This document shows, piece by piece, positions 1 through 64,000 of a stretch of DNA of 64,000 nucleotides (position 1 is its first letter; every line of letters starts with the position of its first letter). Under the pieces are notes generated by a model. It saw only the letters and a list, made by a program, of their open reading frames with translations. It searched no databases and was not told the DNA's origin. The translations under genes and the position numbers were made by a program. This DNA comes from Algoriphagus lutimaris (lineage in GTDB: Bacteria > Bacteroidota > Bacteroidia > Cytophagales > Cyclobacteriaceae). The stretch spans positions 1,054,001 to 1,118,000 of the forward strand of contig NZ_JAFIDJ010000001.1 of NCBI RefSeq assembly GCF_017051705.1, in the 5' to 3' direction.

Positions 1-1431
1 GAATTTCTTCATCAGCTGGTATGTAAACTGAACAATTTCTTTGTAATTCTCTTTGGAGATTTTCTCATCAATACCATGAAATCTTTTCATTCCATCCGGT
101 GAAATCCGAATAGGGTAGTATCTATAAACCCCTTCAGAAATTCCATAAAAATACCGAGCATCGGTACCTCCGCCAATTAATCCAGGAACAACTACTGTTT
201 CAGGAAATACAGAACGAATAGTAGCCTCCAAGAACTTATAAGCTTCCGAATCAATGCTGGAAGAAGGAGAGGGGTTTGTCAAAAAACCTACAGGTTCTAC
301 CCGTACTTTATCGCTAACTACAGATTCAATATGAGCTTGAACAGATTCGATAGTCTCTCCGGGTAAAATCCTAAAATTGATAGTCGCTTCGGCCACTGTA
401 GGAATCACATTGTTTTTTACTCCTCCATCTATAATTGTAGGTGCCGTAGTGGTATGAGAATTAAGTCCTTCCAAAATAGGTCCTTGCATTAACCAAGGAT
501 TGGCAAAAGCAAGCTTTTGCATAAAAGGCAATTCTGGACCTAAATAGTCCAATTGGTATTGAACCGGTTCCACCATTCGGTAGGGCAATTGGTTGTTTTC
601 CAAGTCGACAATGGATTGAGCCAAAATACCAATGGTGTTTTCACGAGGAGGAGAAGAGCTGTGTCCTCCAGTGGTTTCTACAATCAATCGAAAAGAAGCG
701 AAACCTTTTTCTGCCACGTTGATCATAGATATTGGCTGATCCACCCCAGGAACAATTCCTTCGGTAATCATTCCTCCTTCATCCAAAGTAAATGCAGCTG
801 ATATCCCTTGTTGTTCAAGATATTCAGCAATCTTAGCAGCCCCTTTTCCGCCTCCTACTTCCTCATCATGACCGAAAGCAAAATAGATTGTCTGGGAAGG
901 CTTAAAACCTTCATTTATTAGCATTTCTGCACTTTCCAATAAAGCTATTAGGGATGACTTATCATCTAAAGTACCTCGACCAATTATATGATCAGAAGTG
1001 ATTCTTCCCTCAAACGGTGGTGCCTCCCACATTTCCATGGTTGGAAGGTCTACAGGTACCACATCCTGATGTGACATCAGAATAATTGGTTTTTTGGAAG
1101 TGTCTGAGCCTTCCCATTTGTATAACAGGCTGTATTGATTGATTTTGGTCAGGTCCATGGTTTCGTGAACTTGAGGGAAAGTTTCTGCCAAATAAGCGTG
1201 AAAGCCATTGAATGCTGCTGAATCCGGAATTGCATCTTCGCTAAATGAAATGGTTCGAAATTGAATGGCTCCAGAAAGATGATCAAATACATCCTCAGAA
1301 ATAGCAACTTCTTGAATAGGCTGAGGTTCAACTTGTTTGGAGCTTAAACGGAAGGTGTTAAAGAGAAGAATAGCTATAACAATAATGACCAAAACAAAGA
1401 GAGTCAAGAACAGCTTTTTTAAAATTTTCAT
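1..1431 (-). CDS. M20 family peptidase, PM20D1/carboxypeptidase S-like (C-terminus outside window)
   Basis: Partial gene: 477 codons are visible from an ATG at 1431 and the reading frame is still open at base 1. After a single N-terminal hydrophobic segment (residues about 4-24, a membrane anchor or signal) come the landmarks of zinc metallopeptidases of family M20: MSHQDVVP (metal His-x-Asp region), GRGTLDDKSS (bridging Asp) and GHDEEVGGGKGA (catalytic Glu pair), followed by a dimerisation-domain region and GGGTDARYF. The HDEEVGG form is typical of the PM20D1/CPS1 branch, whose members hydrolyse peptides or N-acyl amino acids; the substrate here is unknown. It is transcribed divergently from the LytTR gene at 1597. 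Family is secure; subfamily is inferred from motifs. Confidence 0.88.
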   Translation of the reverse strand, partial: MKILKKLFLTLFVLVIIVIAILLFNTFRLSSKQVEPQPIQEVAISEDVFDHLSGAIQFRTISFSEDAIPDSAAFNGFHAYLAETFPQVHETMDLTKINQYSLLYKWEGSDTSKKPIILMSHQDVVPVDLPTMEMWEAPPFEGRITSDHIIGRGTLDDKSSLIALLESAEMLINEGFKPSQTIYFAFGHDEEVGGGKGAAKIAEYLEQQGISAAFTLDEGGMITEGIVPGVDQPISMINVAEKGFASFRLIVETTGGHSSSPPRENTIGILAQSIVDLENNQLPYRMVEPVQYQLDYLGPELPFMQKLAFANPWLMQGPILEGLNSHTTTAPTIIDGGVKNNVIPTVAEATINFRILPGETIESVQAHIESVVSDKVRVEPVGFLTNPSPSSSIDSEAYKFLEATIRSVFPETVVVPGLIGGGTDARYFYGISEGVYRYYPIRISPDGMKRFHGIDEKISKENYKEIVQFTYQLMKKF

Positions 1432-1596
1432 ATTTGGTGGTTTGCTAGTTAAGGTGATGGTTTATGGAATATAAGGATAAGCCTTAGAAAATAGCACTAT
1501 AGCCAAAGTAAATCAGTATCTCTTGAAAAAGTTGTTTCTCAACTATTTAACTGCTATTCAATCAAAATTTGATATTTTCATGGGAATAGTAATTCT

Positions 1597-2427
1597 ATGA
1601 TATCCTTTTTGAACGAGCAATTTTACCAATTGAGTAAGCGTGAAAAATTTTACGCCATTCTAGCTACAAGTCTATTTTTCAGCTTGTTTATGCTATTTTT
1701 TCAACCTTTTGGAGTAAATAATTATGACCCTAAAGAAGCGATTACACCACTTTTTACAATTACCATGTTCGGTCTAGGAATTTTGGTTTGTATCATTTTG
1801 ATTGTAAATGAGTTTGTGCTTTTTCCTATAATTTTTAAAAATGAAGTATATAAATGGCAAATCCTTCTTTGGTTACTTTGGACAAATGTTTACACGGCTT
1901 CCTTTATTTTTTTAGCCTACAACTATTTAGGAGGGTGGCATGACTTCCATTGGAAAAGCTGGTTTGAATTTATTGGAAACTTCACAACGGTTAGCTTCAT
2001 CCCTTTAGTAGCCATATATTTCTATTCGAAAATACAGCAGGTACAACATCGATCAGAGACTACAATCGATCATGAAAAAGAAGGAATAAAAATCATTCAA
2101 ATTCCTTCAGAAAACCAAAGTGAGATTAAATCATTTGCCCTGGAAACCCTACTTTATATAGAGCCAGAAGATAATTATGTGGCAGTTCATTATTTACATC
2201 AGGGAAAAGAAGAGAAAACATTGGTAAGAACTACATTAAAAAAAATTGAAGACCTAAATCTTCATCCTGCATTGTTTCGTTGTCATCGTTCCATTACCAT
2301 CAATCTTTTCCATTTAGCGAACTATGAAGGGAATAATCAACAAGGGATGATCAAACTAAACCATGTTCCAAAGCAGATTCCGGTATCTCGATCGTATGCT
2401 CCCAATTTATTGTTACAATTAAAATAA
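1597..2427 (+). CDS. Membrane-anchored LytTR-domain transcriptional regulator
   Basis: A 276-residue protein with four predicted transmembrane helices in the first ~150 residues and a C-terminal LytTR DNA-binding domain (about 175-276), recognisable from LLYIEPEDNYVAVHY, RTTLKKIEDL and LFRCHRSITIN. There is no receiver domain, so this is a one-component membrane regulator, not the partner of a kinase. Such proteins are common in Bacteroidota and usually control nearby membrane or secreted proteins. The next gene downstream (2526) encodes a membrane protein, and a 10-base direct repeat lies between the two. The signal sensed is not evident. ATG at 1597 is the first start in frame. Confidence 0.88.
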   Translation: MISFLNEQFYQLSKREKFYAILATSLFFSLFMLFFQPFGVNNYDPKEAITPLFTITMFGLGILVCIILIVNEFVLFPIIFKNEVYKWQILLWLLWTNVYTASFIFLAYNYLGGWHDFHWKSWFEFIGNFTTVSFIPLVAIYFYSKIQQVQHRSETTIDHEKEGIKIIQIPSENQSEIKSFALETLLYIEPEDNYVAVHYLHQGKEEKTLVRTTLKKIEDLNLHPALFRCHRSITINLFHLANYEGNNQQGMIKLNHVPKQIPVSRSYAPNLLLQLK

Positions 2428-2436
2428 GTCATTAAA

Positions 2437-2475
2437 CCCAAATACTTGAATTTCACCCCAAAAGCCCCAAATACT
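2437..2475. repeat. 10-bp direct repeat in the 98-bp gap after the LytTR gene
   Basis: CCCAAATACT occurs at 2437-2446 and again at 2466-2475, 29 bases start to start, just upstream of the membrane-protein gene at 2526. LytTR proteins bind pairs of 9-10 bp direct repeats, normally about 21 bases apart, so this spacing is wider than usual. It may be a regulator site or chance. Confidence 0.35.
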
Positions 2476-2525
2476 GTAACGAGGGGTGATATTTTTCGCT
2501 CAAAGAGAAAAAAAACAAATCTCTT

Positions 2526-3188
2526 ATGAAAAATCTACCAGCATTTCGAACACCTAACATTTGGACTAATGTCCTGTCTTTGTTTATTTCTCTCACTTTT
2601 ATGATCGTGTGGTTACCATTTATCCGGTCGTTATTTGATGGAACATCCTATGTTTGGGGGACAAATTATTTCGGTCTAAATATAAATGGGGCAGGAGTCA
2701 CTCCTTCCTTCATTTTCCTCATTCTCCAAATGAGTTTATATGCCGCTGTCATTTTTGGACTTTACCGAATGAAAAACAGAAAACTATATGGAGGTTTGCT
2801 TGGCCTTTGGTGGCTAAATGTATTCGGAAACTTACTATTCGACATCTTCAAAAATGGAGATACCATGTTTCATGGAGACACCTTAAATGTCCATGTATCC
2901 ATCAGCACCATTGTTTTACCTCTTTCCGCAGTTGCCCTTTTATTGATAATTATGGTACTTAGGATAGAAAAAGAAGAATTACTTATTCCATGGACTCAAA
3001 AAAACAGGACCTTGCTTTATTTGTTTTTAGGAATGTTACCGATCCTATTTTTATTGCTTTCCACAGGCACACCTAGCGGTACAAGCGACCAAATCGGAGT
3101 AATATTGGCTATCACCCAATGTTTTTATATCCCTTTTATTTTCAGACCTTACAAAACACAAGTTCAATTAAAAACCAACAGCATATAA
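2526..3188 (+). CDS. Hypothetical multi-pass membrane protein
   Basis: A 220-residue protein with about six hydrophobic segments (roughly residues 14-34, 60-80, 88-106, 124-146, 160-180 and 188-206). I do not recognise the family and see no catalytic motif. It starts 98 bases after the LytTR regulator and ends at a strong hairpin terminator, so the two genes may form one unit or a regulator-target pair. A function in membrane sensing or stress would be a guess. Confidence 0.7.
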   Translation: MKNLPAFRTPNIWTNVLSLFISLTFMIVWLPFIRSLFDGTSYVWGTNYFGLNINGAGVTPSFIFLILQMSLYAAVIFGLYRMKNRKLYGGLLGLWWLNVFGNLLFDIFKNGDTMFHGDTLNVHVSISTIVLPLSAVALLLIIMVLRIEKEELLIPWTQKNRTLLYLFLGMLPILFLLLSTGTPSGTSDQIGVILAITQCFYIPFIFRPYKTQVQLKTNSI

Positions 3189-3194
3189 TTATAT

Positions 3195-3243
3195 ATGGGC
3201 AGGGATAATTCATTTTTTATCCCTGCCCATTTCAAATTTTTTT
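3195..3243 (+). terminator. Rho-independent terminator after the membrane protein gene
   Basis: A perfect 14-bp stem (ATGGGCAGGGATAA at 3195-3208 pairing with 3217-3230), an 8-base loop, then TTTCAAATTTTTTTT. It starts 7 bases after the stop of the gene ending at 3188. Confidence 0.9.
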
Positions 3244-3329
3244 TAGGATAAAATAATCTATCACCTTTTTTTCCTTTATTCAAAATAGACTAATTTTATA
3301 TAACTACTTGTTTTTTAAATGGTTATAAA

Positions 3330-4076
3330 ATGGTAAAGTCGAAGTTTTTGTTTTTCTATCTGCTAGTCTATTCTGCCTTTTTCATTTGTTGCTCACCGGG
3401 AAACGAAGAAACCATACCATTCGATGGGGATAAAATACCTTCAGAAATAGCAGAAAAAATTGAGGATTTACCTATTGGTAAGGACAGTAGTGATCAAATA
3501 ATGAAAAACCATGAACCTCTTCCTAGTAATGGAATCATTGAACCAAAAGGATCTTTAGGAGAGCTTGAAACATTACCGGAAGATGACTGTGATTGCAGTA
3601 CCGTACGACTAGGTAAAATGGAAACAAAAACTTTTACGGGGTTTAGTGGATGGGGAATTCTCAGTCCCAAAACACCAAATTACACCACTGCGATTCATTA
3701 TGAGATAGACAATTCTTCCAATCCACCGGAATCAGGAGAATTCACATTTCCAAGGAGGAACTTTAGAGATCAAATGTGCTTTTATTTCACATACCCTACC
3801 AATTTAGCTTATTGGGGAAGAGAAGGAGGGAGTCATCCTTGCAAGGTTTTGGTTGAAATAAAATGGCCTACAGCTAACTCCGCAACCGGTTTTTTTACCA
3901 ACACTTGGCAATTATACGGCATAAGAGGAGTGGAAAACTTTGCCACAGGAAATAAAAATTATATCTGTTATATCTCCGCTCCAGAAGGTTTCGAAGTGGT
4001 TCCCGGAATTGGTGAAGTGCGTTGGTCAGTAAATGGAAGAATTTGTTCGGAAACGGTTCTTTTCAGAGTAATATAA
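3330..4076 (+). CDS. Hypothetical lipoprotein
   Basis: A 248-residue protein with an N-terminal signal and lipobox-like end (AFFICCSPGNEE, acylated Cys about residue 21-22), so it is probably a lipoprotein exported to the envelope. A low-complexity acidic and proline-containing spacer (about 25-85) precedes a compact domain with several aromatic residues and the cysteine cluster DDCDCS near residue 90, plus further Cys residues at about 150, 172, 212 and 237. I do not recognise the fold. It stands alone between a terminator and a convergent SDR gene. ATG at 3330 gives a normal signal peptide. Confidence 0.7.
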   Translation: MVKSKFLFFYLLVYSAFFICCSPGNEETIPFDGDKIPSEIAEKIEDLPIGKDSSDQIMKNHEPLPSNGIIEPKGSLGELETLPEDDCDCSTVRLGKMETKTFTGFSGWGILSPKTPNYTTAIHYEIDNSSNPPESGEFTFPRRNFRDQMCFYFTYPTNLAYWGREGGSHPCKVLVEIKWPTANSATGFFTNTWQLYGIRGVENFATGNKNYICYISAPEGFEVVPGIGEVRWSVNGRICSETVLFRVI

Positions 4077-4090
4077 AGTGGTGAAAAACA

Positions 4091-4930
4091 TCAAAAACCA
4101 AATCTCTTTTTAATAACCCTTAATTTTTTCAACGGATGATTTCTAATAAATCTCCGAAGCAACCAGGGAGAAAAACGATTCAGCCAAAGTGTAAAGCCTT
4201 CAGCACCTCCCACGTAAAATTCCTCTTTGCCTTGTTGAATAGCAACAATGATTTTCCTGACTGCTTTTTCTACTGGGTAAGCATTTTTGAAAGCCGTTTC
4301 AACTTTTCCATAATTTTCTCCTTGCCCAAGCACCGCATGCGCTGTGATTTCTGTCTGAATAATTCCAGGGATAATCAGGCTAATCCCAATACCAGAATCT
4401 ACTAACTCACTTCTAAGTGATTCATAAAAACCATGCAATGCATGTTTGGGAGCAGCATATGCAGCTAATTTTGGAACACCATATTTACCGGATAAACTAC
4501 TGATCACCACCAGCTGTCCATTTCCTTGTATTTTAAATTGAGGTAATAATAATTTGCTTAAGGTAATAGGTCCTAAATAATTGATATTCATAAGTTTTAG
4601 ATCAATTTCCAAGGAAGTATTCCCCACAAAATCGCGGACCGCCAGACCAGCATTATTCACAAGAATATCTACTCTCCCAAAATAGGATATGGCCATTTTA
4701 ACCTTATCAGGAAGTTCAGTTAGGTTTTCTAAATCAAGGGGGTGAACTTTTGCTGAACCAGGATTTCGGGGCAGCTGAGCATTGACTCTCCTCAACTTAC
4801 CTTCATTTCTAGCCGAAATAATCAATTGAGCCCCCAGCTTCGAAAATTGATAACTCATCTCTTCCCCAATACCGGATGATGCTCCGGTTATCCAAATTAC
4901 TTTTCCATGAAAATGTGAATTCGATTTCAT
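4091..4930 (-). CDS. Short-chain dehydrogenase/reductase (SDR)
   Basis: A 279-residue classical SDR. The Rossmann nucleotide-binding motif TGASSGIG is near residue 16, NNAG near residue 91, the catalytic Ser in VISSLSGKYG, and the catalytic Tyr/Lys pair in YAAPKHALHG (Y-x3-K). The C-terminus is basic (RRFIRNHPLKKLRVIKKR), which can mean membrane association, as in DhrS7/DltE-like SDRs. The cofactor cannot be fixed from the sequence and the substrate is unknown. It converges on the lipoprotein gene with 14 bases between the stops. Confidence 0.9.
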   Translation of the reverse strand: MKSNSHFHGKVIWITGASSGIGEEMSYQFSKLGAQLIISARNEGKLRRVNAQLPRNPGSAKVHPLDLENLTELPDKVKMAISYFGRVDILVNNAGLAVRDFVGNTSLEIDLKLMNINYLGPITLSKLLLPQFKIQGNGQLVVISSLSGKYGVPKLAAYAAPKHALHGFYESLRSELVDSGIGISLIIPGIIQTEITAHAVLGQGENYGKVETAFKNAYPVEKAVRKIIVAIQQGKEEFYVGGAEGFTLWLNRFSPWLLRRFIRNHPLKKLRVIKKRFGF

Positions 4931-5109
4931 CCCTAAGATTAATTCACGACAAATTACTGATGTTCAGTTAAATATAAGCAAACCCTATCATCTAGTCCTA
5001 TTTCATTAACAATCCTAATGCTTATTTCCGAATATACATCCGTACCTCAGTAATCTACATTCATCAATACATGGACCGATTGGAACAGCCAGATTTGAAG
5101 AAAAAAAAG

Positions 5110-5808
5110 ATGAATACTTTCAAATTAATGTTGGCAACAGTTCTACTTCATTTAATAGGACTGATCAGTTATGCACAATCTGGATTTCAGGTTAATGGGA
5201 AGGTTCAGGGTCTTAACGCAGATTCATTGACAGTTCTGCATTTTGATACACCTTCTTCACCAAGATTTGAAAAAATCCCAGCCTTAAATGGTGATTTTCA
5301 ATTCTCAGGAAAAGCTGAGTTCCCTTATTTTGTTCAGGTACTTTACCTGACAGAAGATGGTACGAATAGAAAGCTGACTGAATTTATCTTGGAGAATTCT
5401 GACCTCTTTATTTTCGGAGAAACTCCTCATTTTGATAGCGTACGGGTAGTCGGTTCCACATCCAATACCATTCTCAAATCTTACCTGGAGGAGGACAAAG
5501 CGCTACTGAAGCATTGGGATGATTTAAAAGAGGTTTATGACCAAGCGAAGGAATCTGGAAACCTTTCTACAGCTGGAATAATTGCTAAAAAATTAAATCA
5601 GATAACCCAAGTTGACCGGAAAGCACTTTTAAAAGAGTATGTAGAAAAGCATAAGGAGCAAATGATTGCAGCTTTGCTCCCGAATTTTTGCCTACTCGCT
5701 AATCAATTGACCATTGAAGATTATTCAGATCTATATGCTTCCCTTTCAATTCCTATCCAGCAATCCATCTATGGGCAGGAATTATTACACAAATCCAAAT
5801 TAAAATAA
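5110..5808 (+). CDS. DUF4369-containing exported protein
   Basis: From the ATG at 5110 the product has 232 residues and begins with a clean signal peptide (MNTFKLMLATVLLHL, ending SYAQ). An upstream in-frame ATG at 5071 would add 13 charged residues before the signal, so 5110 is preferred; it also follows a purine-rich AGAAAAAAAAG run. Residues 22-115 resemble the DUF4369 beta domain that precedes thioredoxin-like domains in Bacteroidota thiol:disulfide oxidoreductases (NGKVQGL, SDLFIFGE, VVGSTSN). The thioredoxin domain and any CxxC are absent; a helical tail replaces them. It is followed by the LytS kinase gene 66 bases on. Confidence 0.72.
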   Translation: MNTFKLMLATVLLHLIGLISYAQSGFQVNGKVQGLNADSLTVLHFDTPSSPRFEKIPALNGDFQFSGKAEFPYFVQVLYLTEDGTNRKLTEFILENSDLFIFGETPHFDSVRVVGSTSNTILKSYLEEDKALLKHWDDLKEVYDQAKESGNLSTAGIIAKKLNQITQVDRKALLKEYVEKHKEQMIAALLPNFCLLANQLTIEDYSDLYASLSIPIQQSIYGQELLHKSKLK

Positions 5809-5874
5809 AAACCATATTTTCACAGAAGTTCAGCTTCCAAGAAACTGTCTATGTGGATAAAACACTATCCAAAA

Positions 5875-7392
5875 ATGAAAAAATTACTCTTCAGCATCTA
5901 TTTATTACTACAGGCTTTCAGCTTGCAAGCACAGGTACACTTTGTAGAAAAAGGAAAACTAAAAATAGGAATCCGGGTATACAAAGACCAAACAAACTAT
6001 CCAATTGATAGCCTTTGTGATGGTTTTGAACCTGGAACCAACTTACCTATCAATTTGATTATTCCTGAAGGTAGTTCACTCGGCATCAATACAGATTCTA
6101 TCCAATCCACCGACATCGCTTTAGTCGTCAATAACAAACTTCAGTACATCAATCGACCTGAAGTAAAAATGAATGGATTCAGCATGAGTTCTTCGCCAGG
6201 ATCAGAGCAGAGCTATGTATTTATTGATGAACAAATAGGAGATACACTGGCCATCACATGGAAAGTAGGATATTCCTCTTTGGAACTATCTGATCTTTAT
6301 CCTGCTGAATACTTTAGCAACTTTGTCGCCTATCAGTTTCAAAACATCTTTGAATCTTATCCCGATTCCTCCCAATACAATTGGGAAGATGTAGAATATG
6401 TACAAGAACTGAATGAGAGGGGATTACCAGTTAATCCTTCATTCCCCTATAAGGATAATGGACTTTACTTCGTGGTAGATCAATTAACAGAAGATGCAAA
6501 GGTTCAATTAATCGGTTTCCATGAAAGTCTACAAGGATATGACCCTGAAAACCCATTTGCCTTATTTTTGTATGAAGATCTTTCTCCTGGCGACTATACC
6601 TTTTACGTCCAACCATTTGAAGGTGCGTCTGATGAGCTATCACTTAAATATCCATTCACTATCCTAAAGCCATGGTGGCTGGAGACACCTATGCTGATCG
6701 GAGGTTCTGTCCTAATAGTAATCTTGATAGGAGGTATTTTTTTCATTGGATACAGAAACAAACAAGAAAAACAAAAACAGCAGCTCGAATGGGCTAAACA
6801 ATTGACGGAAGCAGAATTAAAAGCAATCCGAGCACAACTGAACCCACATTTTTTGTTTAATGCTTTAAGTTCCATTCAAAACTTAGTAAGTCAGGAAAAG
6901 AATGAAGCTGCCAATACTTATATCACAAAATTGTCAAGGCTCTTACGGGAAGTTTTATCTGCTTCGAACAGCCAGTTTCATGAATTAAAACAGGAATTAA
7001 ACCTTATTCAACTGTACCTGGAACTGGAGCAACTTCGCTTCTCATTTACAAGTCGAATCCAAATTTCTGAAAATGTATCTCTTGATCAATTGGTTCCTGT
7101 GATGCTACTTCAACCCTATGTGGAAAATGCGGTAAAACATGGAGTTGCAGGAATGGGTAAAAATGGAGTTATTCAAATTGACATTCAGCAAAAAGAGCAT
7201 TTTCTCCTTATAGATATTTTGGATAATGGACAAGGCTTATCAAAACCTAATAAAGCTTCTTCAGGATTGCATTTGAGCGAGGAAAGAATCCGGAATTTAA
7301 ATAATTTATATGCGGGTGAGGCAGCTGTTGAAATCAAAAATAGAGAAGACGGGGTTGGAGTCCAAGTTCGAATAAAACTTCCACTGGAATAA
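5875..7392 (+). CDS. LytS/YehU-type sensor histidine kinase
   Basis: A 505-residue protein from the ATG at 5875; an ATG at 5851 would place eight extra residues before the signal peptide. The signal (ending LQAQ) is followed by a ~250-residue periplasmic region, one transmembrane helix (about 275-297), a short coiled linker and a His_kinase domain with the phospho-acceptor motif QLNPHFLFNAL. An ATPase domain follows with N-box VENAVKHG and G-box DNGQGL. The stop overlaps the ATG of the LytTR response regulator by one base (TAATG), so the two form a translationally coupled two-component system. The periplasmic part has no domain I can name. Confidence 0.92.
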   Translation: MKKLLFSIYLLLQAFSLQAQVHFVEKGKLKIGIRVYKDQTNYPIDSLCDGFEPGTNLPINLIIPEGSSLGINTDSIQSTDIALVVNNKLQYINRPEVKMNGFSMSSSPGSEQSYVFIDEQIGDTLAITWKVGYSSLELSDLYPAEYFSNFVAYQFQNIFESYPDSSQYNWEDVEYVQELNERGLPVNPSFPYKDNGLYFVVDQLTEDAKVQLIGFHESLQGYDPENPFALFLYEDLSPGDYTFYVQPFEGASDELSLKYPFTILKPWWLETPMLIGGSVLIVILIGGIFFIGYRNKQEKQKQQLEWAKQLTEAELKAIRAQLNPHFLFNALSSIQNLVSQEKNEAANTYITKLSRLLREVLSASNSQFHELKQELNLIQLYLELEQLRFSFTSRIQISENVSLDQLVPVMLLQPYVENAVKHGVAGMGKNGVIQIDIQQKEHFLLIDILDNGQGLSKPNKASSGLHLSEERIRNLNNLYAGEAAVEIKNREDGVGVQVRIKLPLE

Positions 7393-8123
7393 TGAAATAC
7401 AATGCATTATTGATCGATGATGAGGAAGGCAATCGTGAATTACTAAAACGCTTGCTGAAACAGCATTGTTTAAGAATAGGATTTATAGATCAAGCCGCTT
7501 CTGCAAAAGAGGCGTTAGATAAAATCCAATTAACGAAACCAGACGTGGTTTTCTTAGATATTGAAATGCCAGGGGGAAGTGGGTTTGATTTTCTAAATGA
7601 AGCAGGAGACATTGACTTTAAAATCATATTTGTTACGGCTTATGATTCCTATGCCCTAAGAGCCATCAAGTATAGCGCACTGGATTATTTGCTGAAACCC
7701 GTTGACCCGAAAGAATTAATCCATGCAGTAGAGAAGTTGGAAGAACAAATAGGTCAACAAGAAAAAATTGATTTGCTATCCTATAACTTAAGTCATGACC
7801 AAGATCGGAGAATTGCACTAGCTACTCAGGAGGAAGTCATTTTTGCCAGGGTGAGTGACATTATCCGTCTGCAAGCTGAGGCAAACTATACCAAAGTTTT
7901 CATGGAAAATGAACCCACAGTATTACTTTCTGGGAATCTGGGACATTTTGAAAAGTTATTGAAAGACCAACGTTTTTATCGTACTCACCAATCTCATTTG
8001 GTCAATATGAAACATGTTCGAAAATATGTGAAGACTGAAGGAGGGTATTTTTTGATGGATGATGGGAGCCAAGTACCCATTGCGCGGATGAAGCGAGATG
8101 AATTGAAAAGGCTTTTTACTTAA
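7392..8123 (+). CDS. LytTR-family response regulator
   Basis: A 243-residue regulator with an N-terminal receiver domain: acidic pocket LLIDDEEGN, phosphorylation Asp in VVFLDIEMPG (about residue 55), switch Thr in FVTAYDSYA and Lys in LLKPVDPKE. The LytTR DNA-binding domain follows from about residue 140 (IIRLQAEANYTKVFME, FYRTHQSHLVNM). It is the cognate partner of the kinase whose last base it overlaps. The operon ends at a hairpin at 8196. Confidence 0.95.
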   Translation: MKYNALLIDDEEGNRELLKRLLKQHCLRIGFIDQAASAKEALDKIQLTKPDVVFLDIEMPGGSGFDFLNEAGDIDFKIIFVTAYDSYALRAIKYSALDYLLKPVDPKELIHAVEKLEEQIGQQEKIDLLSYNLSHDQDRRIALATQEEVIFARVSDIIRLQAEANYTKVFMENEPTVLLSGNLGHFEKLLKDQRFYRTHQSHLVNMKHVRKYVKTEGGYFLMDDGSQVPIARMKRDELKRLFT

Positions 8124-8195
8124 ATCTTATTTATAAAATTGATATTCAAAAAGTATTTAGGTAGTAAGGTCATTTATTCAAAAGCTTTTCAATAA

Positions 8196-8227
8196 AAATG
8201 CTCGCTGATTAATTTCAGCGAGCATTT
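8196..8227. terminator. Bidirectional terminator between convergent genes
   Basis: A 13-bp perfect stem (AAATGCTCGCTGA at 8196-8208 with 8215-8227) and a 6-base TTAATT loop. A-rich bases on the left flank and T-rich bases on the right let it serve both the response-regulator operon and the convergent glnS. Confidence 0.85.
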
Positions 8228-8250
8228 CCTAATGGCATATTGTAAACTGC

Positions 8251-10314
8251 CTACTGATTATTGCCACTGGCTACAGCTTTAGCTTCCTCTACCAATTGCT
8301 CATTTCCATCTGCTAGCCCTGCGGAAATAAAGGCATCAATCTCCTTATTACGTTCTTGACCTTTGTTTAACAGAATGCCTAAAGTAATCATGGCTCCGAT
8401 ACGAGTTCCCACTTTTTTTGCAGCAGTCCCAAACAGAGGTTCCAATTCTTCATAAGTTACCTGTTCAGCAAGTTTTGCGATATCTGCTCTGGCAGCAGCA
8501 AGTTTATCACCGGAGAGATTGGTGTATTTTTTCGCAATTTTTTGAATTTCATTAATAGCCGAACGTTGACCTTGCCCTTGACTAGCATTAGGATTGGGCT
8601 GTTTAACAGATTGATTTGGTTGAGCTGCTGGAGCTGAATTTTGCTTGGCCCAAGAGTCTCTCAACCCCACTGTTTTATTAAATACCAATTGTTCTGACGT
8701 ACTATCTTTATCAAGCGTAAAGTAGCCCAAACGTTGGAATTGGAACTTATCACTTAAGCTGGCATTTTTCAAGTATGGTTCCAAATAAGCTTCTTTGATC
8801 ACGTTCAAGGAATTAGGATTGACAAACTCCATAAAATTCTTGTCTTCATGACTATCTGGAGCTTCATCCAAGAACAAACGATCGTATTCGCGAACTTCCG
8901 CTTTAATGGCATGTTGAATCGAAACCCAATGCAAGGTTCCTTTTACTTTTCTGGTACTTGCTTCTGTACCAGTTCCTGATCGAGAATCCAGGTCAGCTGT
9001 ACAGTGAATTTCAGTGATATTTCCTGAAGCGTCTTTGACCACAGACTCGCCTTTGATGATGTAAGCACTCTTTAACCGTACCTCATTTCCCAATGTCAAA
9101 CGGAAAAACTTACCTCCGGCTTCTTCTTTAAAGTCTTCACGCTCAATATACAATTCCCTTGAAAAAGGAACTTCATGCATTCCAGATTTTGGATCCTCTG
9201 GGTTGTTTTCAGCCTGAAGTATTTCTGTTTTTCCTTCAGGATAGTTTGTGATGACCAATTTTACCGGATCCAACACTGCCATTACGCGAGTAGCCGTTTT
9301 ATTTAGATCTTCCCGGATGCAATATTCCAATAAAGAAACATCAGTTACAGAATCCCGCTTGGAAATACCTGAAAGTTCACTGAAATTTCGAATAGACTCT
9401 GGAGTATATCCTCGTCTTCTCAAACCAGAAATAGTTGGCATACGAGGGTCATCCCATCCAGAAACAGTTTTTGTCTGAACCAGCTCGAGTAATTTACGCT
9501 TACTCATCACGGTGTAGCTCAGGTTTCTTCGGGCAAATTCCCGCTGTTTAGGCCTTAACAATTTTGGATCTACGATTTGATCTAAAAACCAATCGTATAA
9601 TTCTCGGTGCATCTTAAATTCCAGGGTACACAAAGAATGTGAAATCTGTTCTATGTAATCAGATTCTCCATGAGTCCAGTCATACATAGGGTAGATACAC
9701 CAATCAGACCCAGTTCGGTGATGAGCTTTTTTAACAATTCTGTATAAGATCGGATCCCGCATGAGCATATTAGGAGAAGCCATGTCAATTTTAGCACGAA
9801 GCACATAGCTACCCTGCTCAAATTCTCCGGCTTTCATCCGTTCAAACATAGACAGATTTTCCTCCACCGAATTGTCTCGATAAGGACCTGCTACTCCGGG
9901 CGTAGTAGGAGTTCCTTTTTGCTCAGCCATGGCTTCCGCAGACTGTCCATCTACATAGGCTTTACCTTCTTTGATTAACTGAATGGCCCAATCATATAGT
10001 TGCTGAAAATAATCAGAGGAATAGCATTCTGTAGCCCATTTGAAGCCCAACCATTGAATGTCGTATTTTATGGCATCCACATATTCCTGCTCTTCTTTGG
10101 CAGGGTTGGTGTCATCAAAACGAAGATTTACAGGTGCATTATGCAGTTCACCGAGCCCAAAATTCAGGCAAATGGAAGCAGCATGACCAATATGTAAATA
10201 ACCATTTGGCTCAGGAGGAAAACGAAAACGAAGCTTCTCCTTTGGAAAGCCAGCAGCTAAATCGTCTTCAATGAGTTGTTCTAGAAAATTGAGTGATGCG
10301 GATTCTTCAGTCAT
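8251..10314 (-). CDS. glnS: Glutaminyl-tRNA synthetase with a C-terminal extension
   Basis: A 687-residue class I synthetase that charges tRNA-Gln with glutamine in the cytosol. The HIGH motif appears in PEPNGYLHIGHA (about residues 33-44), the KMSKS equivalent as VMSKR (about 269), and the GlnRS/GluRS anticodon-binding beta-barrels fill residues ~340-555. E. coli GlnRS ends near residue 554. Here a Gln/Asn/Pro-rich linker (about 555-585) joins an extra ~100-residue helical domain rich in Lys and Ala, reminiscent of the YqeY/GatB-tail tRNA-binding appendix known in some GlnRS. It is expressed from its own promoter at 10332-10361. Confidence 0.95.
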   Translation of the reverse strand: MTEESASLNFLEQLIEDDLAAGFPKEKLRFRFPPEPNGYLHIGHAASICLNFGLGELHNAPVNLRFDDTNPAKEEQEYVDAIKYDIQWLGFKWATECYSSDYFQQLYDWAIQLIKEGKAYVDGQSAEAMAEQKGTPTTPGVAGPYRDNSVEENLSMFERMKAGEFEQGSYVLRAKIDMASPNMLMRDPILYRIVKKAHHRTGSDWCIYPMYDWTHGESDYIEQISHSLCTLEFKMHRELYDWFLDQIVDPKLLRPKQREFARRNLSYTVMSKRKLLELVQTKTVSGWDDPRMPTISGLRRRGYTPESIRNFSELSGISKRDSVTDVSLLEYCIREDLNKTATRVMAVLDPVKLVITNYPEGKTEILQAENNPEDPKSGMHEVPFSRELYIEREDFKEEAGGKFFRLTLGNEVRLKSAYIIKGESVVKDASGNITEIHCTADLDSRSGTGTEASTRKVKGTLHWVSIQHAIKAEVREYDRLFLDEAPDSHEDKNFMEFVNPNSLNVIKEAYLEPYLKNASLSDKFQFQRLGYFTLDKDSTSEQLVFNKTVGLRDSWAKQNSAPAAQPNQSVKQPNPNASQGQGQRSAINEIQKIAKKYTNLSGDKLAAARADIAKLAEQVTYEELEPLFGTAAKKVGTRIGAMITLGILLNKGQERNKEIDAFISAGLADGNEQLVEEAKAVASGNNQ

Positions 10315-10331
10315 AGATCAAAATTGAATTT

Positions 10332-10361
10332 CAAAATTAAGTCAATTGGATGTATTTGCAA
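10332..10361 (-). promoter_or_regulatory. Bacteroidota-type promoter of glnS
   Basis: On the minus strand TTG (10361-10359) is followed by a 19-base spacer and TAATTTTG (10339-10332), an exact TAnnTTTG -7 element. The glnS ATG is at 10314, so the leader would be about ten bases. Confidence 0.7.
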
Positions 10362-10368
10362 CTGAAAT

Positions 10369-10540
10369 CTGAAAGAAGTGAGCTGTAAATAGTGATCAGT
10401 TGGGAGTGTTTAGTCTTCAGGGAAGTAAGAAGTCGGGAATAAGGAATCTAAAAATAATGTGGTTAGTGTTCAGTCTCAGTATTCAGTAAATCAGAATTCT
10501 TAGATCATACATTATAAATTCTACCTCTTGCCTGTGAACT
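10369..10540. repeat. Decayed intergenic repeat, copy 1
   Basis: This fills most of the 328-base gap between glnS and the peptidase gene at 10643. It is built of variants of AGTGATCAGT and GTGTTCAGT, then GAATTCTTA near 10494 followed by CATACAT.ATA. The same elements in the same order recur at 13776-13975. No open frame or RNA gene is visible here. Confidence 0.65.
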
Positions 10541-10642
10541 TACATTCGCACACTTCTTTATTCAACATGGTGAACGAACTAAGTCTATCTTAGAATTGAA
10601 ATGACAGATTCTTACTATATTCCTATTTAAACCACCAGCCTT

Positions 10643-12088
10643 ATGAAAAAACTTCACTTGATTGTAGTTCTATTGTTTTCTATTCCATTCTCCGTATTTC
10701 CCCAAGATGACCCTCATTTTCAAACTGAATTCTCCAAAGAGGAATTTGCCAAAAGAAGAAATACAGTATATGAAAAAATTGGAAATAACGCGATAGCCGT
10801 CATTCAAGGAGCCAGCGGAATTCCAGGATTCAGCGTATTTCGACAATCCAACACCTTTTTTTACCTCACGGGTGTGGAAACAGCTCGATCTTATTTATTA
10901 CTCAATGGCAGAAGCAAAAGAGCTGTCCTTTACCTTCCTCATAGAGATGAAGGAATGGAAAGAAGCCAGGGGAAAGTGCTTTCTGCAGAAGATGCCGACT
11001 TAGTACAGGAACTTACTGGAATTGAACAGGTAAAAGGAATCGAATTTTTAGCGGCAGATTTAGTAGGAGCTGGCCTAATCAAACCTCCAGGCCCCATGCT
11101 ATTTACAGAATTTAGTCCAGCAGAGACAGGTAATGACAGTAGAGATGAAATCTTATTTGGACAGGCTAGAAATGCATCAGACCCTTGGGATGGTGGTCCA
11201 ACTCGAGAAGCAAGATTTATCTCCAAACTAAAAGACCAATACCCTCAATATGAAGTCCAAGATCTGACGCCTATTTTGGATGAGATGCGATTAATTAAAA
11301 GTGCAGAAGAAATTGCGGTCATCAAAAAGGCAACGCATATCGCAGGATTGGCCATTATGGAAGCCATGAGATCTACTAATCCAGGCGTCTATGAATACCA
11401 ATTGGACGCAGCTGCCAAGTATATTTTCTACCTCTATGGCTCACAGGGAGATGGTTACCCTTCCATCATTGGAGGAGGAACCAATGCCTATATGGGACAC
11501 TATTTCCATAAAACTGATCAATTGAAAGATGGGGATTTGGTATTAATGGACTATGCTCCAGATTATGAATTTTATACCAGTGATGTCACCAGGATCTGGC
11601 CAGTAAATGGAAAGTTCGATGAGGAACAAAAAGAACTATATAATTTCATAGTAGCCTATCGAGATGCCTTATTCCGTTACATCAAGCCTGGAGTAACTGC
11701 TGATGAGGTATTGGATCATGCTGCTTCTGATATGAAAGCCTATTTAGAGGGTAAGACTTTTGTCAAGGAAAGCCATTTGAAAGCCGTGCAAGATGGATTG
11801 AAATTCAGGGGGCATTTCCAGCATCCGGTGGGAATGGCAGTACATGATGTAGGTAGAGTACGAGGAAGACCGCTGGAAGCGGGAATGGTATTCACTATAG
11901 ATCCCATGATCTGGTTACATGAGGAGCGATTATACATACGTATTGAAGATGTGGCCTTAGTGACTGAAAATGGGGTAGAAAACCTCAGTAGTTTCGTGCC
12001 TTCCAAATTAGAAGAGGTGGAAGCCACCATTCGAGAAAAGGGATTGATAGAATTCAGACCTGAAATCGATCTTTCTACATTAAAATAG
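10643..12088 (+). CDS. Secreted Xaa-Pro aminopeptidase family (M24B) protein
   Basis: A 481-residue protein with a signal peptide (MKKLHLIVVLLFSIPF, cleavage near VFPQD). An AMP_N domain (about 30-175) is followed by a pita-bread M24 domain (about 205-450). Dinuclear metal ligands are visible: Asp residues in LVLMDYAPDYEFYTSDVTR, His in HPVGMAVHDVG, Glu/Asp in VFTIDPMIW and the final Glu in IRIEDVALVTENG. Family members release N-terminal residues from Xaa-Pro peptides; export suggests use of peptides in the periplasm. The next gene, an M1 aminopeptidase, starts 34 bases later on the same strand, giving a peptide-degrading pair. Confidence 0.92.
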   Translation: MKKLHLIVVLLFSIPFSVFPQDDPHFQTEFSKEEFAKRRNTVYEKIGNNAIAVIQGASGIPGFSVFRQSNTFFYLTGVETARSYLLLNGRSKRAVLYLPHRDEGMERSQGKVLSAEDADLVQELTGIEQVKGIEFLAADLVGAGLIKPPGPMLFTEFSPAETGNDSRDEILFGQARNASDPWDGGPTREARFISKLKDQYPQYEVQDLTPILDEMRLIKSAEEIAVIKKATHIAGLAIMEAMRSTNPGVYEYQLDAAAKYIFYLYGSQGDGYPSIIGGGTNAYMGHYFHKTDQLKDGDLVLMDYAPDYEFYTSDVTRIWPVNGKFDEEQKELYNFIVAYRDALFRYIKPGVTADEVLDHAASDMKAYLEGKTFVKESHLKAVQDGLKFRGHFQHPVGMAVHDVGRVRGRPLEAGMVFTIDPMIWLHEERLYIRIEDVALVTENGVENLSSFVPSKLEEVEATIREKGLIEFRPEIDLSTLK

Positions 12089-12122
12089 ACACATGTCTTC
12101 ATTTTGTCATATTCCAAATACC

Positions 12123-13754
12123 ATGAAGAATTTCTTTATCCTGCTATTTATCTTATTTTCCTCCTCCGTATTCGCCCGAACGGATTCTTATCCCAAGAAC
12201 ACTAAAGTGGATGTGTTAAACTACCAGTTTAACATTGAATTATCTGATGATACAGATGAAATTACCTGTGAATTAATCCTTGATGTTCGGTATCTGGGAG
12301 AAGGAGTGGACAGCCTTCGTCTAGACTTGGTAAAAGCTTCAAAAGCATTGGAAAATAAAGGAATGACTGTTTCATCAATCCAATCTGAAGGACAGGAGCT
12401 TGCTTTTACACACGAAGGAGAAGAATTAAAAATCAAACTTCCATCTAGCTCCAAAAAAGATCAAGAAAAGCAATACAAAATTGTTTATTCAGGAATACCG
12501 GCTTCCGGGTTAAAAATTGCCAATAACAAATATGGCGATCGAACCTTTTTCAGTGATAATTGGCCTGATAAAGGAAGAAACTGGCTAGCTATGGTAGACC
12601 ATCCTTATGACAAAGCTACTTGTGAATTTATAGTTACTGCTCCATCACATTACCAAGTCGTATCGAACGGATTAAAAATCGAAGAAACGGATCTGGGTAA
12701 CGGAAAACGATTGACCCATTGGAAGCAATCTATTCCGATCGCTTCCTGGCTTTATGTATTGGGAGTTGCCCGTTTTGCTATGCAGGAAGTAGATCAGTTT
12801 GACCACAAGTCAATACAAACTTGGGTTTACTATCAAGATCGAGATAAGGGATTTTATGATTTCGCTGTTCCCACAAAACAGGTTCTTGAATTCTATAGTG
12901 ATTACATAGGTCCTTTTTCCTATGAAAAACTTGCCAATATCCAATCCAACAGTGTCAGCGGTGGAATGGAAGCAGCATCAGCCATTTTATACAGCGAAAA
13001 TTCGGTAGTAGGGGATAGAAATACTCGCTGGAGAAATGTAATCATTCATGAAATCGCCCACCAATGGTTTGGAAATGCAGTAACGGAATATGATTGGGAC
13101 GATGTTTGGTTGAGTGAGGGGTTTGCTACGTATTTCACTCTGTTGTATAGAGAGCATGCCTATGGTAGAGATGATTTTTTGGAGGGACTGGCGAATAGTA
13201 AAAAGACCGTTGACGCTTTTCATGAAAAAAATCCTAACTATCGAATCGTCCATGATAACCTGAGTGATATGAGCAAGGTGGTAAGTTCACATACCTATCA
13301 AAAAGGAAGTTGGATTTTACACATGCTTCGAGGAGTAATCGGAACAGAGAATTTCTGGAAAGGAGTCCAAGCTTATTATGCCAAATTCCAAAATGGAAAC
13401 GCAACCACAGCTGATTTTAGAAGAGAAATGGAAAAGGCTTCCGGTAAAGATTTGGAACAGTTTTTTGGCCAATGGTTATATCAGCCGGGAGCATTAAAAG
13501 TGGAAGGTAATTGGTCATATGATAAAGGTAAAAAACTAGTTAAAATCACTTTAAACCAAGTTCAAAATGACGGAAGTGAGTTTCAGATGCCTATTGAACT
13601 TGCCATAAAGTCAAAAGACAGAACCGAGTTGAAAACCATTTGGATCAAAGAACTGAAAAATACAATCGAACTTCCAGTGGAAATAGCACCAGAAGAAATC
13701 ATTTTAGACCCTAATACATGGGTGTTGATGGATGCGAAATTGGAACAGAAATAA
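12123..13754 (+). CDS. Secreted M1 family metallo-aminopeptidase
   Basis: A 543-residue protein counted from the ATG at 12123, which places a normal signal peptide (MKNFFILLFILFSSS, ending VFA) at the N-terminus; an in-frame ATG at 12093 adds ten residues. The gluzincin motif HEIAHQWFG with the third zinc ligand in DVWLSEGFATY (HEXXH-x18-E) lies near residues 304-327. The exopeptidase motif is present as SGGMEAASA, a variant of GxMEN. The C-terminal ~100 residues form a short beta domain; the large helical domain of PepN is absent. It likely acts on exported peptides together with the preceding M24B enzyme. Confidence 0.93.
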   Translation: MKNFFILLFILFSSSVFARTDSYPKNTKVDVLNYQFNIELSDDTDEITCELILDVRYLGEGVDSLRLDLVKASKALENKGMTVSSIQSEGQELAFTHEGEELKIKLPSSSKKDQEKQYKIVYSGIPASGLKIANNKYGDRTFFSDNWPDKGRNWLAMVDHPYDKATCEFIVTAPSHYQVVSNGLKIEETDLGNGKRLTHWKQSIPIASWLYVLGVARFAMQEVDQFDHKSIQTWVYYQDRDKGFYDFAVPTKQVLEFYSDYIGPFSYEKLANIQSNSVSGGMEAASAILYSENSVVGDRNTRWRNVIIHEIAHQWFGNAVTEYDWDDVWLSEGFATYFTLLYREHAYGRDDFLEGLANSKKTVDAFHEKNPNYRIVHDNLSDMSKVVSSHTYQKGSWILHMLRGVIGTENFWKGVQAYYAKFQNGNATTADFRREMEKASGKDLEQFFGQWLYQPGALKVEGNWSYDKGKKLVKITLNQVQNDGSEFQMPIELAIKSKDRTELKTIWIKELKNTIELPVEIAPEEIILDPNTWVLMDAKLEQK

Positions 13755-13775
13755 GGTTTTGAGTAAAAGTTAAAG

Positions 13776-13975
13776 CAGCATCCAGTGGTTAGTGATCAGT
13801 ATTCAGGCAAGTTAGAAGTCTAAAAAAATAAAAATCTGAAGCATAAAAAGGTTAGCTATAAGGAAACAGTGTTCAGATGGCAGTAATCAATAAATCTGAA
13901 TTCTTATACCATACATCATACTTCCTATCCAAGGTTCAGGGAAGGTTGAAATCTAAAAGTTGAAATCTGAAGAAA
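13776..13975. repeat. Decayed intergenic repeat, copy 2
   Basis: A region homologous to 10369-10540: GTGATCAGTATTCAGG, AGTTAGAAGTC, GTGTTCAGA, then GAATTCTTA at 13898 and CATACATCATA, followed by tandem TTGAAATCTAAAAG-like segments. It occupies the first half of the 477-base gap 13755-14231. In the rest (13976-14231) I see only AT-rich sequence and no clear gene or hairpin. Confidence 0.65.
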
Positions 13976-14231
13976 AAAATGGGGAATGCTGGAATGATTC
14001 TATTTATGCCATTTGCTGGAATCCTCAAAGTAATGTTGCAATACAATGACAACACAAGACCTTTAGTTGCACTATTTATATCCATACCTAAGGATATTAT
14101 CAATTCTGAAAATGACCCTGAGTCAAAAACCTGAGATGATTATTATTTAAAATGAAATTACTCTCTAAAAGAAGTTCATTAGAATAGGGCTGCTTACAGT
14201 TTCCCAATTCTCTTTTAAAATCTGAAGTTCA

Positions 14232-15701
14232 ATGAATATAGGCCAGTTTTTTACGATCAATCATATTTTTTCTTTAGTATACTTATTCGTATTGATCTTT
14301 ACAATTTTCAGAATTTTACTTGACACCCATTCAACCTCAAAAACACTAGCTTATTTGTTGCTGGTTATCGTGTTACCCATTCTGGGAATGATTATTTATT
14401 ATTCTGTTGGCATCAATTATAGACATAAGCGGCATAACCATCGTGCAGTTTCTGTACAAAAAGATTTAGATCAAGATTATTTTCAAGTGATTCCCAATAA
14501 CACAAATCATTTGTTAGAAAAGTATAAGGAGGAATTTGGCCATTATGAGGGATTAGTCAAGTTTCAACTTAATATGATGGGAGAGTTCCTCAGCGAAAAT
14601 TCATTTGAATTATTGGTAAATGGAGAGGAAAAATTTCCTGAAGTATTAAAGTCTTTAGAGCAGGCAGAGCATTTTATCCATATGGAATATTATGCCTGGG
14701 AAAATGATATTCGAGGTAATCAAATCAAAGAAATTTTAATTAATAAATCAAAGGCAGGATTGTCAATCAAAGTACTCTATGATGATTATGCCAGTAGAGG
14801 AATTCATAAAAATATCGTACAAGAATTAAAGGAAAATGGGGTGTCAATCTACCCCAATATCAAAGTAAAATTGCGACAATTTGCGAATCGATTAAATCAT
14901 CGAGATCATAGAAAAGTGATTATCATCGATGGAAAGATTGGTTTTCTAGGAGGAATTAACATTTCAGATCGATATGATAACTCCATAGATACGGGGCTTT
15001 ATTGGCGTGACACCCATGTGAAATTTTCTGGGCCACTTGTTCACAGTTTACAAAGGCATTTTATCGTAAGTTGGAATATGGCTCAAAAAAATAAGGTCGA
15101 TTTCCAAAAGGAATTATTTCCTGAAAGTGGACAAATTAATGGGGAAGGAACCAAAGGATTCGCACAACTTATGGCTGGAGGTCCTGTGTATCCCCAATCA
15201 AACATTATGATGACTTACTTTAAATCATTTAACGTTGCTCGCCACAGTCTTTACATAACTAATCCCTATTTTATTCCAAATGAAGGAATTCTAAATTCAT
15301 TAAAACAAGCTGCCTTAAGTGGAATAGATGTCAGGATATTGCTACCTGAAAAATCAGATTCTGCGATCGTTGGAGCAGCTTCCAAATTCTACTTTACTGA
15401 ATTATTAGATGCAGGAGTTCGAATTTTCTTATATAAAAAAGGGTTTATTCATGCCAAGACGGTGGTAGTAGACCAAAAGATTAGCATCATCGGAACTGCA
15501 AATATGGATATTAGAAGTTTTGATTTGAATTTCGAATTAATGTCTGTGATCTACGGCTCAGAATTTGGGCTCAAAATGGAAAAAATGTTTCTTAAGGATC
15601 TACAAGAAAGTGTGGAAATAACCAAAGAACAGTTTCATAATTTGAGCACTTTTAAAAAATTGACCTTTGCCACTGCTAGATTGATTTCCTCATTCTTGTA
15701 A
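14232..15701 (+). CDS. cls: Cardiolipin synthase (phospholipase D family)
   Basis: A 489-residue inner-membrane protein with two N-terminal transmembrane helices (about 12-34 and 42-62, PLDNc-type) and two PLD phosphodiesterase domains. The HKD motifs are visible as HRDHRKVIIIDGKIGFLGG (about 223-241) and FIHAKTVVVDQKISIIGTAN (about 397-416). It condenses phosphatidylglycerol (or PG and PE) to cardiolipin through a phosphohistidine intermediate. Length matches bacterial Cls. The stop faces the convergent gene at 15721 with 19 bases between them. Confidence 0.93.
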   Translation: MNIGQFFTINHIFSLVYLFVLIFTIFRILLDTHSTSKTLAYLLLVIVLPILGMIIYYSVGINYRHKRHNHRAVSVQKDLDQDYFQVIPNNTNHLLEKYKEEFGHYEGLVKFQLNMMGEFLSENSFELLVNGEEKFPEVLKSLEQAEHFIHMEYYAWENDIRGNQIKEILINKSKAGLSIKVLYDDYASRGIHKNIVQELKENGVSIYPNIKVKLRQFANRLNHRDHRKVIIIDGKIGFLGGINISDRYDNSIDTGLYWRDTHVKFSGPLVHSLQRHFIVSWNMAQKNKVDFQKELFPESGQINGEGTKGFAQLMAGGPVYPQSNIMMTYFKSFNVARHSLYITNPYFIPNEGILNSLKQAALSGIDVRILLPEKSDSAIVGAASKFYFTELLDAGVRIFLYKKGFIHAKTVVVDQKISIIGTANMDIRSFDLNFELMSVIYGSEFGLKMEKMFLKDLQESVEITKEQFHNLSTFKKLTFATARLISSFL

Positions 15702-15720
15702 AGGAATCCTGTAAATCTCA

Positions 15721-18657
15721 TTAAACGCCACTTTGTAAAAACGCTAACAAGTCTGCCATTTCCTGTAGAGTCATGCTATTTTCAAGACCTTCCATCATCA
15801 GGGAGGTTCCTAAAGAACGAAATTCTTTAACATTAGATTTATAGATTGTAACACTTTCTCCTCCTGGCTTTTTGATGGTGATATTCTTATCAGTTTCATT
15901 GGAAACTATTCCAAGATGAACCACACCATCACTGGTCTCAAGCCTATGGTTGATATATTTGGTATCCACACCAGCATTGGGATCAAGTATATCATGCAGA
16001 TTGGTTTCTTTGCTTTTTCGTCCTATTTCTGTCAATACAGGACCTACTTCATTACCTGTTTTTCCAAAGACATGGCAGTTTGCACAGATGTTTTCAAACA
16101 CTTTCGCTCCATCCAAAACAGAACCATTAAGCGCCAAAGCTGGCTTCATTTGATCAATTGCCTCTTGTCTATTTGTAACACCTGAATCTGTAAATAATTT
16201 CTCAGCCCTGCGCTTTGTATCTTCATTTTCTGTCCACCAAAGCAAGGTTCTTCTTCGCTCTAGATCAAAATTCATTTCGCCGATATTGATAATTCCATTT
16301 TCCAATCCAGTCAATAAAGCGTCATGATGGGTTTCAACATAGAGCAAAAGATCGCTGGCATACCTTCTGGTTTGAGGGCTTAACTCGTTCCAAATTTCTA
16401 CGATTTTTTCACCTATTTCCTTTTCATTGTATTTAGATAGTTGGCGTAATGCATTCTCTTGAAGTTTGAGAGGTTCAGTATTCCTTAAACACTGAAATAG
16501 CGCATCTGATTTGACTTCATAAGGGAGCAGCTCTATTATAGATAATTGTTGTAGCCTGAAAATTTCAGACTTGGATCGATCATTTACCGTGGTTAATGCA
16601 GCTACACTTATTTTGAAAAATTCGGGAGAGGTACCCAAATTAAGTTTACTTCGCAATTGCGCTAATTCAGAAATCAAACCTGGGTCACCAGATTTTTCCA
16701 ATGGCCAAATATATGGTTCAAGAGCATTACCATTTACCTGGCCCAGTCCAAGAGAAAGATGTTTAATTATTTGTTGCTTGACACTCATATGAATATCAGC
16801 ACTAACCAAAGCTTGAAGTACAGATTTGGCATCATTCTCATTTTTTCCAGCAGCCAAAGCAAGGGAGCTAAGAAACTGTTCTGGAATTTGTGTAGGTGGA
16901 TTTGCTAAAAGAGTAGAAAGTAATTCTGGCGCGAATGGTCCAGCCGCTAAAGTATATGCGGCGATATTCCAGTCGTCATAAGGAAGAAGTGTAATGGCAT
17001 TTTTAATTCCGACCAAAACATCCTGTTTAAGCTCAGAGAGTCTTTCTATTCCAATTGTAGAAATGGAAAGAGCTGCTTGCATACGAACGCGTCCGTCAGG
17101 ATCACTTAAGCGAGTTAAGACTGCTTCTGCAAGGTTTAGATGAGTATCTAATTCTTGTTCTGCAAGAAGCAAAGCAGTTTCACGTATATCTCGAGAGGGA
17201 TCCTGAAGTGCCCTAAGCAAGGCCTCTTCATCCAATTTTTTCTTTGCATTCAAAATCCATAAAGCATGAAGTTTGGCAAAATCATTACCAGCTACCAACT
17301 TATTATTCAATTCTTTGATTGTTTCTTCGTTGAGGACTTGATCGATCAACAGTCGGTGGGCAGTTTTCCTAACCCATTGATTGGAATGATTTAAACTTTT
17401 TACCAATCCTTCTTGGCTTTTTAATTGATCCAAATCGAAAGGAATATTTACATTCTTTTTAGAGATTTTATAAATCCGACCTTGATCTTTTCCAGCTTCC
17501 AGATCCAAAGTTTTTTCAATTTCATCTGGAATCCATTCAGGATGTTCTATCACTTTACGATACATATCAACCACATACATGCTGCCATCTGGTCCTAAGT
17601 TCATATTTACAGGACGAAAGGAGCGGTCGGAACTTGCAAGGAAATCACGCTTTTCTAAGACTCTAGAAGCAGAAAATGCAGAACCATTGGATTTTATTTT
17701 ATCTACATGAATCAGGTTAAGAACCACATCTGCCACCCAAATGGTATTTTCATATTCAACCCCTAGAGAGCCACCTCCATAATAGGTTATCCCACAAGCT
17801 CCTGAAAAATAACCAGATTGCTCAGGATGATTCACCCGGGATTCTTGCTCTCCAATTGGAAAAATACGTGCTAAGCCATTCTCTTCATGATCTGAAATAT
17901 TTTTAAGGGTATGATTTTTTAAGGTTTGGAGACCTTTTATGTATCGGTCTGGAAAAACAAGGTGAGAGATATGTTCCAAGTTATGTGTTTCAAATAGCCG
18001 TCCAACATCATCCATGGCGAGGCCAAATCCGCCAGAAGATTCACCCAAGCGTTCCAAGGTTTTTGTCTCCAGATTAAATCGGAAATCCTGACCTCGTAAA
18101 TCCAACTGACTATCTGGTTCACCCCACCAAAATGGCTTTCCATCATTTCCACCATTGGCTGCATAAATCCAGTTATCTAGCCCAAAAGTCAGGGCATTGT
18201 AATTGTGTTGTAAATTTCCAGTAGAAAATCCACCCATCAACGTATCCACTTTTTCAGGGATATAATCTTGATTTTCATCACGTACAAATAATAAATAGGG
18301 GGGAGCTGCCACTAAAACGCCTTTTTTATAGGGCATAAATGAGTTGGCTAGCTGCAAGTTTTCTATGAAAACAATTCTATCATCATATACTCCATCCTTG
18401 TTCCTATCTTTTAAGACCAAGATTCTACTTTGCTGATCTTCAAAAGGATATCCCGGCATTTCTAGCACCAGAGCATCTCCTAATTCATTAAACTCCAAAT
18501 CTACTGGGTCCTTAATTAATGGTTCAGCAGCAACTCTATCTAAGGAAAATCCAGGTTCAATTTGAAACTCCTCCAGCACTAAATCCTCCTTACAGGAAAA
18601 GAGAAAACAAAAGGCTAAAATTAAATGCTGAATAGAAATAGGAAACTTTTGTTTCAT
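15721..18657 (-). CDS. PVC-type heme-binding lipoprotein: beta-propeller, HEAT repeats, cytochrome c
   Basis: A 978-residue lipoprotein: signal MKQKFPISIQHLILAFC with lipobox and SCKEDLVLEE, a Cys-Lys-Glu-Asp start matching the Bacteroidota surface-lipoprotein export signal. Residues ~30-390 form a membrane-bound-dehydrogenase/glucose-sorbosone-type propeller (NLGPDGSMYVVDMYR), ~410-830 are HEAT-like helical repeats, and the C-terminal ~140 residues are a cytochrome c domain with heme motif CANCH (Cys858, Cys861, His862) and the PVC-type GPVLTEIG and ILDPNAGVD signatures. This architecture is best known from Planctomycetes and Verrucomicrobia but also occurs in Cytophagales. It probably passes electrons from an unidentified sugar or alcohol oxidation. 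Confidence 0.9.
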   Translation of the reverse strand: MKQKFPISIQHLILAFCFLFSCKEDLVLEEFQIEPGFSLDRVAAEPLIKDPVDLEFNELGDALVLEMPGYPFEDQQSRILVLKDRNKDGVYDDRIVFIENLQLANSFMPYKKGVLVAAPPYLLFVRDENQDYIPEKVDTLMGGFSTGNLQHNYNALTFGLDNWIYAANGGNDGKPFWWGEPDSQLDLRGQDFRFNLETKTLERLGESSGGFGLAMDDVGRLFETHNLEHISHLVFPDRYIKGLQTLKNHTLKNISDHEENGLARIFPIGEQESRVNHPEQSGYFSGACGITYYGGGSLGVEYENTIWVADVVLNLIHVDKIKSNGSAFSASRVLEKRDFLASSDRSFRPVNMNLGPDGSMYVVDMYRKVIEHPEWIPDEIEKTLDLEAGKDQGRIYKISKKNVNIPFDLDQLKSQEGLVKSLNHSNQWVRKTAHRLLIDQVLNEETIKELNNKLVAGNDFAKLHALWILNAKKKLDEEALLRALQDPSRDIRETALLLAEQELDTHLNLAEAVLTRLSDPDGRVRMQAALSISTIGIERLSELKQDVLVGIKNAITLLPYDDWNIAAYTLAAGPFAPELLSTLLANPPTQIPEQFLSSLALAAGKNENDAKSVLQALVSADIHMSVKQQIIKHLSLGLGQVNGNALEPYIWPLEKSGDPGLISELAQLRSKLNLGTSPEFFKISVAALTTVNDRSKSEIFRLQQLSIIELLPYEVKSDALFQCLRNTEPLKLQENALRQLSKYNEKEIGEKIVEIWNELSPQTRRYASDLLLYVETHHDALLTGLENGIINIGEMNFDLERRRTLLWWTENEDTKRRAEKLFTDSGVTNRQEAIDQMKPALALNGSVLDGAKVFENICANCHVFGKTGNEVGPVLTEIGRKSKETNLHDILDPNAGVDTKYINHRLETSDGVVHLGIVSNETDKNITIKKPGGESVTIYKSNVKEFRSLGTSLMMEGLENSMTLQEMADLLAFLQSGV

Positions 18658-18956
18658 GAGAGCAGATAAAGACTAGGGGTTGAAAAAGAGAACATTGTGA
18701 ATTTAAAATAATAAAATTTTAAAGATTCCTACTCGCATAAATCAAGGATTAGCAATGTCTTTTAAATGAAATCTCAAAATATAGATTTCTCGGTCTTTGA
18801 TTTGAATTGAGTCCTACCAAAAAACAAATCTAAGCAATAGAGCCATTCCGAAGAGGGCGACTTACCACATCAATATAAATTACTGGTTATCAGAACAAAA
18901 CATACTCCGCAATGAATATTTTTTGATAACTTGACATAGGATCAAACTACAAAATC
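18658..18956. other. 299-bp divergent intergenic region, nothing specific seen
   Basis: AT-rich spacer between the divergent genes at 18657 and 18957. I found no open frame, exact TAnnTTTG promoter or stable hairpin in it. Confidence 0.4.
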
Positions 18957-19232
18957 ATGAAAAAAGTAATTATTACCGCAAAAGTGGAAGATTCCGCAAA
19001 GTGGGAAGAAGGTTTTCGAACTCATGGCGAATTGTTTAAGCGCCAAACATGTGCAAGTCCCATTCATATCTCCATCCAGGAGGGAAATGAAGTAGCACTA
19101 ATATTTGAAGTAGAAAATCTAGATACCTACATGAAAATCCTTGAAACTGAAGGCCCTGCTGCGATGGCAAATGATGGAGTGATCAGGGAGACAGTGAAGA
19201 TTTTTGTAATGGACAAAGAGTTTCATATATAG
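18957..19232 (+). CDS. Small conserved-looking cytosolic protein, possible dimeric alpha-beta barrel
   Basis: A 91-residue protein with no signal or membrane segment. The alternation of strands and helices (KKVIITAKV, WEEGFRTHGELF, ALIFEVENLDTYMKILET, ETVKIFVMD) looks like the dimeric ferredoxin-like alpha-beta barrel seen in small monooxygenase or DUF-type proteins, but this is a pattern impression only. It stands alone, followed by a terminator hairpin. Function unknown. Confidence 0.65.
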   Translation: MKKVIITAKVEDSAKWEEGFRTHGELFKRQTCASPIHISIQEGNEVALIFEVENLDTYMKILETEGPAAMANDGVIRETVKIFVMDKEFHI

Positions 19233-19275
19233 GATATTCAATAAATTTCTTCCATTATCAAAAAGATTGTTGGGG

Positions 19276-19306
19276 AGGCGTAAATTGTAATTACGCCTTT
19301 CTTTTT
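19276..19306 (+). terminator. Terminator hairpin after the 91-residue gene
   Basis: AGGCGTAA (19276-19283) pairs with TTACGCCT (19291-19298) around a 7-base loop, followed by TTCTTTTT. Confidence 0.75.
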
Positions 19307-19347
19307 AAGGATTCCCAATACCCCATCTTATGAAATCATTTGACTTT

Positions 19348-19376
19348 TTGATTTATCTTAAGTGACTGTAAATTTG
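19348..19376 (+). promoter_or_regulatory. Bacteroidota-type promoter of the M28 peptidase gene
   Basis: TTG (19348-19350), an 18-base spacer, then TAAATTTG (19369-19376), an exact TAnnTTTG element 25 bases before the ATG at 19402. Confidence 0.65.
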
Positions 19377-19401
19377 AAGATTAACTGTTTATCCCCTTAC
19401 T

Positions 19402-21027
19402 ATGAAAAACTCCCTAATTTTTCTTTTCCTAATAACACTACTCGTTAATTGTAAACCTGCTTTCCTAGATGACCAGGCATTGCTTTCTTATGCAGATAAT
19501 GCAGATCCAGACTTGATCAAGCGCCATATCGCTATCCTGGCAGATGATAGTTTGCGAGGAAGATTACCGGGAACCCCAGAGTATGACATAGCGATGAAGT
19601 ATGTGGCAGATCAGTATCAATCCATGGGCATTAAGCCGATGGGAAACAAAGAGGGAAGTAGCTATTTACAATCCATGACCTTTAGAAAATCTATCGTAGA
19701 TGAAAGTTCCTCTTACCTTATTCTTAATAATCAGGATACTGCTCAAGTAGGAATGGATTATTTTTTCTTTGGGAATTCAAGTTCGCCCGAAATTGAATTT
19801 GAAGGAGAATTGGTGATTGCTGGCTATGGAATAGATGCTGAACAATTTGGGTATAACGATTTTGAAAACCTGGATGTAAAAGGAAAAATAGTGATCATCT
19901 ATAATGGAGGACCTGATGTATTGCCTGCGACAGAACGAGCACATTTCAGTAATACCAATACAAAGATTAATACCTTAAGTGAAAAAGGCGCTTTGGGAAT
20001 CATATTCACAACTTCCCCAGGGGGTAGAGGTAGTTTTAAAGGAAGTTATGACCGTTATTCAAAAAACGGGATAGTAAGTGTAAAAATGCCCGATGGGGAA
20101 TTTGCCGGTCGCTCCAACTACGGAAGAATGAAATTCGGAGGCTATTTCGATTGGGAATTTATCCAAAAAATCACAGCAAATGAAATAGACCTTATTTTAG
20201 AGAAATACCTTCAGGGAGAACTGGTTCAGCCCACCAATTCTATTTCATTTAAAGGAAAAGTAGTAAATAATTTTTCTGAATTTGAAAGTGCAAATGTAGT
20301 AGGTGTTTTGGAAGGTGGAAAACTCAAAAATGAATATGTAATCCATACTGCACATTTGGATCATATAGGAGTTGGAACGCCTGTGAATGGTGATTCGATT
20401 TACAATGGAGCACATGATAATGCTTCAGGAATTAGCGCCATGTTGGAGATAGCTAGACTATATAGTGAACTCCCCACCAAACCCAAAAGATCCGTAATTT
20501 TTGCAGCAGTTACCGCAGAAGAAATGGGTTTGCTGGGATCCATGTACTTAGCAGAAAATCCGGTAGTTCCTGCTGAAAGTATTGTAGCCAATGTTAATAC
20601 AGATATGCCAACAATGGTGGGACCCCTAGTCTCGGTAGAACCATTAGGGGCGGAACAAAGCAGTATCATGAAAATTGTAGAGAAATCCACTAGTTTACTT
20701 GGATTAAAAATCGATGAGGATCATTTGCCAGAGGAAGTACGTTTCGTCCGAAGCGATAATTACAGTTTTGTAAAAGCAGGCATTCCAGCTTTAAGGATGA
20801 AATTCGGTATTCAGACTAAAGATTCTCCGACAGGATTGGACTCGGCAATCACCCATATGATGAGCCACATTTATCATAAACCCTCTGACGAACTTGGAGA
20901 AAGCTTTAATTTCGAAGGTGCCAAAACCTATGTTGAACTTCAGTTTATGAATAGTTATCTGATTAATACCTCAGAAGCAAGACCTACCTGGAATGAAGAT
21001 TCATTTTTTAAGCGGTTTGAAAAATAA
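19402..21027 (+). CDS. M28 family zinc peptidase lipoprotein with PA domain
   Basis: A 541-residue lipoprotein (LITLLVNCKPAF lipobox). A PA-like insertion at about 120-270 (GYGIDAEQFGYNDFENLDVKGK) is placed before or within an M28 aminopeptidase domain (about 295-520). Metal ligands are visible: His in HTAHLDHIG, Asp in NGAHDNASGISAM, the Glu pair in TAEEMGLLGS, Asp in NVNTDMP and a C-terminal His in SHIYHKPSDE. Exopeptidase on peptides in the periplasm or at the outer membrane is the likely role. It has its own promoter at 19348-19376 and no obvious operon partner. Confidence 0.92.
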   Translation: MKNSLIFLFLITLLVNCKPAFLDDQALLSYADNADPDLIKRHIAILADDSLRGRLPGTPEYDIAMKYVADQYQSMGIKPMGNKEGSSYLQSMTFRKSIVDESSSYLILNNQDTAQVGMDYFFFGNSSSPEIEFEGELVIAGYGIDAEQFGYNDFENLDVKGKIVIIYNGGPDVLPATERAHFSNTNTKINTLSEKGALGIIFTTSPGGRGSFKGSYDRYSKNGIVSVKMPDGEFAGRSNYGRMKFGGYFDWEFIQKITANEIDLILEKYLQGELVQPTNSISFKGKVVNNFSEFESANVVGVLEGGKLKNEYVIHTAHLDHIGVGTPVNGDSIYNGAHDNASGISAMLEIARLYSELPTKPKRSVIFAAVTAEEMGLLGSMYLAENPVVPAESIVANVNTDMPTMVGPLVSVEPLGAEQSSIMKIVEKSTSLLGLKIDEDHLPEEVRFVRSDNYSFVKAGIPALRMKFGIQTKDSPTGLDSAITHMMSHIYHKPSDELGESFNFEGAKTYVELQFMNSYLINTSEARPTWNEDSFFKRFEK

Positions 21028-21114
21028 ATTCCAATTAATCCTTAAGATTCCCTGCATGTGAAAAGGAATTGAATTGTGTGAATTTTCCTATTGAATAACC
21101 TTCCCATATGTTAT

Positions 21115-21870
21115 TTATTTAAAAAGGATGATTATTGCCCCTAAAGCAGTCAATACTAGGATCATTTTCCTGAAAAATGCCTCATTGATCCTTTTAACAA
21201 TGTTGATTCCAAGAATAAAACCTAGGATAATGCCAGGAATCAACTTTAGATCCAATAGCAGGGTTTCTTTGGAAATGGTTTCCCAGACAAAAAAGTGAAA
21301 GGGTAATTTGAATACATTGATTATTAGGAACAACCAGGCAGCCGTACCAATAAAGTGATTTTTAGGCAATCGCATGGCAAGAAAGTAGATATTGGAGATC
21401 GGACCAGCCAGGTTCCCTACCATGGTCGTAAAGCCTGCCAAAGTTCCAATCCCACTTCCAAAAGCCCAATGGGTAGGCACCGTTTTCTCTTTTTTTTGAT
21501 CCCACCAAATAATAACAGCCAAGATCAAGAAAATGAGTATAACCATTCCGTATTTAAAGGCTTTTTCTGGAAGATCCATGCCCACCCAGCTTCCCAGTAA
21601 AATTCCCAAAATCATCCAAGGAAGGAATTTAGCGATATAACTCCATTGAGTATGTCGATTGTAATAGATTACAGCAAAGACATCCGCAACTACTAACAAA
21701 GGCAATACAATCCCGGTGGATTGTTTTGTTTCAAAGGCAATAGCCATAAAAGTCACATTGATAATGGCAATTCCTTTGATCCCTGCTTTGGACATTCCGA
21801 TCACAAAAGCGGCTAAAAAACTAAGAATCCATGAAGTGGTACTGATTTCAGAAAGGATGGCTAGAAACAT
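21115..21870 (-). CDS. TSUP (TauE/SafE) family membrane permease
   Basis: A 251-residue integral membrane protein with about eight hydrophobic helices. It shows the glycine-rich TSUP signatures GMSKAGIKGIAI in the N-terminal half and GTLAGFTTMVGNLAGP in the C-terminal half, typical of the internally duplicated family that exports or imports sulfite, sulfoacetate and similar organosulfur anions. The substrate cannot be read from the sequence. It has a separate promoter at 21915-21943 and is convergent with the M28 peptidase. It is a different subgroup from the TSUP protein at 33389. Confidence 0.9.
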   Translation of the reverse strand: MFLAILSEISTTSWILSFLAAFVIGMSKAGIKGIAIINVTFMAIAFETKQSTGIVLPLLVVADVFAVIYYNRHTQWSYIAKFLPWMILGILLGSWVGMDLPEKAFKYGMVILIFLILAVIIWWDQKKEKTVPTHWAFGSGIGTLAGFTTMVGNLAGPISNIYFLAMRLPKNHFIGTAAWLFLIINVFKLPFHFFVWETISKETLLLDLKLIPGIILGFILGINIVKRINEAFFRKMILVLTALGAIIILFK

Positions 21871-21914
21871 GGGTTGGGGTCAAAAGCAGGGGCTAAGATA
21901 TTTCTATTTTTTTT

Positions 21915-21943
21915 CAAACTTATAAAAATCAATGGAGGGACAA
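21915..21943 (-). promoter_or_regulatory. Bacteroidota-type promoter of the TSUP gene
   Basis: On the minus strand TTG (21943-21941), an 18-base spacer, and TAAGTTTG (21922-21915), an exact TAnnTTTG element about 45 bases before the ATG at 21870. Confidence 0.65.
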
Positions 21944-22120
21944 TAATGATTCAGTCTTAGAAATAAGAACTTGATCCTATTTTATCAGGGCCCCTAAAGC
22001 TACTCCACATGCCACAAGTTCGAAAGGCTTTGAAGACTTAGCTTAATTTCGAAAAAAGGAATTCACAAATGAAGAGATCAATCGCTCCAATAATTAATAA
22101 ATATTGATAACTTAAATCCC

Positions 22121-23488
22121 ATGAATTGGAACCATAACAAATTAACATTACCATTCCTATTATTCAGCCTATTGACCTTTTGCAAGAGCCCAATAGACGA
22201 ACCCATAATTACGTTGGCTGAAGAGGGAGACCAACCTTCTATGTCTAAAGATCTTGATGGAAATCTTGGAATCACCTATGGAAATGGGAAAGACATATAT
22301 TTTGCATTCTCTACGGATGAAGGTAGCACCTTTAGCACGGACAAAGTAGGGACCTTGGAAAATATGTTTCTTGGAATGTCATGTGGACCTAGGTTGGCGA
22401 TGGGAACTGACTATTATTCAATTGTAGCTCCGACGAAAAAAGGAGATCTGGTTGCCTTTAGAAAAAATAAGGGGAATGATACTTGGGAAGGTCCCTTCCA
22501 AGTCAATGATATAAGAGGATCGGCTGGAGAAAGTCTAGCAGATATCACCGCAGATACCCAAGGAAATCTTTTCGCTACCTGGATAGACACTAGATCGGTT
22601 ATGCCTGAAATGGACCATGGAAATACAGAAGAGAATCACGCTGAAATGGATCACAGTAAAGGCAAAACAGAACTTGAAGCCACCAAAAATAATACCATCC
22701 CAAAAGAGCTCAGTAAAGAAGAAATCATGGCTGAGCTAGGGGAAATGCCAGAAGGAGGAGAATCCATTAGACAATATCCTGGAGAAGATGGTAAAATGTA
22801 TTGGGTAGTTTTGGATAAGGATGGAAAAGCCATCAAAGCAAAAGACATGGATTCTTACCGGGCGTTTAGAGCCAAGAATTCCAAAAGAAAAGCACCAGAA
22901 GGGAAAATTTATATAGCGAAATCTACAGATGGAGGAAAAAGCTGGAGCAAAAGCCAATTAGTTTATTCCTCACCGGATGGATCTGTATGTGAATGTTGCA
23001 TGCCGACTATTCAGACGGATAAAGATGATCATCTGTACATCATGTTTCGCAACAATCTGAATGGTTCAAGAGACTTACATTTAGCCATTTCAAAAGATAA
23101 TGGAAACAGCTTTGGCAGTCCAATAAAACTAGGTCAGGACACTTGGAAACTCAATGGATGTCCCATGGACGGAGGTGGTTTTCGGGTGACCAATCAAGAT
23201 AATATTGCGACTGTTTGGCAGCGAGATGGGCAGATATTTTTCGCACAACCAGAGGAAAAAGAAATTAAGATTGGTAATGGTAGATCCCCGAGTATTGATG
23301 AAGGAACTAAAGGTGATTACATCACATGGTCTGAAGGTGAAAACATCATGTTTCTTGGCCCCAATAGTTCCAACGGGGAAGTCTTGGCAAAGGGGGCCTA
23401 TTCAAAAACGATCAGCACAGATCAGGGAGATGCTATGTTGATCGTTTGGACAGAAGAAGGAAAAATTAAGATGAAGAAGGTTTCTTAA
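22121..23488 (+). CDS. Sialidase-like beta-propeller lipoprotein with Met-Asp-His and CxCC segments
   Basis: A 455-residue lipoprotein (LLFSLLTFCKSPIDEP). BNR/Asp-box repeats of a sialidase-type propeller are visible (STDEGSTFSTDK, STDGGKSWSKSQ, SKDNGNSFGSP). A long insertion at about 155-265 carries the metal-ligand-rich run PEMDHGNTEENHAEMDH (residues 163-178) and the next blade carries CECCMP (Cys290, 292, 293). The arginine triad of true sialidases is not obvious, so sialidase activity is doubtful; the His/Met/Cys residues point to a metal role, possibly copper. It stands alone, followed 179 bases later by the M19 gene. Confidence 0.72.
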   Translation: MNWNHNKLTLPFLLFSLLTFCKSPIDEPIITLAEEGDQPSMSKDLDGNLGITYGNGKDIYFAFSTDEGSTFSTDKVGTLENMFLGMSCGPRLAMGTDYYSIVAPTKKGDLVAFRKNKGNDTWEGPFQVNDIRGSAGESLADITADTQGNLFATWIDTRSVMPEMDHGNTEENHAEMDHSKGKTELEATKNNTIPKELSKEEIMAELGEMPEGGESIRQYPGEDGKMYWVVLDKDGKAIKAKDMDSYRAFRAKNSKRKAPEGKIYIAKSTDGGKSWSKSQLVYSSPDGSVCECCMPTIQTDKDDHLYIMFRNNLNGSRDLHLAISKDNGNSFGSPIKLGQDTWKLNGCPMDGGGFRVTNQDNIATVWQRDGQIFFAQPEEKEIKIGNGRSPSIDEGTKGDYITWSEGENIMFLGPNSSNGEVLAKGAYSKTISTDQGDAMLIVWTEEGKIKMKKVS

Positions 23489-23667
23489 GAATGCTTCTTG
23501 GCTAATTATTTTCATTTCTAGGAGGTTTTTTTTGATTTAAAAAAACAAAAAATCAAGATCTAACTAATTGGTAGCTATTATTTTACATCCTTTATAAAGG
23601 GGTAAATATGTATAAAAATTGTAGTTTGCTTTTGGCAGTAAAACCATAACCCAACCATTCAACAATC

Positions 23668-24816
23668 ATGCATATCAAAAGAAGGGATTTTTTTAAAATT
23701 TTAACCCTAGGTGGTGTTTTGTCAGAACAATTTTTAATTGGACAGACCTCTGGGTTAAATTCCATTGCAGCTGGCAATCCATCATCTGACATATCTAAAT
23801 CGATGAGAATGGCTGACAGTATTGACAAAGTATATGACGATGCAATTGTTTATGATGGATTGGTCATTGCCCGCAACTGGAATGAAGCTTCTTTTGAGGC
23901 CCTTCAAAAATCCGGTTATACCGGTTTCAACGCTTCGTTAGATACAGGGAATTTAGCCAATGCACTTAAAAACTTGGAGGAGTGGCAACATCGTATCAAA
24001 GAAAACCCAGATCGATTGATGCTGGCCACAAACGCAGAAGATTTCATTAAAGCAAAGAAAGAGAAAAAGGTAGCCGTCATGTTGGGTTTTCAGAATTCTG
24101 CAATCATTGAAGACTCCATTGATAATTTAGACACCCTTTATCAAGCAGGAACCCGATGGATGCAATTAACCTATAACGAGCGTAATTTAATCGGAGATGG
24201 CTGTACCGAACGGACCAATGCAGGTCTTTCCGATTATGGGATCGAGGTAGTAGAACGAATGAATGAGCTGGGAATTATAATAGATCTCTCGCATTGTGGT
24301 TTACAAACTACCAATGATGGCATCAAATTCAGTAAAACAGGTGCTTCAATCAACCATTCCATGTGTGAGGCATTGCACAAAAATCATCCACGCGCAAAAA
24401 CAGATGACCAGATTCGTGCTATGGCCGATAAAGGCGGGGTAATTGGGATTATTTGTTTAGGCTATATGATCGGACCGAATTTGGGCGTAGACACTACTTT
24501 GGAGACTTATGTGGATCACATCGAACATGCTGTAAAAATAGGGGGAATTGATCATGTGGGATTGGCTTCTGACTTCCCCATCCAAGGGTTACAGGCTTCT
24601 GGAGCAACATACGAAAATTGGTATGAACCACGCCTGACTCGATTCAAACCATCTTATAAAGTACAATGGCCACCCTGGATTCCCGAACTGGATACGACAG
24701 ACCGATATCGCAATGTGGCAATTTCGTTAGATAAAAGAGGTTTTAGTACAGGAGATATTGAGAAAATACTTGGGCAGAACTGGCTTCGCTATTTTAAGGA
24801 AACATTAAAGACTTGA
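23668..24816 (+). CDS. Membrane-dipeptidase-like (M19) protein lacking the first His-x-Asp metal ligands
   Basis: A 382-residue protein with a Tat-like N-terminus (KRRDFFKILTLGG). M19 landmarks are clear: LTYNERNLIGDGC (Glu ligand), IIDLSHCG and INHSMCEALHKNHPR (His ligands), GGVIGI, and GIDHVGLASDF (catalytic Asp). The N-terminal strand, where renal dipeptidase has an Asp-Gly-His-x-Asp motif, reads VYDGLVIARNWN instead, so one zinc would lose two ligands. The same replacement is known in an M19 subgroup of unknown substrate. The gene at 24873 follows within 57 bases on the same strand and is also an amidohydrolase-fold enzyme. Confidence 0.85.
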   Translation: MHIKRRDFFKILTLGGVLSEQFLIGQTSGLNSIAAGNPSSDISKSMRMADSIDKVYDDAIVYDGLVIARNWNEASFEALQKSGYTGFNASLDTGNLANALKNLEEWQHRIKENPDRLMLATNAEDFIKAKKEKKVAVMLGFQNSAIIEDSIDNLDTLYQAGTRWMQLTYNERNLIGDGCTERTNAGLSDYGIEVVERMNELGIIIDLSHCGLQTTNDGIKFSKTGASINHSMCEALHKNHPRAKTDDQIRAMADKGGVIGIICLGYMIGPNLGVDTTLETYVDHIEHAVKIGGIDHVGLASDFPIQGLQASGATYENWYEPRLTRFKPSYKVQWPPWIPELDTTDRYRNVAISLDKRGFSTGDIEKILGQNWLRYFKETLKT

Positions 24817-24872
24817 ATTCCCCTTTCATTCATTCCAATCTATCTCTGAATCTAATTCTTAATCCATTCAAT

Positions 24873-26858
24873 ATGAACTATTCCATCTTACTGATTTTTC
24901 TGTTATTCAACATACCCTCAGGATTCAGTCAGTCAAGTCAATTCGACACGACCATTTACGATGTAGTTTTTAGGGAAAACAATGCTGGCTCTTATAAAAA
25001 ATGGCAAACTACTGATCGGAGTTTTGGATATTACTATACCTACACTGATAGAGGTCGAGGTCCTAAATACAAGGAAGAGATTTCCCTGAACAGTCAGAAT
25101 TTTATAATCAATCAGCGTATAAAAGGCGTCAACTATTTAAATGTAGCCATCGATGAAAGTTTCTCCAGTAAGGAATCAACTGGACTCAGTAAAAACATGA
25201 TGGGCACTACTCAAGGCAACTTCAATGGGGATCAACTCTATTTTCGTTATGATGGCTCGCCTGCGATATACGAAGTGCTGGCTCAACTCTTATTGAAATC
25301 TGAAACAGGTCAGGTCGATCTCTATCCTCAAGGTACCACTGAAGTAATAAAAAAAATTCCATTTAAACTCTCCAATGGCACTTCAGTCGAATTGTTGGTA
25401 ATAAAAGGATTAGAACTTGACCCAACTTATATCTGGATAATGGGAGACAAAATGGTTTGTATGATTTCGGGAAATCTACATATCATAAGACAAGATTTGA
25501 GTGGAATGCGCCTTGAGATGAAGGCAATACAAGACAATATTGAAGATGAAAGTCTCAAAGAGGTTGCTCAAAATCTAACCCATAAGTTGGATCAAGCGGT
25601 CATTCAAAATGTGAATGTGTTTACGCGAGCAGGCACATTACTTTCAAATCAAGATGTTATTGTTGAGGCGGGAAAAATAAAGGCTATTCTCAAAACTGGG
25701 GGCGAGGCAATCGAACAGGGGGTAACAATAATTGATGGAACAGGGAAAACCCTTTTACCCGGGATGTTTGACATGCATACCCACAATGATAAATTCAGAG
25801 GCATCATGCACTTAGCCGGCGGAGTGACTTCTGTAAGGGATTTAGCAAACAACAAACAGTTGAAAAGCCTGGCAGGGCAATTCGAAAGGAATGAAATTAT
25901 CGGTCCGAACATTGTCATATACTCGGGAATAATTGATGGTCCTGGGCCTTTTGCCAATCAAAGAAATGTCATCGAAAACCTAGAGGAAGGCATAGCAGAG
26001 ATTCAAGATTACAAAGACTTAGGGTATCAGCAAATCAAATTATATAGTTCCATAAAGCCTGAATGGGTGCTTCCTTTAGCAGATAAAGCCCATCAACTTG
26101 GAATGCGAGTCAGCGGACATATACCTGCTTATATGACGGCAACTCAGGCAATAAATCAAGGATATAATGAGATTCAGCACATCAATATGTTGTTTCTTAA
26201 TTTTTTATCTGACACGATAGATACTCGAACCCCTTTACGATTCACCATGCCTGCCCAATATGGAGCAGACCTTGACCTTCAATCTCAGGAATATCAAGAT
26301 TTTGTAAAACTGCTTAAATCCAAAAATATTCTGGTAGACCCTACTGTAGCCATTTTTGAAAACATGTTTGTTTCTCAATTAGGTGAACTTAGTCCCACCT
26401 ATCAAGCCATTGCAAATAGGTTTCCAATCATTGAACAGCGAAGTTTTTATACAGGAGGGATCCCTAAAGTGGGAGTACAAGTATCCAGATACAAGGAGAG
26501 TTTTGAAAAGATGCTAGCAGTAGTTGCTGATTTATTTAGGCAAGGCGTAGCGATTGTTCCTGGAACAGATGGATTACCAGGCTTTTTATATCATAGAGAA
26601 CTCGAACTTTATGTGAAAGCTGGTATTCCAGCTTTTGAAGTATTGAAAATGGCGACTATTAAATCAGCCGAGATTACTGGTCTGGCAGATAAAGTAGGGG
26701 CTATTGAAGTTGGTAAACAGGCTGACCTTATTCTAATAGATGGAAATCCTTTAGCTGAGATTAGCGATATCCGAAAAATCGAATGGACTATGAAGGGTGG
26801 AAATCTATATTATAGCAAAGAGCTTTATAACTCCTTAGGGGTAAAAGATTTTAAATAG
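24873..26858 (+). CDS. Exported amidohydrolase family protein
   Basis: A 661-residue protein from the ATG at 24873, directly before a signal peptide (MNYSILLIFLLFNIPSGFSQ). An in-frame ATG at 24813 overlaps the M19 stop but would put 20 residues before the signal. An N-terminal region without a known domain (about 20-245) precedes the amidohydrolase barrel: PGMFDMHTHND (HxH), IKLYSS (Lys position), SGHIPAY and IQHIN (His ligands), PGTDGLPG (catalytic Asp) and the closing beta-sandwich signature GAIEVGKQADLILIDGNP. Imidazolonepropionase/prolidase-like members hydrolyse cyclic amides or Xaa-Pro peptides. It is probably co-transcribed with the M19 homologue. Confidence 0.88.
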   Translation: MNYSILLIFLLFNIPSGFSQSSQFDTTIYDVVFRENNAGSYKKWQTTDRSFGYYYTYTDRGRGPKYKEEISLNSQNFIINQRIKGVNYLNVAIDESFSSKESTGLSKNMMGTTQGNFNGDQLYFRYDGSPAIYEVLAQLLLKSETGQVDLYPQGTTEVIKKIPFKLSNGTSVELLVIKGLELDPTYIWIMGDKMVCMISGNLHIIRQDLSGMRLEMKAIQDNIEDESLKEVAQNLTHKLDQAVIQNVNVFTRAGTLLSNQDVIVEAGKIKAILKTGGEAIEQGVTIIDGTGKTLLPGMFDMHTHNDKFRGIMHLAGGVTSVRDLANNKQLKSLAGQFERNEIIGPNIVIYSGIIDGPGPFANQRNVIENLEEGIAEIQDYKDLGYQQIKLYSSIKPEWVLPLADKAHQLGMRVSGHIPAYMTATQAINQGYNEIQHINMLFLNFLSDTIDTRTPLRFTMPAQYGADLDLQSQEYQDFVKLLKSKNILVDPTVAIFENMFVSQLGELSPTYQAIANRFPIIEQRSFYTGGIPKVGVQVSRYKESFEKMLAVVADLFRQGVAIVPGTDGLPGFLYHRELELYVKAGIPAFEVLKMATIKSAEITGLADKVGAIEVGKQADLILIDGNPLAEISDIRKIEWTMKGGNLYYSKELYNSLGVKDFK

Positions 26859-27141
26859 TATACCGACTTCACATTCGACCTTAGTCTGACGTATTAATTA
26901 TAAAGATAGAATTCATTTTAATGTTTCGAAACATGAAGCCCCCTTTAAATAATTCCAATAAGGAGTCATTTAAAAACTAGAAAATACTTTTGATCAATAT
27001 AATTAACGGTACAGGTTTAAAAGCCGAATAGGAAACCCGCTATATTTCATATATTAAACTAGTTATAATGCTTAGTTTTTTATAGATACTAAAGAGTGGT
27101 AGAAATATCAGCTTTTGGGGCAAATAATGACTAAATATTGA

Positions 27142-29046
27142 TTAGAAATAACGTCTCCAGTCAAAGATCATACGCATCCCCACATTCCAAACCGGTATTA
27201 AATTCGGTGCCTGTTCACCCTCAGGTAAAATAACCGAAGTATTGCGGGGTAAATCCACACCTACCGTAAATTGAATATTCATGCTTGAACTTTGATTTTT
27301 GGAAAATGTATGAAAAGGATTGTATTCCAAAACAGGAAAATCAAGTTTTGTGGATGAGTATGACATGTAAACAATACCATCAGGAGTTGGAATTAAAATA
27401 CCTGTTTCTTTGGCCCCGTAAATAGAAACACCAATCTCTCTTCCCAAGACAAATTGAAATCTTCCTACTGGTGTTGCTATGCCAGATTGCCATGGAATTA
27501 AGCCTCCATTTGCTGATGTAACAGCCATTTTAGTTAAGGTTTTAGGAGATGTTAGGGCAAGTATTGGAGCCAAAACCAACATATCTCCTGGAATTAGCCA
27601 AAATGGCAATCTAAGCCTAAATGCATAGGCAGATCTGCTTGGGATTGCTGATGGAACAGAACCTTGGGGAATAGTACCTACATTTTCAGAAAACTTATTT
27701 GAAGTTGATGCATCTTGTCTAAAACCTCCCTGAATAAAAATCAAGCCATCCCCAGATCTATTTAATACACCATCAAGACCAAGTCCCAGTCTTAGATTGA
27801 TCTCTAAACCGCCAGAGGCACCAGAGGAATTCTGATTTTCACCAAATCCACCGTGGACCCAACCAGCATTCAAAGAAGATGACACACCATAAAAAACTCC
27901 CATTTCGGTTCTGTATCGAGGAATTTCACCCAAGCCCTCCGCCAGACCCGGAACTGGTGTTTTCATCAAAACTTTTGGTAGATAATCATTCCAGTCCTTT
28001 TTGGATCTGGCGACCAGTTCTGTTTTATTGACTCTTTGTGGAATCAAAAAATTAGTGCAGACATTCAATGTATCAGGAGTATTATAAGAAGATAGAACAT
28101 CAGTTTTATAGTCTAATTCCCATTCACCTGTAGCAGCCATAATTAATTGTTCAATGCTCAGTTTTATACTTTCTGCAGCAAATTCTACATCTTCTTGACG
28201 CATAAAAGCATCTCCCAATGAAATGAAACGCTTTCCATCCCAGGTTTGAACCTCAAGTCCTTTTTCATTATAGTAATCATGAGTTCCTTTTCGAACTGCA
28301 GAAGGTCCCCAAGTACCGGCAACATGTCCAGAGGCATAAGAATCTTCTAAAAAGTGTATTGCGAAAGCTTCGTCTGCAAAAGCAGCAAGTATAAGTTGGG
28401 ATTTCTCCTGGTCAGAGAGTTTTTCAGATGCGTATCGAGCTGCTTTATTCATTGCAGACATATGAAACCAAGAATAGGCTCCTAAAGCATTCATTGGCTC
28501 ACCTTTACTCAAACAATCCCTTAGATACTCTTCTACATCCATATCCACCTCTCTACGAGCTAAGAGAAAGTGAACATTATTAGAACTTGCCCGAAGTGCA
28601 TATTCCTCATCAGCACGTTGAAACCTAATATCTGAATCTCGCAAGGAATTGATTCTTTCACTAAGATTTCTGGATTCATTAATCTTAACCTCCAATTTCG
28701 CAGAAATAGATGCCACATTTAGTATCCAATCTGAATTCAAAATTATTTCCATCATGTCCAAAGGAGAGCAGCTATGATCTCCTGCTATTCCAGCCCAAGT
28801 AGCAAAATCAATTTGGGTAGGCTCAAGCCCTTGACTTGGATCTATGATGGATTCTGTAAGTCTTTCTGAATTTCCTTTTCTAGCTTCAAACCAGAGTTTA
28901 TTTAAAGCAATCCTCTTTTCACTGCTTAGTTTTTGGATCGCAAGAAAAGTGATCAACCTGTGCTCTGGGAAAATCCACGCAGTGGCTGGTTGGCAAATGA
29001 GAAATATTAAAATTAGAAGAGTACTTCGAAAAAATAATTTTCTCAT
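27142..29046 (-). CDS. Phospholipase C/S1-P1 nuclease-like domain joined to a beta-barrel-like C-terminus
   Basis: A 634-residue protein from the ATG at 29046, giving the signal MRKLFFRSTLLILIFLICQ with predicted cleavage at ATA|WIFPEHR; a mature N-terminal Trp is what zinc phospholipase C and S1/P1 nuclease use as a zinc ligand. Further zinc-site candidates are His in PEHRLI, AGDHSC, and HFLEDSYASGH, which matches the family H-x3-D-x5-H spacing exactly, then THDYYNE. From about residue 385 the sequence turns into alternating amphipathic strands (LEINLRLGLGLDG, FIQGGFRQ, GMRMIFDWRRYF) ending in a C-terminal aromatic residue, as in outer-membrane barrels. Substrate unknown. Confidence 0.7.
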   Translation of the reverse strand: MRKLFFRSTLLILIFLICQPATAWIFPEHRLITFLAIQKLSSEKRIALNKLWFEARKGNSERLTESIIDPSQGLEPTQIDFATWAGIAGDHSCSPLDMMEIILNSDWILNVASISAKLEVKINESRNLSERINSLRDSDIRFQRADEEYALRASSNNVHFLLARREVDMDVEEYLRDCLSKGEPMNALGAYSWFHMSAMNKAARYASEKLSDQEKSQLILAAFADEAFAIHFLEDSYASGHVAGTWGPSAVRKGTHDYYNEKGLEVQTWDGKRFISLGDAFMRQEDVEFAAESIKLSIEQLIMAATGEWELDYKTDVLSSYNTPDTLNVCTNFLIPQRVNKTELVARSKKDWNDYLPKVLMKTPVPGLAEGLGEIPRYRTEMGVFYGVSSSLNAGWVHGGFGENQNSSGASGGLEINLRLGLGLDGVLNRSGDGLIFIQGGFRQDASTSNKFSENVGTIPQGSVPSAIPSRSAYAFRLRLPFWLIPGDMLVLAPILALTSPKTLTKMAVTSANGGLIPWQSGIATPVGRFQFVLGREIGVSIYGAKETGILIPTPDGIVYMSYSSTKLDFPVLEYNPFHTFSKNQSSSMNIQFTVGVDLPRNTSVILPEGEQAPNLIPVWNVGMRMIFDWRRYF

Positions 29047-29115
29047 AATAAAAATGGGATTATTATCTATATACCAATTAATTATACCCAATTTAATATA
29101 ATTGCAGGGCTAATT

Positions 29116-29133
29116 AACTGACAATTGTCAGTT
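29116..29133. promoter_or_regulatory. Perfect 18-bp palindrome in a divergent promoter region
   Basis: AACTGACAATTGTCAGTT is a perfect 9+9 inverted repeat lying 70 bases before the phospholipase-like gene (leftward) and 155 before the LOV-phosphatase gene (rightward). It has the form of a dimeric repressor operator; the regulator is unknown. Confidence 0.5.
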
Positions 29134-29287
29134 GCCAATAAATAATATTAACCTACCTCACTCTTATTTATTCATTGTCATTAAGCGTTATATTTAGAAT
29201 ATTTTGGTTTGAGCAAAGGGATTATTAGTTTAGAATTAAGAAGTAAATAAGTAAAATAAATAGGTATATCTAGGTTCACAGTTGGGA

Positions 29288-30475
29288 ATGAGCGCTAAAG
29301 AAATAGTTTCATTTAAGGAATTTGAAGATTTGTTGATCAAAGCAACAAATACGGCAAATGAAGGAATTACTATTAGCTCCATGGACCAACCTGACAGACC
29401 TCTTGTTTTCGTAAATGATGGTTTTGAAAGGTTAACAGGATACTCAAAGGAAGATGTTATTGGGAAGAATTGCCGATTCCTGCAAGGAAAGGAGACGGAT
29501 AAAGCACCAGTAGAAGCCATTCGACAAGCAATCAAAAATGGAGAACAGACTACCGTAGAATTACTCAATTATAAAAAGGATGGAACACCTTTTTGGAACA
29601 GGCTATCCATTACTCCACTAAAAGATAAAAATGACGTAACGACTCACTATGTAGGAGTACAGTCTGATATTACTGAATTAAGGGAAACACAGAAAAATCT
29701 TAAGGCAGCAAATAAGGATTTAGCCCTTTTTCAGGATAGAATCAACTTTGAATTGGAGGAGGCTAGGAGAGTGCAAAATTTCATTCTTCCATCAGCATTA
29801 CCTGAAACTGAAAAAATTAGATTTTCCTCAGTTTTTGAACCCATGGATCAGATTGGTGGAGATTTTTATGATGTAATTGAGATTGAAAAAGGAGTCTACG
29901 GAATTTTAATTGCTGACGTAACTGGACATGGAATACAGGCAGCATTATTAACATTTATGACCTCATTTGCTTTTAAAAATGCAGCTCTACATACTAGCTC
30001 TACAGCCAAAGTAGTCTCAGCAACAAATGAAAAGCTGTACGATAAAATGCCAAGAGGGTCTTTTATTACGATGTTTTATGCGGTCTATAATTCAAATGAT
30101 AAAACTCTTACATATACCCAAGCGGGACACCCAGAAGGGTATTTGCTTAGACCTAGCTCCAAGGTAGTAACACCTTTGACTTCGGAAAGTCCTCTTGTAG
30201 GTGCTTTTAGCGGTGATTCAGTAAACTATAGAGAATCAAAAATTCGGCTGGAAGTCGGGGACAAAATTATTTTATATACGGATGCAATTCTTGAGGTATG
30301 GAATAGTGATAATGTCATGTTAAACAAAGAGGACTTCATTTCATTTTTAATTGAAAATTCGAATCAGCCAATACATGATCTTTTGGGAAGAATTAAATCC
30401 TTTGGTCTTAACTACAGCGGCCAGAAAACTTTTAAAGACGATTTCACCATGTTAGGATTTGAAATCCTAGGATAA
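29288..30475 (+). CDS. LOV blue-light receptor domain fused to a PP2C/SpoIIE-type phosphatase
   Basis: A 395-residue cytosolic protein. Residues ~8-130 are a PAS domain of the LOV class: the flavin-adduct motif GKNCRFLQG with the photoactive Cys62, then VELLNYKKDGTPFWN and THYVGVQSDIT. A coiled-coil linker (about 130-180, ELRETQKNLKAANKDL through ARRVQNFILPSALP) leads to a PP2C-type phosphatase domain with metal motifs QIGGDFYDV, IADVTGHG and a final DDFTML. This is an RsbU-like design in which light would switch dephosphorylation of an anti-sigma antagonist or similar protein. No STAS or anti-sigma gene lies beside it. Start taken as ATG 29288; a TTG two codons earlier is possible. Confidence 0.92.
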   Translation: MSAKEIVSFKEFEDLLIKATNTANEGITISSMDQPDRPLVFVNDGFERLTGYSKEDVIGKNCRFLQGKETDKAPVEAIRQAIKNGEQTTVELLNYKKDGTPFWNRLSITPLKDKNDVTTHYVGVQSDITELRETQKNLKAANKDLALFQDRINFELEEARRVQNFILPSALPETEKIRFSSVFEPMDQIGGDFYDVIEIEKGVYGILIADVTGHGIQAALLTFMTSFAFKNAALHTSSTAKVVSATNEKLYDKMPRGSFITMFYAVYNSNDKTLTYTQAGHPEGYLLRPSSKVVTPLTSESPLVGAFSGDSVNYRESKIRLEVGDKIILYTDAILEVWNSDNVMLNKEDFISFLIENSNQPIHDLLGRIKSFGLNYSGQKTFKDDFTMLGFEILG

Positions 30476-30545
30476 GTATTTTAAAAAAGCCCTTGCTAAG
30501 AGCCTTGCAATTTAAGATCTAACTCTTCCTTTTTGACCATGAAAA

Positions 30546-33209
30546 TCAAAATCCATCACGAACCAAGTAAGGAGATGTTGATTCAATCACATCAAATGTC
30601 TGTTCCAAAGTTTGATCTCCTGAAGAAAGCTTCACGGTATATTTTCCAGTTTGAATAAACCTTTCGTAGTGAACAAAGTAAGGAGCATCACTGCTTTGCT
30701 TTTTCACTACCAAATCCCATCTATATTGGTTAAATCCTTTATTTCCAGTTAAATCTTTCTCCCAGACTAGGTTATTTGACTCATCAAAAATTGAAATAGT
30801 TACAGGTTTTATCTGATTGAGCCAAAATGAAAAGGTTGCTTTTTCAACTGTGCGATAATCAGGTTCGCCGCTTGAGGAATTGAACCAAGGTCTAGGAGTA
30901 GGATGGATCTCAAAGAAATGGTCTCTAGAAGTTGAGAGATTTTGACTGAGCATTTCATGAATGGGTTGAAGGGTGGTTTTATAAATACCTCGACCATGAG
31001 TGGCCACGACCAAATCCATAGTTGGTTCATGAAATTCCAAATCTGCCACTGCTGCAGCAGGCATGCCTTCTCCTAAATAGGACCAGGTTTGTCCACGGTC
31101 AATAGAAACATAGACTCCTCTTAATCCTCCCAAATACAGAATATTTTCATTTTTAGGGTCTTCTTTGATCACATTGACTGGCTCATCTGGAAGACCAGAA
31201 GCGATGCTTTTCCAGTTTTTTCCATAATCTTCAGAAGCATAAACATAGGCTTTCAAATCATCGTAATTGATTCCGGTCATCGCCATATATACCCGAGAAA
31301 CTTGATGATGGGAAGGGGAGATGCTTCGAATGTAGTTATTAGCAATTCCGATGGAATTTTCTTCCCAAGTGGCACCTTCATCTTTGGATACCCAAAAAGC
31401 CCCATGGTCAGTGCCTGCATACAGCACTTCTTTATTGATGGATGATTGGGCAATATCCCCTGTAGCAAACGATTGCTTTTCAGGATCGGAAGAAATAGCA
31501 AAGTTCGGACTTATAGCATCCCAAGAATCTCCACGATCTGTACTTTTCATCAAGTAATTTCCACCATGATACAAGGTCTTATGGTCATATTTTGAGAGGA
31601 AATAAGGGGTCATGTAATTAAAAACCAGCGTATCATTTATATCCTCAGGAAGCCTAGGCATAATGGATACAGCTTCATCAACTGATTTATCCAAGCGCAT
31701 CGCATCTCCATGTTGCCTGCTGTAATAGATAATAGATGGATCCACTGGGTCAATTTGAGTAACACAGCCATCACCACCATCCCAAGGATCAATCCATACA
31801 TACTTCCAGGGGTCGGGAAATCTCGTGTTTAGTTCCTTCGCGGGACCATAAACTGTGGCGTCATCCTGGGTACCTCCATAAATGGTATAATTTGCCTGAT
31901 CAATTGTAATATCATAAAATTCACCCGTTGGAATATTGTTATAATGGACCCAAGTCAAACCCTTGTCATAGCTCACATAAAACCCTCCATCATTTCCCAA
32001 GGCCAGATGATTGGGATTCGTTGGGTTAATCCATAATTCACATTGATCCAAATGGAGTCCTTGTGCCAAGCTTGGGTTCATCCGGCTTACTTGACCTCCG
32101 ATGTATGAAAAAGTTTTGCCACCATCCAAACTATGCGCTAAACGAACTCCCAAACAAAAAACTTCTTCATCATTCTCTGGATTCACATACACATCGGTAA
32201 AGTACCAACCTATTCCCGGGAAGATTTTGAAAGGTCCCGAATGGGTTTTCGTCCATGTTAGCCCTCCATCTATAGTTTTATACAGTTCTGCGGCTTCATT
32301 TCGGGCATTGTTCAAATTATCAATCAGAGCATAAGCTTTATTGGGATTAGTACTGGAAACTGTGAGACCAATTCTGCCGATTTTTGGACCACTGGGCAAA
32401 CCATTGGTAGCAAGCTCCCAGGTCGAACCACCGTCCATGCTGCGATATACCCCACTATTTTCTCCACTTATCCCCGGATATACTTCCCAAAGGGAAGCAT
32501 ACATAACCTGAGGATTGGAAGCAGAGATCTGAACCTCATTGGCACCGGTCAACTCATCCTTGTACAGCACCTGCTCCCAGGTTTTGCCTCCATCCAAGGT
32601 TCGATAAAGACCCCGGTTTTCATTTTTAGTCCAAAGATGACCCAATACAGCTACAAATACGATGTCCGGATTGGTAGGATGAATTTCTATTTCGGAAATG
32701 GCCCAAGAATCTTCCAAACCAATATGTTCCCAGGTCTCGCCGGCATCATTCGACCGAAACATCCCTGTTCCGGGTAAGGTAAAATTTCTTGGCTTCTTTA
32801 GATTTTCACCTGTACCCAAATAAATGATATTGGGATCCGAGGGAGCTAATTCCATATCCCCAATACCTATTGATGATTGTTCTTCAAAAATGGAATTCCA
32901 AGTTACTCCATGATTGGTGGTTTTCCATATACCACCCGAACCAAAGCCCACATACATGGTGCCTGGATTCGTTTCATCTACCTGAACGATATCTGCCCGT
33001 GCAGAATTAACAGTAGGACCTAAGGAAATCCAATCTAATTTAAAGGTCGTTTCCTCCTTCATTTGTCGGTAGGTTTCAAAAGAAGCTACCAAAGGAGAAG
33101 TGGGCTGTTGAGCAAAATTTCCAGAGGAATAAAGCATGAAAAAAAGCAGAAGGGTGAATTTCACAGGTAGGATCCACTTTTTATTGCTTAAATAATCAGA
33201 ATAGGGCAT
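30546..33209 (-). CDS. Secreted VPS10/sortilin-like beta-propeller (BNR repeat) protein
   Basis: An 887-residue protein with an N-terminal signal (hydrophobic stretch WILPVKFTLLLFFML, ending NFAQQ). Repeated Asp-box units such as SGGIWKTTNHGVTW, TLDGGKTWEQV, SMDGGSTWELA and STDRGDSWDAI run from about residue 70 to 730, giving the ten-bladed or double propeller of sortilin/VPS10-like proteins (also annotated as glycosyl hydrolase or YCF48-like). The C-terminal ~140 residues look like an Ig-like domain (ISIFDESNNLVWEKDL). No hydrolase catalytic residues can be assigned. These proteins are abundant and exported in Cytophagales, with unknown ligands. Confidence 0.85.
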   Translation of the reverse strand: MPYSDYLSNKKWILPVKFTLLLFFMLYSSGNFAQQPTSPLVASFETYRQMKEETTFKLDWISLGPTVNSARADIVQVDETNPGTMYVGFGSGGIWKTTNHGVTWNSIFEEQSSIGIGDMELAPSDPNIIYLGTGENLKKPRNFTLPGTGMFRSNDAGETWEHIGLEDSWAISEIEIHPTNPDIVFVAVLGHLWTKNENRGLYRTLDGGKTWEQVLYKDELTGANEVQISASNPQVMYASLWEVYPGISGENSGVYRSMDGGSTWELATNGLPSGPKIGRIGLTVSSTNPNKAYALIDNLNNARNEAAELYKTIDGGLTWTKTHSGPFKIFPGIGWYFTDVYVNPENDEEVFCLGVRLAHSLDGGKTFSYIGGQVSRMNPSLAQGLHLDQCELWINPTNPNHLALGNDGGFYVSYDKGLTWVHYNNIPTGEFYDITIDQANYTIYGGTQDDATVYGPAKELNTRFPDPWKYVWIDPWDGGDGCVTQIDPVDPSIIYYSRQHGDAMRLDKSVDEAVSIMPRLPEDINDTLVFNYMTPYFLSKYDHKTLYHGGNYLMKSTDRGDSWDAISPNFAISSDPEKQSFATGDIAQSSINKEVLYAGTDHGAFWVSKDEGATWEENSIGIANNYIRSISPSHHQVSRVYMAMTGINYDDLKAYVYASEDYGKNWKSIASGLPDEPVNVIKEDPKNENILYLGGLRGVYVSIDRGQTWSYLGEGMPAAAVADLEFHEPTMDLVVATHGRGIYKTTLQPIHEMLSQNLSTSRDHFFEIHPTPRPWFNSSSGEPDYRTVEKATFSFWLNQIKPVTISIFDESNNLVWEKDLTGNKGFNQYRWDLVVKKQSSDAPYFVHYERFIQTGKYTVKLSSGDQTLEQTFDVIESTSPYLVRDGF

Positions 33210-33388
33210 AGGTAAAATCTTTTGGGTGTTTGAAAACCAAAACTCTTTGTAAAAGGAATATTAACTTTTTTTATTGAACATCATAAATCTATATCCCCGA
33301 ATTAAAGGAAAATGTCTTATCTTTTTCAATCCTCATAGTTTGAATTAAACTATTGCTGTCATTTGAAATTACTCCTAACTTACTGACA

Positions 33389-34273
33389 ATGATTACATTT
33401 ATTTGGATTGCCCTTGCCCTATTAACTTGCTGGTTTTGCATTGCATTAGTAAGGGATTTTTTAAAACATAAAAATCAGTTAGAACCCGTAAGTTGGACCA
33501 AGACCTCCATCATTGGATTTGTAGTTAATTTTTTTGATGTGCTGGGCATAGGCGCTTTTGCCCCACAAACAGCCTTGTTGAAATTCACCAAACAAACAGA
33601 AGATAAGGTAATGCCAGGGACTTTGAATGTGGCCAATACCCTTCCTGTGCTCTTTCAGGCCTTGATTTTCATTACTATCATAGAAGTAGATGCATGGACA
33701 CTCATATTAATGTTGGTATCTGCAGCCTTAGGAGCCATTATTGGAGCAGGTGTGGTCTCCAAACTTTCGGAACGTAAGATTCGATTGACTATGGGAGTTG
33801 CCTTGTTGATTACCGCAGTGTTTATGATTGCAAGAAACTTGGATTGGATTCAGGGTGGAGGAGATGCCATTGGTCTTCGGGGAGGCAAATTAGCGATCGC
33901 AATTATCGGTAACTTTTTCCTAGGTGCTTTGATGACAGCGGGAATTGGGTTGTATGCCCCATGTATGGCCTTGGTTTTTGCCTTGGGGATGTCTCCTCAA
34001 GTTGCTTTTCCCATCATGATGGGTTCCTGCGCATTTCTGATGCCACCTGCATCCATCCGATTTATCCGTGAAGACGCTTACAATAAAAAAGCAGCCATTG
34101 CCATGGCGATACCGGGAATTGTAGCAGTATTAATCGCAGCCTTACTGGTCAAGTCTTTGCCTTTGGATGTTCTTAAATGGGTCGTGATAGGGGTTATTTT
34201 ATACACTTCCGCAGTGATGCTGAGAGCAGGATTAGTTCAAAAGGAATTGAGTATGAATTTGGAGGAAAAGTGA
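33389..34273 (+). CDS. TSUP (TauE/SafE) family membrane permease, full-length copy
   Basis: A 294-residue membrane protein from the ATG at 33389; a TTG at 33353 would add 12 residues. About eight to nine helices with TSUP features: GFVVNFFDVLGIGAFAP near the N-terminus, VSAALGAIIGAGVVSKLSERK in the middle and GALMTAGIGLYAPCMALV in the second half. It likely moves a small anion; the substrate is unknown. Its last ~110 codons recur in a truncated copy at 34963-35298, on the other side of greB. Confidence 0.9.
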   Translation: MITFIWIALALLTCWFCIALVRDFLKHKNQLEPVSWTKTSIIGFVVNFFDVLGIGAFAPQTALLKFTKQTEDKVMPGTLNVANTLPVLFQALIFITIIEVDAWTLILMLVSAALGAIIGAGVVSKLSERKIRLTMGVALLITAVFMIARNLDWIQGGGDAIGLRGGKLAIAIIGNFFLGALMTAGIGLYAPCMALVFALGMSPQVAFPIMMGSCAFLMPPASIRFIREDAYNKKAAIAMAIPGIVAVLIAALLVKSLPLDVLKWVVIGVILYTSAVMLRAGLVQKELSMNLEEK

Positions 34274-34403
34274 TTTGGAATTATTCTGAAATTACTATCA
34301 GGAAAATGGAATTAGAAGAACTCCAATCTACCTAGACGAATAAAAAAGCTGTATTATATATTACCTGAGGCTAAACAATTCCTTATGGCTATGATAAGCA
34401 AAA

Positions 34404-34919
34404 CTACTTTTGGTACTCTATTTTAAGAATCTTCCACACAAAATCACCCATTTTGGTTTTAACTATCACCTCATCCCCAACAGTTTTACCAAGAAGCGAT
34501 TTTGCCATTGGGGAGTCCATAGAGATATAATTTTTGTTACCTATTAACTCTTCGTAACCAACAATACGAAAACGATTTTGAAGACCTTTCTTTTCGTTTT
34601 TAATTTCAACCCAAGCACCAAAATTCACTTTTCCCTCTTGGTTGGGGTGGTAGTCAATAACTTTAAAGTCATCAATACACTTACGCAAATAACGCAGGCG
34701 ATTATCAATTTCTCGAAGACGTTTTTTGTTGTAATGGTAATCGGCATTTTCTGAACGATCTCCCAAACTTGCGGCCCATGCTACCTTAGCGGTAACGTCT
34801 GGACGTTCAACTCGCCACAAATGATCATGTTCTTCTTTTAATTTTTGTAAGCCTTCGGAAGTAATTAATTGTGAGCGATTGAGTTTTGGTAGAGTTGATT
34901 CTGGGATTTTTCGCCTCAT
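34404..34919 (-). CDS. greB: GreA/GreB-type transcript cleavage factor
   Basis: A 171-residue protein from the ATG at 34919 (an in-frame upstream start at 34949 would run into the intergenic region). The N-terminal coiled-coil domain contains LITSEGLQKLKEEHDHLW and the acidic tip region ASLGDRSENADYHYNKKRLREID, which in Gre factors holds the Asp/Glu pair that stimulates RNA polymerase to cleave backtracked RNA. The C-terminal FKBP-like domain includes SMDSPMAKSLLGKTVGDEV. The DYHYNKKRLREID form is GreB-like. It sits between an intact permease gene and a truncated copy of it, on the opposite strand. Confidence 0.92.
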   Translation of the reverse strand: MRRKIPESTLPKLNRSQLITSEGLQKLKEEHDHLWRVERPDVTAKVAWAASLGDRSENADYHYNKKRLREIDNRLRYLRKCIDDFKVIDYHPNQEGKVNFGAWVEIKNEKKGLQNRFRIVGYEELIGNKNYISMDSPMAKSLLGKTVGDEVIVKTKMGDFVWKILKIEYQK

Positions 34920-34962
34920 GATAAATGATCTTACTTTGAAAATTTTCACAAGATAATATAAT

Positions 34963-35298
34963 GATGGGATAGGTTTGTATACTCCTTGTATGGCCTTGGA
35001 TTTTCCCTTGGAAATGTCTCCTCAAGTTGCTTTTCCTATTGAGATGGGCTCCTGTACATTTCTAATGCCTCACGCATCCATTCGGTATATTCGAGAAGAT
35101 GGATACCATAAAAAAGCAGCCATTGCCATGGCAATACCGGGAATCGTAGTTATTTTAATCGTAGCTTTTGTGGTTAAACCCTTGCCATTGGATGTTCTTA
35201 AATGGGTAGTATTCATTGTTCTATTATACACCTCCTGTGTGATGCTCAGTCCTGGATTGATTCCAAAGGAATTAAGTATGGATTGGGAGGAAAAGTGA
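34963..35298 (+). pseudogene. 5'-truncated duplicate of the TSUP permease gene at 33389
   Basis: The 110 codons from GIGLY to EEK match the C-terminus of the 33389 permease at about 84 of 110 positions in my hand alignment (shared blocks MSPQVAFPI, KKAAIAMAIPGIV and LPLDVLKWVV). The first two thirds of the gene are missing: an in-frame TAA lies at 34954 and homology stops near 34963. The remaining frame is open and still ends with the same Glu-Glu-Lys-stop, but it would encode only about three helices. Non-synonymous changes are spread throughout, so it is probably a decaying remnant of a tandem duplication. Confidence 0.82.
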
Positions 35299-35358
35299 TT
35301 TTGGTATATTCCAGAAAGGCTTTATTCAACCCAAATATTTTTTTAAATTAATTATGAA

Positions 35359-36168
35359 ATGCCTGATTTGATAAAGAAAGCAGCCTCAAGCTACCGTTGG
35401 ATTCGTAATTCGCTTATTTCCTTTTTTATTGCAAATATCCTTATTCTTATAGGTAAAGATGATTGGATTGGACGGTTTAAGACCCCCTTGCATTATTTGG
35501 ATATGCTGGTGACATTTCTTAGTGTCTTTATAATTTTAGAAATTATTGATCGAGTAAACCTTTTTCTAAATAAGAAATTTGAATGGACTAAAGAGACTTT
35601 TAAGAGGGTGATCTACCAACTTTTATTTGCCATAATAATTCCCGTAATTCTATCCATTCTAATCACTTTTATCCAATGGGAATTTATATGGCATCAGGAT
35701 CTTTTTAGAGATAATTATTTTAAATATGAGTTTTTTCCTCAGGTTTTACTGATTCTAATTATCAATTTATTTTTTATAGTAATTCATCTTTTTAAAGAAG
35801 GAGTTTCAAAGGATAATGAGGCGAATTTATCAAGTTTACCATTTATAATAGGTAGAAAAGGTGTTAAGAAAATTCCGGTGCAGGTGTCTAACGTTTCCTA
35901 TATCCAATTAAAGCAAGGAATTGTTTACTTAATCACTTTTGAGGGAGAGGAATTTTTTCTCTCAGAAAATCTGGATCATTTCGAGAAAATCTTACCTCCC
36001 AGTCATTTTTTTCGAGCGAACAGACAATTTATCATTAGGAGAGAGGCTTGTAAATCATTTGCCTCAGGCACTAATGGGAAAGTAGATGTGACAATTTTTC
36101 CTGCTTTAGCAACTATTCAAGTTAGTCAGAAAAGAGCTGCCAATTTCAGAAGTTGGATTAGTACCTAA
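35359..36168 (+). CDS. Membrane-anchored LytTR-domain transcriptional regulator
   Basis: A 269-residue protein with four predicted transmembrane helices (about 17-33, 48-66, 86-106 and 128-146) and a C-terminal LytTR DNA-binding domain (about 170-265: VSNVSYIQLKQGIVYLIT, FFRANRQFIIRREACKSF). It has no receiver domain. It lies upstream of genes for a GIN-domain lipoprotein, a barrel-like protein and an S41 peptidase in the same direction. A 9-bp direct repeat with LytTR-like spacing sits just after its stop, suggesting that it controls these genes. Confidence 0.87.
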   Translation: MPDLIKKAASSYRWIRNSLISFFIANILILIGKDDWIGRFKTPLHYLDMLVTFLSVFIILEIIDRVNLFLNKKFEWTKETFKRVIYQLLFAIIIPVILSILITFIQWEFIWHQDLFRDNYFKYEFFPQVLLILIINLFFIVIHLFKEGVSKDNEANLSSLPFIIGRKGVKKIPVQVSNVSYIQLKQGIVYLITFEGEEFFLSENLDHFEKILPPSHFFRANRQFIIRREACKSFASGTNGKVDVTIFPALATIQVSQKRAANFRSWIST

Positions 36169-36174
36169 TACTTC

Positions 36175-36204
36175 ATCGACTTCAGCATATTTTTTATCGA
36201 CTTC
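36175..36204. promoter_or_regulatory. Direct repeat with LytTR operator geometry
   Basis: ATCGACTTC at 36175-36183 and again at 36196-36204: identical 9-mers with a 12-base spacer, 21 bases (two helical turns) start to start. This matches the usual layout of LytTR binding sites. It lies between the LytTR gene stop (36168) and the lipoprotein ATG (36274). A related ATCGATCTT follows at 36246. Confidence 0.55.
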
Positions 36205-36273
36205 GGTGACAAATCATTGATTAAAGCAAACCTAAGAGGTTTTTTATCGATCTTTAATTTAAAACCCAACATT

Positions 36274-36963
36274 ATGAAAACTACTATGAAAACCACAATT
36301 CAAAAATGGCTGCTTTTTGCATTAGCCAGTACAACTATTCTTCAATCGTGTAAGGAAAATGAAGACTTATGTTTAAATGGTTCGGGAAGAGTCAATGAAT
36401 ATGATATATCGGTAAACCAGTTTGATAAAATTTCAATTTCAGGTCCAGTTAATCTGAGAATAAAACAGGGGCCTATTCAAAATGTAACGGTGTTTGCAGA
36501 ACCTGAATTGATGCAACCCATAAAATATAAAGTATCTAATGGAGAACTAGAAATAGGGTATGAAGACAATATCACTTGTTTCAATACAAACTTTGGTGTT
36601 TGGATCGCCATTACAGTACCCGATCTTAAAGAGATTATTGCCAATGGCGATAACATCATAGAATCAGACGGTGATCTTGATCTTAATGACCTTTACATCA
36701 TTACCTCAGGAAAGTCAATGATGAATCTTACAGGTAAGGTAACCTCCCAATCCATATTCAGTTCAGGCCAAATAGTAGTGAATAATTTTAATCTCTTAAC
36801 ACAATCGACCATTCTAGATATTTCCGGTGAAGGGACCTTAGAAGTTTCCTGCGAAACAGAACTAGATATTGAGGTTGACGGACTTGCCACAATTTCCTAC
36901 AAGGGAAATCCTACCATCACACAAAAGGTAACTGGGTCACTGAATCTTATTGATGCGAATTAA
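36274..36963 (+). CDS. GIN-domain (DUF2807) lipoprotein
   Basis: A 229-residue protein from the ATG at 36274; the upstream ATG at 36217 would add 19 residues before the signal. Lipoprotein signal with TILQSCKENED, again a Cys-Lys-Glu start consistent with surface exposure. The body is a right-handed beta-helix-like head-GIN domain (DUF2807): FDKISISGPVNLRIKQG, LEIGYEDNITC, LKEIIANGDNIIES. Such domains occur in putative adhesins and envelope-stress proteins of Bacteroidota. It is the first gene after the LytTR direct repeat. Confidence 0.85.
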   Translation: MKTTMKTTIQKWLLFALASTTILQSCKENEDLCLNGSGRVNEYDISVNQFDKISISGPVNLRIKQGPIQNVTVFAEPELMQPIKYKVSNGELEIGYEDNITCFNTNFGVWIAITVPDLKEIIANGDNIIESDGDLDLNDLYIITSGKSMMNLTGKVTSQSIFSSGQIVVNNFNLLTQSTILDISGEGTLEVSCETELDIEVDGLATISYKGNPTITQKVTGSLNLIDAN

Positions 36964-37070
36964 TCACAATCGAAAGAATCATGAAAAGGGCTACCACACT
37001 TACCTGTTTTCATTTGGATTGGTGGTTTGAAAAATCAGAAATTCGAATCGTACCCCATATTGTTCAGCAT

Positions 37071-37895
37071 ATGAAAAAGTATACTTTTCTAATCATCGCA
37101 TTTTTCTTTACGTCAAGCCTGATAGCCCAAGATGAAAAGCATAATGAGTTCTCCTTGAATTGGGGAATGGGTCAAATCATGAGGCAAGACCAAACAGTGT
37201 CGCCTTTTATCCATCAACAGTGGGCGCCCATAAATGTACTGTTGTCTTACAGCCGATCAAAAAAGTTAGATCAGCTAGCTGAGATTAAGTTTAGTTTATA
37301 TAACCCAAGTATCGTTGATCCTTACAGTTTCAACTCATTTTATAACGGGAATGAAACTGATATAGCGCATAGTTTTAAACTTATAGATTTTAACTATGCA
37401 CTTGGCAAATCTATTCTAGACAAAAATCAATGGAGGCTCGTAGTAGGAGGAAAATCAAGGAATCAAATTTATTCCTCGGACTACAATTTTGGCCCCACAT
37501 TGACCCCTTCACCGATGTTTATATCATTTGGACTTGACCTATGGTTAAATCTTAGGTATGCAATTAATGAACAACACTATTTCAATTCCAACCTAGGGCT
37601 TCCTTTATTTTCCTATATCTACCGCGCACCCTATGCAGCACAGAATGATGATTATTTTGAAAACATCTATTCTCACAAGGGAATTAAAGAATTTACAAAT
37701 AGGGTAAAGGATGGAGAATTAGAATCATGGGGAAACTCTCAACGCTTTGACTTTGATCTAAGGTATGGCTACGTCCTTAATGAAAAATGGGATGTCGGGT
37801 TAACATATCTATTAGCAATGAATTTCAACCAGTCACCAACTCAATTTACCCAAATTGAGAATGTGTTCTTTATCAGCGGGAAAATTAAATTCTAG
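37071..37895 (+). CDS. Hypothetical outer-membrane barrel-like protein
   Basis: A 274-residue exported protein starting at the ATG at 37071, which opens a signal peptide (MKKYTFLIIAFFFTSSLIAQ); the longer frame from 36981 adds 30 unlikely residues. The mature part alternates polar and aromatic residues in strand-like stretches (FSLNWGMGQIM, LRYAINEQHYFNSNLGL, FDLRYGYVLNEKWDVGLTYLL) and ends in KIKF with a terminal Phe, as in outer-membrane beta-barrels. No named family is recognised. Four bases separate it from the S41 peptidase gene. Confidence 0.68.
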   Translation: MKKYTFLIIAFFFTSSLIAQDEKHNEFSLNWGMGQIMRQDQTVSPFIHQQWAPINVLLSYSRSKKLDQLAEIKFSLYNPSIVDPYSFNSFYNGNETDIAHSFKLIDFNYALGKSILDKNQWRLVVGGKSRNQIYSSDYNFGPTLTPSPMFISFGLDLWLNLRYAINEQHYFNSNLGLPLFSYIYRAPYAAQNDDYFENIYSHKGIKEFTNRVKDGELESWGNSQRFDFDLRYGYVLNEKWDVGLTYLLAMNFNQSPTQFTQIENVFFISGKIKF

Positions 37896-37899
37896 AAAA

Positions 37900-38910
37900 A
37901 TGAAAAATTATCATATAATCCTTTTTGCTTTTCTTATTCTCTCATTAGTGGGTTGTGAAAATGCCTTTTTCGAACCAGAGCCAGCCAATAATCCAGAAAA
38001 TATATTTGAAAATTTATGGAGCACATTTAATTCGGAATATGCGCCGTTTGAAGAAAGGGGAGTGGATTGGGACCAACAATACGACATTCATCGGCCTCAG
38101 GTAAAACCCTCTACTTCGAATGAAGAATTGATAACCATCATTAAAAGCATGCTCCGATCACTGGATGATGGTCACGTATCATTTACTACACCAAATTCTG
38201 ATGTCTTTTATTCCAACTATTTAATTGATCAAAGAATAGATGATGAATTGTTCGATCTAGAACTTATTAAAAACAATTACCTGCAAAACGATTTCTTGAA
38301 AAGTGGAAACGGCTTAAATACTTATGGTTGGCTTGGAAATGTAGGTTATTGGCATATCAAAGCAATTGGCATTAATATGTTTGACATTAATAGCATCCTT
38401 GACTACTTCGCTTCTGCTGACGGGTTAATTGTAGATATGAGACACAGTTCAGGTGGAAATTTCACTTATGCATTTTCTGAATTTGGAAGGCTTACTGATG
38501 AAAAACGTTTAGTTTTTAGTTCAAAAACAAAAAATGGCCCAGGTAAAAATGACTATACTGAATTATACGAGTGGAGTGTGTATCCAAAAGGAAAATATTT
38601 TAACAAACCCATTGTTTTAATTACCGACAGATATACAATTAGTGCTAGTGAAAGGGCAGCAATGGCTTTTAAAGTTCTTCCGAATGTTACGCATCTTGGA
38701 GACACCACCAATGGTGCAATTGCTACTAAAATTGGCAAGGAACTGGCCAATGGATGGTATTACTCTCTGGTGACACAAAAAACGTATTTTAATGATGGGA
38801 ACACATTTGAAGGTGTTGGAATACCTCCGGAGATTTATGTTAAGAATACAAGTTCTGAAATGGCTGTTGGCCAGGACAAAACCCTAGAGCAAGCTTTGGG
38901 GATTTTTTAA
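37900..38910 (+). CDS. S41 family peptidase lipoprotein
   Basis: A 336-residue lipoprotein from the ATG at 37900 (lipobox LSLVGCENAFFEPE). The helical N-terminal region (about 30-95) resembles the tricorn C1-type N-domain of S41 proteases; the catalytic core shows GLIVDMRHSSGGNF, ITDRYTISASERAAMAF (nucleophile Ser before Ala-Ser-Glu) and HLGDTTNGAI. There is no PDZ domain between, as in many Bacteroidota S41 proteins. It probably trims or degrades envelope proteins or peptides. It is coupled with the barrel-like protein 4 bases upstream. Confidence 0.88.
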   Translation: MKNYHIILFAFLILSLVGCENAFFEPEPANNPENIFENLWSTFNSEYAPFEERGVDWDQQYDIHRPQVKPSTSNEELITIIKSMLRSLDDGHVSFTTPNSDVFYSNYLIDQRIDDELFDLELIKNNYLQNDFLKSGNGLNTYGWLGNVGYWHIKAIGINMFDINSILDYFASADGLIVDMRHSSGGNFTYAFSEFGRLTDEKRLVFSSKTKNGPGKNDYTELYEWSVYPKGKYFNKPIVLITDRYTISASERAAMAFKVLPNVTHLGDTTNGAIATKIGKELANGWYYSLVTQKTYFNDGNTFEGVGIPPEIYVKNTSSEMAVGQDKTLEQALGIF

Positions 38911-38994
38911 AAACTTTTTCAGTTAAATACGCTACAGACTATTTAAATCACTGAATATCAAATATATTGAATAATAAACATTCAAATAAATCAT

Positions 38995-39336
38995 ATGAAG
39001 TTGATAGAAAATTTAAATAAACCAATAGGGTCAGTTATTTATAGCGTAACAGAAAATGAAATACGTGCAGTTTGGAACTTTATTAATAAGAACGGTGAAA
39101 AAACCTTCGGTAGGGGATATGGGAAAAGGGTATCAACCTATGATGTTGAAAAAGCTTTTGTAGGGAAGTTTGAAATTACTTATACAGATCAAAACAGTAT
39201 TAAAAATTCCTATTTATTAGAGATAACCTTTGATGAAGCCAATTATGAACTAGCTTGGAAAAACAGTGATGGTAAAACCTTGCTTTCAGGTATTGGAATT
39301 GAGAACGGCTTAATACTCGCTGCAGGATGGAATTGA
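38995..39336 (+). CDS. Hypothetical small protein
   Basis: A 113-residue protein without signal peptide or membrane helix. The composition is mixed, with strand-like stretches (GSVIYSVTENEIRAVWNF, KFEITYTDQNSI, SYLLEITFDEANYELAW). I do not recognise it. It is 84 bases downstream of the S41 peptidase gene on the same strand and may be independent. The ATG follows an AT-rich stretch without a clear promoter. Confidence 0.55.
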   Translation: MKLIENLNKPIGSVIYSVTENEIRAVWNFINKNGEKTFGRGYGKRVSTYDVEKAFVGKFEITYTDQNSIKNSYLLEITFDEANYELAWKNSDGKTLLSGIGIENGLILAAGWN

Positions 39337-39465
39337 ATAGTAATTCTATTTTTTTTTCCTTGTTGATTATTACTTAACAAGGCCATGGTTAAGTATTCCG
39401 AATATTTCTAAAATAGAATATCAATAAATCCGAAACAGTGTCCCATAAGCATCGTGAATTGCTCC

Positions 39466-42400
39466 TTAATTCCCAATAGAGTCTGTTGATTCAAAATAGA
39501 AACTAGTTCGCTTTTTCTTGGAATTCCCTATCTCATTCATAGTATCTGCATCGTATATCCGTCCGTTGAGGATTACAAAAACCACTTGATCGGAATCCCT
39601 AATATCATTCAGTACATCTCCATCGATCACAGCTAAGTCTGCCAATTTTCCAACTTTAATAGAACCCAAATTCTTATCTAAACCAAGATGGCTTGCAGGG
39701 ACAATGGTTGCGGCACGCAGAGCTTCCATTGGAGTCATTCCTCCTTGTTGCATCATCCACATTTCCCAGTGAGCCGCAAGCCCTTCCCGTTGACCATGAC
39801 CTCCAATTGCCACCATGATATTGAGATCCTTCATTTCTTTGACTGTTTTGACTACATTGAAATGATTGTAGTGGTGATTAGGTGCCATCATTCTTCGCAT
39901 TGAACGAGGCGCAAGAATATCTTGAGGTACAAACTTGCTCAATTTCGGGTGCTTCCAAACATCTGTATTGGCATACCAATAATGTTCCCCAGAAATCCCC
40001 CCAAATGAAACCACCAAGGTAGGAACTGAAGCTGCTTGAGTTTGGCTCCAAAACTGATATACATCCTCATAAAGCTTAGCTAAGGCAACAGAGTGTTCAA
40101 TGGATGAGGCGCCATCAGCAATTTTCCCTAGATCTTGCTGAAGTAATGCCCCTCCTTCAGAAAGCACCATCATTTCATACTCTGCTGCGGCTTCGATAAT
40201 TTGCTGGTATTGTTCTCTTCTCGGGTGATGATGCATCTTAATAGCAAAGGCTCCCACACGCTTTAATCTATCCATATGAAAGCGTGCATCGTCTATTCCA
40301 TTCACAAAAGCCGTATGTCCTGGTTCATAGGCACCATACAAGGACATTCCCGTCGAAAAAATCCGAGGGGATAGGATGTTCCCAGCTTTTTGCATTTCTG
40401 CAGCTCCAAAAACTTCTTCAGTAAAAGTGTTTGGGTTAAACATCGTTGTAACTCCAAAGGCTAGGGTACCATAGGCACTCCAGTTTTGCTGGGGAATTAT
40501 ACCGTTGGTTCCATTGGGCTGATGGGCATGAGTATCTATGATGCCTGGAATCACTGTTTTCCCTTTTAAATCAATTACAGTTGCATTTTTTGGAATTATC
40601 ACTTCTGCCTTTTTTCCAACTGCTATGATGTGATTGCCTTCAATCAAGACCACACCATCTTGAATCACTTCATCAGCTTCCATGGTAACCACTCTTCCGC
40701 CTACCAATGCCAGAACTCCATCTGGTTTATTTATGGGTTGAGAAAAACTGATGTACGTTTCCCTAATTTCTTTCTGGTTTTCAGTTGATTTACTATAAAG
40801 ATTTGGTCCGAGGTTCCAGTGGATTTCGTTGTTCATTAGACTAAAACTAATGTTAGTTCCAGCCAAAACAGACCATGTTTTTACCTGAGGTAAGGAATCT
40901 GCATCCGTTATGATTATTGGCTGCTCTGATTCTAAAAAAGGAAGGCTTTTGACCCGATAATGCTCCACAAAAGCTAGTTCTTTGCCAGTAGGAGCCATTT
41001 TAAATTCAGTCGCATACTTAATAGTATAAAGCGTCTTGAAATTCTCTCCGTCCAAATCAACCCGGGCTAAACTAGGCATTTCACCATCCAATTGGAGGTA
41101 AATACGGTCATTTCGATCAGCAAAATGAGGCGAACGTCCTTTTGAGGTAATAAATTTTGGAGTACCACCCTCAGAAGAAACTTGGTAAATACCAGTTGAT
41201 AAATTGTATTCTGGGTTCAGCATGCTCTCATCTTTAAACTTGCGGAACACCACGGTCTTCCCATCAGGTGAGAAAGCAGGTTCTGTATATTTCCCCGGCA
41301 AATTCAGGAGATTTTTTCGCTCTCCATCAATTAAGGTAATCACTTGGATTCCGCCTTGTTCTTGATCATTCCAAGTACTGTAAACAATCTTTTTCCCATC
41401 GCTTGAAAAACTTGGAGCATATTCAAAATGGGAATTTTGTTGAGTAAGTCGTCTAGGTTTTCCATTGGGTAAATCCATCAAATAAAGATAGCCAAGTGCC
41501 TCATAAACAGCTTGTTTTCCATCAGGAGAGACGGCTACATGATGAAGCATTTTCACTTCAAAATTCTCTTCATCAATGTTTTTTGTAAACCGAAGTGTTT
41601 TATTCTGGATTTTTTCTCTCTTTACTTCAAACGGAATAACTGTTGAAACTTTTGATTCGATCTGAATCAAATTGATTTGACCATTGGCCCAAAAAAGGAT
41701 ACCATTATCATCTGGAGTCCAAGACATAGCAGGATAAACACCATGAATGGCCCAGGCAGCTTGTTTGTCTCGATCCAGTCGGTGAAATATTGCGGTTTTC
41801 TTCCCCGTCTTTAAATCATAAACGAACAAAGTGCTTTGAAAATCAACTCTAGAAATATAAGCCAATTTGGATCCATCATGTGAAAGGGTAGGGCGGATAG
41901 CTCCACCTCGACCACTTAGCACTACTTCAATTTCTCCAGTTTGAAAATCCAAGCGCTTTATCGCATAAATTCCTTTTTCGCTGTCTTTTGAATATTCGAA
42001 AAAATCTCCAGGAGTCACGTCTTGAGAATAATATACATAACGACCATCTGGAGAATACGCTGGTTCACCCATATCCTTTTGTTGGTTAGGCCGAGAGGTT
42101 AACTTTCTTCCTTCTCCTCCAGATGAAGGATAAACCCAGATCTCTCCAGCTCCCAAAGATCTGGTTCCTGTAAAATGCTTTCTCACAGCAATGGATTTAC
42201 CATCTGGACTCCAAGCAGGGGAGTTGACCATCCGAAAAGTCTCTGAAGAAACAGCACGCTTATTTCCTCCATCCAAATCCATAATCCAAATATTTTCGCC
42301 ACCGCCTTCATCTGAAGTAAAAACAATGTGTTTACCATCAGGACTGAAAGATGGCTGCATTTGCCAAGCTAAATCTGAAGTCAAAGGTGTACCAATGCCA

Positions 42401-42654
42401 CCGCTTGCAGGAATAGAATAGATATCTCCGAGGAGATCAAATACGATCAGTGAACCATCAGGACTGATGTCGAGATTCATCCATGTGCCTTCGTTCACAT
42501 GGATCTCAGCAAGACTAGCATCACGTCTTATAGTTTCAACATTCCAATTAGGAGTGGTAGCTTGAAAACTAGACTGTGCATAGGTACCAAGGGTTATAAT
42601 TTGTAATAATAAAAGAATAATTATGGACCTGGCTGAAAAATAGATAAGTGTCAT
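39466..42654 (-). CDS. Exported TolB-like propeller plus amidohydrolase protein
   Basis: A 1062-residue protein from the ATG at 42654 (a TTG four codons upstream is less likely), with a signal peptide ending LGTYAQ. Residues ~45-620 carry WD40-like/TolB PD40 repeats (ISPDGSLIVFDLLGD, FSPDGKHIVFTSDEGG, YSPDGRYVYYS, FSSDGKKIVYSTW) forming one or two propellers. Residues ~640-1040 are an amidohydrolase: PGIIDTHAHQPNG (HxH), AIKMHHH, SIEHSV, GGHGQREG, and closing LGSIKVGKLADLAVIDGD. The fusion is a recognised Bacteroidota and proteobacterial architecture thought to act on peptides; the substrate is unknown. Own promoter at 42723-42750. Confidence 0.9.
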   Translation of the reverse strand: MTLIYFSARSIIILLLLQIITLGTYAQSSFQATTPNWNVETIRRDASLAEIHVNEGTWMNLDISPDGSLIVFDLLGDIYSIPASGGIGTPLTSDLAWQMQPSFSPDGKHIVFTSDEGGGENIWIMDLDGGNKRAVSSETFRMVNSPAWSPDGKSIAVRKHFTGTRSLGAGEIWVYPSSGGEGRKLTSRPNQQKDMGEPAYSPDGRYVYYSQDVTPGDFFEYSKDSEKGIYAIKRLDFQTGEIEVVLSGRGGAIRPTLSHDGSKLAYISRVDFQSTLFVYDLKTGKKTAIFHRLDRDKQAAWAIHGVYPAMSWTPDDNGILFWANGQINLIQIESKVSTVIPFEVKREKIQNKTLRFTKNIDEENFEVKMLHHVAVSPDGKQAVYEALGYLYLMDLPNGKPRRLTQQNSHFEYAPSFSSDGKKIVYSTWNDQEQGGIQVITLIDGERKNLLNLPGKYTEPAFSPDGKTVVFRKFKDESMLNPEYNLSTGIYQVSSEGGTPKFITSKGRSPHFADRNDRIYLQLDGEMPSLARVDLDGENFKTLYTIKYATEFKMAPTGKELAFVEHYRVKSLPFLESEQPIIITDADSLPQVKTWSVLAGTNISFSLMNNEIHWNLGPNLYSKSTENQKEIRETYISFSQPINKPDGVLALVGGRVVTMEADEVIQDGVVLIEGNHIIAVGKKAEVIIPKNATVIDLKGKTVIPGIIDTHAHQPNGTNGIIPQQNWSAYGTLAFGVTTMFNPNTFTEEVFGAAEMQKAGNILSPRIFSTGMSLYGAYEPGHTAFVNGIDDARFHMDRLKRVGAFAIKMHHHPRREQYQQIIEAAAEYEMMVLSEGGALLQQDLGKIADGASSIEHSVALAKLYEDVYQFWSQTQAASVPTLVVSFGGISGEHYWYANTDVWKHPKLSKFVPQDILAPRSMRRMMAPNHHYNHFNVVKTVKEMKDLNIMVAIGGHGQREGLAAHWEMWMMQQGGMTPMEALRAATIVPASHLGLDKNLGSIKVGKLADLAVIDGDVLNDIRDSDQVVFVILNGRIYDADTMNEIGNSKKKRTSFYFESTDSIGN

Positions 42655-42722
42655 TTGAAAGAGCAATGATAAAATTCGGTAGAAGAAACTTTGAGCGACT
42701 ATAGATTGTACTGGATCATTTT

Positions 42723-42750
42723 CAAACCTAGAAATTGTCGGTTATAGCAA
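42723..42750 (-). promoter_or_regulatory. Bacteroidota-type promoter of the propeller amidohydrolase
   Basis: On the minus strand TTG (42750-42748), a 17-base spacer, and TAGGTTTG (42730-42723), an exact TAnnTTTG element about 70 bases before the ATG at 42654. Confidence 0.55.
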
Positions 42751-42874
42751 TGAGCGAGCAAAATAATTATAATAAAAACAAAACAGTTGGTTCTATGAAT
42801 GAAACCTAATTAAAATATATAAATATGTTATATAATTTATATTATGTTAAATAGTAATTGAAAGATCTGTTCCA

Positions 42875-43552
42875 TTAGACTTTATACTGCTTATATTCAA
42901 TTTCCAAGTGATTTCCCCGTACCACCACCCCAATTCCAAAACTGGGTTGAAAATTGCTATAAATACAGCTCAAGGATTGAAATGATTGATTTTTTGAAAT
43001 TGCAGGAACCTCTAATCTTGGGTTTTCCATGGTATCTTTGACAAGCACTTGGTCAAGTGGAAATGTCAAACCTTTCCCAACTAATTTTATATAGGCCTCT
43101 TTGATACACCATAACCTGAAAAAAGCATCAGCCTTAACTCTTCCTGTGGAATTTCGAATCAATGAGATTTCATCAGAAGCAAAAAAATGATTAGAGATGA
43201 GCTCTGCTTCAATCTCATCATTTAATGATTCTATATCGACCCCTATTTCAGCTTCTCTAGAGAAACCATATAGCACGCAATCCTTAGAATGTGATATATT
43301 AAAAAAGATTTTAGTTTTAGGATTTGCTACATATGGTTTTCCAAGATTGGAATAATCTATAACCATTTCATTAGGTTTTATGTCAAGATACTCAGAAAGC
43401 AGTTTTCTAAGAATGCTTCTCCTTTTAATGAACTTAATTTTTAGCTCAGGACGAACAAAACGATCTGCACGTTCCAATTCTTCTCTTGCAAGATCCCTCC
43501 CATCTTCTTCAGGAATTTTGTCCAGTCTGGCAAGCCATAAATCAACTTTCAT
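42875..43552 (-). CDS. Sfp-type 4'-phosphopantetheinyl transferase
   Basis: A 225-residue enzyme that transfers phosphopantetheine from CoA to carrier-protein serines. Motifs of the Sfp/Gsp group are visible: LGKPYV, FNISHSKDCVLYGF, IGVDIE (Mg ligands Asp and Glu) and the FFRLWCIKEAYIKLVGKGL helix (W-x2-KEA). Length matches Sfp. It is the last gene of the leftward unit, 14 bases after the TE-containing NRPS, and would activate the carriers of both NRPSs and the stand-alone carrier at 56035. Its presence in the operon supports a functional assembly line. Confidence 0.95.
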   Translation of the reverse strand: MKVDLWLARLDKIPEEDGRDLAREELERADRFVRPELKIKFIKRRSILRKLLSEYLDIKPNEMVIDYSNLGKPYVANPKTKIFFNISHSKDCVLYGFSREAEIGVDIESLNDEIEAELISNHFFASDEISLIRNSTGRVKADAFFRLWCIKEAYIKLVGKGLTFPLDQVLVKDTMENPRLEVPAISKNQSFQSLSCIYSNFQPSFGIGVVVRGNHLEIEYKQYKV

Positions 43553-43566
43553 GAATTTATAGTTTT

Positions 43567-46500
43567 CTATTTGTCATCCCATTTTTTGAGATTCCTTACG
43601 ATTGCCTTATTTAGTTGACCTGTATACGGTTCTCTCATCAATTTTAAATGTGGACCTAGAATCTTCTCTCGATCCACGATATTTAATAAGGGGTCCCATT
43701 CATAGGTATGTTTAAATTCCCTGGGTGTGGTTATAAGTAAGGTGTCACAAGCTATTTTTTCAGGCTTATAAGAAAGAATATACTTTTTCAATAAGCCTGT
43801 ATCTTGGATCAATACCGGCGGATTAGAATCCTTTATTACCTTTTTTCGAACTTTTTCCAGCAATTGGCCAGGTTTCTTCCAGTAGTCCAAATAGGTAAAT
43901 AGCTTTTTATAACCTCCTTTTCCAAAGGTCCTGGATTTATCAAAAAACAGCGGAGGATCGATCATGATCAAATTTACTTGCTCCCCTACTTCTAGCAATT
44001 GTCTGGCAATCTCGAAGGCAACTACATTCCCGATTGAATAGGATAAAATGCGGTAGGGGCCTTTGGATTGAATCAATCTAATATCTTCTAAACATAGACT
44101 TGCTATCTCTTCAATATTCCTAGGTATTGAAGTCTTGATCAATTCAGGACTCACCGACAAAATGCCATAAACCGGGTATTCAGCGGGCATATGCCTTGTC
44201 AATTGGCTATAAACTGTTTCGTAATAAAATTCACTATGAATACAGAAAAGGGGTGATTTTCTCCCGGTTGTTTTAATAGGTATCACCCTTTTAATATTTT
44301 TTGACTCAAATTCAACTAAACTACTAATAGATAGGATTTTCTTTGAAATATCCTGAATTGAGTCATTTATATGGATCGGCTCCTTAAAAGTAAATTTGGA
44401 GCTCAGCTCTTTCTCAACCTGTCTCCACTCATAATCCGAACCTCCATTTTTTTGGAAACTATCCTTCACCCCAATTAATTTTTGATTGAGATAGGTTTCC
44501 CAAACCTTTAAAACCTCAAGTTCTAGCGTGTTTACCGGTCTCTGATACGCTTCATGATGAATAGACTTGACTAGCGATTCCACTGTAGAATAACGTAAAA
44601 ATTGAGCTGGCGTAACCTTAATCCCAATGTCTCTGCATCTTGCGATGATTCGAATGCTTTGGAGCGAATTTCCACCCAACTCATAAAAATCTTTATTGAC
44701 AGGAACTTCCTCCTCTCCCATTACATCGGCCCAAATCCCTGCAACTTGCCGCTCTAAATACGAAGAAGGAACTTTTGGTGCAGCAATTGATGCCTTTGGC
44801 TTAGCTAGCGCAATTCCCTTTAAAGCATTCAAATCTACTTTTCCGTTTGGCAGCAAAGGAAATTCATTCAAAGTGAGAATTAAATCCGGAACCATGTATC
44901 GGGGTAAATTTTGACGGAAAAATTCCCCCATCTCCTCTTCTTTTAAATTAGCATCCGATTTAATAGCTAAAATTATTTGAGCTTCTGATTCTCCACTTAC
45001 AATTGCTAAGGCCGAACTAACTTTTGGATAGCGTTGGGCTAAATCTTGAATCTCAGTCAATTCTACTCGGTGCCCTCGGATTTTTACTTGATTGTCCTCT
45101 CTCCCAAGGTATTCCAGTAACCCATCTTTTTGTATTCGAACCAAGTCTCCCGTCCTATAAACCCTATCCCATTCATCAGAAAATGGGTTTTTCAGGAATT
45201 TAACAGCTGTCTCACTTTCCGATAAATAGCCTTTTGTCAGTCCAGCACCAGCAATGCAAAGTTCTCCGGGAATACCGATAGGACTTAATTTCTGATTTGA
45301 ATCAAGAACATAGGCTAAGGTATTCGATGTAGCTAAACCTATAGGAACTCGATGAAAAGAATCCCCAGCCTTTAGTTCCTGAACAGTACACCAAACAGTC
45401 CCCTCTGTTGGGCCATATTCGTTAAAAAGACGTGTATTTGGAAGCTTGTCAAAGTGCGTTTTTATCAATTCGTTTGGAAATTCTTCCCCTGCTAAAATTA
45501 CTCCCCTTAGAGAATCCCAGGTTCTATCATTTCCTTGCAATAGAGCCTGATAAAGGGATGGAAGCATCAGCGTGTGACTGACTTCTTCACGCGCAAGAAT
45601 TGCAGAAAGAGCAGCTGTGTCTAAGGTCTCATTTTGTTGGGTGATAATGAGTTTACCTCCCGAGCACAAAGACCAAAAAATTCCAGCCACAGAACTGTCA
45701 AAAGAAAAAGAGGATACCAATAAGAATGAGGTTGGCGACTCTTTATAATAGCTTTTTCTAGCTGCCACAGAAGAGTATAAATTATCATGGCTAACCAATA
45801 CACCTTTGGGTTTATTAGTACTACCAGAGGTGAAAATAAGGTAAGCATTTTCGCCAATATTATTTATTTTATCTAATTGATTATCAATGTTTTGATTGTA
45901 TTCAAGTGAATCTATTTCTATTATTTTAAACTTTTCTTTAACAGACTCTTTAGAATCAACTAAATGACGATGAGTCAAGAGATACTTAGCCCCTGATTCT
46001 TTTAGGTATTGGAGAATCCTTTGGTCCGGATAGTCAGGATCCAATGGCAAATAAGCTCCTCCAAATCTTAAGATGGCAAGAATTGAAACCAGAAAATCCA
46101 CGGACCTTTCCATAAAGATTCCTATAGGTTGATTTGGGTCAGCTGAATTCTCTTTTAACTCTTGCGCAATTATTTGACTTCTCTTATCTAGTTCTCCATA
46201 AGTAATTCGCTCCAAACCGCAGACTGCAGCAATTTGATCTTTGTTTTTAGTTAGGTTTTCAAAAATCTCAGTGAGAACAGTCTGGTTACTTTCTGGGCGA
46301 AACTCATGACCAAGACCTGAAATTAGATATTGATTCTCTTCCTCGGAAATAAGAGAATAAGAGTCAATCTCTAGGTTTGGATTATCGCATATGTTTTCTA
46401 AAAGTGTCGCAAAATGCTGACTCAAACGCTCCGCAAACACAGGACTAAATAAATCCGTACTAATTTCTATTCCAATTTGATAAGCATTGGCTTTTAGACC

Positions 46501-47748
46501 AAAATGATGCAGCGTCAAATCAAATTTAGAAACCTCTAAATCCAACACTTCAAAATCTACCGAAAGACCATGGTTTTCAAAAGGATTCTCCCCAGCGGAA
46601 TGCCCCACAAACATGGCTTGAAATAAAGGATTGTAGCTTTGATCTTTTGTTGTTTGTGAATTACTTACCAAATCCTCATAACTCGGTTTTTCGGAAGAAA
46701 TGGCCTCTAAAACATCATTTTTGATTTCTTTAATCAGCTCAGGAAACAATTTATGTTTTTCCAGATTAGTCTCAATTACCTGCGTATCTACAAAATACCC
46801 AACCATGGATTTAAACTCTTCTTTATCTCTATTGAAGACTGGTATTCCTACCGTTACCTCTTCACTTTTTGCATACCGACCAAGCAAAACCTGAAAGCAT
46901 GCAAGGAAAAGGTTAAAGTCCGTAGTTTGAAAATCTCTGACGAGCTTCGCTACTTTATCAGTTAATTTTTTTGGCAAGGCAAACCGAATTAAACTGCCTT
47001 GGTAACTTGGACTAGCCGGCCTTGGAAAATCCAGCGGTAGATCTAAAAATGAATCCGTACGCGTAGTAAATGAATTGGAAATAAACTCGGATTTGGGAAG
47101 TTCTTTTTGCCAGGAGGTATAATCCTGATATTGCAGCTCATTTTCAGGTACTGAGAAGTTTGATTGTTGATGATTATTGGAAATCTCAGCATAAAAATCA
47201 GCAAAATCTTCCCTCAAAATACCCATGGACCAGGCATCAATTATGATATGATGGAAGGTGATCCCTATCAAATATTGGTTATTAAGATCACAAACCCCCA
47301 ACCGAATCAAAGGATCTGTTTCTAGCCTAAAAGCTTTGCTAGCTAGATTTTTAAGCCAGATTCTGGCATTTGATTCATGCTGTATATCATATGCAACATG
47401 AAGATCAAAGCTCTTTTCCTGTCGAAAAACCATCACAGGTTCCTCTTGGAATACGACATAATTGCTTGCTAAAATCTGATGCTTGGCAACTAAGCATTCC
47501 AAGGCTTTTGTAAAAACACCTTGATCAAAAGAGGATCCTTGAAAATTCCAGATCTCTGAATAATTATATACAGGGCTTTCAGGATTCTTTTGATAGACGA
47601 ACCAAAGGCGCCGTTGAGCTACAGAAAGTGGATAATGGTCTGATAAGTTAGCTTTGGGAATTCGCTCCTCTGCTAAATTTTCAGATCCTCGATCCTGTTC
47701 GTTAAAATTAAGCCACTGATCAAGAAGATCATCAGAATTTCCTTCCAT
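43567..47748 (-). CDS. Nonribosomal peptide synthetase C-A-PCP-PCP*-TE (termination module)
   Basis: A 1393-residue synthetase. Condensation domain about 35-460 with HHIIIDA (His166, His167, Asp171). Adenylation domain about 485-975: TSGSTNKPKG from 640, NEYGPTEG at 776, YRTGDLVR at 864 and Lys970 in NGKVDL. The specificity residues, aligned by hand to GrsA, read DSAMIAEVWK, which matches no code I remember. First carrier 985-1055 with LGGNSL (Ser1028). A second carrier-like segment follows (IGVKDSFQKNGGSDY, about 1065-1140) in which the Ser position is Asp. Thioesterase about 1155-1390 with SYSIG (Ser1238) and HLKLMREP. It is the only protein here with a release domain, so it should act last. 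It lies 11 bases after the HupE-like gene. Confidence 0.93.
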   Translation of the reverse strand: MEGNSDDLLDQWLNFNEQDRGSENLAEERIPKANLSDHYPLSVAQRRLWFVYQKNPESPVYNYSEIWNFQGSSFDQGVFTKALECLVAKHQILASNYVVFQEEPVMVFRQEKSFDLHVAYDIQHESNARIWLKNLASKAFRLETDPLIRLGVCDLNNQYLIGITFHHIIIDAWSMGILREDFADFYAEISNNHQQSNFSVPENELQYQDYTSWQKELPKSEFISNSFTTRTDSFLDLPLDFPRPASPSYQGSLIRFALPKKLTDKVAKLVRDFQTTDFNLFLACFQVLLGRYAKSEEVTVGIPVFNRDKEEFKSMVGYFVDTQVIETNLEKHKLFPELIKEIKNDVLEAISSEKPSYEDLVSNSQTTKDQSYNPLFQAMFVGHSAGENPFENHGLSVDFEVLDLEVSKFDLTLHHFGLKANAYQIGIEISTDLFSPVFAERLSQHFATLLENICDNPNLEIDSYSLISEEENQYLISGLGHEFRPESNQTVLTEIFENLTKNKDQIAAVCGLERITYGELDKRSQIIAQELKENSADPNQPIGIFMERSVDFLVSILAILRFGGAYLPLDPDYPDQRILQYLKESGAKYLLTHRHLVDSKESVKEKFKIIEIDSLEYNQNIDNQLDKINNIGENAYLIFTSGSTNKPKGVLVSHDNLYSSVAARKSYYKESPTSFLLVSSFSFDSSVAGIFWSLCSGGKLIITQQNETLDTAALSAILAREEVSHTLMLPSLYQALLQGNDRTWDSLRGVILAGEEFPNELIKTHFDKLPNTRLFNEYGPTEGTVWCTVQELKAGDSFHRVPIGLATSNTLAYVLDSNQKLSPIGIPGELCIAGAGLTKGYLSESETAVKFLKNPFSDEWDRVYRTGDLVRIQKDGLLEYLGREDNQVKIRGHRVELTEIQDLAQRYPKVSSALAIVSGESEAQIILAIKSDANLKEEEMGEFFRQNLPRYMVPDLILTLNEFPLLPNGKVDLNALKGIALAKPKASIAAPKVPSSYLERQVAGIWADVMGEEEVPVNKDFYELGGNSLQSIRIIARCRDIGIKVTPAQFLRYSTVESLVKSIHHEAYQRPVNTLELEVLKVWETYLNQKLIGVKDSFQKNGGSDYEWRQVEKELSSKFTFKEPIHINDSIQDISKKILSISSLVEFESKNIKRVIPIKTTGRKSPLFCIHSEFYYETVYSQLTRHMPAEYPVYGILSVSPELIKTSIPRNIEEIASLCLEDIRLIQSKGPYRILSYSIGNVVAFEIARQLLEVGEQVNLIMIDPPLFFDKSRTFGKGGYKKLFTYLDYWKKPGQLLEKVRKKVIKDSNPPVLIQDTGLLKKYILSYKPEKIACDTLLITTPREFKHTYEWDPLLNIVDREKILGPHLKLMREPYTGQLNKAIVRNLKKWDDK

Positions 47749-47759
47749 ACTCTAATCTA

Positions 47760-48989
47760 CTAAAGGATTCCTTTTTCGAGCAACCAAGTATGAAGTTTCA
47801 AATCATATCCAAAGGCTCTTTCGATGATCCAATAAGCCGATATAGCCATCAATAAAAGAGAGAAACCAACAACGATGATATAGTATTGCTTTAGTCTACT
47901 TAGTAGGAAAAGAAGTGGAAAAGCAACAATGATAATTCCTAATTGACCAATTTCTACTCCCAGATTGAATCCAATTAATGAATAAACCAGATACTCCCCT
48001 CCTCTTGATTGTTCCGCCAAAACCGAGGCAAATCCAAATCCATGAAAGAGGCCAAATACTAAAATAATAAGCCACTCTCTCTTATTTAAAAATGGGACAA
48101 TGTTATGAAAAGCAGCCATGGCGATAGAAATGGCAATAATCGATTCTACTAACCTTGAAGGCAGATTAATCAATTCTAATGCAGCTAAACTTAAAGTTAC
48201 GGAGTGAGCAAGTGTAAAAATTGTGATTATTTTTACTACTGAAATAAAAGCTGTTTTAAAACTTGGCTGAGGATCAAAATCATTATAATTTATTCCTAAC
48301 CATTTCTTTTTAGGAGCATTTTTGGGTCTGTAAACAATCACCGAGGGAATCAGAAGGGCTATCAAAAAAAGGATATGATCCAATCCGATCCATATATGGT
48401 AAATCCCAGATTTCACCATTGCCAAAAAACCAGTTAGGACTGAACCTTCCTCAATGTCAAGCGTCTGATTTGGAGATGAAGTCCCAAAGATCAATGAAGG
48501 TAAGGATTCATTGGCCAATACACCCGTTTTCCAGTTCCGCTCAATATGAAGTAATGATTCATGATTACTCAATTCTTCTACAAAAATCTGATCATAAACC
48601 TCTAGATTGGAAGGAACAGGATTCATGTTTTCCATCGAAAAATTAAATAACAGGTAATCATCACCGTCTTTTAATTCCAACAAACCTAAGTCTGTGAAAA
48701 CCATAGCATGATCACCTTGGGAAGATGTAAACTTAAGGTGACTAAGAATATATTCTCGCATCCTTTGAACTTTTGGGTCATTCTCATCAGGAACTACTCC
48801 TGGTCCAATTTCAAAACCAAATACTTTTGCGATATCGCTTTTCCTTAGTTCTACCCTACAATCCATTTTACCTTCGTAAATACTCAGATAAATAAAATTT
48901 TGATTGGGTTTATGTGCCTCTACCCTGACTGCTAGTGTGAATAAAAGAAAGAATAAAAAACTTGTTCTGATTAATTTGGTTGTTGACAT
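47760..48989 (-). CDS. HupE/UreJ-family membrane protein (probable metal permease)
   Basis: A 409-residue protein: signal peptide (ending RVEAHKPN), a ~170-residue exported N-terminal domain, then six or seven transmembrane helices with the HupE/UreJ_2 signature SGIYHIWIGLDHILFL, TLAHSVTLSLA, and LFGLFHGFGFA. His/Asp residues in these helices are the likely metal ligands; relatives are associated with nickel, copper or cobalt uptake. Here it is the first gene of the leftward unit with an NRPS and a PPTase, and it is divergent from the operon carrying a TonB receptor. This suggests that it takes the metal (or metal-peptide) across the inner membrane. The exact metal cannot be told from sequence. 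Confidence 0.88.
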   Translation of the reverse strand: MSTTKLIRTSFLFFLLFTLAVRVEAHKPNQNFIYLSIYEGKMDCRVELRKSDIAKVFGFEIGPGVVPDENDPKVQRMREYILSHLKFTSSQGDHAMVFTDLGLLELKDGDDYLLFNFSMENMNPVPSNLEVYDQIFVEELSNHESLLHIERNWKTGVLANESLPSLIFGTSSPNQTLDIEEGSVLTGFLAMVKSGIYHIWIGLDHILFLIALLIPSVIVYRPKNAPKKKWLGINYNDFDPQPSFKTAFISVVKIITIFTLAHSVTLSLAALELINLPSRLVESIIAISIAMAAFHNIVPFLNKREWLIILVFGLFHGFGFASVLAEQSRGGEYLVYSLIGFNLGVEIGQLGIIIVAFPLLFLLSRLKQYYIIVVGFSLLLMAISAYWIIERAFGYDLKLHTWLLEKGIL

Positions 48990-49025
48990 ATACCGAAGAG
49001 AATTAAGGATTATTTGGGTTAAACA

Positions 49026-49044
49026 AACTTTTAATTTAAAAGTT
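49026..49044. promoter_or_regulatory. 19-bp inverted repeat in the divergent promoter region of the NRPS locus
   Basis: AACTTTTAATTTAAAAGTT is a perfect 9-1-9 palindrome, 36 bases before the HupE gene and 85 before the cyclodeaminase gene. Its 19-bp length is that of a Fur-family box, but its sequence does not match the classical GATAAT consensus and AT-rich palindromes can arise by chance. Confidence 0.4.
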
Positions 49045-49080
49045 ATGGAATTTGTGCTTTTTAGTAGGCAAAAAAATGAA

Positions 49081-49110
49081 TTGACACCTTAATTCAAAAT
49101 TGTATATTGG
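49081..49110 (+). promoter_or_regulatory. Predicted promoter of the rightward NRPS operon
   Basis: TTG (49081-49083), a 19-base spacer, and TATATTGG (49103-49110), seven of eight matches to TAnnTTTG, ending 19 bases before the ATG at 49130. Confidence 0.5.
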
Positions 49111-49129
49111 GTATTGTTTATTTTAAATA

Positions 49130-50203
49130 ATGAAGAAAAATCAAGAAAGTATCATTATAGATAGTAATGCTGTCAATAAGATTATTACAAAAATTGGGTT
49201 AGACAGAGTAATGGATGACCTGATTTCCGAATTAGAAACAGCGCTTAAAAATTTTAGTAAGGCAGAAACTGAAGTACCCATTCGATCAGGGTTTAATTAT
49301 AAAAAACCATTCCTTGGTTTAGTAGAATGGATGCCGATCATGAAGAAAGGTGAAGAAGTTCTAATTAAAATTGTGGGCTACCATCCTGAAAACCCAGACA
49401 TTTTTAAACTACCTACTATTTTATCAACTATTTCTTCTTACGATGCTCACACAGGTCATTTGAATTTTTTAGTAGATGGAGTTTTGCTTACAGCATTACG
49501 TACCGGTGCCTCTAGTGCAGTTGCCAGTAAAATGATGGCAAAGCAAAATTCAAAGACACTTGGCATTGTTGGATGCGGAGCTCAGTCAATCACCCAGATT
49601 CATGCTATATCCAGATTGTTTCCAATCGAAGAGATTTTAATTTACGATATCGATCAAAACTGCATGGATAGCTTAGAGGATCGATTGGATCCTATTAATC
49701 TTAGAATTTCTCCTAAGCTCTCTAGCATATCTGAAATCTTGGAAAAATCGGATATTGTGTGCACCGCTACCTCCATAGCTCCTGAAAAAGGGCCGCTTTT
49801 TACAGAATTTAATTCAAAGCCTCACCTTCATATTAATGCTGTGGGAGCAGATTTTCCAGGAAAGTTTGAACTTCCAATGGAACTTTTGAAGAAATCTTAT
49901 GTTTGTCCTGATTTTCTTGAGCAAGCAGTTGTCGAAGGCGAATGTCAGCAATTGGAACCCTCTGATATTGGTCCATCTTGGATTGAATTAATCCATAATC
50001 AAGTTTTGATCAAAAAGTACCAATCTGGAATAAGCATATTTGATTCTACTGGATGGGCATTGGAAGACCAGGTTGTGGCCAATTTATTTGCCAAATATGC
50101 AAATGAATTAAAACTAGGAACAAAGATGAATATTGAGTCTTACAGTTCTGATGAAAAAAATCCATATGGAATGATTCATCAGCTAATCAATGTAGCTCAA
50201 TAG
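49130..50203 (+). CDS. Ornithine cyclodeaminase/mu-crystallin family enzyme
   Basis: A 357-residue NAD-dependent enzyme. The substrate-binding half shows LVDGVLLTALRTGASSAVAS, the Rossmann motif LGIVGCGAQSITQ lies at about 141-153, and the catalytic Asp241 sits in NAVGADFPGKFEL, the motif of true ornithine and lysine cyclodeaminases. FDSTGWALEDQ follows near the C-terminus. Ornithine cyclodeaminase makes L-proline with loss of ammonia; lysine cyclodeaminase makes L-pipecolate; the SbnB relatives make diaminopropionate precursors. As first gene of the NRPS operon it probably supplies a dedicated cyclic imino acid. The product identity is inference. Confidence 0.85.
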   Translation: MKKNQESIIIDSNAVNKIITKIGLDRVMDDLISELETALKNFSKAETEVPIRSGFNYKKPFLGLVEWMPIMKKGEEVLIKIVGYHPENPDIFKLPTILSTISSYDAHTGHLNFLVDGVLLTALRTGASSAVASKMMAKQNSKTLGIVGCGAQSITQIHAISRLFPIEEILIYDIDQNCMDSLEDRLDPINLRISPKLSSISEILEKSDIVCTATSIAPEKGPLFTEFNSKPHLHINAVGADFPGKFELPMELLKKSYVCPDFLEQAVVEGECQQLEPSDIGPSWIELIHNQVLIKKYQSGISIFDSTGWALEDQVVANLFAKYANELKLGTKMNIESYSSDEKNPYGMIHQLINVAQ

Positions 50204-50325
50204 GTATTCATTTTTATTGAACTAAATATTAATTTTTTTAAAACAAAATCTCCTTTAATGAAGTAAGGTTTCAGAAAATATTTCAATTCTCCTTGTGAAT
50301 TGATTTTCAAGCCAGCTTTAAATAA

Positions 50326-52572
50326 ATGTCTATGATTAAAATAGTACTCTCCACCGTTGTCCTATTTACTTTTACAGTAATTTTTGTAAACGCCCAAGCA
50401 CTAAAAGGCCGAGTTTTAGACAGAGCAAGTTCCCCAATTATCGGAGCATATATTATTCACAATGCCTCAGAGCATCATGCTCACACTAATGAATCCGGAT
50501 ATTTTGTTCTTGCAGGTGTTCAAGATGGAGATTCCCTCCAAGTAAGTCATATTGGGTATGAAACCCAGATTTTTGTAGTAAATAATCTTTCAAAAGAAGT
50601 TACTGTGCGGATGGATGAAACAACCATTGAACTTGGAGAAGTGGTATTCAGTCAAGACGTTAACCCCGTAAATACACTTTCCCGAATTGATCTTAAAACA
50701 AATCCAGTAAACACTTCTCAAGATATATTAAGAAAAGTACCTGGGCTTTTCATAGGTCAACATGCTGGAGGGGGTAAAGCCGAACAAATTTTCCTTCGTG
50801 GATTTGATATTGACCATGGAACAGATATAAATATAACAGTTGATGGCATGCCTGTCAATATGGTATCTCATGCCCATGGACAAGGATATTCAGATCTCCA
50901 TTTTTTGATTCCAGAAACAGTAGAGCGGGTTGATTTTGATAAAGGACCCTATAATGCCGATAAAGGAAATTTTGCTACTGCAGGCTATGTAAACTTCCAA
51001 ACAAAAAGAGGATTGGATAAGAGTTCTGTTTCAGTGCAGGGCGGAAGTTTCAATAGTGTCCGTACTGTAGGATTATTTAATCTAGTGAATGACCAGAAAA
51101 ATAATGCATATGTAGCTGCAGAATATTTGGCAAGTGATGGTCCGTTTGAATCCAGTCAGAATTTTAACCGGTTAAATCTAATGGGGCGGTATGGTCTAAA
51201 ATTAGATGACGGAAGTGATATCAGTTTAATTGCATCTCATTTTACCAGTAAATGGGATGCTTCAGGACAGATACCGGTTCGTGCGGTAGAAAGTGGTCAA
51301 ATCACCAATTTCGGGGCTTTGGATGATACTGAAGGAGGATATACAAGTAGAACAAACATCGCTCTAAATCATACCAAGCTTATTAACGACCGTCTATTTA
51401 TTAAAAATAACGCCTACTATTCTACCTACGATTTTGAACTATTTTCAAACTTTACTTTCTTCTTAGAAGATTCAGTAAATGGAGATCAAATTCGACAGCG
51501 GGAAAACCGGGCGATTTTTGGAGCAGAAAGCCAACTTACATATAGCAATACATTTAATGGTGGAGAATATGCGCTTCAAGTTGGTGTAGGACTTAGAAAT
51601 GATGACATTCGGGACAATGAATTGGCTGGAACAAAAAATAGAGATAGTGTTCGATTTGTAACCCAAAGAGGTGACATCACTGAGTCGAATTATTACAGCT
51701 ATGTGAATTTTGATCTTTACTTGAAAAAGCTAAGAATCAACCCAGGGATACGTGTTGATTATTTTAATTATCTATATCAGGACGACCTCACACCAGAATA
51801 TGACCCTGAATCTTTAAATGCGGCAGTTGTGAGTCCCAAACTGAATTTCATTTACACTGCTAACGAAAATGTGCAGGTTTTCTTAAAATCAGGAATTGGC
51901 TTTCACTCAAACGACACCCGTTTGGTGTTAGAAAGGCCTAATAATGAATCCATACTTCCAAGAGCCTTTGGTGCTGATTTAGGAGGTAATTTTAAATTAA
52001 TGCCACGATTAATAGTAAATGGAGCGCTTTGGTATTTAAGACTTGAACAGGAATTTGTCTATGTAGGTGATGCCGGCATTGTGGAGGCGAGTGGAAGAAC
52101 AGCAAGAAGAGGAGTAGATTTGGGATTGCGTTGGCAAGCAAATAAGTGGATCTATTTAGATGGGGATTTCACCTACTCATATGCTAGAAGCATAGATGAC
52201 CCTGAAGGAAATAATTTCATCCCATTGGCACCAAGAATTACTACAACAGGAGGATTGAGTTTTGAAAAAGATGGTTTTGCAGGTGCTATAAGAGCCAGGT
52301 ATTTACAGGATCGTCCTGCAAATGAAGACAACAGTGTGGTTGCCAAAGGATATACGGTAGTTGATATGAACGCTAATTATACTTTTAATGCATTCACTTT
52401 TGGTTTTTTCATAGAGAACCTGCTTAATACTGATTGGAAAGAAACCCAATTTGATACGGAATCTAGAATAAGGCTTGCAAATGGAAACCTCGAAGCAAGT
52501 CCGGTTAGTGAGATTCATTTTACTCCTGGTACTCCTTTCAATTTTAGAGGTTTTGTGAAATTCACATTCTAA
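50326..52572 (+). CDS. TonB-dependent outer-membrane receptor
   Basis: A 748-residue receptor: signal peptide (ending FVNAQ), a CarboxypepD_reg-like beta-sandwich (about 25-105: LKGRVLDRASSPIIGAYI), plug domain (about 120-230) and a 22-strand barrel ending GFVKFTF. It is histidine-rich in exposed places: HNASEHHAHTN (45-55) in the N-terminal domain and VSHAHGQGY (His182, His184) in the plug. Receptors with this HAHGQGY plug are often found next to HupE-type genes and are thought to import metals or metal complexes. It starts 122 bases after the cyclodeaminase and 5 bases before the dehydrogenase gene, inside the biosynthetic operon. It probably imports the metal-loaded product. Confidence 0.93.
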   Translation: MSMIKIVLSTVVLFTFTVIFVNAQALKGRVLDRASSPIIGAYIIHNASEHHAHTNESGYFVLAGVQDGDSLQVSHIGYETQIFVVNNLSKEVTVRMDETTIELGEVVFSQDVNPVNTLSRIDLKTNPVNTSQDILRKVPGLFIGQHAGGGKAEQIFLRGFDIDHGTDINITVDGMPVNMVSHAHGQGYSDLHFLIPETVERVDFDKGPYNADKGNFATAGYVNFQTKRGLDKSSVSVQGGSFNSVRTVGLFNLVNDQKNNAYVAAEYLASDGPFESSQNFNRLNLMGRYGLKLDDGSDISLIASHFTSKWDASGQIPVRAVESGQITNFGALDDTEGGYTSRTNIALNHTKLINDRLFIKNNAYYSTYDFELFSNFTFFLEDSVNGDQIRQRENRAIFGAESQLTYSNTFNGGEYALQVGVGLRNDDIRDNELAGTKNRDSVRFVTQRGDITESNYYSYVNFDLYLKKLRINPGIRVDYFNYLYQDDLTPEYDPESLNAAVVSPKLNFIYTANENVQVFLKSGIGFHSNDTRLVLERPNNESILPRAFGADLGGNFKLMPRLIVNGALWYLRLEQEFVYVGDAGIVEASGRTARRGVDLGLRWQANKWIYLDGDFTYSYARSIDDPEGNNFIPLAPRITTTGGLSFEKDGFAGAIRARYLQDRPANEDNSVVAKGYTVVDMNANYTFNAFTFGFFIENLLNTDWKETQFDTESRIRLANGNLEASPVSEIHFTPGTPFNFRGFVKFTF

Positions 52573-52577
52573 ATTAT

Positions 52578-53723
52578 ATGGATTTTAGCTGGAGCAAAGA
52601 ACAATTAGAATTACGAGAGAAGGTCAAGAAATTCTCGGAGAATAATCTGAATAAAGACATTTCTCAAAAAGATCGTAATAATATATTTCCAGAAGAAGAA
52701 TGGAAAAAATGTGCTGAGTTTGGGGTTTTGGGTTGGCCTTTTAAAAAGGAATATGGAGGAGGAGGATTTGATTCACTTACTACAGTATTGATGCTCGAAG
52801 GACTAGGCTATGGAAGTAAAGACAATGGACTCCCCTTTTCTCTTAATTCCCAAATTTGGAGTACTCAAGTTGCAATCAATGCTTTTGGAACAGAAGAGCA
52901 AAAACAAAAGTATTTGACTAGATTAATTTCGGGCACAATTGGAGCATTTGGAATAACTGAAGAAGGTTCTGGTTCGGATACTTATGCCTTAGAAATGACT
53001 GCTGAGAAAGTTAAGGGAGGATATATCTTAAATGGAGAAAAGCATTACATCACCTTAGCCCCTATTTGTGAAATAGCAGTTGTGTTTGCTACTACAAATG
53101 TAAAGTTAGGCAAGTGGGGAATTACGGCTTTCATTGTGGATAAAACAATGGAGGGCTTTTCCAGTAGTGACGTTCGGGATAAAGTAGGAATGCGAACAAC
53201 CCCCATGGGAAATCTCTATCTAAAAAACTGTTTTGTACCGGATGAAAACCGATTGGGAAGAGAGGGTTCAGGTTTAAGTCTTTTTAGTTCTGCTATGGAA
53301 TCAGAGCGGGGCTATATCTTTGCAAGTCAGATTGGAAGAATGGAAAAGCAATTAGAATTATCAATTGCTTACGCCAACGAACGCAAATCCTTTGGGCAGA
53401 GCATTGGTAAATATCAATCTATTTCCAACCGTATCGCCAATATGAGACTGAGGCTTGAAACCTCAAAAATGCATCTTTATAAAGTAGCATATTTAGATAA
53501 AAATGATTTGCCTCTAATACGAGAAGCGGCAATGGCTAAACTATACATCAGTGAAGCTTTTGTGGAATCCAGTTTGGATTTTATTAGAATTTTTGGAGCC
53601 AAAGGAGTGGTAACAGAATATGAAGTAGAACGTGATCTTCGAGATGGATTAGGAGGATTGATATACTCTGGAACATCAGATATTCAAAGGAATATTATTG
53701 CTAAATTGGATGGATTACTATGA
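52578..53723 (+). CDS. Acyl-CoA dehydrogenase-fold flavoenzyme, possible prolyl-carrier dehydrogenase
   Basis: A 381-residue enzyme with the full acyl-CoA dehydrogenase fold: FGITEEGSGSD (FAD-binding), GEKHYITLA, the MESERGYIFASQIGRMEKQLE segment and the C-terminal YSGTSDIQRNIIAKL. The C-terminal pattern and the neighbours (adenylation enzyme sharing ATGA with this stop, and a stand-alone carrier) recall PltE, RedW and CloN3, which oxidise L-prolyl-S-carrier to pyrrolyl-2-carboxyl-S-carrier. Ordinary fatty acyl-CoA activity cannot be excluded, but the operon argues for a carrier-bound amino acyl substrate. Confidence 0.85.
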   Translation: MDFSWSKEQLELREKVKKFSENNLNKDISQKDRNNIFPEEEWKKCAEFGVLGWPFKKEYGGGGFDSLTTVLMLEGLGYGSKDNGLPFSLNSQIWSTQVAINAFGTEEQKQKYLTRLISGTIGAFGITEEGSGSDTYALEMTAEKVKGGYILNGEKHYITLAPICEIAVVFATTNVKLGKWGITAFIVDKTMEGFSSSDVRDKVGMRTTPMGNLYLKNCFVPDENRLGREGSGLSLFSSAMESERGYIFASQIGRMEKQLELSIAYANERKSFGQSIGKYQSISNRIANMRLRLETSKMHLYKVAYLDKNDLPLIREAAMAKLYISEAFVESSLDFIRIFGAKGVVTEYEVERDLRDGLGGLIYSGTSDIQRNIIAKLDGLL

Positions 53724-55252
53724 ATTCTACTAGTCAACTGTTAAGTGAACTCATTGCGGTCGGAGCAAAAAAGACTCCGAACAAAATTGCTTTTAAAAGC
53801 GGTGAAGCCCAGATCACCTATCAGGAATTAGAATTTAGAAGCAATCAACTAGCAAATTGGCTTGTAGAAAATCAGGTAAAAAAAGGAGAGCGAGTCGGTA
53901 TTCTGATTGAGAAAAATGCTTTTACAGCCTATGCAATATATGGCATTTTAAAAGCGGGAGCTGTATTGGTGGCCTTAGATCCCAGTCAACCTTCAGAAAG
54001 GCTAAATGCAATTATCGCAGATTGCTCAATTAAAGTAGTAGTCAGCATCCCCTCCCACCAACGAGTTATAGATCAGATTGATAATCAAAATTTTTTAGTA
54101 ATAGGTTCAAATCATGGCGTTTCTTGGGAAAATATATTTCAATTAGCAAGTGCCAACCCTTTGGATTTAGAAATAGAACAAAGCGACCTTGCTTATATCC
54201 TTTATACTTCGGGCTCTACCGGAGAACCAAAAGGAATTGTCCATACACATGCAAGCGGGTTGGCTTATGCTAGGCAATCTACTTTGCTATATGAAGTTTC
54301 TGAAGATGACATCATTGGGAATATAGCTTCTTTGCATTTTGATCAAAGTACATTTGGATACTTTTCAGCAATGTATGCCGGTTGTACTACCTATATTTTC
54401 AATACCAGCGAATTAGTCATGCTTGGGAGTTTTTGTGAAGCGGTAAGATCAAATGGGGTTACCATTTTGTATTCTGTCCCTTCATTATTCATTTCATTGA
54501 TCCAAGGAGGTTTTGATTTAGATTTCCCATCAGTAAGATGGATTAAGTATGGAGGTGAATCCTTTCCAGCAATCAAATTAAACGAGTTATTAAAAAAGGC
54601 TCCAAATGCGAATATTTCGAATGTTTATGGACCTGCCGAAGTGAATCAATGTACTTATTATACTATTTCAGAGCCTATTGAGCCAGATAAAGAAATTCCT
54701 ATTGGTCAGGTTTGGGATAATACAAGCTACTTAATTTTGAATTCGGAAGATCAGCAGGTTGCTCCTGGGGAACAAGGAGAATTTCTAGTTCATTCCGTGA
54801 CTATGATGTCAGGCTATTGGAATAATGATTCCTTGAACCAAAAGTCTTTTTATACCTACAGAAGTGAAGGAAAGGAAGTAAAATATTATCGAACAGGCGA
54901 CTTTGTCTATTTGAACAAAAATAATGAGTTGGTATTTGTAGGCAGAATGGATCGTCAAGTAAAGATTAGTGGCTATAGGATTGAACTTGGAGCCATTGAA
55001 CAGGTATTAATTCAATGCCCAGAAGTAAAGGATGTGGCTGTTTTCACTTGTAAATCAAATGGAATGAGAGAATTATGTGCTGCAATAGTACCAAAGGAAA
55101 AGCCATTAGATAATGATTCATTGAGAAAGAGATTGTTAAAACTACTCCCAAAGACAAGTATTCCAAAACACTTCTATGAAGTTCAATCACTACCCCATTC
55201 AGTCAATGGAAAAGTTCATTACCAAAAGTTGGAAAAACAGTTTTCTAATTAA
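53720..55252 (+). CDS. Stand-alone amino acid adenylation enzyme
   Basis: A 510-residue single A domain: YILYTSGSTGEPKG (A3), NVYGPAEVNQCTYY (A5), YYRTGDFVYL (A7), GRMDRQVKISGYRIELG (A8) and NGKVHYQKL (A10 Lys). The GPAEVNQCTYY form resembles prolyl-carrier ligases such as PltF, RedM and CloN4 (GPTETNVCTYY-like). The hand-read specificity residues are D-Q-F-S-K-G-V-Q-C-K; the conserved first Asp means an alpha-amino acid substrate. I expect it to load the carrier at 56035, with proline or a relative as best guess. Its ATG overlaps the dehydrogenase stop by four bases (ATGA). Confidence 0.9.
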   Translation: MNSTSQLLSELIAVGAKKTPNKIAFKSGEAQITYQELEFRSNQLANWLVENQVKKGERVGILIEKNAFTAYAIYGILKAGAVLVALDPSQPSERLNAIIADCSIKVVVSIPSHQRVIDQIDNQNFLVIGSNHGVSWENIFQLASANPLDLEIEQSDLAYILYTSGSTGEPKGIVHTHASGLAYARQSTLLYEVSEDDIIGNIASLHFDQSTFGYFSAMYAGCTTYIFNTSELVMLGSFCEAVRSNGVTILYSVPSLFISLIQGGFDLDFPSVRWIKYGGESFPAIKLNELLKKAPNANISNVYGPAEVNQCTYYTISEPIEPDKEIPIGQVWDNTSYLILNSEDQQVAPGEQGEFLVHSVTMMSGYWNNDSLNQKSFYTYRSEGKEVKYYRTGDFVYLNKNNELVFVGRMDRQVKISGYRIELGAIEQVLIQCPEVKDVAVFTCKSNGMRELCAAIVPKEKPLDNDSLRKRLLKLLPKTSIPKHFYEVQSLPHSVNGKVHYQKLEKQFSN

Positions 55253-55273
55253 AATAGAAAAGTGAAATAAACT

Positions 55274-56035
55274 ATGCTTAGTCAAGAGCAAATCAATACA
55301 TACCATCATCAAGGCTTCTTACAAATAAGTAATTGGCTGGAGGGAAAAGAATTAGATCAGGTCACCCTTGCTATTGAAAAAATTGAGCAACTAGATGGAC
55401 CCGAATTTTTCAGAGAAAAATCCTCTGGAAAAATCCGGACCATTTTTGCACCCGAAAAATTTGATTCATCCATTCTTGCACTACTTGAAAATTCCTCATT
55501 ACCGAAAATTATTGAGCAGCTTTTGAAGACTGATTTTTATTTATTTCAGTCTAAACTAAACACCAAAAGTAGTCTTGAATCAGGTGTCTGGAGTTGGCAT
55601 CAAGATTTTAAATTTTGGAAAGAAGATGGGATGATTGCTCCAAATGCTCTGACCGTTGCTATCTTGCTGACGGATGTAGATGTAGCAAATGGTCCTATAT
55701 TAGCGATACCATCATCCCAAAATGAAGGAGAAGTGGATTCGTACTTGAATAATCCAGATGGAGTACATGATGAGAATCTGAAATATATGATCACCCAAAA
55801 GACCTTATCGGAAATGGTGAAAAAATATAGCCCCATTATTCCATTTACTGGGAAAGCCGGTGACATTCATATTTTCCATTGTAATTTACTTCATAGCTCT
55901 TATCAAAACATGGGGGTAATTGATAGAAAACTATTAATGTTTACTTTCAACCCAATTGATAATATCAAAGAAGTTTCAGATCCAAGACCTGATTATATGG
56001 TCAAAAGAAACCATAATGCATTAAACCCAAAGTAA
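55274..56035 (+). CDS. PhyH/EctD-like Fe(II)/2-oxoglutarate dioxygenase
   Basis: A 253-residue non-heme iron dioxygenase. The facial triad is visible as His109 and Asp111 in SWHQDFKFW and a distal His207 in HCNLLHSSY, with a 2-oxoglutarate-binding Arg in DRKLLMF. The stretch after the HxD (WKEDGM, then LLTDVDVANGPILAIPSS) is very close in pattern to ectoine hydroxylase EctD, whose relatives also hydroxylate proline-like rings. In this operon it probably hydroxylates the carrier-bound imino acid or the Asn side chain, which would provide a metal ligand such as beta-hydroxy-Asn. It lies 21 bases after the A enzyme, and its stop overlaps the carrier gene by one base. Confidence 0.9.
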   Translation: MLSQEQINTYHHQGFLQISNWLEGKELDQVTLAIEKIEQLDGPEFFREKSSGKIRTIFAPEKFDSSILALLENSSLPKIIEQLLKTDFYLFQSKLNTKSSLESGVWSWHQDFKFWKEDGMIAPNALTVAILLTDVDVANGPILAIPSSQNEGEVDSYLNNPDGVHDENLKYMITQKTLSEMVKKYSPIIPFTGKAGDIHIFHCNLLHSSYQNMGVIDRKLLMFTFNPIDNIKEVSDPRPDYMVKRNHNALNPK

Positions 56036-56262
56036 TGGTAGAAGAAATTACAAATTATATACATGAGGAAATAGACGTCCTTGTCAACCAAGAAGAAGAA
56101 CTATTGAGCAGTGGTTTGATTGATAGCATTACGATTATGAAACTTATTGCTCATTTGGAGGAGAGGTATGAAATTAAAGTTCCACCTCAGGATATGGTGA
56201 TAGAAAATTTTAATACAGTCCTTTCCATTACAGAATATATTGCCCAGCAGCAGAAAAAATAG
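56035..56262 (+). CDS. Stand-alone peptidyl/acyl carrier protein
   Basis: A 75-residue acidic four-helix carrier. The phosphopantetheine attachment Ser31 lies in SGLIDSITIMKL, and the third-helix region VPPQDMVIENFNTVLSI is as in PltL/RedO and D-alanyl carrier proteins. It would be activated by the Sfp-type enzyme at 42875 and loaded by the adenylation enzyme two genes upstream. TAATG coupling with the hydroxylase and only 7 bases to the NRPS suggest tightly linked translation. Confidence 0.93.
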   Translation: MVEEITNYIHEEIDVLVNQEEELLSSGLIDSITIMKLIAHLEERYEIKVPPQDMVIENFNTVLSITEYIAQQQKK

Positions 56263-56269
56263 ATAAAGA

Positions 56270-59200
56270 TTGCAAGTATTAAAAGACTCTATTTCCAGCC
56301 TAACAGGAAGTCAGCAAAGTATTTGGGCTAGTCAAAAGCTGGATCCTGACTCCACTTCAAACTATCTTCCCCATACATTTGAATTTAATGGTGAAATAGT
56401 TCCCTATACTTTTCAATTAGCTTTTAAACACCTGATTGTAAATCATGATTGCCTGAGAACAGTTTTTCTTGAAAATGAAGATTCAGTTGTTGAGCAAATT
56501 GTATTACCCAATTTAGATTTTGATCTTTCTTTCGAGAAGATTCCTAAAGCATCGCTTGATTCTTTCATCAAATCTCGAATTCAAACACCAATTGTCCTTT
56601 CCAAAAGATGCTTCGATTCCATCCTACTAAAAGTAGAAGAGGGAATTTTTATTTGGTATTTGAATATTCACCACATACTTGCAGATGCAACGACCTTTAA
56701 AGTTCTGTTTGAAGCATTAGGGAAGCTTTACGAAGCGGAATTAAAGAAAATTGAAAATGATTCTGGAAATCAAGTCAGCTTTAACGATTATCGGGAGTTT
56801 GAGCAGAAAAAACGAGAAAATAAAAATACCCCAGCTGCTGAATATTGGAAGTCAAAGGGACAAATTCCTGTTAAGGAGTTATCCTTATATGGAAATCTTA
56901 AATCTGAAAATCGATCCAAGGCAAGAAGGGTGAAAATCCCAATAAGTACAAAAATAAAGGGGCTTTTAGAGGAAAAACTAAATACAGAATCCTATAGATC
57001 CTTAAATCCCGACCTAACAAAATTCACCATTTGGTCTACTATTTTTGCTGCCTTTATCTCCAGGATTTCGGGTGAATCTGCCTTACGGATAGGAAGTCCC
57101 TTTCCAAACCGTAACCTCAGTAAATTCAAAAATACAGCTGGCCTGCTCATTGAGGTGTTGCCCGTTGATATTCAGGTAGACACTGAAGACTCCTTCCTAA
57201 GTCTTTTTGGGAAAGTGAGGCAAGAACTATTCGACTTTTTTAAAAATGGCTATCCTGGTGCCCAAACTTTAGAAAGCGTTAGAGGAATTCAAACAGTAGT
57301 AAATTACATCCCCCTTTATTTTGGTGATTTTGGAAAAATTCCAACCATAACTAAATGGCTTTTTTCAGGGCAGATGGACGCAGGTCATCGAATTCGTTTC
57401 CAGGCTTTCGATTTTAATGATCAATCAAACCTTGATTATTATTTCGATATTAATGAAGCTTATTTTACATCTAGCCAAATAGCCCTACTCCCACTCCATT
57501 TTGAAAAGTTGCTTCAGGCATTTATTTCAGATGACAAATCAAAAATTTCGGAGATAAAACTTGTTTCAGATAAGGAGGAAAAGGAGTTAATCGCTAGAGG
57601 TAAAAGCAATAAGGGTACTCCGATAACTTTTGATGAGCTTATTAAACCTGTTTTTGAATGGAATTCAAATGAACCAGCTTTAATATTGGGAGATAAAACC
57701 CTTTCTTACCAAGAACTAAGATCATTGGTGAATAAGGCTGTAGAAATACTTAATCACCAGGGGGTTAAAGAACAGGATATTGTGGTTGTACACAAAGAAA
57801 GATCCTTCGAATATATCATCTCTGTCCTTTCTATTTTAAGGCTTGGAGCCACATTTGTCCCTATGCCTGTGGATCTTCCACAAAGAAGGATGGAAGGAAT
57901 TTTGGCAGATTTGAGTCCTAAATTGATTGTAAGCTCATCATCAGATTTTGGACCCTTTTCATCCATCGATTTAAGGATCAATAATCTTCTTTCTTTCGAA
58001 TTGGCAGATCTAAAACCGGAACTAAAATTAGACCCCAATCGAACCGGATATATTCTTTACACTTCCGGTTCTACAGGCAAACCAAAAGGTGTGGAAATCT
58101 CCCTCAGTTCTTTAGCAAATTATTTAACCGAGGCTAAGAGGATGTACAGCAGTGGTCAGGAAGTACATATGCCTTTCTTTACTTCCATTGGTTTTGATCT
58201 AACGATCACATCTTTATTTCTGCCTTTAATTTCTGGAGGGACCATTCATATTTATCCAGAGAAGAAAAGTGGCCCTGACGTGTCTATTTTGGATGTCATT
58301 AAGAATAGAAGCATCAACACCATTAAGCTTACCCCCTCCCATGCGAGAATAATCCAGGAATCTTCCTTGAAAGAATCGAGGCTCAATACTGTGATTTTGG
58401 GAGGAGAGAATCTTGAGACTAGACTCGCTTCCAGCTTCCAAAAACTACTTCCGGAAGGAGCTGAAATTATTAATGAATATGGTCCTACAGAAGCAACAGT
58501 TGGCTGTATCGTACATAAATTTGATCCGAAAGAAACAGCTACTTCAGTTCCTATAGGAAAACCTATCTCGGGATGTAATTATTACATTTTGGATGAGAAA
58601 TTAAACCCGGTTCCGCAGGGCGTTAAGGGAACCTTATTTCTAGGAGGTGAAGTACTTGCCAAAGGATATTATAATAATCCTCAACGCACAGCTGAATCCT
58701 TTATTAGAAATCCATATCATGAAGATCAAATGATCTATAAAACCGGAGATTTGGTTCGGTTAAATGCCTCTGGCATACTAGAATACTTTGGTAGAATAGA
58801 TGAACAAATAAAGTTGAATGGTGTCAGGCTTGAATCAGCAGAATTGGAGATTTTGCTTTCCGAATTCCCTACCATAGAGGAAGCCCATATAGTCGTTGCT
58901 GATTCCAATGAGGATTTATACCAAGCACCTGATTTTTACTGTAGGAATTGTGGAATTCCATCCAATTATCCTGATGCGTCTTTTAATGAAGAAGGAATCT
59001 GCAATTTGTGTGAATCCTTTGAGGAATATCAGAAAAATGTTTCTTCTTACTTTAAATCCATTGCTAACTTAAAATCAGAGATTTTGGGTTTGGGAGAAAA
59101 CAAAGAGAAGGAATACGATTGTCTGATGCTATTAAGTGGAGGAAAAGACAGTAGTTACGCTTTGGCTAAATTGGTAGAACTTGGGCTTGATGTTTTGGCC

Positions 59201-60388
59201 TGGACGCTTGACAACGGGTTTATTTCAGATAATGCCAAGGAGAATATCAATAATACTGTCAATAAACTTGGGGTCGATCATATTTATGGCAGAACTGATG
59301 CCATGAACGCCATTTTCAGGGATAGTTTAGAAAGACATCAAAACGTGTGTAATGGTTGTTTTAAAACCGTATACACGCTCAGCACCCAACTGGCCCTTGA
59401 AAAAAATATACCGGTGATTGTTACGGGTCTTTCAAGAGGACAATTTTTTGAAACCCGACTCACTGAAGAACTATTCTTAAAGGATCATTTTGATCCGGCA
59501 GATATAGATCAAATCATCCTAGAGACTCGAAAATCCTATCATAGAAGCAAAGATGCAGTGAGTGAGTATTTGGATGTATCGATGTTTGAAACAGACGATG
59601 TTTTTACCAAGGTCTCTTTTGTTGATTTTTATCGATTCAGTGACGTAAGTCTTTCTGAGATGTATGCTTATCTGGAAGAGAAAATTGGGTGGAGAAGACC
59701 AAAGGATACCGGCAGAAGTACGAATTGTATCATAAATGATTTGGGAATTTTTGTTCACAAGCGAAAAAAAGGATACCACAACTATGCATTTCCGTATAGC
59801 TGGGATGTCCGCGTTGGACATAAAAAGCGGGAAGAAACCATAGATGAGTTGAATGATGAGCTGAGTACTGAGGAAATTACCAAGCTCATGCAGGAAATCG
59901 GTATGCAAGAGCATGCCATTCATTCCAAAGAAATCAGGGCCTACTTCAAAGCTTCTTCACAGGTAGATAAAAATGAATTGATGGAATATCTAAAGTCTTT
60001 CCTTCCACCTAACATGATCCCTTCTACTTTTATCCAGGTTGACTCCTTCCCACTCACTTCAAATGGAAAAGTAGATAAGCAGGCACTATTGAGAAGTCAG
60101 ACTAAAAGTACTCCAACAAAGAACAAAGCAATTATAAAACCCAAAAATAAAATTGAAGAGCTTGTACATGGAACCTGGTGTACTGTACTAAAGATGGACA
60201 GTATAGATGTGACAGATTCCTTTATACCATTAGGTGGAAATTCTTTATCAGCGATACGAATCGTTTCTCTTTTGAGCAAAAGGCTAAATCTGGAAATATC
60301 TATTCAAGACTTTTTTGAACAGGATACAATTCGGAAGCTATCAGCATCAATAGAAGTAGAAATCAAGAAACGAATGGGAATTGCATAA
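56270..60388 (+). CDS. NRPS C-A-PCP with a PP-loop (AANH-like) domain inserted in the A domain
   Basis: A 1372-residue synthetase starting at TTG 56270, the only usual start after the in-frame TAA at 56264. Condensation domain about 8-440 (HHILADA, His134, His135, Asp139). A domain from about 455: SGSTGKPKG at 599, NEYGPTE at 735, YKTGDLVR at 823, GRIDEQIKLNG at 841. Then, instead of ~100 residues to A10, about 415 follow. They contain a Cys4 element (Cys891, 894, 911, 914), the PP-loop LSGGKDSS (Ser956-Ser962), CNGC (Cys1027, 1030), and GWRRPKDTGRSTNC. A10 (SNGK, Lys1267) and the carrier (LGGNSL, Ser1325) then resume; there is no TE. The specificity residues DLTKIGEVGK nearly equal the Asn code. 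It is the last gene of the operon and likely the middle module. Confidence 0.93.
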   Translation: MQVLKDSISSLTGSQQSIWASQKLDPDSTSNYLPHTFEFNGEIVPYTFQLAFKHLIVNHDCLRTVFLENEDSVVEQIVLPNLDFDLSFEKIPKASLDSFIKSRIQTPIVLSKRCFDSILLKVEEGIFIWYLNIHHILADATTFKVLFEALGKLYEAELKKIENDSGNQVSFNDYREFEQKKRENKNTPAAEYWKSKGQIPVKELSLYGNLKSENRSKARRVKIPISTKIKGLLEEKLNTESYRSLNPDLTKFTIWSTIFAAFISRISGESALRIGSPFPNRNLSKFKNTAGLLIEVLPVDIQVDTEDSFLSLFGKVRQELFDFFKNGYPGAQTLESVRGIQTVVNYIPLYFGDFGKIPTITKWLFSGQMDAGHRIRFQAFDFNDQSNLDYYFDINEAYFTSSQIALLPLHFEKLLQAFISDDKSKISEIKLVSDKEEKELIARGKSNKGTPITFDELIKPVFEWNSNEPALILGDKTLSYQELRSLVNKAVEILNHQGVKEQDIVVVHKERSFEYIISVLSILRLGATFVPMPVDLPQRRMEGILADLSPKLIVSSSSDFGPFSSIDLRINNLLSFELADLKPELKLDPNRTGYILYTSGSTGKPKGVEISLSSLANYLTEAKRMYSSGQEVHMPFFTSIGFDLTITSLFLPLISGGTIHIYPEKKSGPDVSILDVIKNRSINTIKLTPSHARIIQESSLKESRLNTVILGGENLETRLASSFQKLLPEGAEIINEYGPTEATVGCIVHKFDPKETATSVPIGKPISGCNYYILDEKLNPVPQGVKGTLFLGGEVLAKGYYNNPQRTAESFIRNPYHEDQMIYKTGDLVRLNASGILEYFGRIDEQIKLNGVRLESAELEILLSEFPTIEEAHIVVADSNEDLYQAPDFYCRNCGIPSNYPDASFNEEGICNLCESFEEYQKNVSSYFKSIANLKSEILGLGENKEKEYDCLMLLSGGKDSSYALAKLVELGLDVLAWTLDNGFISDNAKENINNTVNKLGVDHIYGRTDAMNAIFRDSLERHQNVCNGCFKTVYTLSTQLALEKNIPVIVTGLSRGQFFETRLTEELFLKDHFDPADIDQIILETRKSYHRSKDAVSEYLDVSMFETDDVFTKVSFVDFYRFSDVSLSEMYAYLEEKIGWRRPKDTGRSTNCIINDLGIFVHKRKKGYHNYAFPYSWDVRVGHKKREETIDELNDELSTEEITKLMQEIGMQEHAIHSKEIRAYFKASSQVDKNELMEYLKSFLPPNMIPSTFIQVDSFPLTSNGKVDKQALLRSQTKSTPTKNKAIIKPKNKIEELVHGTWCTVLKMDSIDVTDSFIPLGGNSLSAIRIVSLLSKRLNLEISIQDFFEQDTIRKLSASIEVEIKKRMGIA

Positions 60389-60469
60389 GCTACTAATTTT
60401 GAATTTTGAGGTTTCATTTTTTTTCACTGTCAAAAAATATGTGTTGAAAAGTTTTAGCTTTGAAACTTT

Positions 60470-61936
60470 ATGGAAATCAAGATCAAATCACTAGGGCTTT
60501 ACCTAGGGCCTTTAGCCTTCTGTTTAATTAATTTTTTTGCAGTTTTTAATGACTTAAATCCTGCTGCACAATCCATGTTGGCCCTAGCTGCATGGATGGC
60601 CATCTGGTGGATCTCCGAAGCTTTACCTATTGCTGCCACTGCATTTTTACCTTTGATCTTTATGCCACTGTTGGGAATTCTTCCAATAGCTGAAGTATCT
60701 GAAAATTACATGCATCCCACAGTACTTTTATACATGGGTGGATTTCTATTAGCCACGGGAATCGAAAAATGGAATTTGCACCGCAGGATTGCATTGAACA
60801 TCATCAATTTATTAGGAACTGATTTACGACGTATTGTATTAGGATTTATCCTGGCCACGGGCATTTTATCTATGTGGATCTCTAATTCCGCAACTTCTCT
60901 AATGATGCTTCCGATAGGTTTGGCCGTAGTCAATCAGTTTAAAAGTCAGTTGGGGGAGTCCAATACTTCCATCGCAGATCGATTGGGAAAAAATATCATG
61001 CTGGGAATCGCATACAGTGCATCGATAGGTGGTTTGGCAACCTTAATCGGAACCCCTACCAATGCCATTATGGCTGCGGTAATCAATGATTTATATGACT
61101 ATTCCATCGGATTCAATGAATGGATGGCCTTTGGATTACCTTTAGTGGCTGTTTTGTTGATGATTTGTTGGTATTACCTAGTGAGTTCCGCCAATCCACT
61201 TCCCAAAAGTTTCAGCCTTCCTGATGGCAAAAACATCATCGGCACTCAACTAAAAGCTTTGGGAAAGATCAGTTATGAAGAAAAATCCGTGATGATAGTC
61301 TTTGGAACGGTCTGTTTGGCCTGGATTTTAAGAAGTTTTGTGTTAGTCAAATTGCTTCCTGGAATAGACGATACCATCATTGTATTGATCGGGGTAGTAT
61401 TATTGTTTATCCTTCCCTCCTCCTCTGGTGAAGATCGGATTTTGGACTGGAAAACTGCCGAACGTATTCCATGGGGCGTCTTGATCTTATTTGGTGGTGG
61501 ATTGGCCTTGGCAGCTGGATTCAAGGAAACCGGTTTGGCAGAATGGATCGGTCAGCGATTTACTTTAATCGAAGGAATTTCTTTCTTCTTCTTATTATTC
61601 ATCATCATTGCATCGGTCAACTTCCTAACCGAAGTCACCTCCAATGTGGCCACTGCGTCCATGTTGCTGCCAATATTGGCTTCTGTGGCTTTTAAGCTCG
61701 ACTTACATCCCTTTGGGTTAATGGTGGGCGCCACTCTAGCTGCTTCCTGCGCCTTTATGCTACCTGTTGCCACCCCACCTAATGCTGTGGTATTTGGTTC
61801 GGGATATCTACGGATGAAAGATATGGTGAGTGCAGGTTTCTGGCTGAACGTTATCTCCATTGTTTTGGTCACCTTGATGGTCTACTTTGTATTGCCATGG
61901 ATGTGGGGAATAAATTTGATAGGAAACCCGTTTTGA
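60470..61936 (+). CDS. SLC13/DASS-family carboxylate:sodium symporter
   Basis: A 488-residue transporter with about 11-12 helices. DASS signatures: WWISEALPIAATAFLP, the first SNT motif MWISNSATSLMMLP, LIGTPTNAIMAA, the second motif EVTSNVATASMLLP, and LPVATPPNAVVFGSG. These bind Na+ and di- or tricarboxylate in VcINDY-like proteins. Succinate, malate or citrate uptake is likely. It lies 81 bases after the NRPS in the same direction, but an AT-rich gap with its own TAGCTTTG element (60455-60462) suggests separate expression; a role in the peptide pathway is not supported. Confidence 0.93.
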   Translation: MEIKIKSLGLYLGPLAFCLINFFAVFNDLNPAAQSMLALAAWMAIWWISEALPIAATAFLPLIFMPLLGILPIAEVSENYMHPTVLLYMGGFLLATGIEKWNLHRRIALNIINLLGTDLRRIVLGFILATGILSMWISNSATSLMMLPIGLAVVNQFKSQLGESNTSIADRLGKNIMLGIAYSASIGGLATLIGTPTNAIMAAVINDLYDYSIGFNEWMAFGLPLVAVLLMICWYYLVSSANPLPKSFSLPDGKNIIGTQLKALGKISYEEKSVMIVFGTVCLAWILRSFVLVKLLPGIDDTIIVLIGVVLLFILPSSSGEDRILDWKTAERIPWGVLILFGGGLALAAGFKETGLAEWIGQRFTLIEGISFFFLLFIIIASVNFLTEVTSNVATASMLLPILASVAFKLDLHPFGLMVGATLAASCAFMLPVATPPNAVVFGSGYLRMKDMVSAGFWLNVISIVLVTLMVYFVLPWMWGINLIGNPF

Positions 61937-62413
61937 TGTAGGATTTTTGATTTATGAAATGTGATTCAAAGTTTGAAAACTACTGATTACTGAGGCTGAA
62001 CACTAATCACTTCAATCAAGATAATTATACGTGATTGCTTCGTCTTTCCTCCTCCCGATGATGATCATAAAGTTGATCCAGATTACTTAAGACGATCGAT
62101 AACCTTTCACCGGAATCCCCCTAGGCCCCTTGAAAAGGGGGAGTTGTTTCGTTTCATTTGGACTTGCCTGCTTACTGGCAATGGAGCCTTATTCACTTTT
62201 TCTGAAAACTATAGGTTATACAATTCCACGAGATTGCTTCGTCGTTCCTCCTCGCAATGACGTTAAAAAAGTTAATTCTGTCAACTGAACACTGACCACT
62301 GCTTCCTGATCACTTTTTCCATTTCCGTCCCTCATTTTCCCCATTCCGTCACATTCTTTTGTAAAGGCTTTTTAGTCCATGTATTCTTGAACTATCAATT
62401 AGAAAGAGAATTC
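61937..62413. repeat. 477-bp gap composed of several intergenic repeat elements
   Basis: No gene is visible until 62414. Elements: TACTGATTACTGAGGCTGAA and AACACTAATCAC (61980-62010), the reverse-complement style of the AGTGTTCAG repeats at 10.4 and 13.8 kb; a decayed and a better copy of GATTGCTTCGTCGTTCCTCC (62031-62066 and 62230-62262); a GGAATCCCCCTAGG element with a CCCCTTGAAAAGGGG hairpin (62112-62146); and GAACACTGACCACTG near 62286. The GATTGCTTCGTC and CCCCTTTTCAAGGGG motifs are widespread non-coding repeats in bacterial genomes. Confidence 0.7.
62358..62389 (+). promoter_or_regulatory. Possible promoter of the small-protein/LytS operon
   Basis: TTTG (62358-62361), a 20-base spacer, and TATTCTTG (62382-62389), seven of eight matches to TAnnTTTG, ending 24 bases before the ATG at 62414. 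Confidence 0.4.
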
Positions 62414-62557
62414 ATGAACACCAAGAAAGTCTTTTATTTGCTGATTATTCTAGCATTTATTTACAATTTGCTGATGATTAAATCATGTACCAGCATTTCA
62501 GAAAATAGGCAAGAGACTATCGTAAGTTCTAATTCGAATCCAGTTAAAACAAAGTAG
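62414..62557 (+). CDS. 47-residue membrane or lipoprotein peptide
   Basis: A small gene: ATG at 62414, TAG at 62555-62557. The product has a basic start (MNTKKV), a hydrophobic core (FYLLIILAFIYNLLMI) and a Cys at about residue 24 (IKSCTS), then a short polar tail rich in Ser and Asn. It is either a single-pass peptide or a tiny lipoprotein, although the residues before the Cys (Met-Ile-Lys-Ser) are a poor lipobox. It ends 26 bases before the LytS kinase gene and is probably co-transcribed with it. Function unknown; a link to kinase signalling is inferred from position only. Confidence 0.55.
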   Translation: MNTKKVFYLLIILAFIYNLLMIKSCTSISENRQETIVSSNSNPVKTK

Positions 62558-62583
62558 TTCAACCTATTTATTTACAATACCTT

Positions 62584-63987
62584 ATGAAATCAAAAAAATT
62601 TGACTTTCGGTCCATAGAATGGTGGATTACCACCTTGGTGTTTTTGATTATTGTACTGACAAACTTAATGATTGCAGTATCCTCCAATCATTACCCCATG
62701 GAGAAATTTTTTGGGATTGTCATTCAGCCTATTATCATTTATATAGGATTTTATGTGATGCATTTGGTGGTTATTCCAAAGTATTTAAAGGATAAAAATA
62801 TAGTTCAATTTATTCTCTATAGTCTGCTGACAGCTGCAGTCATGGGGGCATTATCGGGAGCATGTGCAGGGATTAACAATGTGGATGCTGAAGGTTACTT
62901 CCGCTTCTATTTCAGTACTCTTTTATTATATATTGTTTACCTAGTCACTACGAATCTCCTGAAGAAGATGTTCTTGCCACCGATGTTCAAAGATTTTCAA
63001 TTGTACAATGGAGTTCGCTTGTTCATGATCTTTCTATTTGTAGGCATATTTTTATTTGTTGCACGGATTTTTGTAAATGAAGTCATCTTGGTGATTATTC
63101 TGTTGATTATTCCCGGGATTAGCTTTTTCATCTTCTACAATTATTTTCTGCTTTACCGAAACAAAGAAGCCGGCAAGATCAAAGCCTATCGTTGGTTTCT
63201 TTGGGGACTGATCAGCATCATCGCTTTTGTGTTCTTTTTGATTTCCGTGGATGAGAACGTCCCAGAAATTATGCTACTGGGAGTTGGGATGGTGTTTTTA
63301 CTTTTCTTTGTCATCTTTCCACTTTCCAATTTGGTTTTCAGAAAATATGAGGATTATATAGGAAAAATAGATACTCTTTCAGTACAGGTCAATCAAAGTT
63401 CTGCCAACTTGAGTTTCCTACGGTCCCAAATCAATCCACATTTTCTTTTCAATGCCTTGAATACACTCTATGGATCCGCATTGATGGAAAATGCAGAGAA
63501 AACCTCCGATGGGATTCAGAAGCTGGGAGACATGATGCGCTTTATGCTGCATGAAAATCAAATGGATAGAATCCCTCTTTCCAGAGAAATAGATTACTTA
63601 AGAAACTACTTGGACCTGCAAATGCTACGATTTGCCAAAGAAGATCACTTGGATGTAACTATTCAGATTAATGAGGAACATTGTCACGGGGACATCTCTC
63701 CTATGTTGTTGATTCCTTTTGTGGAAAATGCCTTTAAGCATGGCATCAGCACTAAAAGTAAGTCCTGGATCAAAATCAACTTGCGCTGCCTACAAGGTTC
63801 CGTGCATCTGGATGTGGTCAACAGCATGCACCCCAAAAAAGCCACAGAAGATCCAAAAGACGAATCAGGCATTGGTTTGGAGAATGTAAAAAGCCGTTTG
63901 GAACATTTTTACCCACAAAAACATAACTTAACCATCGTGGCGAACGACACAGAGCATTTCGTTCACTTATCTGTTCAACTATTATAA
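62584..63987 (+). CDS. LytS-type sensor histidine kinase with multi-pass membrane sensor
   Basis: A 467-residue kinase. About eight transmembrane helices occupy residues ~12-265, followed by a short coiled segment, the His_kinase motif RSQINPHFLFNALNT (phospho-acceptor His near residue 290) and an ATPase domain with N-box PFVENAFKHGIS and G-box ESGIGLENVKSRL. Unlike the kinase at 5875 it has no large periplasmic domain, so it probably senses within the membrane. One base after its stop an ATG opens the next gene, probably its LytTR response regulator. Confidence 0.93.
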   Translation: MKSKKFDFRSIEWWITTLVFLIIVLTNLMIAVSSNHYPMEKFFGIVIQPIIIYIGFYVMHLVVIPKYLKDKNIVQFILYSLLTAAVMGALSGACAGINNVDAEGYFRFYFSTLLLYIVYLVTTNLLKKMFLPPMFKDFQLYNGVRLFMIFLFVGIFLFVARIFVNEVILVIILLIIPGISFFIFYNYFLLYRNKEAGKIKAYRWFLWGLISIIAFVFFLISVDENVPEIMLLGVGMVFLLFFVIFPLSNLVFRKYEDYIGKIDTLSVQVNQSSANLSFLRSQINPHFLFNALNTLYGSALMENAEKTSDGIQKLGDMMRFMLHENQMDRIPLSREIDYLRNYLDLQMLRFAKEDHLDVTIQINEEHCHGDISPMLLIPFVENAFKHGISTKSKSWIKINLRCLQGSVHLDVVNSMHPKKATEDPKDESGIGLENVKSRLEHFYPQKHNLTIVANDTEHFVHLSVQLL

Positions 63988-63988
63988 T

Positions 63989-64000
63989 ATGATTAAAGCA
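63989..64000 (+). CDS. First four codons of a gene cut by the window end, probably a LytTR response regulator
   Basis: ATG at 63989 begins Met-Ile-Lys-Ala, one base after the LytS stop. The pairing with a LytS-type kinase makes a LytTR response regulator the expected product, as in the 5875/7392 pair. Only twelve bases are visible, so the identity rests on context. Confidence 0.45.

Follow-up and report, generated by a model that had tools for sequence, protein, structure and literature searches.

In the interrupted A domains of KtzH, TioN, McyA, ColG and others, inserted M domains modify a carrier-bound residue; the catalytic domain lies between a8 and a9 and is followed by A9/A10 and a PCP (PMC11355689). 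The inserts named in the available part of that paper are for methylation, Ox and KR, and PP-loop/AANH domains are not among them. CtaC, the thiotemplated thioamide synthetase of closthioamide, is an AANH enzyme acting on carrier-bound substrates, but it is free-standing and belongs to an NRPS-independent pathway of an anaerobe (PMC6772006); the same paper terms thioamide NRPS products exceedingly rare. LarE with its [4Fe-4S] cluster (8cnz, 8cp4) and TtuA/NcsA show the sulfur-insertase fold and act on a cofactor or tRNA. The nitrile synthetases ArtA/NitB and QueC have a related fold and activate amides with ATP, but are free-standing and of other subfamilies (PMC13060819). In both sequence and fold, the family nearest to the insert described below is NASAT/WbuX/WbpG (TIGR03573; 8WEX). 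A tetracysteine before the PP-loop is given as a NASAT trait, and that of LpNASAT (8WEX) binds zinc (PMC10607449).

The window analysed here, 64,000 nucleotides of Algoriphagus lutimaris, encodes an NRPS (NRPS1) with an AANH domain inside its A domain:

56270..60388, + strand: NRPS1, C - A (AANH inserted) - PCP, 1372 aa with a TTG start (ORF, Pfam, NCBIfam)
56297..57589, + strand: condensation domain, residues 10-440 (Pfam PF00668, E 1e-49)
57668..58909, + strand: A-domain core to beyond motif A8, code DLTKIGEVG (Asn/Asp type) (PF00501, TIGR01733)
58925..59917, + strand: inserted AANH/PP-loop domain, residues 886-1216 (modelled segment)
58940..59011, + strand: N-terminal tetracysteine, Cys891/894/911/914 (conservation alignment)
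59135..59152, + strand: PP-loop SGGKDS, residues 956-961 (84/84 rows)
59348..59359, + strand: CNGC, Cys1027/1030, aligned to LarE CYxC (alignments)
59726..59728, + strand: Cys1153 in STNC, third Cys of a CxxC...C set (84/84 rows)
59933..60124, + strand: A-domain remainder with strand IRAYFK, A9 LPPNMIP and A10 NGKVD (motif positions)
60161..60346, + strand: PCP, residues 1298-1359 (PF00550)

The order of motifs by residue is A8 GRIDEQIK (841), CRNC (891), CNLC (911), SGGKDS (956), CNGC (1027), A9 LPPNMIP (1245) and A10 NGKVD (1265). Pfam assigns Condensation to residues 10-440, AMP-binding to 467-801 and PP-binding to 1298-1359, with QueC at 951-1025 slightly below its cut-off. NCBIfam adds AA-adenylation at 479-872 (E 1e-104) and TIGR03573 (WbuX) over 890-1210 (E 2e-38, under the family cut-off). 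The insert proper, judged by eye, spans approximately residues 882-1218. The A domain is otherwise complete, with the extra domain placed between a8 and a9. This mapping of the ORF at 56270 agrees with a sequence-only reading of the same DNA, which had placed the domain between A8 and A10 and called it PP-loop (AANH-like), of the WbpG and TtuA/Ncs6 kind. The call, with its WbpG/WbuX and TtuA/LarE flavour, is borne out by profile matches, alignments and the modelled structure, in which residues 886-1216 form a PP-loop fold, with the SGGxDS loop in a predicted Rossmann-like fold. Cys1153, the constancy of the host's Asn/Asp-type code among relatives and a conserved cluster with uptake-like genes were additional observations. 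The code DLTKIGEVG(K) appears under Asp/Asn/Glu/Gln in PMC12283262, in a passage that does not separate Asp from Asn.

The insert resembles CtaC, compared by description, in a CxxC and a distal Cys at similar spacing, a candidate site for a [4Fe-4S] cluster. In LarE the spacing between PP-loop and CxxC is much like that in the insert and the third Cys is matched by the offset of the alignments (Cys1153 to LarE residue 176), but it lies at +150 as against +197 in the insert. Moreover, the tetracysteine before the PP-loop is absent in the five LarEs compared, and the score against TIGR00268 (LarE) is 21.4 bits, below the 150-bit cut-off.

The hybrid recurs across several phyla of bacteria, and in many cases its neighbours resemble metal-uptake genes. 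A database search found 177 relatives, and 80 genome loci were analysed. The fusion is present in 79 of these, with an A core upstream of the insert in 79/80, a PCP match downstream in 77/80 and a GKxD-like motif after the insert in 74/80. Among 35 congeneric genomes searched, four carry the same hybrid (ORFs of 1367-1394 aa, one in a single-contig assembly) and a fifth has only a 66-residue piece. An assembly error, which the sequence-only reading had named as a possible undoing, or a chance fusion is ruled out by the 79 loci and four congeners. Nor are the motif residues lost: all 84 alignment rows retain the PP-loop and six Cys, and likewise Cys1153. Conservation of CNGC and the PP-loop is partly selected, because the search patterns lay on them; Cys891-914 and Cys1153 were outside the patterns. 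In all 66 proteins compared, conservation is higher in the insert than in the A core. A Streptomyces relative (L020) is counted among the 84 conservation rows and 45 family-labelled tree rows though its AANH domain is not embedded; there it stands at the start of its own protein, which follows an A-PCP protein whose A domain is uninterrupted and has a different code.

The genes around NRPS1, with their occurrence among the 80 loci, are as follows:

56035..56262, + strand: stand-alone PCP, 75 aa, starter carrier (PF00550; 47/80)
55274..56035, + strand: PhyH-type dioxygenase (of the loci clustered, only the window and four Cyclobacteriaceae loci)
53720..55252, + strand: stand-alone A domain for the starter (56/80)
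52578..53723, + strand: acyl-CoA-dehydrogenase family, closest to prolyl-carrier dehydrogenases (42/80)
50326..52572, + strand: TonB-dependent receptor (36/80)
49130..50203, + strand: ornithine/lysine cyclodeaminase family (27/80)
47760..48989, - strand: HupE_UreJ_2 membrane protein, possible metal permease (PF13795, E 7e-45; 47/80)
43567..47748, - strand: NRPS2, C-A-PCP-TE, A code DSAMIAEVW, one position off a listed His code (52/80)
42875..43552, - strand: 4'-phosphopantetheinyl transferase (PF01648)

A pyrrole-2-carboxyl starter made from proline was considered and is weakened by the starter A code, which to our knowledge is no proline code, and by a cyclodeaminase nearer to lysine cyclodeaminase in the PDB. 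The amine-binding Asp is missing in at least 6 of the 56 starter A domains. A near-palindrome in the divergent promoter (~49027-49045) was dropped as a regulator site, because only one congener (L136) retains it, while three others (L137-L139) do not.

What computation shows directly is the architecture and its conservation, the fold, and the recurrence of the cluster. The explanation that best covers them, which we hold at about even confidence, is that NRPS1 has an interrupted A domain with an AANH auxiliary in place of a methyltransferase, oxidase or ketoreductase, that this modifies a carrier-bound amide, and that the cluster makes a metallophore. Formation of an amidine, thioamide or amide in cis by the insert, as the sequence-only reading proposed, is plausible. 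The A domain would load Asn onto the PCP that follows it. With ATP bound at its PP-loop, the inserted domain would then adenylate an amide oxygen of the substrate on the PCP; the likeliest target is the side-chain carboxamide of Asn. AMP would depart as a new atom takes the oxygen's place. In the favoured variant sulfur would be delivered at a [4Fe-4S] cluster to give a thioamide, to which we give somewhat less than an even chance; sulfur is favoured because of the CxxC...C set. Below this rank an amidine, with the replacing atom taken from ammonia, and, lower again, dehydration to a nitrile. The two NRPSs would link three residues, namely a cyclic amino acid in oxidised form (proline or pipecolate), the modified Asn and one of His type, and the TE would release the finished product. 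Given the TonB receptor and the HupE/UreJ-like protein of the cluster, a metallophore is the probable product, with copper, nickel or a similar metal as its target.

The amidine route, a tentative alternative, has a NASAT/WbpG-like insert converting the Asn carboxamide (or backbone amide) in cis with ammonia, perhaps from the cluster cyclodeaminase, an enzyme whose reaction releases NH3 but which is found in just 27 of the 80 loci. The insert shares with NASAT its overall fold, N-terminal tetracysteine, PP-loop and ~20% identity over 294 columns. It differs in having CNGC and Cys1153, in sitting inside an NRPS and in its place on a separate side of the tree (100/100). Its score of 137.4 bits (136.7 in the genome scan) is below the curated 203-bit cut-off of TIGR03573, whereas six free-standing proteins score 345, 306, 118, 322, 297 and 332, the 118 being that of a divergent protein (L144). 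HisH/HisF is the ammonia-supplying partner of NASAT/WbuX. Homologues of one or both adjoin 5/7 free-standing loci (HisF only in L147), but none of the 81 NRPS loci, for which the flanks covered 10 kb at most and many contigs were shorter; in L019, outside the 81, a hisH lies ~12 kb before the NRPS gene. A CxxC after the PP-loop also occurs in 4 of 29 free-standing proteins (29 of 35 loci), two of the four beside HisH/HisF, which favours the amidine. This count supersedes a first one with a stricter pattern (14 of 32 loci), with C at the 1027/1030 columns in 3/14 and at 1153 in 4/14. Plain membership of NASAT is rejected on the sub-cut-off score, the lack of HisH/HisF in the NRPS loci searched and the alignment differences.

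Two further schemes are unlikely. As a nitrile synthetase the insert would adenylate the Asn carboxamide and eliminate AMP to leave beta-cyanoalanine, by analogy with the action of ArtA/NitB on an amide; however, ArtA is an argininosuccinate-synthetase-like enzyme (as cited in PMC13060819), and there would be no obvious function for the conserved CxxC...C set. Equally improbable is a scheme in which Asp is loaded by the A domain and then amidated on its side chain by the AANH domain, giving Asn in cis. The ambiguous code would allow this, and in the Streptomyces locus asnB lies two genes ahead of the gene for the AANH protein. Yet the cell already has free Asn, which makes an invariant domain dedicated to its synthesis a costly solution, and a HisH-type glutaminase is likewise missing from the 81 loci within the flanks searched. 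That the insert is a non-catalytic relic with a structural or regulatory role is very improbable given the conservation of the insert over the A core and of its PP-loop and Cys.

In the open-access literature searched no described NRPS with an AANH insert was found, in line with the sequence-only reading, to which none was known; this absence is weak because the search was limited to open-access papers. As far as these searches show, a thioamide (or amidine) synthetase inside an A domain is a combination without earlier description. Methyltransferase, oxidase and ketoreductase inserts are already known, and with an ATP-pyrophosphatase insert a single chain holds two adenylating engines of different kinds: the first chooses the amino acid and loads it, and the second probably rewrites an amide of the bound residue. 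The insert offers a sequence handle on thioamide or amidine NRPS products, for which the 177 relatives, 80 of them analysed, are a ready test set. Its products may form a family of metal-binding peptides that has yet to be described. It is possible, though we put it forward with reserve, that such an in-A-domain synthetase marks a widespread, hitherto undescribed class of small NRPS metallophores of the form cyclic-amino-acyl - modified Asn - His, which would hold copper or nickel by N-donor or N/S ligands resembling an Xxx-Xxx-His motif and be taken up via a dedicated TonB receptor and HupE/UreJ-like protein. The recurrence of that receptor, the HupE/UreJ-like protein and the His-type module suggests a metal-scavenging molecule common to several phyla.

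NRPS1 (window 56270-60388, forward strand) is one uninterrupted frame of 1372 aa, in which Pfam and NCBIfam searches placed the following domains (residue numbers of NRPS1):

10-440, condensation (C) domain
467 to about 872-880, adenylation (A) domain
890-1210, match to TIGR03573 (WbuX, the N-acetyl sugar amidotransferase or NASAT family; E 2e-38, below the family cut-off)
1298-1359, PCP

Motifs A8, A9 and A10 lie at residues 841, 1245 and 1265. The sequence-only reading had placed an AANH/PP-loop domain (the insert) between A8 and A10, which proved right and can be narrowed to the A8-A9 gap, given as the usual insertion site of interrupted A domains in the excerpted text of PMC11355689. The insert starts past the strand-like IVVAD (874-878) and stops ahead of IRAYFK (1222). 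CRNC (891), CNLC (911), SGGKDS (956) and CNGC (1027) all sit where that reading had them; a further cysteine, Cys1153 (in STNC), had been overlooked.

The insertion is not an artefact. Matches to the insert (E <= 0.001) were found in 12 of 58 genomes, comprising the window's own and relatives. Long frames (1367-1394 aa) occur in the window's genome and 4 of 35 congeners; in a fifth congener the match covers just 66 residues of a 937-aa frame, and the remaining six genomes match more weakly, in frames of 262-607 aa. A broader Bacteroidota draw gave matches at E <= 1e-5 in 61 of 395 genomes, only two of which (the window's own and G257) had E < 1e-160 with long frames, the remainder having E >= 5e-27 and frames of 302-680 aa. 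An alignment of eight inserts, scanned against a species-genome collection, yielded 177 relatives, the best 80 of which were retained. In these 80 loci, the insert is preceded in the same frame by an A core in 79 (the exception, L088, begins at a contig end) and by a C match in 73, and is followed by a GKxD-like A10 motif in 74 and a PCP match in 77. The recurrence of the fusion here and in four congeners argues against an assembly error, a possibility raised earlier. The insert was also found on two plasmids of Roseobacter-type bacteria. L019 and L021, plasmids from different Rhodobacterales genera, carry a near-identical NRPS island, and several of its proteins have the same accession in both, which suggests horizontal spread; transposition genes lie near the island in L019.

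Conservation was assessed in 84 rows (the window, three plasmid loci and the best 80 of 177 loci). The invariant features are SGGKDS and cysteines 891, 894, 914, 1027, 1030 and 1153; Cys911 is present in 83. The scan patterns overlapped CNGC and the PP-loop, so these two are partly selected; the other conserved cysteines lie outside the patterns. The loss of these residues across homologues that might have spoken against the domain was not seen. In the 66 proteins that match C, A and PCP and whose insert is less than 75% identical to the window's, the insert had a median identity of 59% (A core 41%, C 32%, PCP 36%), and it exceeded the A core in all 66. The interrupted A domain is real and widely conserved; its architecture, conservation and predicted fold are established computationally, and as far as our searches of an open-access library show, this kind has no prior description.

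In a tree that combined 45 family rows (out of 84) with 29 free-standing proteins (those not inside an NRPS), the family rows form one side of a branch (support 100/100, all 200 bootstrap trees); the midpoint root serves only for display, and the tree program gave a long-branch warning. Family rows are labelled Bacteroidota, Cyanobacteriota, Pseudomonadota, Acidobacteriota, Chloroflexota, Verrucomicrobiota and Myxococcota. A Streptomyces row falls inside the family side with weak support (90/83, ten-row fork) and a long branch. This related AANH domain (L020:17944-20124, Streptomyces sp. NBC_01216 plasmid) is not embedded in an A domain: it forms the start of a protein of its own, which also has a condensation-like part. 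The gene immediately before encodes an uninterrupted A-PCP protein, and asnB is the next gene upstream of that. The arrangement may represent a naturally split version.

The host A-domain code is Asn/Asp-type in all 78 proteins scored (DLTKIGEVG in 64, DLTKVGEVG in 9, DLTKIGEIG in 3, DLSKIGEVG in 2). From its likeness to the Asn code DLTKLGEVGK we take it to specify Asn rather than Asp. The portion of PMC12283262 consulted names DLTKIGEVGK in its Asp/Asn/Glu/Gln section, and as compatible with a Cya-3 moiety. Starter A codes are more variable (at least 20 types in 56). Six of these (including L078, L082 and L100) read CFFSVFVVC, without the amine-binding Asp, and their clusters may use another, perhaps non-amino, acid as starter. 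Inserted M domains act on the carrier-bound residue, according to an excerpt of PMC11355689. A constant Asn-type residue beside a constant modifying domain suggests the side-chain carboxamide as target, and the insert would modify that of the carrier-bound Asn-type residue.

HisH and/or HisF homologues adjoin the NASAT gene in five of seven free-standing loci fetched with flanks (HisF only in L147). None was found near the NRPS loci at E <= 1e-4 in 80 loci and the window, an absence weaker than the numbers imply, as many contigs are short. The Roseovarius locus L019, outside this count, does contain a gene annotated as hisH, some 12 kb upstream of the NRPS gene and among polysaccharide genes. 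At 137 bits the insert also falls short of the 203-bit NASAT cut-off. Both observations disfavour a HisH-fed amidotransferase and, together with the cysteine set, favour sulfur; the insert is tentatively predicted to make a thioamide. An amidine is somewhat less likely than a thioamide, but CWHC-type NASATs (L141 and L143, among the loci with HisH and/or HisF neighbours) show CxxC to be compatible with nitrogen transfer. A nitrile is improbable. The free-standing L144:5243-6325 encodes a NASAT-like but divergent protein, which scores 118 bits against TIGR03573 and has CVAC past the PP-loop; the start of the next protein (600 aa) resembles, at a guess, a carbamoyltransferase.

In the window and four congeners the cluster has two divergent halves, PPTase - NRPS2 - HupE_UreJ_2 and cyclodeaminase - TonB receptor - dehydrogenase - starter A - PhyH - PCP - NRPS1. 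Across the best 80 of 177 loci, starter A was found in at least 56, NRPS2 in 52, HupE_UreJ_2 and the stand-alone PCP in 47 each, the dehydrogenase in 42, the TonB receptor in 36, the cyclodeaminase in 27 and a small His-rich protein in 26, all lower bounds given many short contigs and crude clustering (NRPS1 itself grouped in only 76). In Flavobacteriaceae-type loci, the His-rich family (f155; L057:11451-11921 and the rest of the 26 loci) is encoded between the genes for NRPS1 and the TonB receptor. Its mean His content is 7.6%, compared with 2.2% for 78 other ORFs that are 120-200 aa long; the one member searched had no Pfam or NCBIfam match, and the protein possibly handles metal. Directly downstream of NRPS1, a Na+/sulfate-type symporter (window 60470-61936) is kept in four congeners and L024 and was not found in L023 (Cyclobacterium salsum).

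The closest matches to the dehydrogenase are the prolyl-ACP dehydrogenase 4irn (E 7e-117), presumably AnaB, and the PigA model, whose cut-off it does not reach. The cyclodeaminase most resembles lysine cyclodeaminase (8e-81), followed by ornithine cyclodeaminase (8e-35). NRPS2 (window 43567-47748, reverse strand; C-A-PCP-TE) has the code DSA[M/C/L]IAEVW in 36 of 43 family proteins above 700 aa, the other seven deviating or being incomplete. DSALIAEVWK is a His code in the part of PMC12283262 consulted. The window's DSAMIAEVW is one position off. The A codes and these enzyme likenesses predict a product in which an oxidised cyclic amino acid, proline or pipecolate, is followed by a modified Asn and a His-type residue. 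Such a row of N-donors ending in imidazole recalls Xxx-Xxx-His, a copper/nickel motif. The link of the HupE_UreJ_2 protein (PF13795; window 47760-48989, reverse strand) to the NRPS pathway may offer a clue to what this protein family does. Taken together, the N-donor row, the TonB receptor and the HupE/UreJ-like protein point to a putative metallophore as the product of this cluster.
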